Source of the DNA: Liolophura sinensis
Taxonomy: Eukaryota > Mollusca > Polyplacophora > Chitonida > Chitonidae
Length of the DNA: 64,000 nucleotides
NCBI RefSeq assembly: GCF_032854445.1
Contig: NC_088304.1
Coordinates: 12,163,704 to 12,227,703, forward strand
Direction: 5' to 3'
The position numbers were made by a program, and so were the translations under genes. The notes under the pieces were generated by a model, which did no database searches, had not been told where the DNA came from, and saw only the letters and a list, made by a program, of their open reading frames with translations. Of this stretch, positions 1 through 64,000 are shown piece after piece. Numbering within the stretch: position 1 is the stretch's first letter; the number at the start of each line of letters is the position of its first letter.

Positions 1-2
1 TC

Positions 3-10
3 TATATAAA
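3..10 (+). promoter_or_regulatory. Possible TATA box of the SLC22-like gene
   Basis: TATATAAA lies about 115 bp upstream of the transporter start codon, with no other exon between. It would place transcription start near 35-40 and leave a 5' leader of about 85 bp. It is a match to the general animal TATA motif only. The window starts here, so upstream context is missing. Confidence 0.3.
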
Positions 11-124
11 ATGTTTGTTGACATACACCTTTATGTACGTTATAACTCGTTGTTAACCTGTGCGTCTTCATATTGTCAGCCCAGTACGGTGAGACAATTT
101 ACGAGGTTACACTGAGCAATTAGG

Positions 125-277
125 ATGAAGTTGGAAGAGGCTCTGAGAACTATCGGTGCCTACGGTAAATACCAGGTGTTGTTGTGGCTGCTAATGGCGA
201 TCATGGACTCCTGGACGGGCAGTTGGCATATGCTCATCATGACTTTTATCGGATACGAGTCCAGCCATCATTGCAAG
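125..277 (+). CDS. SLC22-like exon 1
   Basis: Starts at the ATG of [17 protein letters not shown], the usual SLC22 N-terminus. Codes 51 residues including transmembrane helix 1 (about residues 17-37) and the first extracellular His-His-Cys. Ends phase 0 at AAG|gtaaat. Confidence 0.8.
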
Positions 278-3200
278 GTAAATGCATTGTTTAAACGAAA
301 CCCAGTCCCCGGGATCACGAAGATTATCTTGGATTTAAATCAAAAATTAATATCAATTTGAAAATGTTAGTTCTTTCGTAACAAAGCCAAAATATTACTT
401 GACTGTAAATTTAGGTAAGTTATTTTACGACAAATTTCGACTAAAATAATAGAAAGAAGCATAACAAATTTAATCATTTAATCTTTAATTGCTTCATGAT
501 CCCGAGCCAGGTAGTTCTGCAGCTAATTCTCCTGTAAAGCACAAGTGTTACTCCGAAAAATGGAACTGTTGTGCACTCGATATTTCTTATAAGCGTTTTA
601 TTATGGTATCGTTATTGATTAGTATTAATGGGAAAGCCACGGCATGCACATGTATAAAATATATAATTTTTCCTGTGGAACTAGTCGGTGACAAGAGAAC
701 AATTCATAACGGATGTTGTATGTCGAAAAATTTATGAATATAATATATATAAATTCATTCAAACTGTAAGGTATAAACACTTGGTAAATAGTTAACATAG
801 ACCTATATCTGGCACAGTTTCTGTCATAAAACCACAGCTTAGCAGAGTGAATACCGCGTTTGACCATTCACGGGATCTGAATCATTATACGAGATAATGG
901 AATGAAAGAGAATATCTGGATCAACTCGGCCAGTTATGTCACCCCAAGATAAGGAGTTGTTTTGAGTCTGACAACGTCAGTTTGACAACGATAAATGCTT
1001 GCTTTTTTTGGGTGTGGGGTGCAGGTGGTTGGGATTACATGGTTTTTGAACTCCGCATCACGTGCACGGACCCCCTGGTAACTAGCATGTCCTATCTGTT
1101 ATGGCATCTTAGAGATGCTGCCTCACTGGAATGCCTTTTCGAAGATGGTGACACCTCAGTCAGTCACTGTAGACATTTGATGATACCAAACCGACCACTG
1201 CTTATAGCAGTGCAACACAGAGAGAAAAACAAGAACAGCGATGAATTAGGGTACCTCAATTAGGGTTTTCTTCTAACTGTTCATGTGAATGCATGAATAG
1301 TAGCACTCTACACGCCCTCTAGCACCGTGGGTTAGGCAGAATTACGTAAAAAATGCAATTATTTTAAATACAATTTATTAGACGTCACTGGTCTAGAAAT
1401 ACCTAAAAAACTGTGTTGTCTTTACATTTAACATACTATGACATTAGAACAATGTAAAGGGACCAGGTCTCGGCGATATTATACCTGCAGACATCGTTTA
1501 ATCAAAGACTTAGTTTGGACCAGTGACGCATCACTGCATTACTTTTAACTTATTCTAGTTAAGCCCTGAAACTATGGGGCGTGCTTTTTACGACTATTTA
1601 AGTACTTATTTACTTGAACAATTAGGATAAAACCTTATTTATTTATTTATTTGATTGGGCTTTTACGTTGTACTCAAGAATATTTCAGGAAACCGGGGTC
1701 TGCCAGGGGAAAACACCCAACCTTCCGCAGGTTGTTGCAAGACCCTTCCACGTTCCCAAACCCAAACTAAAGTAAACTGGCAAGAGACCATATTTCCTCG
1801 GTTACGTGTGACCATTTGTCAGCCACCACATTGTCTTCGCTTCTCTGATTTTACCTTTTACGCTATAAGTTTTTTATTGTTATGTTGTTAAACATCAGTT
1901 TAATTTATCATTTTATTCTGCATTTGTATTATCAAGACGGAACTTTTGTACCACAAGCTTCAGCAATTACTATATTAAAAATTCATCGTCAAAACAAACA
2001 AACAAAACAAACGCGTGCGGTTAAATGTTTCGACAATATCGCTTGTCACACAGAAATCTTAGCTTGTTGTCAATGCTCACGTAATCGGACAGTACGTTAC
2101 CGCCTAAAGTAGTCCTGACCAAGGCTGTGTCGTTCATCCCCGTTTCTGCGTTGAGCAATTAGAGAGATACCCCACTGATTATCGTTCGTTGTACATAAAT
2201 TAGGAGATACCTCCGTGTTGTGCAGGAATCAACATTCGACATTCAGTTACCGACAATCAGCAGGCAATAAAATGCTTTCAACTGATTTTAATCATCGAGC
2301 TGTGATGGTTCTTTGTCTTAAGCTGCAGGGCCATGTCAATAGCCAATCCCGCACCAAAACACCACGGTGCCATTCTTGACAGGCTTGATATAGGTGTTCT
2401 TATTTCTCAGTACAAGTAAAATAACATGCTTATTGTTGATATGCAAAAAGCTATAGCTCAGAAATGTGGAGGTTCTGATTTGGTGTGCATGAATCGATAT
2501 GCGAGATTCAGCTGTCCACATTCAAGACTACCAGCTGACATTAAAAAAGTGCTTACAACTGATTTAAATCATCAAGCCGAGAAGTTTTCTTGTGGTTTAA
2601 GCTATACGGCTATGTCAAAATCCAAAACACAGTCTTGTTATAGACACACGGCTTAACATAGATGCCTTTATTTCTCAGTCAAGGAAAAGCAAAAAGCAAC
2701 AACAACAACAAATGGCCATCGTTTATTTATTTCTTTGGTTGATTGGTGTTTATTGCCGTACTCAAGAATATTTCACTTATACGACTGCGGCCTGACACGA
2801 CCATTCGCTGGCTGCAGCAAAACCTTCCCACGTACGGCCGAAGAGGAAGCCAGTAAGAGCTGGACTTGAACTCACAGCGATTTCATTGGTCGTCGTTAAA
2901 ATTGTAAGTCCTTTGGTCAACAAAAAATTCTTCTAATTATGCTGCATCCAAAAAGTTACAGCTGTTTTATATAGAAAAGATTTTGTTTTCTAAAGAGAGA
3001 TAAAATATTTGGGGTTTCTTTTATTCAAAGGTTTCCGACAAGACCCAATATGACCAGAATATATCCTTTCCAATCATGCCAATGGTGAGAGAGGAAGGTA
3101 AATTGGTTACAGCAAAGTGCCAGAGATACACGAATATAAGCCTTGGGAACGAGACAGAGAGTTGCCTGGATGGCTGGTGGTATGACTCTGACGTCATGAA

Positions 3201-4338
3201 GTCATCTGTCGTCACAGAGGTCAGTGAATTCAGTATTATCAAAAATCCATAAATGTACAGAAGTTCGCCAGCGCGTTACATGGTAGTTCACTTCAGTCAT
3301 TGTGGAGTGGGACTACCTGGATGATTAAATCATATAAATTGAATGTGGAGTGGGAGTACCTAGATGGTTGAATCGTATAAATTGAATGTGGAGTGGAAGT
3401 ACCTAGATGGTTGAATCATATAAATTGAGTGTGGAGTGGGAATACCTAGATGGTTTAATCATATAAATTGAGTGTGGGGTGGGAATACCTAGATGGTTGA
3501 ATCATATAAACTGAGTGTGGAGTGGAAGTACCTAGATGGTTGAATCATATAAATTGAATGTGGAGTGGAAGTACCTAGATGGTTAAATCATATAAATTGA
3601 ATGTGGAGTGGGAGTACCTAGATGGTTGAATCATATAAATTGAATGTGGAGTGGGAATACCTAGATGGTTGAATCATATAAATTGAGTGTGGAGTGGGAA
3701 TACCTAGATGGTTGAATCATATACATGAGTGTGGAGAGGAAGTACCTAGACGGTTGAATCATATAAATGAGTGTGAAGAGGAAGTACCTAGATGGTTGAA
3801 TCATATAAATTAAGTGTGGAGTGGGAATACCTAGATGGTGGAATCATATAAATTGAGTGTGGAGGAAGTGCCTAGATGGTTGAATCATATAAATTGAATG
3901 TGGAGTGGGAATACCTAGATGGTTGAATCATATAAATTGAGTGTGGAGTGGGAATACCTAGATGGTTGAATCATATAAATTGAGTGTGGAGTGGGAGTAC
4001 CTAGATGGTTGAATCATATAAATTGAGTGTGGAGTGGGAATACCTAGATGGTTGAATCATATAAATTGAGTGTGGAGTGGGAATACCTAGACGGTTGAAT
4101 CATATAAACTGAGTGTGGAGTAAAAGTAACTAGATGGTTGAATCATATAAACTGAGGGCGGCACACCTGCCTCTTTTTATGCTTTTCTGCATGGTACTAT
4201 CTGTGGATTCTAGTTGTACAAGGTAGGTGGTACTTGTTGGAAAACCTGATAACTTTTGTAGCAATTTTCAGTCTGTTATAATCTCTGCAAAGAGGATAGC
4301 TGCTATCAGTGAAGATCAATGATCAATGAAGATCAATG

Positions 4339-4434
<96 letters not shown>

Positions 4435-7400
4435 AATAATCAAGTTGTATAATATGTTTTAGTGAAAACTTTACACGGTGTTTTGTGCTTTGTGCCAAAC
4501 AACTTAATTTCTTTTATATTTTTTTTCTTAGATGTAAGTTAACAGAAGATATCATTAGGCCTATATACCTTTAAGTTCCACCACAGGGTCTGAGGTACAA
4601 GTTGTGAATTCCCAGTAAACTGGACGCGCTAGCAAGTTATGAAGCCTGCTAAGGCATCGCATTTCTTGCGCAGTCCTACGATTCAAATGATTTATCAGCG
4701 ATGTGGTCTGCGATGTGAAATATTTAGGACACACAAGCCAAGACCTTTTTGTTGAAGGTCAAAATAGGATTTTTTATCCGATCTCCACGATATGGCTGAA
4801 ATATTTCTGATGTGGCGTTAAGCCACAATCATTCATTCATTTATTTCATTGCTTTTTTACGTCGTACTCCAGGATATTCCAGTTATCCAACGATGACCAG
4901 CATTATATGGTGGGAGGAAACCAGGCAGAGCCCGGGGAAAACAAACACGTTTAAACGACATATTCTCAACGTCTATTTTGTGTGATCTATTTTCCTACGT
5001 ACAGTGGGACTTGGTGTGTGACAGGAACTATCTGGCGGAGACCTCGCAGTCGGTGTACATGGCCGGACTATTTGTGGGTGGCTGTCTCATGGGCATGCTG
5101 TCAGATCGGTTTGGCAGGAAGAAGATCATGTTTGCTGGGTTTGCTGTCGAAGCGCTGGCCGGTGCCGTCGTTTCTTTCTCTCCCAACCTCTACGTGTTCA
5201 TTGCCTTCAGATTCATCGTTGGAATGTTCGTTGTAGTAAGTCAAGGGTACTTTTTGTTGGGGGTGTGAGGGTGTTGGTGGTGGGTGCAGTAAAACGTCAT
5301 GTGAGTACAGTCTATACAACAAAGAATAAAACAAAACCCACTAAAACCATAAATACATTCATCGAGAGAAAGTTCGTTGTGGTAAGTCAACTGTAAGTTT
5401 TTTTTTTGGGGGGGGGGGGTGAGGGGGGAGAGAAGGCGGTTTATTGGGTGTGGAGGGTGTTGGTGGTGGCGACAGTCAAATGTCACGTGAGTATGCGGTA
5501 AAGAGTCAAAAAATGATGAGAGCAGAAACGGTTTCATCGTTGGAATGTTCGTTGTGGTAAGATAACGGTGACCTTTTGGGGTGTGGGGGAACCGGCGGGT
5601 GATGGGGTGTGGGGATGTTTGTTGATGTGGCAGGCAAATGTCATGTGGGTATGCAACAAAGGGAAAAAACAAAACAGCTGTAAAAAAATTGAACACATTT
5701 TGTGCGCTGGAGTTACAGTGTGTGATATCAATACTCATGTTTTTTCTTAAGTAAACCGGTTGTGTATCTTGAGTTCAGTTTTCTTACAGCTGTACCAGTG
5801 ATCAATGTATGATAGATCACAGATAGGCCTGATATTGCTAAAATGTATCGGAGAGCATTCTAAAATAGAACAAATCCCACACCCTTCATCGGGCCTATAC
5901 ATCGAACTGTCATAGTCTCGTCTATAAGAGTTCTCGCGAGAATGTGATATATATGTCATGGCTTCACTGGATGACGCGATTACGGCATCGTTCTCTCCCA
6001 CAGGCTCGAGTCCCACTCATGATAATCTGGCTGCCGCGTTAAGCTGATGGCTTAATACAGGGACTCCGGTCCTCTCCAAACACAACCTAACCTGATCAGT
6101 GAAAAAAAAGAGTGCGGCGACACTAATCGACAAACTAAGTAAATAAATAAACTAACGAAATAACTTTCAGCTTGGCTTAGTACAATTTTAAGTTTTGACA
6201 TCTCCTGGGCTATGACTACTGTACTTACCACAGCTACATCGCGAGATAACTCATGCTTACCGACTTTCTGATGGAACCTCACAGTGATCTCCCTTCCACC
6301 ATAAACCCGCTAGCCCATGTTTCTTGCATATATGTATTTATTTGTTTGATTGGTGTTTTACGCCAGAAGGGATTTAACTATGATTATTGAAGTCATAGTT
6401 GTGCCAACATCGGGAAATAAACGAAGCGTATAGACACTAAGCACCCTGAGGCCTGGTCCCTTTGCATCATTTTAATGTGATTGTATGAAAAACTTGATGA
6501 CAACACAGCATTTCGGGTAATTTTAGTCTAATCAGTGACGTCTGAATAATATTGTAATTAACACGACTGCATTTTTTAAAACCAAATTCTGCTTAAAACC
6601 ATGGTACTAGAGGGCGTGTAAATTGCTACTGTTGAGGTAAATTAACAAGAGGCCGATCACGTGAGGACCATTTGCCGTTAACCTGACATTCTCAGTGTTC
6701 TTATGTTCCTGTGAACCTTATTGCCCACCATTCCCTTGTTAACCCTTAACCCGACATTCTCAGTGTTCTGATGTTCCCTGTGAACCTTATTTTCCCACCA
6801 TTCTCATGTTTTCTATTGATCTGATATTCCGAGTATTTCTTGTTTCCTATGAACCTGATATTTCCACTCTTCCATGGTAACCGTTAATGTCATTTTCCAG
6901 TATTCTTACCAAGAACCTGATTTTCCCAGGTATTTTTCTTTATCATAAGTCTGATTTTGCCAGATACCACGTTTACCTGTTTCCCTGATTTTCCCGACAT
7001 TTTTCTATGTTTTCGTAGTTTTAATAAATTTTCTCTCCAGGGGCTAACTTGACAGGCTTCATCGTAGCCTGCGAACTTTTTTCCCAACAAACAACGCTCG
7101 GTGTTCGGCACACTGCACGAGCTTCAGTGGTCCATAGGCTGCTGTATACTACCGGGCATTGCCTTCGCTCTCCGCCATTTTGACTGGCGCTATACGCAAC
7201 TGGCCATTTTCTTTGCCAAGTCTCCTGGCGTTATTAGCATGGAGGTAGGTTAATAAAGCTGCCCATGAGGTGGTTGCCCTTGCAGATTATTTGTTTTAAA
7301 AATACTGACTTTTTTTATCTAGAATGTTGTTCATATTAGTACTATAAATGTGTTTTTATTGTTTTAATTAAAGCTTTACTCCCCACTCAAAAATATTTCA

Positions 7401-10400
7401 CTTGTACGACCACGGCCAGCATTATGGTGGGAAAACTCACCATCTGCAAGCTGCTGACAGACGGTCCCATGTACGACTGGAGAGGACGCCAGCATGGACT
7501 TGAACTTAAATCCGATCGCATTGATGAAAGGCGTCATTGTGCTGGCCCAGCACGCTCACTACTAGGCTTCGGAGGCCACAGTAAACGTGAAACAGTTTAA
7601 AATTTAAAACTAGGTGCCACAGGATGAAAATCCGAACCATAACGGAAAGCCAGTTTTGGACGCTGTAGTCAGACGTACATTACAAAAACATGTTTCATTT
7701 GCGGCATTGTTTCATGAAATTGTCTCGTACTTGGCGATGTGTGATGGTTACACATGGGCTCCATTCGGTTTCCTTTCTCACGAACGTAATCAATATCACT
7801 GAAATACTCTATAGAATGACGTAGAAGACAAAGTAAAGCAAGAGTTACAGAAGTAGGCCAATGTCATTCATGATTTATATCAATAGGGTTGTACCAGAAT
7901 CAGTTCCCTGGTTGATTTCAAAAGGGCGTCTGGCAGACGCTGAGGCGGTACTTGAAAAAGCAGCAAAATTCAACGGTCGGAAACTCCCAGAACGATGTCT
8001 ACATGACACCAATGAAAAGAACCTGGGCGAATTCACTTCCGCTCCTCTTCTGACACCAGTTGCTCTTTTCAGAACATCCCAGCTGAGGAAATTCACTTTT
8101 TGTGGTTCGTTATTCTGGTAAGTCTACATACCGGTGTCTTTATTCTAAACTACAATATATTTTTATTCAATAATTGCATAAAATGTAAAAATTTTGGTAA
8201 ATGTAAACACGGATTTATTTAAGTGGAAAAGGTTCCCTATTCAGCCAAATGGACTAGGCTTTGATCGTTAAAGTCATAAGTTCAAACCCAGCTCCCGCTT
8301 CTTCAGCTGCTGCCTTAAAAGACAAGTTTTGTCATGTACATTACGAAGTACGGTTGTTGTCTCCAACACTAAACCATCGTCATACAAAGGAAACATTATC
8401 ACGTGCAGACAGGTAAACTTTCACAGGTTGGTATCAAGCTAGGTCTTACTTTGTAGTACAAGCTGGTTACCGCAAGGTCCAGGGTCCGTATTTATTCAAC
8501 GTCTTTAGACTGAAGTAAAAACTTCAAAGTCAGCTACACTTAAAGTGTTTTTCTCCATGAAGTTTAAAATTTGTACACTGTTTCTTTTTCAGCGGAGCCA
8601 GTCACAATTTGAGTTCTTTTCTGTTACGAGTTCGGCTTTTTAATCGCTTGTAATTTTGGAATTACATCTTAATTTGCTTGATAGATAGGGGCCCTGGTTT
8701 GTTGAGCAATAATAAACTGTTTTATAGGAATTTATTACTGACCAGTTCCACGTCTGATGACACCAACCTGTTCCGGTTTATAACAATTGCAGTTTTGTTT
8801 TCAACATTTTGGCAAAAACATGGTAGTGACCACCCAGTTACCTATGTGTTACATTTTATTTATCATTACTTGAATGGTGCTTTACAGAATCAAGGTGTTG
8901 CAGTCTGAGGAATGAATTGGTACTGTGAGGGGGGCATTCTTTGTAGTACCACTTAGTTTAGAGCCAGTTGGTACCCAGGATGTTATCAATCGATATGGTT
9001 GGTCACAGTTTGCCTGTACAAGTCATAAATCACCAATCAGTTAAAAGGAACCAATAAAAAATGCAACCAGTCCATCAATCCACAAAACTATCTTTTCCTC
9101 CAATCAAATTGCAGCTTTTTGCACATCAATCCGCATAGTATAAACACATATGCGAGACAGACAAATAAACGATGAAAACTTGATTAGCCGTTATATCTTT
9201 ATATTCAAACATTACAAACAAAAAACAAACAAATAAGCAAATACATATATTACTACAATAAAACATAGCCTATTATAAAACATGGATACACGGGCAAGCA
9301 TACAGCATATATACAAAGACATTTAATTGCATATAATATACATTTGGCATCAGCGACTATGAATCCTTACTCACCTGTACGTTTAAATCAGTCATATGCA
9401 TCTACAAAGCTGGGTTGGGGAAGCACACGCTAAGTGTGTAGCTCATTTAAATGGCTTAGGTGAAATTTAGGTGTCGGAAAGAGAACTGTAGTACAAAAAC
9501 TGCGGTGACAACACTTATCACAGAATCCATACAGGCGTCTGCACGTAAAGTTGCACCATAGTTTAAGTTCGTCCGATAGCAAGATTTTACCATGTGATCG
9601 AAGAACAATTGTCAATATACTAAACATGTTATAACTAAAACATACCAAACTATACCAACCAGTAAAAACGACATTTATTGACAACGTCCCATGCACATCC
9701 GGACAACTGAGCGCACGCCTTTTCCAACCCTGCTCACGGTTGACCAAACTCTGCGATGTAAGCCGTGTTCTGTATGGTTGCTTTGTGTTGCTGCGTTCGG
9801 AACAGTTGTCTCCGTATTTGGTTTGAGGATTTCGGACTCCGAGAATTGCGCTTCGGGGGCGTTGATAGGACGAACATTAATTACATTTCGCCGATTCTTT
9901 CTCCTACCCTTCCTCTGATTGGATATGCGGCGACACCCCTTCCTCTCATCTCCATGATTTCCAATTGAACAGATATCTTTGCTCTTCATTGTAATCACAC
10001 TGGTTCTTTTCTTTTTACCAGCATACTCCTTGTCTAATGTGTCGTTTGTCACTTGGGTGAGATCAAATGTGTCTATACTGGGACTTATCGTAAGCTTTTG
10101 TAACTCAGATATGTCCTCAGCTGAGCTAGAATCGTTTTTGTTGCATTCGGTACGGTCAAGATCTGATTCTGAAGAAGAACTGTCCAGTGATGCCAATAAC
10201 AGGTCTTTGCTGATCGTCCTTTCGTCCGTTCCCATAGATATAGCTCCCGGAGCGTTCCAGCGAGGTAACACGTCAGAATCACTTTGTTGCCATCCACTGG
10301 CGATTCCGAATATAGGTTTATTTTCCGGGTCTGGACAGAAAGACATTCGATCTTTTGTGTTCAACAGATAATGCAAATCTCTCTTGATCAGACGTCCATC

Positions 10401-13400
10401 CCTTTTCGTAGAAGAGTATAAACCACCACCTGGGTCACAGCCGGAATCTTGAAGACTGCAGATGGAATTATTGTCCATATGGGATTTAAGGATCAACGAG
10501 TTATCAATGTCTGGTGTATTGGCCGGAGTATTTGGCGTACTGTCTGTTTGCAGAAGGCGCAATTGGGTGTTAGCAAAATGTCTACGAAGACTGTAAGCAT
10601 CCATTTTTGACTGAGCTTCAAAAACGAGGTATTCTTCTGTACTTCCATTTGGGCCGCAATTTAATTTTCCGTTTGAGCGCTTGAGATCATAGCTTTTCTC
10701 CTGTATGCGATTAGCTTTAAACTCGACTTCAAGATCCGTTTTGGGGAGGCCAATGGACTTCTGGTAATTTGAGGTTGACATTTCTTCACTAGTCGCTGTA
10801 TTGCTGGTTTGGAAAGCCTTAGGACTTTGAGTCTCACTGATGATGCCTTTCTTTGTTGATTCAATACCAACTCCTGAGTCAGTGATATCGGTTGTTTCGT
10901 GGTCATGCTTTCTCACCGGAGTGATTTTTGGTAAAATATTCGTCGGTCTAGGGATAGTCCCTGACAAATTCTGCGCATTTGAATTCTTAATGTCTTCGTT
11001 TGGAGTAAAACAGGATTTATCGCTCACCAAATCCGACGAGCTGTCCATGCAGAGTTCGTTTATATCTGTGTCCACGCTTTCATCATCACTGGGGTGAGAT
11101 CGCTGAGTGAAACATATGTCCACGCTATCATTATCATTTTGGCGAAATCGATGAGTGAAGCATGCCGTATTCAGTTCTTTTTGTTTGTCCTCCTTTCTTA
11201 ACATTTGACCAAGTTCTATTGCGGAGTCAAAATCCGCCCAAATATCATCATCCATGCTGGACAATTGGGAAGGGAGTCCAACACGATTATGGGTAAATAT
11301 GGCGATGTCAAAATGGTACCTGGGAGGGTAAAGACAAATCAAATGTAATAGGCATACATCAAACCCGGTATTACACTTTTTCGAGCTAAAATCTTATTAC
11401 ACTTTATTGTTAAACAAGATCCCTGGAAATTAGTTTCCAACAAACCAATTTATTTTTAAACTACCATCGACAAGACATTTGATTAGCATTTAATTAGCAG
11501 AAGTTCTTAAACATTTCTTTTATTTCAGAACAAACAGTGAGACCACATACCCTTGTGAGTTAGCAAAAACCTCATGACATGTTAAACCGTCTACAGTGTT
11601 GAAACAGAGTTTATAGGATCAGGGCTCTCTTCATTTTATATTTATTTCATGCTACACTCAAAACGTTTTCACTTAAGTGATGGCGGTCAGGTATATGGGT
11701 TGAGGAAACCTGAGTGCCCGACGTTTACAGCCACCCTTGAATAGAAATGCGGCAAACCTCCTTACCTCCTTAAAGTCGCTGGCTTCATCTCCGGTCGCAC
11801 GTGGGAAGGTCTGGCAACAACCTGCGGATGGCCGTGGGTTTCCTCCGGGCTCTGTCCGGTTTCCTCCAACCATAATGCTGATCACCGTCGATCAAGTGAA
11901 ATATTCTTGAGTACGGCGTAAAACACCAATCAAATAAATAAATAAACAAATAAATAAATACCTAAATCCCTAAACACTCAGCGGAAACAGCTCTGTTCGA
12001 ACAAACCCCCTCATTGGTCAAATGCTGGACAGTCGTTTTAACATTCAGCGACAGTTACATATGGAGAGAAAAACCAGGGTGTATCAAAACCTTAGCTGTG
12101 TTTCCGGTATATATTACATGATAAACTGTAAATACTTTATAATTATTACTGGAAAAATAGCCTGTGCTTTACGAGGACGGTAATAAAGGTAAAACCTAGA
12201 AAACTTACCTTATTTGCAAAGTCTGGAGGTTTGATATCACGAGAATATTTCTCTTGATGTCTCTAAATTGTCAACATCGTATTATCATGAAGACAAGAGG
12301 GATGTCAACAGTGAAACAATCACCCCTGTGACGTTCCCTAGTAACGTGACGTCACAATGGCAGCGTCAGAGCTCCCGGCCTGAATCATTTTATTCGTGTC
12401 AAATGTTCCTTCCCTAGCGCATCATGATGACGTCACATTGAAGACAATACAACGTTACAATAGACACTGCTACATTGTCATATTGCTGTCGATGTGTAAT
12501 AACCAGCTGTGACGAAATAATGGCTCAAGGTCCTACTTATATATATATATATATATTAAAATCTTCCGGAGAACACTACAGACTCCATACGTGAAAGGTC
12601 GAGGGAACGAGAACTCATACCGCATTCACGTAAATTAAACACGTTAAATGTCTTCAACTTTTGCAGTAGTAAGACGCTTTGCTTGAAAATGGGAAATGTG
12701 AAAAAAAATCCCAAGTGTATTCAGTATTGTATCTAATATTTCCACCTGTCCATGCCTTGATGACGCATTTGCATAGTAAAAATCAAAGACAGGAGCCTAT
12801 ATCTCTGTTTATATCGTAAACCAGACGCCGGTTTACAAACATGGTTGCATATTACGCTTTCTCTCGTGTCTCCACACAGGTTCACTCACGTGGTTGTGTG
12901 TTAAGGTCTGCCTCAAGTCTTTACACCGGCTTACTAACATGGTCCTGTGTTACAGTGTCTCATGTCTCCACACAGGTTTATTGACGTATTGGTGTTTTTC
13001 TGTCTGTCTCATGTCTCCACACACGCTGACTAATTTGATCTTGTATTACGGTCTGACTCATGTCTCCACACAGGTTTACTAACGTTGTCGTGTATTACGA
13101 TCTGCCTCAAGTCTTTACACAGGCTTACTAACATGGTCCTGTATTACAGTGTCTCATGTCTCCACACAGGTTTATTGACTTATTGGTGTTTTTCTGTCTG
13201 TCTCATGTCTCCACACACGTTGACTAACTTGGTCGTGTATTACAGTCTGTCTCATGTCTCCACACAGGTTTACTAACGTGGTCGTGTATTACAGTCTGTC
13301 TCATGTCTCCACACAGGTTTACTAACGTGGTCGTGTATTACGGTCTGTCTCATGTCTCCATACAGGTTTACGAACGTGGTCCTGTATTACGGTGTCTCAT

Positions 13401-16400
13401 GTCTCCATACAGGCTTACTAACATGGTCCTGTATTACAGTGTCTCATGTTTCCACACAAGTTTATTGACGTATTGGTGTTTTTCTGTCTGTCTCATGTCT
13501 CTACACACGTTGACTAACTTGGTCGTGTATTACAGTCTGTCTCATGTCTCCACACAGGTTTACTAACGTGGTCGTGTATTACGGTCTGTCTCAGAACGTC
13601 GCCAGTCTCTCAGGAGATCTATACTTGAACTTCTTTCTGCTGTCAGTTGTTGAGATCCCGTCCCTCGCGTTGGCCGTCCTGCTGCTCTACAGGTGAGAAA
13701 AAAAAATGCTCTACCACAAAGATGCACTCGATCTTCTCCCTCAAATTCTTTTTACTGATCGTGGCAATTAAAATAATATACTGTTCACTGTTATTTAGCT
13801 CTGTTCTGAAAGTTTTCCTTATACATACCTTATTGCCGTTGGATAAGAAATTTGCATTTATTAATTTATTCATGTATTTATTTATTTATTTCATTGGTGT
13901 TTTACGCCTTAATTTGCATTTAACTTACACCTGTATCTTTACACGTATTTGTTTTTGAAGTTTGCAATTTTGATTGATACCTTAAGAGGGCATTTGCATT
14001 ATGTTTTCTGATGATTAAATAAAGGTAAGTTTAGAGAGTTTTTTTTCTAGCTATACATTCTTGTGCGTTTTCACAGAAGACGATCAGCCAAAGAACCGCT
14101 TTAATACTTTCCTGCTCTAACCCCTCGTTGCTGAGCACCAAGAGAGGCAGCAGCAAGTACGATTTTTACAGTCTAGGGTATGACCCGTACAGGATTTGAT
14201 CCCGGTTATCCCGAGTTCGATGCGGACACTCTAGCCATTAAACTACTGAAGCTGTCAAGATTATACAATTATATGAATCGAACTCGTTGTTCTATTTGAC
14301 ACAACGACTTCAAGGCATGCTTGTTACCACTGGACCAATGCGGATTGGAGACTTTTGGATTCCCCTGCCTTCGTCGTTTGTGGGGTGCGGGTCCGACAAC
14401 AAGACGTTGACCACGCTTTTTGTGCCGTTTGCACTGTCGTACATTCGTAGAAGACCACAATCTTAAATAAAATTTGCCCAAGGTCGTTTACTCCAACCGT
14501 GGTAATCCGGTTTCATCCATCCATCCATCAAATTAATCGCCATCGTTAACGTGAGAAATCCTTGAGTGTGGCGTTAAACAATATTGAAAATGTTTGAAAT
14601 AAACAACACGCATTCAAATGTTCTTAATTAGCTGTGGTCATTATGCAATTAGGGGCCTCCGTGGCTCAGTTGGTTAGCGATGACCCAGAAGCCTCCCACT
14701 AATGCGGTCGTTGTGAGTTCAAGTCCAGCTCATGATGGCTTCCTCTCGGGCCGTACGTGGGAAGGTCTTCCAGCAACCTGCGGATAGACGTGGATTTCCC
14801 CCGGGCTCTGCCCGGTTTCCTCCCACCGTAATGCTGTCCGCCTTCGTATACGTGAAATATTCTAGAGTATGGCGTAAAACACCAATCAAATAAATAAATC
14901 AGTTTTCAGTTAAACGTCAATCATTCATTTATTCAGCCGGCTATTATTTATGTATTGTAGAAAAGGACGACGATATCCCACCGGTGCTCTATATCTAATC
15001 TGTGGGGTGGCTTGTGTTGCCATACCATTTCTCCCGAAAGACACAGGTATACGCCACATAATCCAACATGTGATAAATTGTTCCAAAGTACGTTAGCTAT
15101 AACCTATGCTGAGATCATATTACTGATTGATTTAATACGGGATTGAAAACACATATTGCTCATTTCACACTTATGTCGAAAGCCGAAGTTTGCAAAGAGA
15201 TTGAGGAATTTTGAAATTTGAAGAAATGCGCTTTTGAACATCTGGTTCAGTTATCAATAGATTTAAACAGAGTGTATCAAAAATTAAGGAATAACTTATT
15301 ATTTTTAATAAAGAGTTTTTGAAAACGTTCTTTATCTATTTTTTGACTATAGTAAATACTGGTCTTAAATGTTAATTTAATATTGATAGTTTTAATAACT
15401 ATATTTTAGCGGACGGCACCGATTTGAGCTGGCTTACTGTTGTCGTAGCCCTGATGGGAAAATTTTCAATAAACGCAGCGTTTACCATGTCATCAGTGTA
15501 CATGGTGGAGTTATTCCCTACTGTGATAAGGTAGGTGCAGTTATTCCCTACTGTGATAAGGTAGGTGAAGTTATTCCCTACTGTGATAAGGTAGGTGCAG
15601 TTATTCCCTACTGTGATAAGGTAGGTGCAGTTATTCCCTACTGTGATAAGGTAGGTGAAGTTATTCTCGGCTGTGATAAGGTAGGTGGAATTATTCCCTA
15701 CTGTGATAAGGTAGGTGGAGTTATTCCCGGTTGTGATAATTGATGAAGTTATTCCCAGCTGTGATAAGGTAGGTGAAGTTATTCCCAGCTGTGATAAGGT
15801 AGGTGGAGTTATTCCCTACTGTGATAAGGTAGGTGGAGTTATTCCCGGTTGTCATAATTGATGAAGTTATTCCCAGCTGTGATAAGGTAGGTGAAGTTAT
15901 TCCCAGCTGTGATAAGGTAGGTGGAGTTATTCCCTACTGTGATAAGGTAGGTGGAGTTATTTGCGGCTGTGATAAGGTAGGTGGAGTTATTCCCGGTTGT
16001 GATAATTGATGGAGTTATTCCCTACTGTGATAAGGTAGGTGAAGTTATTCCCATCTGTGATAAGGTAGGCGGAGTTATTCCCGAGTTTGATAAGGTAGGT
16101 GGAGTTGTTCCCACTCTGACAATGTGGGTAGAATCATTTCCTACGGTAATAATGTGGGTGGAGTTATTTCCGGCTGGGACAGCGTGGTTGGAATCACTCC
16201 TGACTCTGATAATGTGGTTGGAATCACTCCTGACTCTGATAATGTGGTTGGAATCACTCCTGACTCTGATAATGTGGGTGGAATCACTCCTGACTCTGAT
16301 AATGTGGGTGGAATCACTCCTGACTCTGATAATGTGGGTGGAATCATTTCCATCTGTAACGATAATTATTTCAGACTGTGATATTGTGGGTGGAATTATT

Positions 16401-17477
16401 TCCCACTAGTGTGATAATGTGCGTGGAATTATTCCCCACTGTGATGATGGGGTTGAAATCATTCGTGACTATAATAAATATATGGGTGGAATAATTCCCG
16501 GTTGTGGTGATATGGATGGAATTATTCCCGACTGTGATAATTGATTGTGATTATTCCTGACTATGGTAATTTGGGTGGAATTATTTTCGACTATGATGAT
16601 ATGGGTGGACTTATTTCCTACCGTGATAATATGGGTGGGGTCTTTCCCGACTTTGATAAGATAGGTGGAGTTATTCCCAACTGTGATAAGGTAGGTGGAG
16701 TTATTCCCGACAGTGATAAGGTAGGTGGAGTTATTCCCTACTGTGATAAGGTAGGTGGAGTTATTCCAGACTGTGATAAGGTAGGTGGAGTTATTCTCTA
16801 CTGTGATAAGGTGGGTGGAATTATTCCCGACTGTGATAAGTTAGGTGGAGTTATTCCCGACAGTGATAAGGTAGGTGGAGTTATTTCCGACAGTGATAAG
16901 GTAGGTGGAGTTATTTCCGACAGTGATAAGGTGGGTGGAGTTATTTCTGACAGTGATCAGGTAAGCGGAATTAACGCTCCTGACAAGCTTCTGATCCGTG
17001 TGCCATGTGCCCAGTCTTGAAACGACATTTACAAAAACATTATTGTAGAAGTTGAAAGAGCTAGTGTTTAAAGGTACTGACCAGCCAATATATAACACAT
17101 ATGTCATTATTTTTATTTCCAGGGGAACTGGCTTCACCTTCACCAACATATTTGGAAGGGTCGGTGGAGTCTTGTACCCTTACATCCTTTACCTGAATAA
17201 AAAGGAAGAAATCGGTGCAATTCGAGTGTCTCTGCCATACCTGATCTTCGGGGTCATCGCCATAGCAACGGCTGCAGTGGTTCTTCTACTGCCGGAGACA
17301 CGGGATCGGATATTGCCGGAAACTATCGAAGATGTCGAGAGCAAATCGGCATTTTCTAAAATTGTTAAAGAAATGAAGATTAATGTCAGCGAGAAGGATA
17401 AACATGAAAAATCATCAGAAAATGGAATCTGGTCAACTGGAAAGGACAACGAGGCATTTCGGGGAACTGCCCTTTGA
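125..17477 (+). CDS. SLC22-like organic ion transporter (MFS), nine exons
   Basis: A 12-helix major facilitator of the SLC22 (OCT/OAT/OCTN) family, expected to carry organic cations, anions or carnitine-like zwitterions across the plasma membrane. Exons: 125-277, 3031-3219, 5005-5235, 7041-7244, 7887-8117, 13558-13692, 14961-15046, 15410-15530, 17123-17477, about 567 residues, the family's usual size. Seen: N-terminal helix; a long cysteine-containing extracellular loop with N-glycosylation sequons; WDLVC; the MFS signature [51 protein letters not shown]; and [12 protein letters not shown]. Substrate cannot be told. Exons 1-3 and 5-9 join in phase. Exon 4 has an extra T, and its junctions with exons 3 and 5 are out of frame by GT-AG rules, so this is either a recent pseudogene or a sequence with assembly indels. 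An antisense gene lies in intron 5. Confidence 0.82.
1299..1470 (-). repeat. Unclassified interspersed repeat, copy 1
   Basis: A 170-190 bp sequence found five times here: this copy, 6448-6631, 43945-44115, 47380-47492 (partial) and 54040-54190. One end reads gaggcctggtccctttgca, the other ctagagggcgtg. No coding capacity, no tRNA boxes and no clear terminal inverted repeats seen. Confidence 0.6.
1634..1770 (-). mobile_element. tRNA-derived SINE (family 1), truncated
   Basis: Reverse-oriented tail and body: tttatttgattgggcttttacg followed by the conserved ccgcaggttgttgcaagacc block. The tRNA-like head is absent. Confidence 0.6.
2275..2690. repeat. Diverged direct duplication (two ~150-bp copies)
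   Basis: The stretch at 2275-2440 (tttcaactgattttaatcat ... tatttctcag) is repeated in diverged form at 2545-2690. Both end in a similar tatttctcagt-caag block. No gene recognised. Confidence 0.5.
2718..2890 (-). mobile_element. SINE family 1, near-complete body
   Basis: Reverse-oriented copy with cgtactcaagaatatttcac, cttcccacgtacggcc and ctggacttgaactcacagcg, internally deleted. It sits in intron 1, 140 bp upstream of exon 2. Confidence 0.7.
3031..3219 (+). CDS. SLC22-like exon 2 (extracellular loop)
   Basis: Acceptor ttattcaaag at 3021-3030, donor gtcagt at 3220. Codes 63 residues in phase 0 on both sides. Contains two N-I-S and one N-E-T glycosylation sequons, and [10 protein letters not shown] followed by SSVVTE, which runs into WDLVC of exon 3 exactly as in SLC22 proteins. 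The exon is too short to stand out as an open frame and is identified by splice sites and family pattern. Confidence 0.8.
3301..4155 (+). repeat. 43-bp minisatellite in SLC22-like intron 2 (~20 copies)
   Basis: About twenty units of 43 bp, each starting tgtggagtgggaatacctag and ending catataaattga. Two units lack a few bases. The first copies are diverged and the middle ones nearly identical. The unit does not resemble the neighbouring exon. Confidence 0.95.
4343..4436. repeat. (TA)n-(TTA)n compound microsatellite
   Basis: About 45 bases of TA followed directly by about 48 bases of ATT repeats. Confidence 0.95.
4760..4945. mobile_element. Two abutting SINE fragments
   Basis: 4760-4840 is a SINE tail of the type 'gatgtggcgttaagccacaa' with (cattcatt)n. 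4840-4945 is a reverse-oriented family 1 3' half with gtcgtactccaggatattcc and gagcccgggg. They end about 60 bp upstream of exon 3. Confidence 0.6.
5005..5235 (+). CDS. SLC22-like exon 3 (TM2-TM4, MFS motif)
   Basis: Acceptor cctacgtacag ends at 5004. Codes [12 protein letters not shown], helix 2, the cytoplasmic MFS signature [11 protein letters not shown], helix 3 and the start of helix 4 ([10 protein letters not shown]). The best donor is GTA|gtaagt at 5236, phase 0. The exon end and its donor are copied twice more downstream (5382 and 5557). Exon 4 needs one carried base, so the junction is out of frame as read. Confidence 0.8.
5211..5710 (+). repeat. Three tandem copies of the exon 3 end and its donor
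   Basis: Units of roughly 150-175 bp start at 5211, 5358 and 5533, each with ttcatcg then gttcgttgt(a/g) followed by gtaag. Downstream of each donor the units share a G-rich run, a tgtcacgtgag-like block and a caaag-aaaacaaaac block. The first copy is the real exon 3 boundary; the others are intronic. Confidence 0.85.
6448..6631 (+). repeat. Unclassified interspersed repeat, copy 2
   Basis: Best-preserved copy of the family described at 1299: gaggcctggtccctttgcat at the left, gatgacaacacagcattt in the centre, actagagggcgtg at the right. Its left end is preceded by a 70-bp family 1 SINE scrap at 6335. Confidence 0.6.
6680..7010 (+). repeat. Degenerate ~45-bp tandem repeat before exon 4
   Basis: Six or seven diverged units built on ctgtgaacct-tattcccacc-ttctcatgtt. 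The array ends about 30 bp before the exon 4 acceptor and may supply its pyrimidine tract. Confidence 0.5.
7041..7244 (+). CDS. SLC22-like exon 4, frameshifted
   Basis: Acceptor ttctctccag ends at 7040; donor GAG|gtaggt at 7245. Codes [14 protein letters not shown] then, after a shift of frame, [16 protein letters not shown] through [13 protein letters not shown], matching helices 4-6 of SLC22. The shift is one extra T in the T6 run at 7077-7082. With five Ts the family sequence reads straight through. Neither edge keeps phase with exon 3 or 5. Confidence 0.75.
7375..7570 (-). mobile_element. SINE family 1, near full length
   Basis: Reverse-oriented copy from the ccactcaaaaatatttcact tail to the ggcttcggaggcc tRNA-like head. 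Diverged; in intron 4. Confidence 0.7.
7887..8117 (+). CDS. SLC22-like exon 5 (PES motif, cytoplasmic loop)
   Basis: Acceptor caatag ends at 7886. Codes [20 protein letters not shown], a variant of the SLC22 PESPRWL motif with Pro in place of Arg, then the large cytoplasmic loop to helix 7 (FTFCGSLFW). Donor TTCTG|gtaagt at 8118 leaves phase 2, completed as Trp by exon 6. One extra G at the exon start breaks the join to exon 4. Confidence 0.8.
8235..8420 (+). mobile_element. Possible tRNA-derived SINE (family 3)
   Basis: A B-box-like gttcaaaccc follows aggctttgatcgttaaagtc, an arrangement similar to the SINE at 20655. Weak and diverged. In intron 5. Confidence 0.3.
9673..9678 (-). promoter_or_regulatory. 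Poly(A) signal overlapping the stop codon
   Basis: On the minus strand the last codons are TGT CAA TAA followed by A, so AATAAA spans the last sense codon and the stop of the 526-residue gene. It is a perfect hexamer. A second minus-strand candidate was not picked out nearby. Confidence 0.45.
9675..11255 (-). CDS. Nested gene, 526-residue protein of unknown function
   Basis: Intact single-exon coding region. Chosen start is the ATG at 11255 ([19 protein letters not shown]), because a splice acceptor (ccctcccag) precedes the leader exon at 11319 and the inverted copy at 21399 begins at the same residue. The protein is hydrophilic and serine-rich with acidic clusters at the N-terminus ([19 protein letters not shown]), a conserved middle block ([16 protein letters not shown] and [11 protein letters not shown]), a basic stretch (KGRRKNRRN) and a basic amphipathic C-terminus ([16 protein letters not shown]). 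No signal peptide or membrane helix is seen and I do not recognise a family. The basic patch could be nuclear targeting; that is inference. A 5' non-coding exon ends at donor aataag|gtaagt (12219), giving an 899-bp intron. It lies antisense in intron 5 of the transporter. Confidence 0.7.
   Translation of the reverse strand: MDDDIWADFDSAIELGQMLRKEDKQKELNTACFTHRFRQNDNDSVDICFTQRSHPSDDESVDTDINELCMDSSSDLVSDKSCFTPNEDIKNSNAQNLSGTIPRPTNILPKITPVRKHDHETTDITDSGVGIESTKKGIISETQSPKAFQTSNTATSEEMSTSNYQKSIGLPKTDLEVEFKANRIQEKSYDLKRSNGKLNCGPNGSTEEYLVFEAQSKMDAYSLRRHFANTQLRLLQTDSTPNTPANTPDIDNSLILKSHMDNNSICSLQDSGCDPGGGLYSSTKRDGRLIKRDLHYLLNTKDRMSFCPDPENKPIFGIASGWQQSDSDVLPRWNAPGAISMGTDERTISKDLLLASLDSSSSESDLDRTECNKNDSSSAEDISELQKLTISPSIDTFDLTQVTNDTLDKEYAGKKKRTSVITMKSKDICSIGNHGDERKGCRRISNQRKGRRKNRRNVINVRPINAPEAQFSESEILKPNTETTVPNAATQSNHTEHGLHRRVWSTVSRVGKGVRSVVRMCMGRCQ
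11780..11965 (+). mobile_element. SINE family 1, 3' three-quarters
   Basis: Forward copy: cgcacgtgggaaggtctggc, gggctctgtccggtttcctc, aaatattcttgagtacggcg and a (aaat)n tail. In the nested gene's 5' intron, opposite to it. Confidence 0.75.
12219..12340 (-). promoter_or_regulatory. 5' non-coding exon of the nested gene
   Basis: Ends at aataag|gtaagt on the minus strand (donor 12218). The sequence ttgtcttcatgataa...tcgtgatat...actttgc is shared, inverted, with 20430-20527 upstream of the second copy. Conservation across a long-diverged duplicate supports a transcribed leader. Its 5' limit is not certain. Confidence 0.5.
12333..12435 (-). promoter_or_regulatory. CRE and RFX X-box-like promoter of the nested gene
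   Basis: Two perfect palindromic CREs (TGACGTCA) at 12347-12354 and 12428-12435. Directly beside the first, 12333-12345 reads on the minus strand GTTACTAGGGAAC, an RFX X-box-type inverted repeat. The CRE next to an X-box half-site is kept in the inverted duplicate (20384-20405). CREB/ATF and RFX binding is inferred from motif only. Confidence 0.5.
12830..13600 (+). repeat. 47-49 bp minisatellite made from the exon 6 acceptor
   Basis: About fifteen tandem units. Each holds the 3' splice site tgtctccacacag followed by the first ~36 bases of exon 6 (gtttactaac... tattacggtctgtctca). The last unit runs into the true exon 6. Unit length is not a multiple of three, so reading through shifts frame at every unit. 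Some units carry a diverged 47-bp version. Confidence 0.95.
13558..13692 (+). CDS. SLC22-like exon 6 (TM7-TM8)
   Basis: Starts at the last of many identical acceptors (ctccacacag, ending 13557). Codes [23 protein letters not shown] and [15 protein letters not shown], the helix 7-8 region. Phase joins exon 5 and exon 7 exactly. Ends TACAG|gtgaga. The first 36 bases or so of this exon plus its acceptor form the unit of the upstream 49-bp minisatellite. Confidence 0.85.
14085..14250 (-). mobile_element. SINE family 2, partial
   Basis: Reverse of the block found forward at 36600-36740 and reverse at 51885-52060: ctaacccctcgttgctgagc, a small inverted repeat near gaggcagcagcaag, then a tRNA-like B box in ggatttgatcccgg. 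In intron 6. Confidence 0.55.
14490..14600 (+). mobile_element. SINE tail with (ccat)n
   Basis: Reads accgtggtaatccggtttca then (tccatcca)n and gagtgtggcgttaaacaat, the 3' end style of mollusc-type tRNA SINEs. No head seen. Confidence 0.45.
14652..14899 (+). mobile_element. SINE family 1, full-length reference copy
   Basis: Complete forward copy: tRNA-like head with A box (gtggctcagttggttagcg) and B box (gagttcaagtcc), a conserved body (tgggaaggtcttccagcaac, gggctctgcccggtttcctc), then tattctagagtatggcgtaa and an (aaat)n tail. It is pol III-type and non-autonomous. Ends 60 bp upstream of exon 7. Confidence 0.85.
14961..15046 (+). CDS. SLC22-like exon 7 (TM9)
   Basis: Acceptor tgtattgtag ends at 14960, donor ACAG|gtatac at 15047. 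Codes [15 protein letters not shown] and the helix ending AIPFLPKDT; the GRR-P pattern is the second MFS cytoplasmic motif. Phases fit exons 6 and 8. Confidence 0.8.
15410..15530 (+). CDS. SLC22-like exon 8 (TM10)
   Basis: Acceptor atattttag ends at 15409. Codes [18 protein letters not shown] and [14 protein letters not shown], the conserved E-(L/V)-(F/Y)-P-T-x-x-R motif. Donor ATAAG|gtaggt at 15531. Its last 26 bases and donor seed the 30-bp array that follows. Confidence 0.85.
15505..16962 (+). repeat. 30-bp minisatellite made from the exon 8 donor (~48 copies)
   Basis: Units are exactly 30 bp: donor and linker gtaggtggag then ttattccctactgtgataag, which is the last 20 bases of exon 8. The first unit is the coding exon itself; the next follow without a break. 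More than twenty units keep an intact AAG|GTAGGT donor. A diverged block (about 16100-16540) uses a gtgggtgg version. Since 30 is divisible by three, long artificial open frames run through the array. Confidence 0.95.
17123..17477 (+). CDS. SLC22-like exon 9 (TM11-TM12, C-tail, stop)
   Basis: Acceptor tttatttccag ends at 17122 and completes the Arg of VIR, giving [18 protein letters not shown]. Contains [11 protein letters not shown], helix 12, the PET...LPET signature and a charged 50-residue cytoplasmic tail ending GTAL. A SINE follows within 20 bp of the stop, so the 3' UTR is built from repeats. Confidence 0.85.
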
Positions 17478-17494
17478 TTTATTTTGATTTATTT

Positions 17495-17630
17495 TTTTCA
17501 GTGGAGTTTTGCGCCGTACACTCAAGAATATTTCACTTATATGACGATTGTCAGCGTCGTGGTGTCAGAAAACCGGAAAGAGCCCATGACCATCCGCAGG
17601 TTGCTGCAAACATTCCGAAGTACGGTGTTT
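17495..17630 (-). mobile_element. SINE family 1, partial, in the transporter 3' UTR
   Basis: Reverse copy with gcgccgtacactcaagaata and gaccatccgcaggttgctgc. Begins 18 bp after the transporter stop codon. Confidence 0.7.
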
Positions 17631-17754
17631 GTGCATATAGGCCTACACCATTACAAAGGGTGATATTGACACGGACGTTAAAATTAGGTTGATCATGAAA
17701 TCATAGCCGATTCATTCTAATTAGTAGTCATATTCATTAGAACAGATGTGGAGC

Positions 17755-17955
17755 TGCGAGTTCAAGTCCAGCTCATGCTGGCTTTCTCTGCGGCTGTACG
17801 TGGGAAGATCTGTCAGCAGTTTGCATATAGTCGTGGGTATTCTTCGCGTTCTGCCCGGATTCCTCACACCATAATTGCTGACCGCTATGGTATAAGTGAA
17901 ATATTCTTGAATAGGGCTTAAAACACCAATCGAAATAATCAATAAATAAATGGTA
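17755..17955 (+). mobile_element. SINE family 1, lacking the A box
   Basis: Forward copy from B box (gagttcaagtccagctcatg) to the aaaacaccaatcgaaata tail. Confidence 0.75.
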
Positions 17956-18299
17956 CAGAGGTCATGGTATAGAGGTCGTCCTCTGTCCTACATCCACCAA
18001 CGAATTTGCTATGTCACTCTGTTTAACAATACTGCTTTCTTGTGGAAACATGTCTTTCTTGTGTATATGCCTAATAAAGCACACGAATTATTATTTTTTT
18101 TTAAATCTATTGCAAAGACTGGAAAAACTATTCTCATGGTCCTCTCATGGTAGCGTATTTGCACGATACTTTTTGTGTGTGTTTTTACAATGTAGTTTTA
18201 TCTGTCGCGAACTAATTACAACAAAATAATGTTTGCATGCAATTTATACAGCGTATAACGGTATGTATGAATAATATGAATAATATGTAAGTAACTGGA

Positions 18300-18985
18300 A
18301 AAAATTAGGGTACACGTGTACGAAATGGCGAAGATAGGAATAATATCACTGGAAAGAAGTAGGATATACATGTACGAAAAGGCGAAGATATCAATAATGG
18401 CACTGGGAAGAAACAGGGTACACATGTACGAAAAGGCGAAGATGTGAATACTGACACTTGAAAGAATCATGGTATACATGTACGAAAAGGCAAGGACATG
18501 AATAAAGGCACTGGAAAAAATCAGGGTACACATGTACGAAAAGGCGAAGATGTGAATAATGGCATTGGAAAGAATCATGGTACACATGTACGAAAATGCA
18601 AGGGCATGAATAATGGCGCTGGAAAAAATCAGGGTACACATGTACGAAAAGGCGAAGATGTGAATTATGGCACTGGAAAAAATCAGGGTACACATGTACG
18701 AAAAGGCGAAGATGTGAATAATGGCACTGGAAAGAATCAGGGTTAACATGTACGAAAAGGCGAAGATGTGAATAATGGCATTGGAAAGAGTCAAGGTGTA
18801 CGTGTACAAAAAGGCGAAGATATGAATAATGGCACTGGAAAGAATCAAGGTGTACATGTACAAAAAGGCGAAGATATGAATAATGGCACTGGAAAGAAAA
18901 CAGAGTATACATGTACGAAAAGGCGAGGATGTGAAGTATGGCACTGGAAAGAATCAATTTACACATGTACGAAAAGGCGAAGAGA
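18300..18985 (+). repeat. 54-bp minisatellite (~12 copies)
   Basis: Units of 54 bp: gtacgaaaaggcgaagatgt, gaataatggcactggaaaga, atcagggtacacat. Because 54 is divisible by three, both strands have long open frames through it, one of 242 codons on the minus strand. No splice sites or flanking coding sequence support translation. Confidence 0.95.
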
Positions 18986-20330
18986 AGAGAATCGATGGTA
19001 TTTAGTAATTGATTTAATGTCATTGTTTAACATCGAAATCCAGAATATTTCACTTAAATACAACCGAGTTTACGGATGGAGAAAGCGATCTGCCTGGCCC
19101 TGTGATCACAAAGCGATTTTAGACTTTTAGTGAAAGTTCCAGTCATTAAATCTCGTGTGCTCCTGTCCGTTATTTCAGCTGAAATTTCCACAGTAACTTA
19201 CCCAGAATTAACGTAGTAATGCAATGTTTAGACCTTGTTACTTCTGAAATATCTATTTTAACGTGATTTGTAATTTTGACTTAAGTCTCAGATCGCTTCC
19301 TAATCCCGGGGCAGAGGTATAAAACAATTTGCCTGCGATAAGTAACTGACGTCAAGTTTCCCACATGCGACAAACAACATTTTAACCGCAGGCTGACTTC
19401 CGTATGCTTGTCATGCACTGTCGGTGGAAGCGAATGGAAGATAACTGTTTGAAGCTGGGCCTGTATTTATGAAGGTTCCTAAGATTCAAATAAGAATTTA
19501 TACTTAGGTGTGGAAGTTACTCTTAGCTAAAAAAATATTTAGAAATGCATTCATAACATTTTTTAACACGATTCTTAGCGAAGAAAATACTTCAAAGTTC
19601 AATTTTTCTTAAGCGCGTGTCCTGTAGAAACGAGAGAGCTCTCTAATAATAAAGACATTTTTGGTACATTATAATATCACTTGAGTAGCAGATGACATTT
19701 CGATGCAAACTCAACCTGATATAGAGGAAAAAATGCAGAGAAAGATGAACTGGTCAAACGACGAGTGTTTGAGCCTCGCCAATTACATGGCACAATACAA
19801 ATACATATTGAGGGGCAAGATTTTTTTAGCGTTAAGAAATGCTTAAGTATCTTTATGAATACGGACTTCGAGCCATTGTTATGTCATAAGTGTATTCTGG
19901 CGCAACGTCGACATTACTGCAATGTATCAGTGTCTATTGTAATGTAGTATTGTCTGTAACGTCATGATGATGAGCTGGGAATGACTAATTGACGTCGATG
20001 AAATTTTTATTTTTGACATAACATTGACCCGAAGTCACACTAGCACTACTTCCAAAATTCCAAAATTATGCTGTCTTTACATTGTGACATCATGACGTCT
20101 GTGTAGGAATGGGCGGCCGTTTTCTTGACGGTTTGGACACATCTATTAAACGTTATCCACCCAAAGTCTGAATATTCATGAATTCATGAATTTTTTAACC
20201 TAATTCGTTTTCAAGCACTCACAATTTAATCCTATATCTACTTTAGTAATTCAAGATAATCATAAACGTGTGTAACGTCATTACAATAATGTATCATCAT
20301 GTTTTCTCATTGTTTTTGTGAAGTAACTGT
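18986..20330. other. Intergenic, nothing recognised
   Basis: No gene-like splice pattern or repeat family seen. AT-rich, with one imperfect CRE-like tcatgacgtctg near 20092 ahead of the pseudogene promoter. Confidence 0.5.
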
Positions 20331-20383
20331 CAATGTGGCGGAAACTAAAAATGACATCACAACTGTCACTGACGTTAGCTTTG

Positions 20384-20405
20384 TGACGTCATGTTACCTG
20401 GATAC
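20384..20405 (+). promoter_or_regulatory. Pseudogene copy of the CRE/X-box promoter
   Basis: TGACGTCA at 20384-20391 followed at once by gttacctggatac, the counterpart of the X-box beside the intact gene. The flanking tgggtgattgtt and ttgtcttcatgataa blocks also align with the inverted intact copy. Confidence 0.5.
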
Positions 20406-20654
20406 GTCACCTGGGTGATTGTTCCATGGTTGACATCTCTGTTGTCTTCATGATAACACGACGTTGACGTTTATCAAACCAAGAGGAATTTCCTCGTGAT
20501 ATTAAACCTAAGGACTTTGCTAATAAGGCAAGTTCTATTGGTTTATATATTGTTAGCATATCATATTTTTATCTCATCGAAGTAACTGTCCAGAAACCGG
20601 AAAAAATCCACAGGTTTTGATAAAGTACTGCAGTTATCTCTAGACGTACTTTAT

Positions 20655-20905
20655 CACTGACTCAGGTGGTTAAAGCGCTTGCTTGATGCGACTGTCCTAC
20701 CTTAAACAAATGACACCCTGAGTTCGATTCCGGCTCTCGTTGCCTCGGCTGCGGTTTTAATTGAAAAAGTTTGTAAATGGCGGAAGCACACTATGGACTC
20801 TCCGGTTTTCGCCACTCATAAACCTGACCGCCATGATTTAAGTAAAGATTTTGGAGTATGACAATAGACGCCAAGAAAATATACAGATAAATAAATATTT
20901 TCAAT
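20655..20905 (+). mobile_element. tRNA-derived SINE, family 3
   Basis: tRNA-like head with A box in gactcaggtggttaaagcgc and B box in gagttcgattccggc, then caccgacc-like body (cataaacctgaccgccatga) and an (aaat)n tail. In the pseudogene's 5' intron. Confidence 0.6.
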
Positions 20906-21104
20906 AGAGACAAGCCCTTGTTCCTAATCTCCATTTCAACACAGGAGATTGCTAAATACTTCATCATATTTTATTGAATTACACATGTACTGTGAAGAAA
21001 AGCAATGTACGGTCAAGAAAATGCACTTGTAACGCACTTATTGTCAACTGTTCTCAGCTGATCTTCTTAACAGTAAAGCTATTATGGATCAGCTCACCAG
21101 TCGT

Positions 21105-21245
21105 TTGTAGGAATGTCTTCCAGTAATCTGAGGGTGGTTGTGGCTTTCCCACGCTTTCCCCCCACCATAATCCTGACCGCCATCATATGAGTGTACATGT
21201 GATATTCTTATATATTGCATAAAAACAAAATCAAATAAATCAATA
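21105..21245 (+). mobile_element. SINE family 1, 3' half
   Basis: Forward copy starting near the ggaatgtcttccagtaatct block and ending aaaatcaaataaatc. Diverged. Confidence 0.65.
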
Positions 21246-21398
21246 AATTATGGCCCAAACAGAATACAAATGTGCAAAACCATGTCTGATATAATTATAT
21301 GTACATAACTTTTCATTTGTCTTTATCCTCCCAGGTGCCATTTTGCCATCCCCTCGTTTGCCCACTATCGTGCTAGACACCCTTTTCAATTAGGGAAA

Positions 21399-22355
21399 AT
21401 GGGTGATGATATTTGGGCGGACTTTGACTCCGCAATAGAACTTGGTCAAATGTTAAGACAGGAAGACAAACAGAAAGATCTGAATAGTGCTTGGTTAACC
21501 CAGCGATCTTGCACCAGTGATGATGATAGCGTGGACACAGATATAAACGAACTCTGCACGGAGAGCTCGTCGGATTCGGTGAGCGATAAATCCTGTATTA
21601 CTCTAGAGGAAGGTATGAAAAACTCAACTGTGCAGAATTTGTCAGAGCCCATCCATACAACGCCAAATATTTCACTAAAATTCACCTTGGCGAGAAAGCA
21701 TGACCAGGAAACCATCGATACCACTAACTCAGGAGTTGGTCTTGAATGTACCAAGAAAGGCAACATCAGTGGGGCCCAAAGCTGTAAGGCTTTCCTAATA
21801 AACAATGCAGTGACTAGTGAAGAAATAAACCTGATGTCAACCTCAGAAATACCAGAAATCCACTGACTTCCCCAATACGGATACTGAAGTCGAGTTTGAA
21901 GGAAATCGTATACAGGAGAAAAATTACGATCTCACACCATCTAGTGGGGAAAAAATAGCTGCATCAATACAAGAATAGAAGAAGTTCTCGCTTTTGAAGC
22001 TCAGTCAAAAATTAATGCTTACAGTCTTCGTAGATATTTTGCTAACACCCAATTGCGCCTTCTTCAATCGGAGAGTGCACCAAATACTCCGGCCAATACT
22101 CCGGTTGGTATTCAAGATGCTGACTGCGACCCAGGTGCCGGCTTATACTCTCCTACATCGAAACCTAGACGTCTGATCAAGAGAGATTTGCAATACCTGT
22201 TGAACCTAAAATATCAAATGTCTTTCTGTCCAGACCCCGAGAACCAGCCTAGATTCAGAAGCGCCAGTGGGTGGCAACAAAGTTTTTCTGACGTGTTAAC
22301 TCGCTGGAACGCTTCAGGAGTTACTATGGGAACGGATGAAGGGGAAAGTCTGTAA
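21399..22355 (+). pseudogene. Inverted duplicate of the nested gene, broken
   Basis: Begins [19 protein letters not shown], closely matching the intact gene at 9675-11255. The acceptor (cctcccag, ending 21334) and a leader exon ending at 20527 are preserved, so this is a copy of genomic DNA and not a processed retrocopy. The frame runs 155 codons, shifts after EIPEI, continues as DTEVEFEGNRIQEKNYDL to a stop, shifts again, and reads FEAQSKINAYSLRRYFANTQ through SGWQQSFSDVL to a stop at 22355. It lacks about 24 residues in the middle and the whole basic C-terminus. The leader donor is GC (aataag|gcaagt). A truncated 155-residue product is conceivable. Confidence 0.8.
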
Positions 22356-22759
22356 ATATATGGAACCGAATGTACTTTAATATAATTCTTTTGTGTCTCT
22401 TTTTATTTTACATTTCCAGTATTTCATCTGTAATTACACCAATTATAGTTAAAACTACAAAAAATACAACAAAAAAAAGCAAAAACAAAAAAAAAAAAAC
22501 ACTGGTTATACGGAAGTATAATTATAAAAGTCATTTTCCTAGTTTTCTGTTTTCCTTAACATGTTTTCTTCATGGTATAAGGAAACTGAAATCTCCAGCC
22601 TGATTTTTACACAGAAAAAAAAACTTAATATAACATTTTTCAAGTTATACTTAATTTTGTCTGTAATTCGCTAACCTTATATCATTGATGGGATTGTTTA
22701 GCACAGTCTAATAAAACTCGGTCTAATCAAATCCCTACCTATTTTGGATGTAGATGTTG

Positions 22760-22965
22760 TGAGGGTGTGGTTCAGTGGTAGACCACTCAAAAGCGGAGCC
22801 CTACTACTGTAAGAAAACAATTTTTAATTTTTGGGCAAATTTGTAACAAAATGTCTGTACCTTGCAATGCATATTGAAGGTAGAAAAATATTTCCCTAAA
22901 AAAGAAAAAAAGCGTTCCCTTTGCATGTGAAAGACCCCGGGTTCAATCCCGTGCATCTACAGGAA
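22760..22965 (+). pseudogene. tRNA-Ala gene split by a truncated LINE
   Basis: Decayed 5' half at 22761-22783 (gtggttcagtggtagacc) and 3' half from 22911 (agcgttccctttgcatgtga, gggttcaatccc), separated by LINE 3' sequence. The 3' half starts at the same internal tRNA position as at 29421. Confidence 0.65.
22786..22910 (+). mobile_element. 5'-truncated Tx1-like LINE, 3' terminal ~125 bp
   Basis: Aligns with 29300-29420 of the longer element: tactactgt, aatgtctgtacc, and an A-rich end (gaaaaaa) joined directly to tRNA sequence. Confidence 0.65.
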
Positions 22966-24072
22966 TTATTTTTATTCCTCCACTAGTATGTCCTGGCAAC
23001 CGATTTAACCATTCCTCTGAGATTATTGAACCTCTGTCTAAATTGATTGACATTAGGTCTGTGCTCCTGTGCTTCCAGAACAACTATTTCAAAACTCCAG
23101 TGGTGAATCAAATAAATTCTTTCTGTCATGATTTCATTTCACATTTGCAATATTTTATCAACAATTAAATCATTTATTGCACACACAAAAAAAACAGCAT
23201 GACCCGTAGACATATATATAGCAGACATATATTTATGTCGAAAATCATTTTATTCGTTTTTCCCGTTCTTTACTTACTGAACACGTTTGAGTCATCTTAA
23301 AAAAAAATGAATTATTCAGCATGTTTTAAGGTTAGGTGTTGCCAAAACAGTTTTGCATTTATACAAGTACCTAATTTTGCCCGTAAAGTACTCTGACTTG
23401 CCTAGAAACGACAGCCCATCACTTATTGCTAAGCTGTTTAATAATTTTCTAATTACACAGAGAATACATATTTAAAAAGTCATTTATCTCGTTTTGTAAG
23501 TTTCTTAGTTTTTGCGGAGGTTTTAGTCATCTTCAAAGCAAGCGGAAGTCTTTAGTCTGTCTTTACGCAGCGTAACAAATTTATGGATCACAACTTCTAT
23601 TTCTTCAGCGAGCGACCTTTCGGTATGGGTACTAATACTGTTAACCATAATAGAGATAAATTGGTTGCAGAAATGGGTATTTTAAAGAGAAGGTTAAGTT
23701 GTTAAATTCCACATATGAACAATAAAGGAAACATACAACAGATTGACACTAGAGGGTTACATTGCTGATTTAGCAAGTAAACAATAGATAAAAAACCAAC
23801 GACAGTGAATCAGAAACATACACCAGATAAACAATAGACATTAACACATCTGTGCAAAGGTGTGGATCAGGATAGCTGGTAGCTACCACTGAAAGAACTC
23901 ATGTGTTTATATACAGAAAAAAAACCTGACCATAGCAGACTTCAATTACCCGTAATTTTTCTGTAATATTGTTTAGCCGATTTCTTTTAAGGATCTGTTT
24001 AATACCACGTATGATTTTAAAATCCAGCCCGGCATTATCGATTTGTGTTAAATTTGATGATACATAGTAAAT

Positions 24073-24108
24073 GGGGATGTAACTCAGTGGTAGAGCGTTC
24101 ACTTTATA
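24073..24108 (+). pseudogene. tRNA-Ala 5' half interrupted by the LINE
   Basis: ggggatgtaactcagtggta followed by gagcgttc and then decayed target bases, cut in the anticodon arm. The usual array spacer lies immediately upstream. Its missing 3' half is at 29421. Confidence 0.75.
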
Positions 24109-24196
24109 GAGTTGAGTGCCAGCCACTGAGGTGATCGGAGGTGTTTTTGGAGCTGCGAGCTGTTGTTGTTGTTGTTTTCCGAGGGACTTTTATGCC

Positions 24197-25337
24197 ATGG
24201 CCTCCTCAAATATGAATCGATATTCCTTGAGTGGAAGATCTTACGAGAAGGATTTATCTCTACTTGTGGAGGTCGGAAATAACAGAAGAATATGGGTAGA
24301 AAAGGTGATTGCGGAAATTGAACGAGTTTGTGCACTGAACAGTCTTCTTGCATGTGTGCTGAAAGGCACAGATGGTTTTGAGATTATGGTGGCAGAAAGG
24401 GAAGTGTGTGATCTCTTGAAAAATGGTATTACGCTCGAAGGCCAGGAATGTTCGTGTACAGAGGTGACAAAAAGGTCTGTCGTTGTGTCATTTATCCACT
24501 TGACGAGCTATGTACTGGACAGTGAAATTAGAGCCAAACTCTTGGAAATGAAGGTGGAAACGGTGACGGAAATCAAACGGCGCTTTTACAGAGGTACGAA
24601 TATAGCCGATGGAACAAGGTATGTGCATGTTGTTCTTCCACCAAATGTGAAGTCACTGCCGTATGCCAGGAAGTTTAGTACGGGAAACAACTACGAATAT
24701 TTTTGTTTTGTACACAATCAAGTAAAAGTCTGCTCCGTGTGATTGTCCGACAACCATTTAATTAAAGATTGCGCGGAATTTCGTTGCCATATTTATATGC
24801 TCCAAGGCCATATGCCAAGGGCGTGCTCCCCCACCCCCACCCCCCTTCGGGGTGAGAATTGTGGTAAATCAGGTGAAAGGTGCTACTGCGAAAAGTGTTT
24901 AGATTGCAACTCTTCCCCCTGAATATGCAACAAACGCACAGAATGTGACACCTGCAACATGTTTACGTGCCAGTGCTCAGAATTGGAGAATGACCACCGA
25001 GTGGCCAACCAGGCGATAACAGTTCACGAAGGCGAAGTTGGGCATGAAAGCCTGTCTATTGTTTCGTCAGTGCCCGAGCTCAACAACTCAGATATTCCCG
25101 AGACTCGCGGCAACGACCTGTAATGAAAGAACGGCCCCAAAGCAGCGGGCGCTGGAGGGAGGAGATCTCGTGCCGGTTCTCAATGAAGGTGGCGACGACA
25201 ACAATGACCTAGACTGCCAGGTGCCACAAGGGGCGACGAGGGTTGATCAAGAAGAGGGGAGAGACAGCGATTGTGGAGACTCTTCACAAGGATCGGCATT
25301 CTCTGATGTGACCAGCAAACGCAGGCGGCGATACTAA
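24197..25337 (+). pseudogene. LINE ORF1 (nucleic-acid-binding protein), inactive
   Basis: ATG at 24197 (MASSNMNRYSLSG). The frame runs to TGA at 24740-24742, inside a CCHC zinc knuckle: Cys-Ser-Val-stop, then LSDNHLIKDC, where the stop replaces the second Cys. A second knuckle follows with Tyr for its second Cys (CHIYMLQGHMPRAC). After further breaks a C-terminal piece ends SQGSAFSDVTSKRRRRY at 25337. The order of an RNA-binding N-terminus then CCHC knuckles is usual for L1/Tx1 ORF1. Confidence 0.6.
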
Positions 25338-25436
25338 CCCCAGCGTAATTTAAACAAAGCAAAAAGGACGGTCCCATACAAGAAGGACAATATTTAAACT
25401 AACACAAATAGTTTTCCTCTGAAGAATTATCACCAT

Positions 25437-28400
25437 GGCGGTATGTCTATGCTTTTTCACTCTTTTGCTCATGTTTACTTTGGCCACATTGAATTGTAAT
25501 GGATATAAATATGTTAAAGGGAGCTCTGGACTGTCATATTAATTCAGACCTTATAGTGCTACAAGAAACACACTGGGGTGATGCTGTCATAGAAAATATT
25601 AAACACGTTATAGACGGCAATATATATTATGGTAATTCTCCAGACAAGTCTAAAGATGTAGCCTTTGTAATCAGAAAACATCATAAACATAACCTTAATG
25701 ATTAATGGTTTTTTTTTCAGAGACTCTGGTCGTTATATCCAGGTAACAATTTCTATTCAGGGACATGAAATCGATGTTATTAATGTTTGCGCTCCAAATT
25801 CTGTTAAGGAGAGAATTGACTTTTTTAAAAATCTGGTACATATAGTAGGCTATAGACCCCTCATTATGATAGGCTATTTTAACACTGTTTTTGCACGGGA
25901 GGATCGCTCAACCCTTACCTTGGAGTCAGACTAGTCTAGGGCGGTATTATGCAATACTATGCAGACTTACAATCTAGCAGCCTTGTGGCGTACTAGGCAC
26001 CCTGATATGATTGGGTTTACGTGACGACGTCAGGTGGGCGGTGTGTTGCGCCAGAGTAGAATAGATCATTTTTTAATTTCTAGACAGTTGTTGGCTAGTT
26101 GCCAGCTCGTCGGTGTAAAATTTTCTCCTTATAGTGGCCATTACATCGTTTATCCAAAGTTTGACTTTTCTAGTGTGGAAAGAGGCCCGAGTCTGTATGT
26201 TTTTAATAACACGTTGTTAAATGACGATGAGTTCTGTTCTGCCTTGAATCAGCTAACTGACAAACAGTTAACTTGTCCATTGTATGTACACGACATTTGC
26301 ACATGTTGGGAAAACCTTAATTACAAAATCAGGGCCTTTCCACAGTCATATGGCAAAAGACGTCAGAGGGGAAAATATGAAGAAATCGATGATATTCATA
26401 GAAAATTAGACCACGACTATAGGCGTGCCAGTGTTGTGTCTAATTATAATTTAAAGCATATTGTGCAACTGGATGGTGAACTGGATGTTTATGAAAAGGA
26501 GAAGTGTAAAGGTGCTATTTTGTGATCTAAAGCCCTTTATGTACACGAGAATGGTAAAACACAAAGTTTTTCCTGAATTTGAAAAAAACACAAACAACAA
26601 GATAAAACCACGAAAAAGTTGACGGCGTCAAACTGCAATATTGTACCAGATTATAGAGACTTTTTAGGCGAAGTGTACTCATATAATATTAAACTTGTAA
26701 AAGTATGGCCCGATTGATCAAGAAGCCAAGAAATTTGTGTTAGGTTCTTTGAGGTAGCCTTAAATGAAGAAGATAGGCTCCTGTGCGAGCAATCTGTGAC
26801 ACTGGAAGAAATGAGGACATCTTTAGGTGGTATGGCCTGCAATAAAAGCCCGGGTAATTACGAGCTAACGGTGGAGTTTTTCGCCACTTTTTGGGGAGTT
26901 AGGTCCATTTCTGTTTGATGTATATGAGGATATCTTCAGCAGAGGGCAACTAACAAGAGAAATAAAAACTGGAGTTATATCACTTATTTATAAGGAGATA
27001 GGAGACAGGCCTCTTCTTAGAAACTAGCGTCCAATCAGCCTACTTAACGTGGATTATAAGATTATTTCTAAATGTATGGCAAACCGACTTAAGAAATTCA
27101 CTGGCACATTCGTTAGTGAATGTCAAACATGTGTTCCCGGTAGGGATATAGCCGACACGATGAGAAATCTACGTGATGCCTTATACTATGTAGAGAATGA
27201 TGACGTCGAAGCATATTTTATTGAACTCCACCAAGAGAAAGCCTTCGACAGAGTAGCACGTGGGTTTTTAAATGATGTTTTAACACAGTTTGGATTTGGT
27301 GATAACTGTTGGAGGTGGATTTCCATTTTCTACACCGACATAGGGTCTTCTGTGAAGTGCAATGAGCATGTGGCCCAATATTTTCCCGTATGTAAATCTG
27401 TGCGACAGGGTTGACCCATCTCCGTACAATTGTATGTTCTTAGTGTTGAGCCTTAAGGCTCATTCATAAGACGATCACCAGGTGTGCAGGGTATTGATAT
27501 CCCTGCCATGAACACACAATGTCTGCTATTTCAGCAAGGAGATGACACAGCTGTAACGGTCCGTGATCGCTCCTCTGGTAAAAGTGTGTTACATGTTGTC
27601 AACAAATATTGTGAGGTTTCAAATGCCAAGGTAAATGTTGAAAAATCTGATGTTTATTGCTGTGGTGCTAATAATAACGTTGACAAAATCGAAAATATTC
27701 CTGTTGTAAAGGACTCGATAAAAGTCTTAGGCGTGCATCTTGGTTCGAAGCAATTACATATGTAATGAGCGGAATTGGTGATAAAAACTCAAAAGTGTAA
27801 AGTGCATTGTTAATATTTGGAATCAACGCAAATTGTCCTTGTAATGTTAAGTCGCCATTATAATGTCCTTATTATTGTCTAGATTCTGGTACAACATGGC
27901 CGTTTTACCAGTCCCAAATGTTATTTTGCGTGATATAAAGCAAATCTGCAAAGATTTTCTTTGGAGCGGTAAGGCTCATTTGGTGTCTTTCGGAACAGCT
28001 ATAAATGACAAGACTAAAGGTGGTTTAGGCCTGCCAGATATACGCAGCAAAGTGAAGGATTTGCAGCTGAAATTTATGGGCCGGTTTTCCGATGATACAC
28101 GGTCTGCTGTATGGAAGACCTCCTTCAAGTTTTTTTTTTATCGAATTGGGAAAATCTGAACTTCTACATGCCTTTGTGTTACGTGTCATTGAATAAATCC
28201 TTGTTACGCGGTATTCCTCCCTTTTACGCCGAAATGGTGTTAGCCTGGTCAGACTTGTGGAAGAATGTAACAGTGTGTAATACAAATGCTCATCAGGTTC
28301 TTTATCAACCCGTTTTCTATAATCCAAACATTGCTTTAGAAAAACACTCTCAAACCTTCGATGTTTTTGTTAAAACAAAATTGTTTTGTATTAAGGATTT

Positions 28401-29075
28401 TCTGTATATTGTTGTCCCCGGTTTTCTACCAGAAAGTATTGTTGTTGAGAAGGTGTTAGATGAATGCTCTGATGCAAATATTTCTAAAGTTATGCGTGTG
28501 TTTTGCGTTATAAAATCTGCGATACCAATGAAATTGGTAAATGAATTGGGTAGAATTAATAATTGCTTTGAAACAGAGAGTGAACTTTGTATCACTGTGA
28601 AGGAATCTGTTTTGCAACTGTCTACACTCACAAGTATTTTGTACAAATATGTCACACAGCCTCTGATAAAGGAACCAGCCTCTTTCAGATACTGTTGGTA
28701 TGGTGTGGGTACTTGTAACACTCACTTGAAAGAGTCCAGAACCGGTACAGCTGGACTGGAAAATTCTTCATCGTGTCATTTACAGGAATGAAAAGCCTTA
28801 CCGCATCGGTTTAACTGATTGTGACAAATGTAATCTATGTGGCGGTGATGTAGATGATTTGTTTCATTTATTTATTAGCTGTCCTAAAAATTCAGACTTT
28901 ATAATACATATCTGCGATATTCTGGAAACATTATTTTGCTCTGCTCACCCGAGCATTTTAAACCAAATGTCCCACCAGGAACTGCTGTTTTTCGGAGTAA
29001 CCAGGAAGGTGAAAAATGTAAACTTTGTTTTTGTCAGTATTGTCTGTAGTTTAGCCAGACAGGCTATGTACTAAA
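25437..29075 (+). pseudogene. LINE ORF2 (endonuclease-reverse transcriptase), inactive
   Basis: In order: AP-type endonuclease start (TLNCNGYK near 25485), SDLIVLQETHWGD (25540), GRYIQVTISIQG and VINVCAPNS (25725-25800), LIMIGYFN where family members have GDFN, and SRIDHFLIS...SGHY (26050-26150). Reverse transcriptase: RPISLLNVDYKIISK (from 27030, after a stop), FIELHQEKAFDRV (His for the first Asp), SVRQG, then QQGDDTAV at 27535. The C-terminal region has GGLGLPDIRSKVKDLQLKF (28020) and a CNLCGGDVDDLFHLFISC zinc motif (28830). At least six stops or shifts. Confidence 0.75.
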
Positions 29076-29420
29076 CAAGAAATGTGATGATGTATGACGG
29101 AAAACAAGGGTCAGTTAAGGCTTTATTTATGTCCTTACTAAAAGAAATGTTTTTTATTCTAGTTTGTAATAGGGAAAACGTAGAGATTTGTTTAACAAGC
29201 AATTCTTGAATAAAAATCCTTTCATCAAGTTAGATGCTACTGGTGAAGTAACGGTAAATTTACCAGATTAGACACCGGACACCTGTGTGTAAGGTATTAA
29301 AGTAAGCTGGTACTACTGTGATAAACCTGTTTTTAATCCCGGGGCAAACTTGTAAAAAAAATGTCTGTACCATTCCTTGTATATCAAAGGTAATAAAATA
29401 TTTCTCGAAAGAAAAAATAA

Positions 29421-29473
29421 GAGCGTTCGTTTCGCATGTGAAACGCCCCAGGTTCAATCTCTGGCATCTCCAG
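29421..29473 (+). pseudogene. tRNA-Ala 3' half after the LINE
   Basis: gagcgttcgtttcgcatgtg, then T-arm gttcaatctctgg and acceptor catctcc. Completes the gene begun at 24073; gagcgttc appears on both sides as a target-site duplication. Confidence 0.75.
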
Positions 29474-29659
29474 GAAAATTATGTTTTTGTTTCTCCTCTT
29501 GTACGTTGTGAGATTCGAATTAACATGTGCTCTGCACCCTAGTGCTACAGCGTACTAGTGTATTATACGTCATTTCCCCTTTCTTTCTTTCTGTAAACAA
29601 TCTGTAAACATATGAATGCGGTGAAGTACTCAAATATGTTTAAGAAAGAAATCCATTTA

Positions 29660-30018
29660 CATCCTAATATGGTTTACTTCAGATACAATAGACACAATTT
29701 ATGTCCAACACAGCTGATGGAATCATACGCAATTTTCTATGCATTTGAAGAAAACTTATTGGCACATGGCGAAGCAAGATTCTATTCTGGTTGTCAAGCA
29801 AAAACCATTTTCATCTAACTATTCGGCAGATTACTAAATATCAACAACTGTTCTCTGTGTTGGACTATGCCCTAGGCAGTGAGAAAATGTCCAGGCATGT
29901 GTCGTTTAGCTCTGCGAGGAAGTCTCAAAGAACATTGCCTGCCGCCATTTCTACCTGTAGTTATGCCAGTTTTTCAACGGCTGTCGACAGGGACTTTATT
30001 GAGACTCTGTCTAAATAA
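29660..30018 (+). pseudogene. Protein-like block in array spacer, copy A
   Basis: Decayed frame reading FEENLLAHGEARFYS, then KYQQLFSVLDYALGSEKM and SSARKSQRTLPAAISTCSY. The same wording recurs in spacers at 31085-31609, about 32835-33290 and 35505-35908. No family recognised. Confidence 0.45.
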
Positions 30019-30842
30019 ATTGACATTAGGTGTGAGCTCGAAAGACAATTTCTAGATTCTAATGCCGTATAAAATCAATTCTTTCTGTCATGATTTTTAT
30101 TTCACATTAGGAACAGTTTTTCTTCAATGACATCATTGACGAAAAAGAAATAATTAAGCGTGATACACACACAAAACATAATTATATCGAAGGTCATTAT
30201 ATTCGTTTTTTGCGTTCTTCAGTTTTTAAACCTCTTTAGTGATCTTGGAAAGAAACAAAATTATTCAGCATGTTGTCAGGTAATGCGTTGCGAAAATGCG
30301 TCATCTTCAAAGCAAACGGAAATCTTTAGTCTGTCTTTACGCAACGTGACAAATTTATGGATCACAACTTCTATTACTTCAAAGAGCGACCTTTCGGTAT
30401 GGGTACTAATACCGTTAACAATAATAGTGAAATATTTTTGACAGTAATGGGTGTTTTAAAGAGAATGTTAGGTTGTTGAAACAACATATGAACAATAAAG
30501 AAAACATACAACAGATTGACAAGAGAGAGTTACAATGTTGGTTTAGCAAGTAAACAATAGATCAAAAAACCCAAGACAATACTCGAACCATACATCTGAT
30601 AAACAATGAACATTAACACCTGTGGGCAAAGGTGTAAGTCCTGATAGCTGGTGGTTACCATTGAAAGAACTTATATGTTTATATACAGAAAAGACCTGAC
30701 CACAACAGTTTTCAGTTACCCACAATATTATTGTAATACTGTTTACGTAATTTCTTTCAATGATCTGTTTATTACTATCTATAATTTTTGAATTCAACCG
30801 GGTATAATCTATTCATATTGATTTTGTTTATACATTGTATGT

Positions 30843-30914
30843 GGGGATGTAGCTCAGTGGTAGAGCGTTCGCTTCGCATGTGAAAGGCCCCGGGTTCAAT
30901 CCCCGGCATCTCCA
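30843..30914 (+). tRNA. tRNA-Ala(CGC), copy 1
   Basis: 72 nt including discriminator A. Acceptor ggggatg/catctcc pairs except for one wobble; D arm gctc/gagc; anticodon stem ttcgc/gtgaa around loop ttcgcat (anticodon CGC); T arm ccggg ttcaatc cccgg. A box and B box intact. No intron. The CCA is not encoded, as is normal in eukaryotes. Confidence 0.92.
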
Positions 30915-31084
30915 GGAAAATTATGTTTTTCTTTCTCCATTGGTATTGGTTTAAATTAGAGCTCTGCACGCAAGTGCTACAACTTGCTAGTGTATTATTC
31001 CTAATTTTCCTCTTGTTTCTTTCTGTAAACAATCTGTATGTGATGAAGTACTCAAATATGTTTAAGAAAGGAAATCCATTTACA

Positions 31085-31609
31085 TCCTAATATAGTTTAC
31101 TTCAGATTCAACAGACACAGTGTTCGTCCATCACAGCTGTTGGAATTATACGCAACTGTCTATGTATTTGAAGAAAATTTATTGGCACATGGCGACGCTA
31201 GATTGTATTCTAGTTCTCATGCAAAAACAATGCTCATCTAACAGTTCGGCAAGTTGCTTGTAGCCTTTGTGCAGTGAAAAATACGTTTTCTGGAGCTGTG
31301 GGTTTTTTTTCACTCCTACAAGAACGTGAGTGTTTTGATGTACATTCAGGTGATTTTCTTAACGCTGATCACATAGCTAAATATCAACAATTGTTCTCTA
31401 TGCTGGACTATGATTCGGGCAGTGAGAAAATGTCCAAGTCCGTGTCGTTTAGCTCTGCGAGGAAGTCTCAAAGAACATTGCCTGTTGCCATTTCTACGTG
31501 CAGTTATGCCAGTTTTTCAACGGCTGTCGACAGGAACTTTGTTAAAACACTGTCTAAATTAATTGACACTGAGTCTGAGTTCGTGTGCTCTCAGAAGAAC
31601 AATTTCTAG
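31085..31609 (+). pseudogene. Protein-like block in array spacer, best copy
   Basis: The longest open stretch reads RECFDVHSGDFLNADHIAKY, KYQQLFSMLDYDSGSEKMSK and FSTAVDRNFVKTLSKLIDTE. An upstream piece in the same unit gives RFNRHSVRPSQLLELYATVY, ending in a stop before QFGKLL. Copies differ partly at third codon positions, which suggests the block was once coding. A second block, KF(I/M)DHNFYFF...TVNN, lies 3' in each unit (for example 23575, 30350, 32090, 33745, 34820). Confidence 0.45.
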
Positions 31610-32569
31610 ATTCTAATGTCGTATAAAGTCAATTCTTTCTGTCATGATTTTTAATTCACATTTGCCACTTTTTCTTCAGTGACGTCATTCACGACAAAGA
31701 ATAAATTAAGCGTGATACAACCCCAAAATATATTTATATCGAAAGTCATTTCATTCGTTTTTTGCGTTCTTTAGTTTTTAAACCTCTTTCCTGATTGTGA
31801 AAAGAAACTGAATTATTCAGCATGTTTTCAGGTAATGCGTTGCCAAAACAATTTTGCATTTATACAAGTACCTAATATTGCCCTTAAAGTACTCTGAATT
31901 GCCTAGAAACGACAGCCCATCACTTATTGCTTAACTGTTCAACACTTTTCTAATCGCACAGAGTATATAGATTTAAACCGTCATTTATTTCGTTGTATAT
32001 GTTTCTTAGTTATTTGCACAGCTTGTAGTCATCTTCAAAGCAAACGGAAAACTTTAGCCTGTTTTTAGGCAGCGGAAGAAATTTATTGATCACAACTTCT
32101 ATGTCTTCAGAGAGCAACCTTTCAGTATGGGTACTGACACTGTTAACAATGATATTGAAATATTTTTGACAACAATGGGTATTTTAAAGTGAATGTTAAG
32201 TTGTTGAAACAACATATGATCAATAAAGGAAACATACAATAGATTGACAAGAGAGGGTTACAATGTTGGTTTAGCAAGTAAAAGATAGATAATAAAAAGC
32301 AAGACAATACTCGAACCATACATCTGATAAACAATAAACATTAACACCTGTGGGCAAAGGTGTGAGTCCGGATAGCTGGTGGCTGCTGTTAAAAGAACCC
32401 ACGTTTTTATATACAGAGAACACCTGACCACAACAGTTTTCAATTACCCATACTATTTTTTAAAAATTGTTAACTTGTTTTCTTTCAAGGATCTGTTTAT
32501 AACTATGTATAATTTTAAATTCAACCGGGCATAATCGATTCATGGTTATTTTGATAATACATAGTAAAT

Positions 32570-32641
32570 GGGGATGTAGCTCAGTGGTAGAGCGTTCGCT
32601 TCGCATGTGAAAGGCCCCGGGTTCAATCCCCGGCATCTCCA
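32570..32641 (+). tRNA. tRNA-Ala(CGC), copy 2
   Basis: Identical in sequence to copy 1 over all 72 nt. Upstream block atagtaaat and downstream aggaaatttgtg are typical of the array. Confidence 0.92.
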
Positions 32642-34236
32642 GGAAATTTGTGTTTTTCTTCTCCATTTGTATGTTGTGGTATTGGATTTAATTAATGCCC
32701 TGCACCCTAGTGCTACAGCTTGCTAGTGTATTACTCCTAATTTTCCTTTTGTTTCTTTCTGTAAACAATCTGTAAACACATGTATGTAATTAAGTACTCA
32801 AATATCTTTCAAAAAGGAAATCCAATCACATCCTAATATCGTTTACTTCAGATTCAACAGACACAATGTTCGTCCAACACAGCTTTTGAAATTATACGCA
32901 ACTGTCTATGCATTTGAAGAAAATTTATTGGCACATGGCGAGGCTACATTGTATTCTAGTTCTCCAGCAAAAACCGTGCCCATCTAACAGTTGGGCAAGT
33001 TGCTTGTAACCTTCGTGGAGTGAAAACACGTTTTCTGGAGCTGTGTTTTCTTTCACTCCCACAACAACGTGAGAGTTTTAATATACATTTAGGTGATTTT
33101 CTTAACACGGATCACAATGTCCAAGCCCGTGTTGTTTAGCTCTGCGAGGAAGTCTCAAAGAACATTGCTTGTTGCCATTTCTACCTGCAGTTATGCCAGG
33201 TTTTAGACGGCTGTGGACAGGGACTTTATTGAAACTCTTTCTAAATTAATTAACATTGAGTGTGAGTTCGTGTGAACCCAGAAGAACAATTTCTAGATTC
33301 TAATGCAGTATAAACTCATTTCTTTCTGTCATGATTTTTAATTTACATTTGCCACATATTTTATTCAATGACATTATTCACGACAAAGAAATAATTAAGC
33401 GTGATACGTCATTTTATTCGTTTTTTTTTTGCGTACTTTAGTTTTTAAACCTCTTGAGTGACCGTGAAAAAATAATGAATTATTCAGCATGTTTTCAGGT
33501 AAGGCATTGCCAAAACAATTTTGCACTGATACAAGTACCTAATTTTACCCGTAAAGTACTCCGACGTGCCTAGAAACAACAGCCCATCAGTTATTGCTTA
33601 ACTGTTCAACACTTTTCTAATCACACAGAGCATACAGATTTAAACCGTCATTTATCTCGTTTTATATGTTTCTTAGTTTTTTCACAGTTGTAGTCATCTT
33701 CAAAGCAAACAAAAAACTTTAGCCTGTTTTTAGGCAACGTAAGAAGTTTATTGATCACAACTTCTATTTCTTCAGAGAGCGACCTATCAGTATGGATACT
33801 GATACCGTTAACAATGATATTGAAATATTTTTGACAGCAATGGGCATTTTAAAGTGAATGTTAAGTTGTTGAATTCCACATATGAACAATAAAGGAAACA
33901 TACGACAGATTGACAAGAGAGGGTTACATTGTTGCTTTAGCAAGTAAACAATAGATAAAAAAAAAACAAGACAATACTCGAAACATACATCTGATAAACA
34001 ATAAACATTAACACCTGTGGGCAAAGGTGTGAGTCCGGATAGCTGGTGGCTGCCATTGAAAGAACTCATTTGCTTATATACAGAAAAAGCCTGACCACAA
34101 CAGTTTTTAATTACTCATAATATTTTTGTAAATTTGTTTACTTGTTTTCTTAGAAAGATATGTTTATTACTATCTATAATTTGAAATTCAACGGGGCATA
34201 ATTGATTCATATTAATTTTGATGAGACATAGTAAGT

Positions 34237-34308
34237 GGGGATGTAGCTCAGTGGTAGAGCGTTCGCTTCGCATGTGAAAGGCCCCGGGTTCAATCCCCGG
34301 CATCTCCA
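34237..34308 (+). tRNA. tRNA-Ala(CGC), copy 3
   Basis: Identical to copies 1 and 2. The surrounding spacers have diverged clearly more than the tRNA itself, which suggests selection or recent gene conversion on the tRNA. Confidence 0.92.
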
Positions 34309-35236
34309 GGAAATTTGTGTTTTTCTTTCTCCAGTGGTATTGGATTTAATTAATGCCCTGCACCCTAGTGCTACAGCTTGCTAGTGTATTACTCCTAATT
34401 TTCCTGTTGTTTCTTTCTGTAAACAATCTGTAAACAGATGAATGCGATGAAGTACTCAAATATGTTTCAGAAAGGAAATCCATTTACATCCTAACATGGT
34501 TTTTTGCTTACTTTTGTTTTTAAACCTCTTTAGTGATCGTGAAAAAAATGAATTATTCAGCATGTTTTCAGGTAAGGCATTGCCAAAACAATTTTGCACT
34601 GATACAAGTACCTAATTTTGCCCGTAAAGTACTCTGAATTGCCTAGAAACAACAGCCCATCAGTTATTGCTTAACTGTTCAACACTTTTCTAATCACACA
34701 GAACATACAGATTCAAACCGTCATTTATCTCGTTTTGTATGTTTCTTAGTTTTTTCACAGTTGTAGTCATCTTCAAAGCAAACGGAAAACTTTAGCCTGT
34801 TTTTAGGCAACGTAAGAAGTTTATTGATCAAAACTTCTATTTCTTTAGAAAGCAACCTTTCAGTATGGGTACTGACACTGTAAACAATGATATTGAAATA
34901 GTTTTGACAGGAATGGGTATTTTAAACTGAATGCTAAGTTGTTGAATTCCACATATGAACAATAAAGGAAACATACGACAGATTGACAAGAGAGGGTTAC
35001 ATTGTTGCTTTAGCAAGTAAACAATAGATAAAAGGAAACAAGACATTGAAAAGAACTCATTTGTTTATATACAGAAAAAGCCTGACCACAACAGTTTTTA
35101 ATTACCCATTATATTTTTGTAAATTTGTTTACTTGTTTTCTTAGAAAGATATGTTTATTTATTTATAAGATATCTATAATTTGAAATTCAACGGGGCATA
35201 ATGGATTCATGTTAATTTTGATAATACATAGTAAGT

Positions 35237-35308
35237 GGGGATGTAGCACAGTGGTAGAGCGTTCGCTTCGCATGTCAAAGTTCCCGGGTTCAAACCCCGG
35301 CATCTCCA
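35237..35308 (+). tRNA. tRNA-Ala(CGC) variant, possibly non-functional
   Basis: Differs from the other copies: gcac for gctc breaks the D stem and A box, gtcaa for gtgaa breaks a pair in the anticodon stem, and agttc replaces aggcc in the variable region. The T arm and acceptor are intact. Likely a tRNA pseudogene. Confidence 0.6.
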
Positions 35309-35504
35309 GGAAAACCATGTTTTTCTTTCTTCATTGGTATGTTGTGGTATTGGATTTAATTAGTGCTCTGCACCCTAGTGCTACAGCTTGCTAGTTTATT
35401 ATTCCCGACTTTTCTGTTGTTTCTTTCTGTAAACAATCTGTAAACACATGAATGTAATCAAGTACTTAAATATGTTTCAGAAAGGAAATCCATTTACATC
35501 CTAA

Positions 35505-35908
35505 TATGGTTTACTTTGGATTCAACAGACACAGTGTTCGTCCAACACAGCTGTTGCAATTATACGCAACTGTTCATGCATTTGAAAAAAACTTATTGGC
35601 ACATGGCGACGTTAGATTGTATTCTAGTTCTCCAGCAAAAACCATGGTCATCTGACAGTTCGGCAAGTTGCTTGTTACCATCGTCCAGTGAACATATGTT
35701 TCTGGATCTATGTTTTTTCTCACTACAACAACATCGGGAGTGTTTTAGTGTGTATTTAGGTGACTTTCTTACAACTGATCACATAGCTAAATATCAACAA
35801 CTATTCTTTGTGTTGAAGTATGCCTCGGACAGAGAGAAAATGTCTAAGTCCGTGTCTTCCTGCAATTATACAAGTTTTTCAACGGCTGCCCAAAAGGGAC
35901 TTTACTGA
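35505..35908 (+). pseudogene. Protein-like block in array spacer, copy D
   Basis: Carries the same words as the 31085 copy (KYQQLFFVLKYASDREKMSKS) with a deletion that removes the SSARKSQRTLP segment. Stops and shifts throughout. Confidence 0.4.
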
Positions 35909-36034
35909 AACTCTGCCAAAATTAACTGATATAAAGTATGAGCTCCTGGGATTTCAGGAGAACTATTTCACATTTGCCTGAAATAATGAACTCTTATGTC
36001 TGAACTTCTGTGCTTTTAGAAAAACTTTTTAACC

Positions 36035-36545
36035 CTCTTATTACCCACATTCCTCCTCTCACTCTAATTCTCTTCTTGCTCCCATCCCTCTTCTTATTTG
36101 GATCCTTGCCTTACTCCCATCTCTCTTTTTACTCTGATCCCCTTCTTACTCCTATGCCTCCTCTTACTTATATCCCTCCTCTTACTCCCATCCCTCTTTT
36201 TATTTGGATCTTTCTCTTACTCCCATCTCTCTTCTTACTCTGAACCCCTTTTTACTCCTATCCCTCCCCTTACTCTTATCCTTCCTTTTACTCCTATTCC
36301 TTCTTTTACTCACATCCTTCCTCTTTTTGTGATCCTCCTCTTACTCCCATCCCTCCTCTTACTCCCATCCCTCTTCTTTCTCTGATACTTTTTTTTCTCC
36401 CATTTATCCTATTACTCTGATCATCTTCTTACTCTTATCCCTTCTCTTTCCCTTATCCATCCTCTCACTCCCGTCTCTCTACTCTTATCCTCTTTTGATT
36501 CTGATCCTAGTTTTTTTCTAATTCCTCTTCTTACTCTGATCCATC
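36035..36545 (+). repeat. Pyrimidine-rich degenerate tandem repeat
   Basis: About 500 bp built from cttactcccatccctcttc and ctctgatcc words, almost free of G on this strand. Irregular unit of roughly 15-30 bp. Confidence 0.8.
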
Positions 36546-36555
36546 CTCCTATTTT

Positions 36556-36920
36556 CACCGACCCCGATAGTTCAGTTGGTCGAGCGTCCGCTTCGAGAGG
36601 CGTGTAGATCCAGGGTCAGTCCTGGGTCGGGTCACAAGCAAGACCTTAAAAGAGGAAGTTTTAACTTCCTCGCTTGGCGTTCAGCATGAAGGGGATAGTG
36701 CAACGACTGGTTGACCCGTATCAGTATAATGGCTCGGCGGGGCGGCTTACTTGCCTTCGGTAAGTCGTCTCAGTGAAGCAGCATTAAATAAAAGAGCGGT
36801 AAAAATCCGTCCTGCAACAAGGAGGCACATTACACGTACATGCACTCTAAGGATTCCTTGGTCGTCATACGACTGAAAAATTGTTGAGTACGACGTTAAA
36901 CCCCAAGCACTCACTCACTC
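36556..36920 (+). mobile_element. SINE family 2, full length
   Basis: tRNA-like head gaccccgatagttcagttgg with B box (gggtcagtcctggg), a body with an inverted repeat (aagaggaagttttaacttcc), and tail gagtacgacgttaaacccca followed by (actc)n. The 14085 and 51885 elements are partial reverse copies. Confidence 0.75.
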
Positions 36921-36924
36921 TTTA

Positions 36925-37510
36925 CAGGATGATGACGAAAGAGAAGTAGAGTTTGCTGACAAAGTTAGCTGATTATCTTTGGGATTCTGTGGGGAAGTTG
37001 ATGGCATCGGAGTCGTGAAAACTTCGTTTGTGTGCACTTGAACTGACCGGCCAGGGAGTAGAAGCGCGGGAGATGGTTGACTGAAGGCGCGATTGCCCTG
37101 AAGTAAACTCGACATTTGCTTGTGCTCTACTTTAGAATCATACTTCTGGATGCTAGCATGGGATTTGTGTCCGGTGACCTGCATAATTTTATGTGGAGCG
37201 ACGCCAGATTTTACAAGGGTTTGGACAGTTGTTTTTTCGGACCGAGTGATTAGTTTTTCAGCCTTTCAGTCCAGCAGCCTCGGCTGCCCTCTTCATTAGC
37301 TCTCCTAAACGATGCTCTCCTACTGGAGTGGAGCAATACCACACAGCTGCGCCAGGTTTGAGGCGACATTCGGGAATTGGTGGGAGGTAGAACGGACTGT
37401 CCGGAGACACAGATTTTTCTGGACATGCAAATTTCAGCGTTGGTGAGATCAAAAGGGTCAGAATCTGACTGACCGGCAGCCTTGCTTGTTGCGTCGTCTG
37501 CTTTTCCATA
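36925..37510 (-). pseudogene. Crypton-like tyrosine recombinase, decayed
   Basis: Read on the minus strand: CRLKPGAAVWYCSTPVGEHR, LGELMKRAAEAAGLKG, then after a stop TNHSVRK, and after one extra A in an A-run TTVQTLVKSGVAPHKIMQVT, GHKSHASIQKYDSK. H-x-x-R, G-H-(K/R)-S and the Tyr of QKY are the catalytic signatures of tyrosine recombinases as found in Crypton transposons and genes derived from them (the DUF3504 type). The N-terminal part with the first catalytic Arg is not seen. The family is clear; the Crypton assignment is inference. Confidence 0.65.
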
Positions 37511-38169
37511 CGAAGAAGCAGTTATGTATACATAGAGAAGTATCGTTTTTTTCAGGATATGCGAGTACAAAATAATGGCTCTGTAGCGCTAAGGATAAAT
37601 AACTATCATACAAAAGCCACTGAAACTACCCAGAACAAATTAGGATGATTTAATGTTCACATGTAATTAAGCCAGCAAACTTATGGCTATTACGGGGCAT
37701 TTATAGCGAAATTACGCTGCGTTACATCATACCATAAAGATAACCTTCTGCGATTGGCTGCAGCTGACATGGGTTTATAAAGTGTACTGCTTTCATTGAA
37801 TAACTTTCATATTACGAAATTACGAAAAAAAATCCCAACCGATCCGAACAACCGATCGCACTCACAAAAATTTTACCTTTTAAATTCAACAGAAAGTCTT
37901 TTGTCTGACTGGTGCTAGAATGTATTATGTTATTGCAGCAGACTATTCTGTTAAATATTGCACACATTTTTTGTTCAACTCAAAGATTGTATAAAAATAT
38001 CAGAATTGTTTGCATTTATGACACAGTATATGTATTTTAATATGGTAACATTATTCATGATTTTTTGAGAGCATCGATTTGATGCACAGTAATGTGGCTT
38101 GCATATATGTAATGAATTTTTAGTACAAAAAAAACAGTAACACTAAGAGAATACAACAACCAAATTAGA

Positions 38170-38430
38170 AACCTCTTATCTTATGAAGCTTATCCTCTTA
38201 CCTTATAAAGCTTAATCTCTTAACCTGTTACCGTATTAAGTTTAGCCTCTTGTGATATAAAGCTTATCCTCATACCGTATAAAGCTTAATCTCCTGCCGT
38301 ATAAAGCATGCCTTCTTACCGTATAAAGCTTATCCTCTTACCGTATACAGCTTCACCCCTTACCGTGCAAATCTTAACCTTACGAAGTAAAAAGACTCCC
38401 CTCTTACCGTAGGTTTTACCGTATAAAGTT
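38170..38430. repeat. ~24-bp minisatellite
   Basis: About ten diverged units of ttaccgtataaagcttatcc with ctc. AAGCTT recurs in many units. Confidence 0.8.
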
Positions 38431-38624
38431 TGAAAGACTGGAGTTCTGTCTGTACCAGTTGAGATCGTCCTAATGTTACGACCCAAACTGACTGTATTAT
38501 AAAGAGATGGCTTGTTCGAAATACTCGACAGTTTAGCCGCACAAAAGGTAACCAAAACCAGCAGATTTTATTTTACAACAATTTATTAGGTTTAACAAGA
38601 ACAGATTACAAGACTTTTACTAAT

Positions 38625-38740
38625 ACTAAAGTACTTAAGTTGAACAAGAAAGGATAGCAGTATCTATACAAATACTAAAGTACTTAAGTTTAACAAGAAA
38701 GGATAGCAGTATCTATACAAATACTAAAGTACTTACATGT
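38625..38740. repeat. ~54-bp tandem duplication (2.3 copies)
   Basis: aatactaaagtacttaagtt then aacaagaaaggatagcagta then tctatacaa, repeated almost exactly. Confidence 0.85.
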
Positions 38741-39835
38741 ACAACATTGTCAAGCCCAAACGGACGCATATATTCCACAATGCTGAAAACCATATAGGCA
38801 TAAATCACAGAGGCAATATTCATAAGAGGGAAAATCCACAGTATAACTGAGTGTATGACGAAATTACACAAAATTCCACAGACAGGGTCCGTGTACTAAC
38901 AAGCACTGTGTACACAAGAGCACAGTTTAAATATCCAAGTTCAGACTGAACAAGTGCTCGGTGGAGATAGGATATAACAAAGCCAGAGGCTATAAAGACA
39001 CCAAAGTTCAGCACAAAAGACCTACTAAAGTAATACACAGCGAAAGCATCCACAACTCTCAATAATTCTCCTTTCTCCTTTCTTTGGCCTGCTTTCATAG
39101 GTCTTATATAGACTGGTGGAATTGTCTAGAATAAGAAAATTTTTGAACACTTGTTGTAAACAAACAGACCCCGAACTGGGCGTATTCTGGAACATTCTAA
39201 GGCAGAGGCAGACAGCAGGCCCTGAACTCAGCATATGTAAACAGTGGCAAGCTAAATTTAGAAGCTGACGGCAGTCGTGCACATAATACTTTACATATAT
39301 TTAATTATATTAATTTATGACGATTTTATGCTGAAAACTTGCTGCTGAGCTACTCAAGCGCATGAATGCATTTGTATAGTTACATCACAATTGGCATTCG
39401 TGTTGCTTTCAGCTTAAAACCAAGGTTCAGAAGCAGTTTTTATTCGGTTTTTCAAGTCAGATGTTGAGTTACTGACGCACATGCTAAATAGTGAATGCAT
39501 TAGTGTAGTTATACATCACAGCTTGCATGTTTGTTGCAGTTTACAGCATAAAACGAAGGTTTATTTTTGATCCCATTAAACCGATGAAAAGTTAAACATT
39601 TTCAATTCGAGTCGCAATGCGTAACCATAATGCAAAGGATACAGACAGTTAGTGTGATCGGAACATCATTAATATTTACACTCTGTGCCTCAAGTGATGT
39701 CAAAATGCAAAGTGTAAGTATTTTGCTTTTCTATTTTATAGAATAAATTCGTGATTACTTGCTTTCCTTGATGTTTTGTATTTGGTGTTTTAAGTCATAC
39801 TGACAACTTGCTAACTTACAGAGTGTACGTCAGTA

Positions 39836-39960
39836 TATGTGCTTGAAAACTTGGTTGTTGATGCAATGTGACCAAACAAGGCGCTTAAAATGTTGGTTGT
39901 TGGTGCCATATGACCAAGCCGTGCACTTGAAAGCCCCGGGTTGTTGGTGACATATGTACA
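39836..39960. repeat. ~50-bp tandem repeat (3 diverged copies)
   Basis: Units share gcttgaaaac-ttggttgttg-tgcaatgtgaccaa. Confidence 0.55.
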
Positions 39961-40071
39961 AAGTAATGTCCTTATATGCTTGGGGTTGTTCACATTTATA
40001 CTAACAAAATCTACAAAATTTACCGTCATCAGCTAAATAAAAAACAGATGACTTATTGACACCATTGGTGC

Positions 40072-40282
40072 TCATTTCCTCTCGGTGACCTTAAGTCTAA
40101 AGGGCAAAGGCTTGATGACAAGGCCCGGTTTGAAGTCCCGGGGGTCACAGGAAGGCAAAGGAGAGTTGGGATCAGGGCTGAAGTTGAACGACTGTAACAA
40201 GGTCGTGATGTAGAGGAATATCCGGGATCTCGCGAACGTCTCACCGACACAGGAACGGCGTCCTATCCCGAACGGCATGAGG
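40072..40282 (-). CDS. P450 exon 7 (haem loop, stop)
   Basis: Codes LMPFGIGRRSCVGETFARSR to PLPFRLKVTERK and TGA. Full F-x-x-G-x-R-x-C-x-G signature. Acceptor gttttcaacag. Confidence 0.92.
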
Positions 40283-43200
40283 CTGTTGAAAACAAAAACA
40301 CACATCACAACGACATGACCAGCTGCATGGATCACATACACCATATAGGATCTCTAACAAAAAAAATGTCATGCTGACTCTTATCTGGAGTTTATATTTC
40401 ATCATCTGCACTTGACCATGACAACCTTTTGTTAGACAAACAATATGGCCGCCAAAGTAGATATAAATGGAGAATATGCGATAGAGAAAGTACACCAAAA
40501 TAAATATTGCTATCGCTGGGAGAACAGTACATAAAAGTACGGTATACTGTGACGGCTGTGAGGAATTTTTAGTTCATGTATATACTCTTTCCTAAGAACT
40601 ATTGCCGGAGGCAATGTTTATTTTCATTCGATTCATTTACCCTAATTCTTCAAACTCTGCAAGCAGTATTTTCAAACATTCTTTATGGACATAAACAAAT
40701 CATTTAGCATCATTTTTATAATAATTATATGTACACATTCCACTGAAGAAAGGTGCTTTAGAGGTCAGAAAGGTTGGAAATTTACAGTACTTAATCACTT
40801 GATTGATGTTTTACGCCAAACTCAACAATATTTCGCTTTTAAGACGGGGGCAAGTATTATGGTGGGAGAAAACTGCACAGTGCCCGGGGAAACTCAACAC
40901 CATCTGCAGGTTTCACGTTATTAGGTGAGTACTAAAACAAAGAAACCTTTCAGAGGGCATAGGAGTGAGATGTTCACTAGTGAAGGTGGTGGCGGCTATC
41001 AAGGGAAAGAAAAGCAGGTCAGAACACAAATTACTAAAGTAATGGAAGAAACCGAGTTGCGTGTCACACTAATATACAATTACGGAGGCTTGAAGATTCC
41101 TGTTCAGAATGTATAATTTTATCTTCTCCAAGAACGGACATTATCAGCGACGTAAATAGTTATGCCTCTAAACAAGTAAGCTTACGCTTTTCTCTTAGGG
41201 TTCTCGGCAGTGACAAGTTGCCCCTCCTGATCCAGAAATCGTTCAGGTTTGAACTCCCAGGGGGTGCTCCAGTTGTTCTCATCATGGTGAATGAGCCACA
41301 TGTTAGCCATAACCTAAAAAAGACCAGTGAAACCGAAGAAAACAGCTTTACTCAGCAAATATCCAGCCAAAGCTTTGTTTCTCCCATAAAGCATTTGGCA
41401 GGCCATAAGTCTAAACGTCTAAAGTTCAGCGTACGGGCGCAGTTCGCGATCAATAAACAAAACTTTTCGCACACCATCGGTGTCCAAAAAGCCGGCTACA
41501 ACTAATATCTCACACGCCTTGTGTGTTACAAGAAAAGCTGTAAACACAATGCATGCGATACAGATAATACCCTACGTCCTGCAGTGCCCTCATACACACG
41601 TTTGTACGTCACATGTGCGACAGTTCGTCAGTAGCTTGCCAATTGTCAATAGTTTATTCCGGGCATTCCGCTACCTCTATACATAAAACTGACCGGCGTC
41701 GCATACTTGAACGATCGAATAAATACATAAATAGTATATCAATGAACAGCCTAAATCAGCAATGATGCAGAACTTATCATATACTTGGCAGCAGGTAAAC
41801 ATGTACAGTGATATTTGTGGGATGGTGAAAGATGGTTCTTTTTTCTCCCTTCACTGAGAAACTTTCTATTGTGCAATTCACATGGTGATTAGGAAACAAT
41901 TTCTATATGTTACGCAAGCCAAAACTATTCCAAAGGAAGACGCGTTAGTCAGCTTTACCGAGAAGACGTATAATTAAGACTAAAATTTCCTGAATTTCCT
42001 GAATTATTGTGCACATTATTATTATTTCCTGAAGTGACCATCTTTGAAGGCGCTATTGTGACCGTGTTTATTTAGCATCATGATGCTAAAATTATTTCGG
42101 GCTAATGTTCTGTCGGGAGAACTTACCGTGATATTCGCTGGAATTAAATATCCTCTGAACATGACGTCATCCGTCGTCAAGTGTGGCAAGCCAAGAGGCA
42201 CGTGCGAAATGTACCTTAGCAACTCAAAGATGGCGGCCATGGTGTAGGGCATTTTCGTTCGGTCCTTCAGACTAGAGAGTCTGTCCTGGCCAATCACGGC
42301 ATCTATCTCCTCCTGAATCTTCTTGGCCACATCCGGGTGTTTAGCGATAATGAGGAAAAACGAATTTAGAGACCCGAGAGTTGTTATAGAGCCTGTAAAT
42401 AAGCAGCGGGTTTATTTGATTTTGTTTAAATTTGATTGACGTTTAATTGCCATACTAAAAATATTTTCACTTAAAAAAAAGTGGTGCAAACTGCTGGACT
42501 AAATAACCACTATTGGCATACACATGACAAACAGTTTTTATGTAAATGTTTGCCGACTAATTATCAAGAGGTGATTTTGCTATTATTATCACCAAATCTT
42601 TATTTATGTAATCCTGTTTAAGCTATGGTACTAGGGAATCTTCCTCATTCACTACATGGCATATTGATGATTCGGTAGTTTTAAGCAATCCGTATGTAAA
42701 AAGGCTGTGAAAGATATTTACCCACTTTAGCTAGATTTAATGAATATCACAGGCTATCCAGATGGTACAACTTATATGGATCTACATTTGTATCAAAACG
42801 GTTTCCTCACCCGATTTCAAATTTGACATTGTAAATTATCCTTATTTGGACAGAAATATACCGAAGGATCCTATATATGACGTGAGCTTTTCTCCCATTG
42901 CAGCATTTGTTAGATCCTGTGACGATTTCATTCAAAACCATAAGTTATTACCGGAACATTCAGTGTCAAGGTTTTTCCATCAAACGACCTCACTTTAAGT
43001 TTCTTAAGTTTTACAATGAGCAAAATTTTCTGATGGACAGAGCGACCGGAATCTCTGCCGCTCTGTTTCCTATCCCGGGCTAAGTGAATTCTATTCATCC
43101 TGTTGAATTAGATGTCCACGATACATTGATTGATTTATTTGATTGGTATTTGATTAGTGTTTGACGCCCTACTCAAGAATATTTCACTTATACGACAGCG

Positions 43201-46200
43201 GCCAGCATTATGATTGGAGGATAACGGAAAAATATTGCTATTTACAGGCGGAAAAAGGAGTTAAATTTCTACTGTGGAATTTTGCATGCAGACTTTGATT
43301 AATCCGTTATCGGGAAAGGGTTAATGCATTAGTAGGAATGGAGTAATCCATCAAATCAACAAAAGCAAGGGAATTCAAGACAATCTACGAAATCCCTATC
43401 GAATTCTAGGGTAGAACCCACACCTTCCGCTTGAGATCGGAAGAAGCTAAAACTTGTGATTATGAATCTCTCAAAGGCCCAACAGGTCACACTTACTGAT
43501 TTTGACAGTGCTAATACACCAAACTGATCATTTCGGATTTGTATAATATCTATTTTAATAAGAATCCCATGGATTCGGGTCATCAGAGCTTTGATTAAAT
43601 AGCAATGACCAGCTAACATATGGCTCGGACAATACTTTAGGGTACAACCTGAATACCTTGGGCACTACAAAACCCGTCAGTTTTACAAGCCTCCCTTTCT
43701 TAATGTGGGAAGAATTGATTGTACAAAATTTCATCGGCATTGAGAGATACAACCCTCAGTATGCAACTCTACCAAACATTCGCTGTCGACAAGTTCCTCT
43801 CCGGTCGTAAATGGGAAGTTCTGCCATGAAAATGCGGATGTTCGTGGGTTTATCCCGGACTTTACTCTATTTCCTCGCACCATATTATAGCTCCAGTCGT
43901 ATAACTGAAATATTCTTGACACCATAAATAAATACATAAATCTCTGAGGCCTGGGCCCTTTGCATTGTTCATCAGCATGGTTTTTCTATATCAAATGTGA
44001 CGACAACACAGGATTTTGAGTAATTCTAGACTAGTGGCGTCTAATATATTGCAATTACGATCACTGCTTATATTTTCACCTAATTCTGCTTGTTGCTTCT
44101 AAAGTTGCTACTGTTTAACCATTTACATGAAAAATTATAACAAAACCCCGAAAAAAATTAACAAGTTGCCGTATTTCACACGTTACACTTGTCTATCAGT
44201 CAATTATCACACCCTCATCGCAGCTCTGGTTTTATGCTCCATCCCGCAGTTGTTCAACATTGCATTGTGCGGAAGCCTTTCTGTGAAGACAAACCTGTCA
44301 CTCTTACCTGCCCCGATAACTTCCTGGATAGTGGCTCTGATGGACGTGTCTTTCAGCCACACCTCGTCCCCCGCCTCTCGGAGCTCTTCCTGGTAGTGGA
44401 GTAGGTAGTCTATCATCCCTCTGGTCACCGTCGGGTCATAGGTAGCCTAGAATATCCCATGTTAACACACTGCTAATTGGATAATAGCTCACAGCAGCGT
44501 TAATTAAGAGAGAATCTATTTCCTCACAATGAAGTGGTTTTTTTTATTTGATTTTAAACATAATTTGTTTTTACAAGAGCGTATTACTTTTGTCTTCTAA
44601 GTGATTTGATAAAATTTTTTTTAGATGTTTGTTTAGGGTTCGAAGCATCTTTCGATATCTCCTTATACCAAACCTTTTGTCATTGTCATGGCCAAGACAC
44701 CAGACATCGTATCCTGCAACATGCCATACTTGTCTGATGATTAGATTATTTCCTTTCCTTCGGGTGTCAAAAAAGTGAGGTGGCTGGTGCGATGGATCTT
44801 TCCTGTGGGGCACTCTTTTATCTTTTCTGAGATACGTTACTTTTCCTGCATATAGTTTCAACCACTACAACGGTTTCAGCCGCTACGACATATCAGTCTT
44901 TGTCATGTCTTAGCCTCCGCGACGTTTCAGTCACTGCACTGATTCAGCCACTGAGACGTGTAAGCCGCTGCGACCCATGCATATTGACCGGCATACATCT
45001 AAATCTAAAATTTCCGTTGATTCTGGCGTAATTCTATAGACTAACCAATCCTATGATGTCATAAACATGTATTTTGCACAAATCAAACCTGATAGCTCCC
45101 ACCATACACTGGCCGCAGACCAATATGTGAAATATTCTTGAGTATGGTGTAAAACACCGGTCAAATACACATCAATAAACCCAAACTGATTTATTTTACT
45201 GATTGGTACCACTGAAAATAAGAAATAGCAATTTTAAACTTTTTGTGTTTTTTCAGAAAAATATATAGATGTTTTTCATTATATGGACTCACCAAATGGG
45301 AAACGTCGATCTGTATTCATGGTTACAATTACAATGTATACTGGATAATACGAGCAGACAAGATGTCCCAAAAATTAGAAGAATTAGGGTAAAGAACAGA
45401 GGAACCTACCTTTGATGCGTCATAGTAATCCTTAAAGAACTGTTCTGTGGACTTCCGTAATGCTATGGCAACACGTCCTGGTCCATACGGAATGTACCTG
45501 ACAATACGCACAATAGCACAATAGATATTTAGCTGAATATGGGAATTTTACAGGAAATCTTAGAAACTATATCCTTTGTCACCGACCAAACATTGCTGTC
45601 CGCAGCTAGTCTTTATCTGTTTATTTGTTTAATTAGTTTTTCCTCGTTCTCAAGAATGTTTTACCTCCACAAAGGTTGCAAGCAATGTGGTGTTAATATT
45701 GAATTAATAGAATATATATGCTACATTTATCAGAATATTCAGTCGCCACAGCAGACTGCGTTCTAACATCATTTAGACAGCAAACATTTTATTGTTTATT
45801 TATTTGATTAGTGTTTTACGTCTTACTCAAGAATGATTCGCTTATTCGACGGCAGCAAGGTATTGCAGTTGGGGGATACCCGACAGAGCTTGAGGGAAAC
45901 CAGGTTGTTGGCACATCTTCCCACGTACGGCCGGAGAGGAAGCCAAAATGAGCTGGACTTGAACTCACAGCGACTGCATTTGTGAGAGGCTCGTGGTCCC
46001 TTCAGCCGAGCTGGCAAGCTAACTACCTCGTTCACGCAGGTCCTAAGAAGCTTATGCGGCAAGTTTTTTTGAAACGCTTAACGGTTTTCCATTCATCTGC
46101 CTAGCGTTGTTTACGTCAGTGCCTTGGTCACTGTCGTTTTCTTTTTCACGATTTGGACGTGGGTGACTTGTGTAGATTGTAAGGTGGACTGTATGTACCA

Positions 46201-49200
46201 TATTGATAACAAATGTCAGTGACGTTAAACAGTTCTTTTTTAACACCTCTGTATTTATTTATTTATTTATTTATCTATTTAATGGGTGTCTAACGCCGTA
46301 ATCAAAAATATTTGAACACCTCAATATGTTTAGGTCTTAATAAAATGTTTGTGACCTCCATTGATGTAATGTGTGTCTGTGATCGAAAAGGAAGACTTGG
46401 CATTGAATACCTGCTTTATGGCCAGAGAAAAGTCGATATGATGATGTGAATGGCGACACGCATGATCAATGTACTTCATAAAGCCCACCATACAATCCAA
46501 ATATTACTGCATTTAACTCCGTGAAAAAAATCTTAAGAAACACATAGAGGTATTTTTACACCGTTTTTCCACGATTTTTCTACCGAAGCTTACTTTTTCC
46601 CCGTTAAGCTTTAGTGTGCATGAATTAAGGGAAACAATGAAATATACTTAAATGAGAAGAAAATTTAAATATCAATCCAATACCATTGAAAAGAGTATGC
46701 CGTTCCTCGGAGGTGCATTCCATAAAAAATTCTAATATGTACCTCAAGGTGATAAATTATAAATAACGTCCGCCCCAACACATGCTGTGGGCGACTCCAT
46801 TTTGCCTAAGAACTAGCCCTGAAGTCTTCTGTGTCAGGAGGAGAATTGGTTTCGGAAACCGCCGAAGTGCAGTTCGTACATTTCCGGTAGAACTCTTCTT
46901 TCCAGAAGGTAGCGAACGGTACAGTTTGTTTTCCGCTTGACGAGCGGGAAACCGGAATGCTGGACGTAAGTTCCGGGTTTACATGGGCAAGCCGGCAGTT
47001 TTAACGACTCTCACTGGCTGAGAGGCAACACACTCCAAACATAAATTACAGGGTGTTAAAGATGGAGGGCGTGATACACTCAGCTATTTATGCCAGCTTT
47101 GCCGTATTCAGGCTTTACGTGTATGGCGAGGAAAAATTGCAAAAATTATGCAGCAGGCATCACCAGATAGAAAAAAATGTGCTTTTTTCAGCCTAGAGTG
47201 TCATGTTTTTAAGTTTTCTTTTCCTTTAAAGACGTACAGCACACAGATTAAAACCAGAGCAGCCACGACAGTGTTATAGATGTTATCACACGTATAACAG
47301 GTGAAATACGACATCTTGTCAATTTACCTCAGTGTTTTATATTAGCTGTTCATGGTAATACTTAAATAGTGACAAATTACACTTTCCCTGGCACCATGGC
47401 TTAAGCAGAATTAGGGGAACAAATAAACTGACGTTAACTGCGATTTATTAGACATGTCTGGTCCAGAACTACTCAAAATCGTGAGATTTCATCACTTTTT
47501 ATAACACGCCGTTTTACCACCAGCTTTATTCACCAATATTTCTAACATTATTGCTTGTTGATTTTTCACTGGCTACCATACAAGTTTATTACTTCAATAT
47601 ATTTGTTGATGTTGTTTTTGAAATAGATCTGCGTGACTGACTTACTTTAAGAATGGAAATATAGTGAAGAGCACAGCATGTCGCGCGGAAGCTCCCACAG
47701 CCGCTGAGTCGTCCATTACCTGCGCGTTCTTTAATATCGGGTCGCCATATTCGTGTCGTTTTCCTGTCAACTGATTGTAGACAAAAATCATCCTGAGTAA
47801 AATTTATTTACTTATTTATTTGATTGGTGTTTTACGCCGTACTCAAGTATATGTCACTTATACGATGGCGGCCAGAATTATGGTGGGTGGAAAACGGACA
47901 GAGCCTGGGAGAAACCCACGACCATCCGCATGTTGCTGGCAGACCTTCCCACGTACGGCCTGAGAGGAAGCCAGCATGAGCTGGACTTGAACTCACAGCG
48001 ACCGCATTGGTGAGAGACTCATGGGTCTTTACGCTGCGCTAGCGCGCTATCTACCTGAGCCACAGAGGCTCCCTCCTGAGTAAAACAACGCATAGAGAAA
48101 ATTATCGACACTAATGAATACATAGTTTAGCAAGTAAATAAACAAAATATATATATATATATATATATTTGAGTGGTGGCATCACTTTGGCGACTTGGAC
48201 GCCCTGCCACATGTCATACATATACACACCTATGGTTGAAAAATTATTAAATATGATGTATCAGCCCAAGTAAACATATATATGAGGCCTCCGTGGCCAG
48301 GGACTTAGCTTGCTACTGCCTCACAATGGTTCAAGACTCTCACAAATGCAGTTGCTGAGAGTTCCCAGTCCAGCTTATACTAGTTTCAACAGCGGTCTTA
48401 CGTGGGTAGGTCTTCCAGCAACCTGCGAATAATCGTGGGTTTCTCCCTGGCTCCTTCGGTTTCCGTCAACCATAACGGCGTTAGACACCAAACTTCACCA
48501 AAATGATCTAAGCCAGTATTTTACTCACCAGAATATATTGAACTCATATTTCCCTCACCGGGATTACCATGATGCACGCACTGGGCTCACCAGTAAATTA
48601 AACTGTACAAATATTTGCTGTCCACGCTGCTATGACCTTTATTATATGAGGTTTCTTCATCAATACGAATCTTACACTTATTGTTCCCATCAAAACAAGC
48701 AGTACACGCATTTTACTCATGAGATCTAAACGTATTGTATTTGTCAGAGCAGCAAAGTACCGACCGTACAAATACATGTATTTACTCACTACAAAGTAAC
48801 GTGTGCATATTTTTGTCACCGAAGTGAATTGCGCACGTCATTTTACTCACCAGAATGGTCAAAATATTGATCAGCGAAGGGTGGAAAACTTCGTCCATAT
48901 TGACAGGTTTTCCTCCTCGACTCTTCAGCCAGTCTACTACGTGTTGGAGCTCGTCATGTACCGTGTTCTCCATGGACTGGACACCGTCCCCATACATACT
49001 CAAGATTTTGTACAGAAGTTTCCTCTGCTTCACCCACAGTGGAGACGGCGGCAAGAACGCCGTGGTGGCATTGATGTCAGGACTAAAACCCGTACTCGGC
49101 GGCGGAGGTCTACCGGAGAACACCTCGGAAACGGTCTGAGAAGCGTAGGCTTCCCTCATCACATCCACACTGTTCAACACGATGATGTCCTGTCCAAAGA

Positions 49201-49405
49201 TGTTGATGTGGAATACATCGCCCCATTTCTTAGCTAGATCGGTGAACAAGATGTGGAATGTGTGAAAAACGGCCCAGGCATAGCCGATGACTGGTAACCC
49301 TGCAGGACCCGGGGGTAGGTTAGTAGCCTTCGGACTGGATCGTGTTCTAAGGAACCAGACCGACCACAAGGTGATCGCCATAAGAGCCCAAGTCACCAAA
49401 TCCAT
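40072..49405 (-). CDS. Microsomal cytochrome P450 (clan 2 type), seven exons, complete
   Basis: Haem-thiolate monooxygenase of the ER membrane. Exons in order: 48851-49405, 47646-47770, 45410-45497, 44308-44446, 42127-42392, 41186-41313, 40072-40282; 1512 nt, 503 residues, all phases consistent. Seen: N-terminal anchor (residues 5-22), proline hinge LPPGPAGLPVIG, helix C WVKQR, GKRHEYGDP, I-helix GAGSITT (302-307), K-helix E359-L-L-R362, FKPERF, and haem loop PFGIGRRSCVGE with Cys445 as iron ligand. The layout suits CYP1/CYP2/CYP17-like enzymes of invertebrates; substrate unknown. Odd: the conserved I-helix acid before Thr is Ile305. SINEs occur in several introns. Confidence 0.9.
40795..40920 (-). 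mobile_element. SINE family 1 fragment
   Basis: Reverse: ttgatgttttacgccaaact and gcccggggaaactcaacacc. In the last P450 intron. Confidence 0.65.
41186..41313 (-). CDS. P450 exon 6
   Basis: Codes VMANMWLIHHDENNWSTPWE then FKPERFLDQEGQLVTAENPK, including the PERF segment that completes the E-R-R triad. Acceptor tcttttttag; donor AAAGC|gtaagc, phase 2. Confidence 0.88.
42127..42392 (-). CDS. P450 exon 5
   Basis: Residues 303-391: remainder of helix I (GSITTLGSLNSFFLIIAKHP), helix J, K-helix FELLRY and LPHLTTDDVMFRGYLIPANI. Acceptor ttatttacag, donor ATCACG|gtaagt. Confidence 0.9.
42790..43030 (+). pseudogene. Retroelement C-terminal protein fragment
   Basis: Reads FDIVNYPYLDRNIPKDPIYD, VSFSPIAAFVRSCDDFIQNH, then after a shift LKFLKFYNEQ. 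This resembles the FPFLDG-N-P-x-x-P-x-YGVYISQL-R-x-A-R-x-C tail found after reverse transcriptases in many invertebrate retroelements. Family not resolved. In P450 intron 4, antisense to the gene. Confidence 0.4.
43135..43225 (-). mobile_element. SINE family 1 fragment
   Basis: Reverse tail: gtactcaag-like block, tatttcacttatacgacagc, ggccagcattatgattggag. Confidence 0.65.
43790..43945 (+). mobile_element. SINE family 1, 3' half
   Basis: Forward: cctctccggtcgtaaatggg to aaatattcttgacaccataa and (aaat)n. Abuts the interspersed repeat at 43945. Confidence 0.65.
43945..44115 (+). repeat. Unclassified interspersed repeat, copy 3
   Basis: gaggcctgggccctttgcat, tgacgacaacacaggatttt, tctgcttgttgcttctaaag, gttgctact. 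Same family as 6448. Confidence 0.55.
44308..44446 (-). CDS. P450 exon 4
   Basis: Codes ATYDPTVTRGMIDYLLHYQE to DTSIRATIQEVIGA, helices G-H and the start of helix I. Ends one base into the Gly codon (GCAG|gtaaga). Confidence 0.88.
45090..45180 (+). mobile_element. SINE family 1, 3' end
   Basis: Forward: ctcccaccatacactggccg, attcttgagtatggtgtaaa, acaccggtcaaata. Confidence 0.65.
45410..45497 (-). CDS. P450 exon 3
   Basis: Codes KYIPYGPGRVAIALRKSTEQ FFKDYYDASK, the F-G region. Acceptor gcgtattgtcag, donor AAAG|gtaggt, phases fit. Confidence 0.85.
45790..46045 (-). mobile_element. SINE family 1, near full length
   Basis: Reverse copy from tttatttgattagtgtttta through cttcccacgtacggccggag and gacttgaactcacagcgact to the tRNA-like head region near 46040. 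In P450 intron 2. Confidence 0.78.
47380..47492 (-). repeat. Unclassified interspersed repeat, partial copy 4
   Basis: Reverse: accatggcttaagcagaatt, gcgatttattagacatgtct, ggtccagaactactcaaaat. Lies about 150 bp beyond the 3' end of P450 exon 2. Confidence 0.5.
47646..47770 (-). CDS. P450 exon 2
   Basis: Codes LTGKRHEYGDPILKNAQVMD to TIFPFLK. The acceptor ctacaatcag was chosen over ttttactcag 19 bp upstream because only it keeps phase and the family spacing between N-I-L-T-I-L and G-K-R. Donor TTAAA|gtaagt. Confidence 0.8.
47803..48072 (-). mobile_element. SINE family 1, full length
   Basis: Complete reverse copy; tRNA-like head at 48030-48072 (ctacctgagccacagaggct). It ends only about 33 bp upstream of the P450 exon 2 acceptor, so it may affect branch-point choice. 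Confidence 0.82.
48283..48485 (+). mobile_element. SINE family 1, diverged
   Basis: Forward: gaggcctccgtggccaggga, aggtcttccagcaacctgcg, gtttccgtcaaccataacgg. Lacks the tail. Preceded by an (AT)n tract at 48148-48170. Confidence 0.65.
48851..49405 (-). CDS. P450 exon 1
   Basis: Residues 1-185: membrane anchor, PPGP hinge, helices A-E. W-V-K-Q-R (helix C) supplies a haem propionate contact. ATG at 49405, about 55 bp downstream of a TATA-like motif. Donor CTG|gtgagt. Confidence 0.9.
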
Positions 49406-49458
49406 GTTTACACGAGCTCTTGCTTACTCGAGTGTAGGGCGAATGCTGAACGTGGCTT

Positions 49459-49468
49459 TTTTTAAATA
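49459..49468 (-). promoter_or_regulatory. TATA-like box of the P450 gene
   Basis: Minus strand reads agtatttaaaaaaagcc about 55 bp upstream of the ATG, placing transcription start near 49433 with a very short leader. Confidence 0.4.
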
Positions 49469-49469
49469 C

Positions 49470-50300
49470 TGACAGCCTTTGATTCTAACCAGGGCGTATC
49501 GACCTCGCCTGTCTGTGTCTCTAATCCCGCTCGTTATGCGTCCCACCTTTTGAACCCAGATATGCATTGCAGTCATATTTACGTGAATGAATGATTATGT
49601 CTTCACGCCATTTCAGCAGTACATTACAGTGCTAACATGCACGTGTACGTGTTACAATTAAATGAAGCTTCTAAATGTGCGAACAATCTAACTTCTTGTT
49701 AAGCCTTATATAGTATAAGATGAAGAATATAATCTCAATCAGAACACCTTGATTGTGTTCTTTTAGGCATATAACGTGTTATATAAATAATGGTATTAGA
49801 CAGGGCGGCTCGTTACCTCATGCGTATATTTCGGTGTATTAGTATGCACTAAGTATAATTACTCGATGTTATTAACAGCTTATACAGACAATGCCTCCCA
49901 CGTAAACAATAGAGAGGTTCATTCCCTATGCTGCAAGTTTCATGAGGAGAGTCTTTTTTTTAGCAGTCCGCTTAAGGCAATGCAGTGATCACTAAAGAAT
50001 CCATCTCAACTGAAAAACAGATTTGAGAGTTTGTACTCACACCGATATAAAGCGAGTACAGATCGTACTATACAAAGTTAGCATGGGCCTTTTCTTCCAG
50101 ACAGCATTACAACCCATCCATGCGAGGAAGGTCTCGCCGATAAAGAGTAAGATTTATTGCCTTTTTGTTTTGTGTCCCAGTTTTGGTCCCCGGGTAAAGT
50201 AGACTTATTATGTACATAAACAGAGAGCCATGTAGCTACTCTACAGGTCTGAAGTGCAGCTCGCCTGTCTAGGTCAGACAGATCACGTAACTATGAAAAC
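49470..50300. other. P450 upstream region, nothing recognised
   Basis: No repeat family or coding exon seen. Would contain the distal promoter of the P450 gene. Confidence 0.4.
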
Positions 50301-50311
50301 CTGATAAGGCC

Positions 50312-50430
50312 ATCATCGCACCATCGTTCCATCGTCTGGCGATGGCACGATGGTACAAAGCGATGGCACGATGACACGATGTGCCATCGCTTTGTGCCGC
50401 CGCCGGGCGATGGAACGATGGTAAGATGAG
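50312..50430. repeat. Long imperfect hairpin rich in CGATGG
   Basis: Left arm 50312-50369 and right arm 50381-50430 are reverse complements over about 50 bp, with one short gap, around an 11-nt loop (gatgacacgat). Both arms contain ccatcgttccatcg and aaagcgatggcac. Not tRNA-like and not coding. Confidence 0.85.
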
Positions 50431-50834
50431 GGCATCCGAATAATAATGGGTGCTACCGTAGCACGTCCTCGGTAGCCACACTCGGCAATGTTGCTGTCAT
50501 CCTTTCAAATTCAGCTCAGATTTTCTCATTATTACTGGGTAAAATGCTATTGTATAATGACGGAATGGTTGAAAAGATTGCCTTGTACGTTTGTTTGATT
50601 TCAAATTTGTGTCTTGTATTACCTCGTAACGTTGATTTACTTTACATTAGTAAAATATGCTAAAAATATAAGGGTACTGATGTATTTTATTGTCTTGTAT
50701 CTAGGACAATTAACAAAAACTACCGGAATTGGGAAAGATTACTGGAAGATTAACCATGGTTTTAGGCTGGAGCCTTCCTGTAATAAAGACGTCATCAGTT
50801 TGGGCACACATTGACAAACCTTAAGGCTCTGTGT

Positions 50835-50895
50835 CCGATTTTCTCCCACCACAATGCTGGGCGCCATCGTATAAGTGAAATATTCTTGAGTAGGT
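50835..50895 (+). mobile_element. SINE family 1, 3' scrap
   Basis: gattttctcccaccacaatg and aagtgaaatattcttgagta. Confidence 0.6.
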
Positions 50896-50991
50896 TGTTC
50901 AGAGCTATAGAAGTTAATATCAAACAATGATGTGTTAACTCGTTTCACTCTACAGATAGATGATATATAGGTGTGTATACAGGCTCTAGTG

Positions 50992-51078
50992 ATGTCAGCT
51001 GGTTTCTATTCCTCTTCTTCCAAGATCATGTATTGTATAAGCGTTTTCTATATGGCTGTGGTGCTGACCAGCGCTAGG
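50992..51078 (+). CDS. Candidate signal-peptide exon
   Basis: ATG then SAGFYSSSSKIMYCISVFYM AVVLTSAR, a hydrophobic leader with an A-x-A/S-type end, 29 codons to AGG|gtatgt. It could be the first exon of the CUB-like gene downstream, but phases show at least one exon between them is missing. Confidence 0.3.
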
Positions 51079-51169
51079 GTATGTACTCTGTACTACTTGT
51101 TTATTTATTGGTCTGTTTGTTTGTTTCTTTATTTAAAATCCATTGTATAAAGATAAGCGTTAATAACGT

Positions 51170-51790
51170 ACTTTTACATGCGAGCGTCCGTATAAACTCA
51201 CTTGTACGAAGTGGGCGCCCATATATAAAATGGGTGTCCATATATACACACATGTACAATGTGCTCGTCCATATAAACCCACTTGTACATAGTGGGTGTC
51301 CATATAAACCCATTTGCACAAAGTGGGCGTCCATATAAACCCACTTGTACAAAATGGATGTCCATATATACCCACATGTACAATGTGGTTGTCCATATAA
51401 ACACACTTGCACAGTGGTCGTCCATATAAACCCACTTGTACAAAGTGGGTGTCCATATAAACCCACTTGTACAAAATGGATGTCCATATATATCCACATG
51501 TACAATGTGGTTGTCCATATAAACACAGTTGCACAGTGGTCGTCCATATAAACCCACTTGTACAAAGTGGGTGTCCATATAAACCCACTTGTACAAAATG
51601 GATGTCCATATATACCCACATGTACATTGTGGTTGTCCATATAAACACACTTGCACAGTGGTCGTCCATATAAACCCACTTGTACAGAGTGGGTGTCAAT
51701 ATAAACCCTCTTGCACAAAGTGCGCGTTCATATAAACCCACTTCTACAAAGTGGGCCCCCATAATTCACGTGTATAGCTTGAGCATCGAT
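51170..51790 (+). repeat. ~29-31 bp minisatellite of inverted-repeat units
   Basis: About twenty units: gtccatataaacccacttgt acaaagtggg, with variants ccacatgtacaatgtggt. Each unit contains a palindrome (cccactt-gtac-aaagtggg). Variants alternate in a longer-period order (about 120 bp). Long open frames on both strands are by-products of the period. Confidence 0.92.
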
Positions 51791-51884
51791 AATTCATAGT
51801 CGGTTTATACAAAGTAAACGTCCGCATGCTACTTACTAAGTAGAGTCCATGGTTACAAAGTGCAAAACGATCGTCCCTAATCCA

Positions 51885-52060
51885 CTGTGTGGAAGGCACC
51901 AGATATGACACCCGACCCAGTCACAGTGTACTGACACCGGGCCAACCAGTCATGTTTCCTTGCTCTAACCTCTCAGTGCTAAACGCCAAGCGAGGCAATA
52001 TCAAGTACTATTTTCAAGGTTTTTGGTATGACCCACCTCGGATTGGATCCCTACTTGTAT
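51885..52060 (-). mobile_element. SINE family 2, partial
   Basis: Reverse copy: tgacaccgggccaaccagtc, ctaacctctcagtgctaaac, tatgacccacctcggattgg. Inserted between the two hairpin-unit arrays, probably into one original array. Confidence 0.6.
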
Positions 52061-52104
52061 AAAGAAGTGATCTAGTCTAATGGGAAAAAGTAAACGTTTA
52101 CAGT

Positions 52105-52440
52105 ACACCTTCATTAGGGTACTTGTACAAAGTGACCATCCATCCTCCCCTGCTACAAAGTGAGCTTCTATTGTCCATGTATACACAAAGTGAACTTCCA
52201 TAGTCCACTTGTATATATTGAGCTCCCATAGTCCACTTGTACAAAGTGAGCGTCCATACTACACTTGTGCAAAGTGAACGTTCGCATCTGTAGAAAGTGA
52301 GCACCCATAGTTCACTTGTGGAATGTGAGCGTCCATAGTACACTTGTACAAAGTGAGCACCCACAGCCCACTTGTGTAATGTGAGGGTACATACTCTCCA
52401 GGTACAAAAGAATAGTTCATAGCCCACTTGTACAAGTCAG
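52105..52440 (+). repeat. Diverged continuation of the hairpin-unit minisatellite
   Basis: About ten units of cacttgtacaaagtgagcgt ccat type, the same core as 51170-51790 with agc for ggt. Confidence 0.85.
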
Positions 52441-53049
52441 ATAGGATGGGTAATGCAGTGAAAGGTGTTATTATGAAACAAAATCCTATGCCTTCTTCAC
52501 CATCTTGCATGAGCCATAAAAAATATTTCCTTGGCTATAACATTAATATTTTAAATCTATTGAATAATAGTATGATACAAATTTATTTTCAGCTCAGGGA
52601 AACCAATGATCACGAAATGAATCATCAAGGTTAGATTATTACTCAAGGAAATATTAAACCTAACTTTTCCTAGAGAAAACTGTTCTTTTAAGTATCTCTG
52701 AAATTTATAAAAAGCATAAGTGAAAGAAAGTGAAGAATTTCTGACACTTCTTCAGCATGCTCGTCTGGGTATTACGTATGCTGGGTATGTAATTGTTCGA
52801 AGCGGCCAAACAGGTCGCCTGTTCGAATGCAGCTCTCTTAGACTTGGTTGCAGCTTTAAGTCTGGGCTTTTGTCTAGCGCCAGGAGAAGGGTGCCTTTTC
52901 TCCAGGCTCCTTCCTAGCCTAACCGCTCTTACAAATGTAAAAACTTTTGTTCAAATATATGGGCAAACGCACGACCATCTGCAGGTTGCTGTCAGACCTT
53001 TTATTCAAATATAACAGTCACCTTTAAGAAGGTGCAAATATCCTGACGA

Positions 53050-53228
53050 GTTCAAGTGGCTAATGCTGGCTTCCTCTCCGGCCGCACGGGCGAAGGTCTT
53101 CCTGTAACTCGAGGATGGTCATGGGTTTCCCGCGGCCTCTGTCCGATTTCCTCCCACCATGATGCTGGCCGCCGTCGTATAGGTGAAATATACTTGAGTA
53201 CGGGGTAAAACACCAGTCAACCAAATAA
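53050..53228 (+). mobile_element. SINE family 1, 3' three-quarters
   Basis: Forward: cttcctctccggccgcacgg, gatttcctcccaccatgatg, ctggccgccgtcgtatag, aaaacaccagtcaacc tail. Confidence 0.75.
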
Positions 53229-53376
53229 ATCTTGTGGCTGTGAAAGATTGCTTTTTTTTAGATTTGTATTTTTTCACATGGCAATTGTGAGAAGCAAACA
53301 CAAACACCTCTGGTTTCATACGAACGCCTAACTATCCCAGAAGTTATGACGACAATCAAGCGTGTCTGTCTTACAG

Positions 53377-53528
53377 CTTTCAACCCTCGGGGCTATCCGG
53401 TTTCTCTGTGAACTTCTACGCATGTTACTGTGACATACAAAGCCATGTCAACCGAATCTGCCTATATGACTATTTTGAACTACAAGGCTCAAGAATCTGC
53501 GGACGTCTCGATCATATGTCTTTCATAG
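53377..53528 (+). CDS. Exon of a secreted CUB-like protein
   Basis: Acceptor gtctgtcttacag and donor ATAG|gtgaga frame an open stretch FQPSGLSGFSVNFYACYCDI, QSHVNRICLYDYFELQGSRI, CGRLDHMSFI. The C-x-Y-D-Y-F-E-L...I-C-G run resembles the C..DYLEI....CG core of CUB domains, extracellular beta-sandwich modules. Needs two carried bases from an upstream exon. Only this exon is convincing; the rest of the gene is not established. Confidence 0.5.
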
Positions 53529-53844
53529 GTGAGAATCTCCTCATATTAAAGTCTGAAAGAAAGTAACACAACAAAAACATAAACAGGATCTAAACAAGGG
53601 AAAAAAAGAAACAAAACAAAACAAAGCAAAATATAAAAAATACAAAAGGAACACATTAACATGAAGAATAGGTCAGACGGCTGACAAAAAATAGTTTGAT
53701 TCATTTATTTGAAACTTTTTGAACCGAGTAATATGCATTCCTTTTTCATTATTTTAATGTGATTGCAAGGACTTCGACCTCAGTACGTGCGACTATTTAC
53801 CAAATCTCAAGCTCTCGTTATTGCTCTGGTTTTACTCTATATGT

Positions 53845-53965
53845 TCCTCCCGGGCTCTGCCCGGTTTCCTCCCACCGTAATGCTGGCCGCCGTCGTATAA
53901 GGGAAATATTCTTGAGTATGGCGTAAAACAGCAAGCAAGCAAATAAATAAATAAATAAATAAATA
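53845..53965 (+). mobile_element. SINE family 1, 3' half
   Basis: Forward: cccgggctctgcccggtttc, ctggccgccgtcgtataagg, attcttgagtatggcgtaaa, (aaat)n. Confidence 0.78.
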
Positions 53966-54039
53966 CTCTCTATATGTGCTGTATTTTTTCATAACTCCAG
54001 GATTCTCCTGGTAGGCTGAGCATCGGGAAGTTTATGTCA

Positions 54040-54190
54040 GTTTGCATTGGTTTAAAACGCTTGTATATGAAGTATGATGACAACACAGCATTTTGAGTGA
54101 CTCAAGGCGAGGGACATGTAATAAATTGCCATTAACATCACTCCATGTTGTTACCTAACTCTGCTTAAGCCATGGTGCTGGAGGTGTACA
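54040..54190 (+). repeat. Unclassified interspersed repeat, copy 5
   Basis: tttgcattggtttaaaacgc, gatgacaacacagcattttg, tctgcttaagccatggtgct. The left end is lost. Confidence 0.5.
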
Positions 54191-54392
54191 TACGTTATTT
54201 CTTTTTAAAGCACATACATAAAAAGTCGGAATAAAGCCCGGACAAAAGTAAATCGAAAAGAGGCCGGATTTCACCGGTAATATGTGTGACTCCTTATTAA
54301 CCATCAAACTGTCGTCACGGTTCTGATCACTGCTATGGTCACGGTTCTGGTTTTAGGCTTTATAATTTAGTCTTTTATATTTCTACCACCAG

Positions 54393-54478
54393 GTGGTATA
54401 CAGCAGTTGTGGGATCCGTATTATATAGACGTCATTGCGGTAACATGCAGACGGCGTAACCACCATGGCAACATTTAG
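54393..54478 (+). CDS. Candidate last exon of the CUB-like protein
   Basis: After acceptor tttctaccaccag, in phase with 53377-53528, reads GGIQQLWDPYYIDVIAVTCR then RRNHHGNI and TAG. The YYIDVIAVTC ending would suit the last strand of a CUB-type fold. Short and tentative. Confidence 0.33.
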
Positions 54479-55011
54479 TGCAAGTCTAAATTTCACGATA
54501 TCAATAAATGATGCAAATATCAAATGAACGAGCGTAAAAAGTTATTTGCAAATGTTGCTTTTAATATCATTTTTCATTTTTTCCTTTAAAACAAAACGGT
54601 ACATTCTATGTCTAATTCACTCATTTTAATATAAATTTGTTCTTTATATCAAAGCACATCCAAGAATAATGATAATACATGTATTTTTGAACATATAAAA
54701 ATCAATAAATATGACCAGGCATATAAGGTTGAGCACATCTGCTAGCTTAAAGGACAAGATTCTGGCACAAATATATTATAAAACGTTCATAAGATCTTCA
54801 TTTAGAACATTATTATGCAAAGATGATATATATCAAGAAAAGGCCCCAAACACCCGCATATAAATGTTATGTTCAAATGGCTTTTTCTCAAAAAAGAAAC
54901 ATAAAAAATATATTTTCAACTAATTTTCAAACTCTTTCATCTGTTTTCTACACCTTTAACGTTCCCCTAAGCTCGGCTGAGTCGTTTATACGAAAAACAT
55001 GTCTAAAATAA

Positions 55012-55145
55012 GGCCTCTCAGCAACCCGCGAATGGTCGTGAGTTTCCCCCTGCCTCTGCTCGGTTTCCTCCCACCATAATGCTGGCCGCCGTCACACATT
55101 TAAAATATTCTTGAGTACGGCGTAAAACACCAATCAAGTAAATAT
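55012..55145 (+). mobile_element. SINE family 1, 3' half
   Basis: Forward: aggcctctcagcaacccgcg, ctcggtttcctcccaccata, attcttgagtacggcgtaaa. The tail ends 12 bp from a splice-donor-like site on the other strand. Confidence 0.75.
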
Positions 55146-55157
55146 ATAAACTCTTAC

Positions 55158-55311
55158 CCTCTGTCAAGGCCACATTTCGCCACTGTGCATCTGCGTATGT
55201 TTTTTCAGCCTCGTCGTCTTCTGGAAAATTGGACATCAGACTTGTGTCAGACTCCATGGTGACCAAGCGATGATGTAACATCGAGTATTCCGTGCCTGGC
55301 ATTGAAGGCAA
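55158..55311 (-). CDS. Candidate first coding exon of an unknown gene
   Basis: Minus strand: MPSMPGTEYSMLHHRLVTME, SDTSLMSNFPEDDEAEKTYA, DAQWRNVALTEG then donor gtaagag at 55157. Acidic, no recognised family. No second exon could be identified, so it may be spurious. The 27-bp satellite would be its upstream region. Confidence 0.28.
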
Positions 55312-55683
55312 CTTCCGCGAGCGGTGTTAGCAGAATTCAGGTCTTGAAATGTACCCATTATCCAGAAAATCTAGAGCAGTCAGCCTAAATCAACCGCCTC
55401 CATTCACAGGAAACAAATCCCGGCCACAATTTCTTGGACACGCAAGCCTTCAACTAAACCCAGACAATGTATCCCCAATGGTATTCCGAGGCCACTCCAC
55501 ACCAGCACCGTCTTTCACCATTTCTTCCACGCGACCACACCGTAGTGAAACCATCCGGGTCGTTTCCCCCCTCCACGGCCACCTCCCGGAAACCATCCCC
55601 CTAGACACCATCCACCACCCCGTGGAAGCCCCAACCGCGCCCCAGCAACTTAAATTTACCATCATTCCGTGGCAATTTATCTC

Positions 55684-58600
55684 TTCTGACGATTCCTATC
55701 TTCCACCACCCAATGACGATTCCTATCTACGAACACCCTCTGACGATTCTTCTCTACCATTACCCTCTGACTATTCCTGTCTTCCACCAACCTCTGACGA
55801 TTCCTATCTACGATCACCCTCTGACTATTTCTGTCTTCCACCACCCTCTGACGATTCCTCTATTCCGTCATCCTCTGACAATTCCTATCTTCCAACACCC
55901 TCTGCCGATTCCTCTCTTCCACCACCCTCTGACGATTCCTATCTACGATCACCCTCTGACTATTTCTGTCTTCCACCACCCTCTGACGATTCCTCTATTC
56001 CGTCATCCTCTGACAATTCGTATCTTCCACCACCCTCTGCCGATTCCTATCTACCACCAACCCCTGACGATTCCTATCTACTACCACCCTTTAATAATTC
56101 TTATCTTCCACTACGATTCCTGTCTTCCACCACCCTTTGACGATTGATCTTTTCCGTCACCCACTGACGATTCCTATCTACCACCATCCCTTGACAATTC
56201 CTATCCACCACCACCCCCTCACAATTCCTATCTTCCACTACCCTCTGACGATTCCTGTCTTCCGTCACCCTCTAACCAATCCTGTCTTTCACTACCCTCT
56301 GACGACTCACATCTTCCACCACCTTTTGACGATTCCTATCTTCTGTCACCCTCTAACGATTCCTGTCTTCCACCACCCTCTGACGATTCCTATCTACCAC
56401 CACTCTCTGACAATTCCTATCTACCACAACCTTCTAACAATTCCTATCTTCCACTACCCTCTGACGATTCCTATCTTCCACTACCCTCTGACGATTCCTA
56501 TCTTCCAGTACCCTCTGACGATTCCTCTCTTCCACCACCCTCTAACGATTCCTGTCTTCCACCACCCGCTGACGATTCCAATCTACCATCATCCTCTAAA
56601 GAGTTTTATCTACCACCACACTCTTACAATTCCTATCTTCCACTACGCTCTGACGATTCCTTTTTTCTTCTACCCTCTCTCGATTCCTGTCTTCCACCAC
56701 TCCCTGACGATTCCGCTCTTCCACCACCCTCTGACGATTCCTATCTTCCAACACTCTCTGACGATTCCTATCTTCCGTCATCTTCTGACGATTCTTCTCT
56801 TTCACCACCCTTTTACGATTCCTCTCTTCCGTCACCCTCTGACGATTTCTCTCTTCCGTCACCTTGTGACGACTCCTATACTACCACTACCTTCTGACGA
56901 TTCCTATCTACCACCACCCTCTGAGGATTCCTATCGTCCACTACATTCTGACGATTTCTATCTTCCACTACCCTCTGACGATTCCTATCTACACCATCCT
57001 CCTACGATTCCTATCTTCCACCACTCTCTGACGATTCCTTTCTACCACCACCCTATGTGAATTCTTCTCTCCTGTCACCCTATGACGATTCCTCTCTTCC
57101 GTCGCCCTCTGACGATTCCTATGTACCACCACCCTCTGAGGATTCCTATCTACCACCACCTTTAAACGATTCCTATCTACCACCACCCTCTGGCGATTCT
57201 TTTCTTCTGTCACCCTGTGACGACTACTATCTACCACCACCCTCTAATGATTCCTATCCACCACCCTCTAACGATTCCTATCTTCCGTCACCTTCTTACG
57301 ATTCCTATCTACAACCACCCTTTGAGGATTCCTATCAACCACCACACTCTGACGATTCCTATCTACCACCACCCTCTGTGGATTCCTTTTCTTCCTTTCT
57401 TCCTTTCACCCTCTGATGACTCCTCTCTTCCGTCACCCTCTGACGATTCCTATCTACAACCACCCTTTGAGGATTCCTATTAACCACCACACTCTGACGA
57501 TTCCTATCTACCACCACCCTCTGAGGATTCCTTTCTTCCACCACCCTCTGATGACTCCTCCCTTCCGTCACCCTCTGACGATTCCTATCTACCACCACCC
57601 TATGACGATTCCTCTCTTCTACCACCCTCTGACGATTCCTCTCTTCCCTCACCCTCTAAGGATTCCTATCTACCACCAAGTTCTAACGATTCCTATCTTC
57701 CGTCAATCTCTGACGATTTCTCTCTTCCGACACACTATGACATATCGTCTATTTCGACACCCTCTGACGATTCCTACCTACCACCACCCACTGAGCATTC
57801 CTATCTACCAACACCCTCTGACGATTCCTATCTTCCACTACCCTCTAACAATTCCTATCTACCACCACCTTCTAACGATTCCTGTCTTTTATCTACCACC
57901 CCTCTGACGATTCCTATCTACCACCACCCTCGAACAATTCCTATTTTGCACTACTCTCTGACGATCCCTTTCTTCTTCCACCTTCTGACAATTCCTATAA
58001 ACCACCACCCTCTAACAATTCCTGTCTTCCTCCACCCTCTGACGCTTCCTATCTACCAACACTCTCTGACGATTCCTTTCTTCCGTCACCCTCTGACGAT
58101 TCCTCTCTTCCACCACCCTCTTACAATTCCTGTCTTCCACCACCCTCTGACGATTCCTCTCTTCTGTCACGCTCTGACGATTTCTCACTTCCGTCACCCT
58201 GTGACAACTCCTATCTACCACTACACTCTGACAATTTCTTTTTACCACCACCCTGCAACGATTTCTATCTTCCACTACCCTCTGACGAAACATAGCTACC
58301 ACCACCCTCTGACGATTCCTCTCTTTCGTCACCTTCTCACGATGCCTATTCTCCACCACCTTTAAACGATTCCTATCTACCACCACATTATAATGATTTC
58401 TATCTTCCGTCACAATCTGACGATTCCTCTCTTCCACCACAATCTGACGTTTTTTCTCTTTTGTCACCCCATGACGATTCCTCTCTTCCGTCACCCTCTG
58501 AGGATTTCTATCTACCACCACCCTCTGAGGATTCCTATGTACCACCACCCCCTGATGATTCCTATCTACCACCACCCTCTGACGATTCTTCTCTTCCGTC

Positions 58601-61600
58601 ACCATGTGACGACTCCTATATACCATCACCCTCTGATGATTCCTATCTACCACTGCCTTCTAACAAGTTTTATCTTCCACCACCCTCTAACGATTCCTTT
58701 CTTTCGTCACCTTCTGTCGATTCCTATCTACTACCACCCTCTGACGATTCCTATCTACCACCACCCTGCGAGGATTCCAATCTACCACCAACCTCTACCG
58801 ATTCCTATCTTCCACCACCCTCTGAGGATTCCAATCTACCACCACCCCCTGACGATTCTTCTCTTCCACCACCCTCTGGCGATTCCTCTCTTCCGTCAAC
58901 CTCTGACGATTCCTATCTACCACCAGCCTCTAATGATTCCTCTCTTCCACCACCCTCTGACAATTCCTATCTCCCACCACCTTCTGACGATTCCTGTCTA
59001 CCACCACCTTCTAACGATTCCTGTATTCCACCATCCCCTGACGATTCCTATCTACCACCACCTTCTAACGATCCCTGTCTTCCACCTTCCCCTGAAGATT
59101 CCTATCTACCACCAACCTCTGACGATTCCTATCTACCACAACCCTCTAACAATTCCTATCTTTCACTACGCTCTGACGATTCCTTTCCTCCTCTAACCTC
59201 TGACTATTCCTATCTTCCACCACCTCCTGACGATTCCTCCCTTCCACCACCCTATGACGATTTTTGTAGATCACCACCCTCTAACAATTCCTGTCATCCA
59301 CCACCCTCTAACGATTCATGTCTTCCACCACCCTCTGACGATTCCCATCGTCCACTACCCTCTGACGTTTCCTATCTTAGACTACCCTCTGACGATTCCT
59401 CTCTTCCGTCACCTTTTGACAATTACTATCTTCCACCACTCTCTGACGATTTCTATCTACCACCACCCTTTAACAATTCCCATCTTCCACCACCCTCTGA
59501 CGATTCCTCTCTTCCACCACCCCCTGTGTATTCCTCTCCTCTGTCACCCTCTGACGATTCCTCTCTTCCGTCACCCTCTGAAGATTCCTATCTACCACCA
59601 CCCTCTGAGGATTCCTATCTACCACCACCCTCCGACGATTCCTATCTATCACCACCCTCCGACGATTCTTCTCTTCCGCCAGCCTATGACGACTCCTATC
59701 TACCACCACTCCCTGAGAATTCCTATCTACCACCACCCTCTAACGATTCCTATCTTCTACTACCCTCTAACGATTCCTATCTACCACCACCCTCTAACGA
59801 TTCCTCTCTTCCACCACCCTCTGATGATTCCTCTCTTCCGACACCCTATGACGATTTGTCTCTTCCGTCACCCTCTGAGGATTCTTATCTACCACCTACT
59901 TCTAACGATTCGTATCTACCACAACCCTCTGACGATTCCTCTCTTCCACTACCCTACTGACGATTCCTGTCTTCCGTCACCCTCTGACGATTCCTCTCTT
60001 GCACCACCCTCTGACGATTCCCTCTTCCGACACCCTCTGACGATTCCTCTCTTCCGTCACCCCCTGAGGATTCGTATCTACCACCACCCACTAAGGATTC
60101 CTATCTGCCACCACCCTCTGACGATTCCTATCTTCCACTACCCTCTGACGATTCCTATCTACCACCACCCTCTGACGATTCCTATCTACCACCACCTTCT
60201 AACGATTCCTGTCTTCGACCACCCCCTGACGATCCTTATTTACCACCACCCTCTAACGATTCCTATCTTCCACCACCCTCTGGCGATTAATATCTACTAT
60301 CATCCTCTGACGATTCATATCTACCACCGCCTTCTAACAATTCCCATCTTCCACTACCCTCTGACGATACATTTCTTCTTCTACCCATTGACGATTCCTA
60401 TCTTTCACCACCCCCTGACGATTCCACTCTTCCACCACCGTCTGACGATTCCTCTCTTCCGTCACCCTGTGACGACTCCTATCTACCACCACCCTCTGAC
60501 GATTCCTATCTACCACCACCCTCTGACGATCCCTTTCTTTTGTCACCTTCTCACGATTCCTATACTCCACCACCTTTAAACGATTCCTATCTACCACCAC
60601 CATATGACGATTCCTATCTTCCACCACCCTTTGACTATTCCTATCCTCCACTACCCTCTGACGATTCCTCTCTTCCACCACCCTTTGACGATTCCTCTCT
60701 TCCACCACCCTATGACGATTCTTTTCTACCACAACCCTCTAACGATTCCTGTCTTCCACCAACCTCTGAGGATTCCTATCTACCACCACCCTTTGACGAT
60801 TTCTATCTACCACCACCCTCTCACGATTTTTTTCTTCCGTTACCCTGTGACGACTCCTATTTACCACCACCCTCTGAGCATTCCTATCTACCACCGCCCT
60901 CTAACAATTCCTATCTTCCACTACTTTCCGACGATTCCCATCTACTACCACCCTTTAACGCATTCCTATCTTCCGTCACCTTCTGATGATTCCTATCTAC
61001 CACCACCCTCTGAGGATTCCTATCTTCCACCACCTCCTGACGATTCCTATAAACCACCACCCTCTGACGATTCCTATCTACCACCACCCTCTGACGATTC
61101 CTCTCTTCCGTCACCTTCTGACGATTTCTATCTTCCACCACTCTCTGACGATTCCTATCTACCACCACCCTCTAACGATTCCTATAAACCACCCCCCTTT
61201 GACGATTCCTCTCTTCCACCACCCTCTGACGATTCCTATCTACCACCACCCTCTGACGATTCCTATTTTCCACTGCCTCCTGACGATTCTTTTCTTCCGT
61301 CACCCTCTGAGGATTCCTATCTACCATCACCCTCTAAGGATTCCTATCTACCACCACCTTCTAACGATTTCTATCTTCCACCACCTTCTGACTATTCCTA
61401 TCTACCACCACCCTCTAACGATTCCTATCTTCCACCACCCTCTGACGATTCCTCTCTTCCGTCACCCTCTGACGATTCCTATTTACCATCACCCCCTGAC
61501 GATTCCTCTCTTCCACCACCCTCTGACGATTCCTTTCTACCACCACCCTCTGAGGATTCCTATTTTCCACCACCCTGTGACGATTTCTATTTTCCACCAC

Positions 61601-63440
61601 CCTCTGACGATTCCTATCTTCCACTACCCTTTGACGATTCCTATCTTCCACTACCTTCTGACGATTCCTCTCTTCCACCACCCTCTAACGATTCCTCTCT
61701 TCCACCACCCTATGACGATTCTTATCTACCACCACCCTTTAAGGATTCGTGTCTTCCACTACCTTCTGACGATTCCTATCTCACACTACCCTCTGACGAG
61801 TCCTGTCTTCCACCACCCTCCAACGATTCTTCTCTTCCGTCACCTTCTGACAATTCCAATCTTCCATCATACTCTGCTGTGGTGATTACTTTTATTCGTC
61901 TGCCTATGACGATTTCTCTTTTCTGCTCTGACAATTTCTCTCCCTGGAATCTCCTATCTTTTATCATCCTTTGACAATTCCTCTCTTTCACCAATCTGGT
62001 AATACCTCTCTTCCATCACGCTCGGACAGTTCCTCTCTTTCATTATCCCTTGACAATTCATCTTCTCCAACATCCTCTGACAATTCCTCTCTTCCATTAT
62101 CCTCTCGCAACCCCTCTCTTCCATCATCCTCTGACAATTCCTCTCTTCCATTATCCTCTGGCAACTTCTCTCTTCCATTATCCTTTGACAATTCCTCTCT
62201 TCCTTTACCTCTGGCAACTCCTCTCTTCCATTATCCTTTGACAATTCCTCTCTTCCATTACCCTCTGGCAATTCCTCTCTTCCATCTTCGTCTGACAATT
62301 CCTCTCTTCCATCATACTCTGACAATTCCTCTTTTACCCCGCCCTCTGACAACTCTTCTCTTCCACCATCCTCTGACTTTTCCTCTCTTTCATCATCCTC
62401 TGGCAATTCCTCTCTTCCATTACCTCTGGCAATTCCTCTCTTCCATCACCCTATGTAAATTCCTCTCTTACATCGCCCTCTGGCAATTCCTCTCTTCCAC
62501 CACTTTCTGTCAATTCCCTCTTGCATCAACCTCTCACAATTCCTCTTTTTTATTACTTTCTGACAATTTCTGTCTTCCATCACCCTCTGGCAATTTCTCT
62601 CTTTCATCACCTTCTGACAATTCCTCTCATGCATTGTTCTCTGACAATTCTTCCCTTGCATCATCATTTGACACTTTCTCTTTTTCCACGCTTTACTCTT
62701 TGACAGTCCCTTTTCCACTAACGTCTGTCAATTCCTCTCTTTTATCACCTTCTGCCAATTCCTCTCTTCCATTACTCTGTAACAATTTGTTTCTTCCATC
62801 ACCCTTTGGAGATTACTCTCTTCCTTTTTCCTCTGGGAGCCATAGAAAAGGACCCTTCCCACGCAGGGTCCGCCACTACACTCTGACAATTCCTCTCTTC
62901 CACTACCCTTTGTCAATTCCTCTCTTCCATTACCCTCTGACAACTTCTCTCTTTCATCACCCTCTTGCAATTACTCCCTTCCTTTATCCTCTCGGAGCCA
63001 TAGCTCAGGGGCCTTCCCCACCCCCACCCCAACCCCAGGTAGTCCGCCACTACAACTGGCAATTCCTCTCTTCCACCACCGTCTGCCAATTCCTCTATTC
63101 CATCGCCCTCTGGCAATCCCTTTCTCTCAGCACCCTTTGTCAGTTCCTCTATTTCATCACCTTCTGCCAATTCCTCTCTTTCATTACTCTCTGACAATTC
63201 CTCTCTTTCATCACCCTCTTGCAATTACTCTCTTCCTTTATCTTCTCGGAGCCATAGCTCAGGGGCCTTCCCTCGCAGGTAGTCCGCACCTACACTTGGC
63301 AATTCCTCTTTTCCACCACCCTCTGCCAATTCCTCTCTTCCATCACCGTTTGGCATTCCTCTCTTTCGCCATTCCCTTGTATTTCCTCTCTTCCTTCACC
63401 CTCTGACAATTCCTCTCTCCCATCATACTGTGACAATTTC
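55684..63440 (+). repeat. 27-bp satellite, ~7.8 kb (roughly 280 copies)
   Basis: Units are 27 bp: ctctgacgattcctatctac then caccac and c. Since 27 is nine codons, two forward frames are open for hundreds of codons (SDDSYLPPP and PLTIPIYHH words, one run of 499 codons), and the reverse strand reads NRQRVVVDR. Frames switch often through indels. From about 61960 the unit becomes acaattcctctcttccatca with tcctctg. From 62800 it is broken three times by a block containing gagccatagctcaggggcct and ggtagtccgc. The + strand is pyrimidine-rich throughout. Confidence 0.97.
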
Positions 63441-63589
63441 TCTCTCACTTACCCGCAACTTTACTACGTCGCCATTTTCAGAACGCTTTTCTCTTCTATC
63501 ATTGTCCGAGAACTTCTTTGTTTCTGTTCAGTTCTGCCTGACAGAATTGGACTACTTTGCTAGTATTTCAAGGTTAAGAATTAATGGAC

Positions 63590-64000
63590 TGGAATAATGT
63601 CTGGTAGTGATAAAACATATGAAACTAAGACAGAATTAGATTGGTCTCAGACACCGTTCAAAATTTAAGGAATTTAATTGATATCATTTTCGCAGAAATG
63701 GTTGAACCAAACTATAAGGATAGACCTAAGAAAATAAATCATGTGTTGAAAAATTGGGCCAAATGTGGCCTTACTTCCCTAGGTAGAATCAATGTACTGA
63801 TATAAAATTGCTATAAAATAACTCACTGGTTCTTTAGCCTACCTATTCCATCTACATTTGAAAAAACTGAAGATGTCTTACATTTATTTGGAATGAAAGG
63901 CCCGATAAAATTACATGAAAAACAATTATGAAGTAGATTAGAAGAGGTGGTGTGGGTATATGAAACATTGATGATTATATAAAATGACAGAAATGCACTG
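63590..64000 (+). pseudogene. LINE ORF2 C-terminal remnant
   Basis: Pieces in shifting frames: KTELDWSQTPFKI, MVEPNYKDRPKKINHVLKNW, AKCGLTSLGRINVL, FIWNERPDKIT, RRGGVGI-NIDDYIK. These match the post-RT region of L1-like LINEs (wsrrnLTPIGRITVIK... FIWNgKPdKI...GGLkMpd). Stops throughout. Continues past the window end. A different lineage from the LINE at 24109. Confidence 0.65.

Follow-up and report, generated by a model that had tools for sequence, protein, structure and literature searches.

How is a splice site chosen when the same site has been copied, unit after unit, into the intron beside it? The question is raised by a plus-strand gene of the mollusc Liolophura sinensis in which two exon ends are continued as tandem arrays of their own splice junctions. 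We analyzed this gene within a 64,000-nt stretch of contig NC_088304.1 (the window; positions below are counted from its first nucleotide).

Exons 5 to 9 of the gene chain into one open frame that ends in TGA: exon 5 (donor end at 8117), exon 6 (13558..13692; 135 nt, acceptor AG at 13556-13557), exon 7 (14961..15046), exon 8 in the numbering of the initial annotation (15410..15530; 121 nt), and exon 9, the last coding exon (17123..17478, including the TGA). Exons 6 and 8 are also supported by alignment to OCT2. Exon 8 ends at 15530 and exon 9 begins at 17123; the initial annotation had given 17122 for the exon 9 acceptor. Exons 1 to 4 are placed approximately, with the end of exon 2 read by eye. 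An approximate concatenation of exons 1 to 9 matches Pfam PF00083 (E = 2.9e-19), and exons 5 to 9 match PDB 8et9_A, an OCT2 chain (E = 1.3e-46), in an alignment that is ungapped at both array-bearing junctions; the top PDB matches for exons 5 to 9 are labeled OCT2, SLC22 member 3, and organic cation/carnitine transporter 2. By sequence membership, the host gene is an SLC22 transporter. The introns at both array-bearing junctions match existing exon joins, and no new intron is evident.

Other repeats and open frames lie in and around the gene. Intron 2 contains a 43-bp array of 20 copies (3301-4156) that begins ∼80 nt past the donor of exon 2, which it leaves out, and a 54-bp array of 12.8 copies (18294-18983) downstream of the gene overlaps no modeled coding junction. 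Antisense within intron 5, on the minus strand, is a 572-aa stop-to-stop open frame (9675-11393), to which an interrupted copy on the plus strand at 21309-22355 looks related by eye. Broken open frames at 25671-29074 resemble, again by eye, pieces of a non-LTR retrotransposon. At 55685-63445, 27-bp repeats extend over about 7.8 kb; they are strongly C-rich on the plus strand and contain long open frames with SDDSYLPPP-like repeats in shifting frames.

The first junction array begins inside exon 8. TRF places it on the plus strand at 15504-16963 (period 30, 49.0 copies, score 1317; the best of 50 dinucleotide shuffles scored 58), and unit segmentation counts 49 units at 15505..16964, a trailing degenerate partial unit being left out. 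The array starts 26 nt inside the exon, and its unit is the last 26 exon nucleotides plus GTAG. Unit 1, GTGGAGTTATTCCCTACTGTGATAAG/GTAG (a slash marks the exon-intron junction), encodes VELFPTVIR and the donor; the initial annotation had likewise opened the array within exon 8 on the end of this peptide. The +5 and +6 bases (GT) of the donor nonamer AAG/GTAGGT come from the following unit. The array holds 22 copies of this nonamer, AAGGTAGGT, in 22 of the 49 units (500 shuffles: mean, 0.02; maximum, 1), where "more than twenty" had been claimed; there is one further copy in the window, at 4220.

Counting as strong any donor with a U1 duplex energy of −9.2 kcal/mol or better, we found strong donors in 26 of the 49 units; ten units have GT without G at −1, nine have lost the GT, and four are gapped. 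The proposed ∼48-fold amplification is thus about right for units but not for donors. Units 1 to 20 and 40 to 49 are 77 to 100% identical to the exon copy; units 21 to 39 form a degenerate middle zone (16099..16664, plus strand) with 63 to 83% identity and zero strong donors. Units 8, 12, and 17 are 28-nt variants that lack a donor. A dispersed satellite is not supported: the 26-nt unit pattern, allowing up to 3 mismatches, has at least 27 matches in the 609-Mb assembly, every one of them in this array.

A false expansion created by assembly has some precedent, as one lancelet array of comparable kind (a mirage, see below) was apparently aberrantly assembled in a draft genome, according to excerpts of PMC3087553. 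Here we think such an artefact very improbable: unlike the product of a copy-paste error, the units differ from one another (witness the 28-nt variants and the decayed middle), and similar arrays occur at other loci.

Which donor, then, does the gene use? The authentic donor, AAG/GTAGGT of the first unit, occupies 15531..15536 and contains TAG at 15532-15534. With any later donor, the frame would run ATA AGG TAG and stop at this point. The initial annotation had placed the stop in the TAG within each donor; the codon is TAG, but it is always this first one, whichever later donor is used, and because the frame closes here for all of them, the accompanying claim that the first donor has to win is supported. 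Read-through of exon 8 to the strong last donor was considered and rejected, given the stop in unit 1 and a protein alignment that is ungapped at 15530/17123.

The neighborhood of the true donor does not set it apart. Its 33-nt context recurs exactly at three other units (15803, 15921, and 16725), in support of the ladder of equivalent donors that had been proposed to extend from the exon end. Units 11, 15, and 42 match the exon copy exactly. The donor of unit 49, CAG/GTAAGC (16961..16966, plus strand), pairs most strongly with U1, at −11.0 compared with −10.0 in unit 1. Exact recurrences and a stronger last donor together mean that local sequence cannot mark the true donor.

Use of a wrong donor would have a predictable cost. 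With unit 2, the stop would lie 26 nt from the junction; with each of the other 24 strong decoys, the distance would be at least 56 nt; since the usual rule for nonsense-mediated decay is 50 to 55 nt, only unit 2, among the strong decoys, would escape decay. From these numbers one could build a regulator, in which decoys would divert a length-dependent share of transcripts to an isoform that stops after VIR, and to decay, and so tune the transporter: all 25 strong decoy donors share one stop, and for 24 of the 25 it meets the distance just given. We regard this as improbable, because junction arrays are present in unrelated genes too and because the donor columns are not clearly spared from mismatches. 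In units 21 to 39, the donor columns average 6.3 mismatched units of 19, above the 4.6 of the other columns; in units 1 to 20 plus 40 to 49, they mismatch slightly less (2.0 versus 2.9 of 30 units), with no clear sparing. Nor did mismatches at the three codon positions reveal clear coding constraint, either in units 2 to 20 plus 40 to 49 (27/10/32) or in units 21 to 39 (34/43/49).

The initial annotation also suggested that the array acts as a sink for U1 snRNP, for which we found no support, and a related idea is that it serves as a U1 platform suppressing premature polyadenylation. The array does offer 26 U1-complementary sites over 1.46 kb; however, 23 of the 49 units have no strong donor, and the single AATAAA/ATTAAA in intron 8 (16473) falls within the zone that has none. 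A nucleus contains about one million copies of U1 snRNP, so titration by one locus is unlikely. Either U1 role seems to us scarcely credible.

A stronger competitor is oriented 5′-to-3′ scanning, or first-come commitment, in which the first transcribed donor wins. It accounts for the donor array, and it is how human F7 intron 7 is read in a review (PMC6627357, in excerpt). It concerns site choice and is compatible with a minisatellite origin of the repeats. The donor-side array alone cannot separate scanning from exon definition.

The same gene provides a second array, at an acceptor, that was absent from the initial annotation. TRF and segmentation identify a 49-bp array of 16 units at 12820..13593 (plus strand); 15 of the 16 units are 47 or 49 nt long, insertions excluded, and the first unit is partial. 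This array ends 36 nt inside exon 6, with a unit of 13 intron plus 36 exon nucleotides, so that its last unit is the true acceptor together with the first 36 nt of the exon, tgtctccacacag/GTTTACTAACGTGG.... Unit 11 is identical to the last unit (49/49 nt), and CAG/G is kept in 10 of the 16 units. In a frame test of the other AGs between 12820 and 13558 (n = 20), none kept the reading frame. One of these 20 is found 22 nt before the true acceptor, at a position where A in unit 15 replaces the G of the exon copy.

The exon piece of the acceptor unit includes TACTAAC, which agrees with the branch-point consensus at every base, in 7 of the 16 units, exon copy included, and YTRAY is found at the same position in 13 of 16. 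TACTAAC lies 40 nt before the AG of the next unit (for example, 13325 to 13365), although most units also have an earlier AG. Some units could therefore be candidate complete 3′ splice modules, with the proviso that the motif alone is not rare: there are three further copies elsewhere in the window.

Considered together, the two arrays make opposite demands. The coding frame calls for the first donor and the last acceptor, and some decoys reproduce the true sites locally without a difference (over 33 nt for the donor, 49/49 for the acceptor), which leaves the choice to position or wider context. Applied to acceptors, a first-come rule would settle on an upstream unit (for instance at 12880 or 12976) and break the frame, since the true acceptor is transcribed after all the others; scanning restricted to donors escapes this objection, and we hold scanning to be a possible, if doubtful, account. 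The acceptor array speaks for an exon-proximal rule over a first-come rule. A rule favoring the site nearest the exon body, as in exon definition, would cover both arrays, and exon-proximal choice in both is, judging from reading frame and precedent, the most likely arrangement. With its true donor first and its true acceptor last, the host gene offers a means of telling exon definition apart from first-come or linear-scanning rules.

Our preferred reading, to which we give a probability of roughly 0.82, is that both arrays are mirage-type minisatellites whose exon-proximal sites are used, at a small cost in unproductive splicing. Tandem-repeat growth, by replication slippage or unequal exchange, would have been seeded across an exon-intron boundary, and each repeat unit would thereby carry a piece of exon plus a splice site. 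The unit adjoining the exon body would still function, the remaining units being intronic decoys, and splicing would pick the exon-proximal site: the first donor and the last acceptor, as in exon definition. If donor unit 3 or a later one were occasionally used, the stop would lie at least 56 nt upstream of the junction and lead to nonsense-mediated decay; transcripts spliced from unit 2, at 26 nt, may escape decay and yield a transporter cut after VIR. Leakage to decoys may be larger than this reading assumes, given that unit 49 outpairs unit 1 with U1 and that the true acceptor is preceded, at 22 nt, by a further AG.

Are such arrays peculiar to this gene? We surveyed 69 exon-match loci of SLC22 and sugar transporters and of CCT chaperonins (28 from an SLC22 search, 11 from PF00083, and 30 of the 70 matches to PF00118, the CCT family), which gave 138 edges; profile-match ends only approximate exon ends, and some loci overlap. 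Tandem arrays cover 7 of the 138 edges. Control positions were covered at 13 of 138 (800 nt outward), 13 of 138 (1200 nt outward), and 3 of 138 (60 nt inside), so edges are no richer than flanks, and among these 138 edges there is no sign that arrays are attracted to, or selected at, splice sites. Five of the seven covered edges were verified as junction arrays, four in genes for CCT chaperonins; the figure of 5 in 138 should be read neither as a rate for the whole genome nor as a complete tally. By search, the verified yield was 1 of 28 loci for SLC22, 0 of 11 for PF00083, and 4 of 30 for PF00118.

Three of the verified arrays are at donors in CCT loci: a 66-bp array at L059 with CAG/GT in 7 of 7 units, a 109-bp array at L070 with G/GT in 5 of 5 full units, and an array of about 60 bp at L067 with GT in 5 of the 6 units read. 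The fourth, at L068, is a 41-bp acceptor array with ACAG in 12 of 13 upstream units and few exon nucleotides per unit. We take L059, L067, and L068 to be CCT gamma-like and L070 to be CCT epsilon-like. The three gamma-like loci all lie within 7 kb and are probably one gene; this proximity, with the overlap among loci, means that the survey loci are not independent. The fifth, of 110 bp, is a donor array in an SLC22 paralogue on the minus strand (L034), at the equivalent ...EIFPTVVR/ junction; three donors were found there, GT being already part of the motif used to find them.

Two covered edges were dropped. At L016, the repeat is an in-frame 51-bp duplication inside the exon, and at the other edge of L068 a 27-bp array is intronic, the profile match having overrun the exon. 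The SLC22-like exon of L016 carries a perfect duplication at 1623-1727 in which 17 codons, GASSMIARVGGMIAPYM as translated by eye, are repeated, and the CCT exon of L068 (605-2426) has arrays on both flanks (27 bp × 43 and 41 bp × 13). A further tandem arrangement seen in the genome concerns PF14830 (Haemocyan_bet_s), which has eight tandem matches within 12 kb of one contig and none in the 14 prokaryote controls; this domain marks molluscs, and a lancelet origin of the genome was rejected on that ground.

With edge coverage no higher than that of the flanks, neutral growth tolerated by splicing is enough to explain the arrays as baggage. One figure counts against a neutral reading: within the host gene, junction arrays occupy two of the eight modeled edges (exon 5 donor to exon 9 acceptor), more than the survey's five verified among 138, although the numbers are small. 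It is conceivable, if unlikely, that this genome carries mirage arrays as a standing feature and that the paired ladders form a length-variable dial, in which the array length of each allele would set how much pre-mRNA is lost to decoy sites and decay. The presence of junction arrays in CCT genes as well suggests that many natural experiments in splice-site choice may be available in molluscs, as in lancelets, and that such arrays are possible raw material for new introns.

Splice-site minisatellites are a known phenomenon, of which the donor array is a very long mollusc example; among the papers listed from an open-licence library, we found no report of junction arrays in a mollusc. Tandem acceptors go by the name NAGNAG. 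Tandem donors of the form GYNNGY are alternative sites of one exon that compete a few nucleotides apart (excerpts of PMC2423196). The competition between sites of one exon is common to both of these classes and to our arrays, but their paired sites are 3 to 6 nt apart, whereas here many sites follow one another at 30 or 49 nt. Intron gain by AGGT tandem duplication also places duplicated splice signals inside repeats; in contrast, the introns here match existing exon joins.

Human F7 intron 7 is closer. According to excerpts of PMC6627357, this intron has several highly similar 37-bp repeats, the first of which holds the authentic donor, and normal splicing uses the most upstream donor only. 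The donor array likewise has its authentic site in the first of near-identical repeats; it differs in belonging to an unrelated gene and sequence, with a 30-bp unit, 49 copies, and a decayed middle.

The closest parallel is with the mirages of lancelets, described in excerpts of PMC3087553 and PMC3902484 as minisatellites that cross exon-intron boundaries on the donor or the acceptor side, keep AG/GT in many but not all units, and adjoin the authentic exon edge. The genes include Adh3 (units of 10 to 72 bp; somatically unstable), BflGb6 (acceptor side), and BflGb9 (donor side), and TnC and PGBD5 are cited as well. The parts of PMC3087553 that we draw on report 6 and 3 units in two BflGb6 haplotypes, suggest regular splicing from globin RT-PCR and Adh3 data, and propose mirages as a source of new introns; for PGBD5, regular splicing is argued by analogy (PMC3902484, in excerpt). 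The arrays described here resemble mirages in having minisatellite-type units of tens of base pairs (30 bp × 49 and 47/49 bp × 16) that span an exon-intron boundary (26 exon nucleotides plus GTAG; 13 intron plus 36 exon nucleotides) and keep their signals in part (strong donors in 26 of 49 units; acceptors in 10 of 16). This likeness is structural. They differ in their host, a mollusc, in their length (49 donor units, compared with 6 and 3 in the BflGb6 haplotypes), and in the presence of a donor and an acceptor array in one gene.
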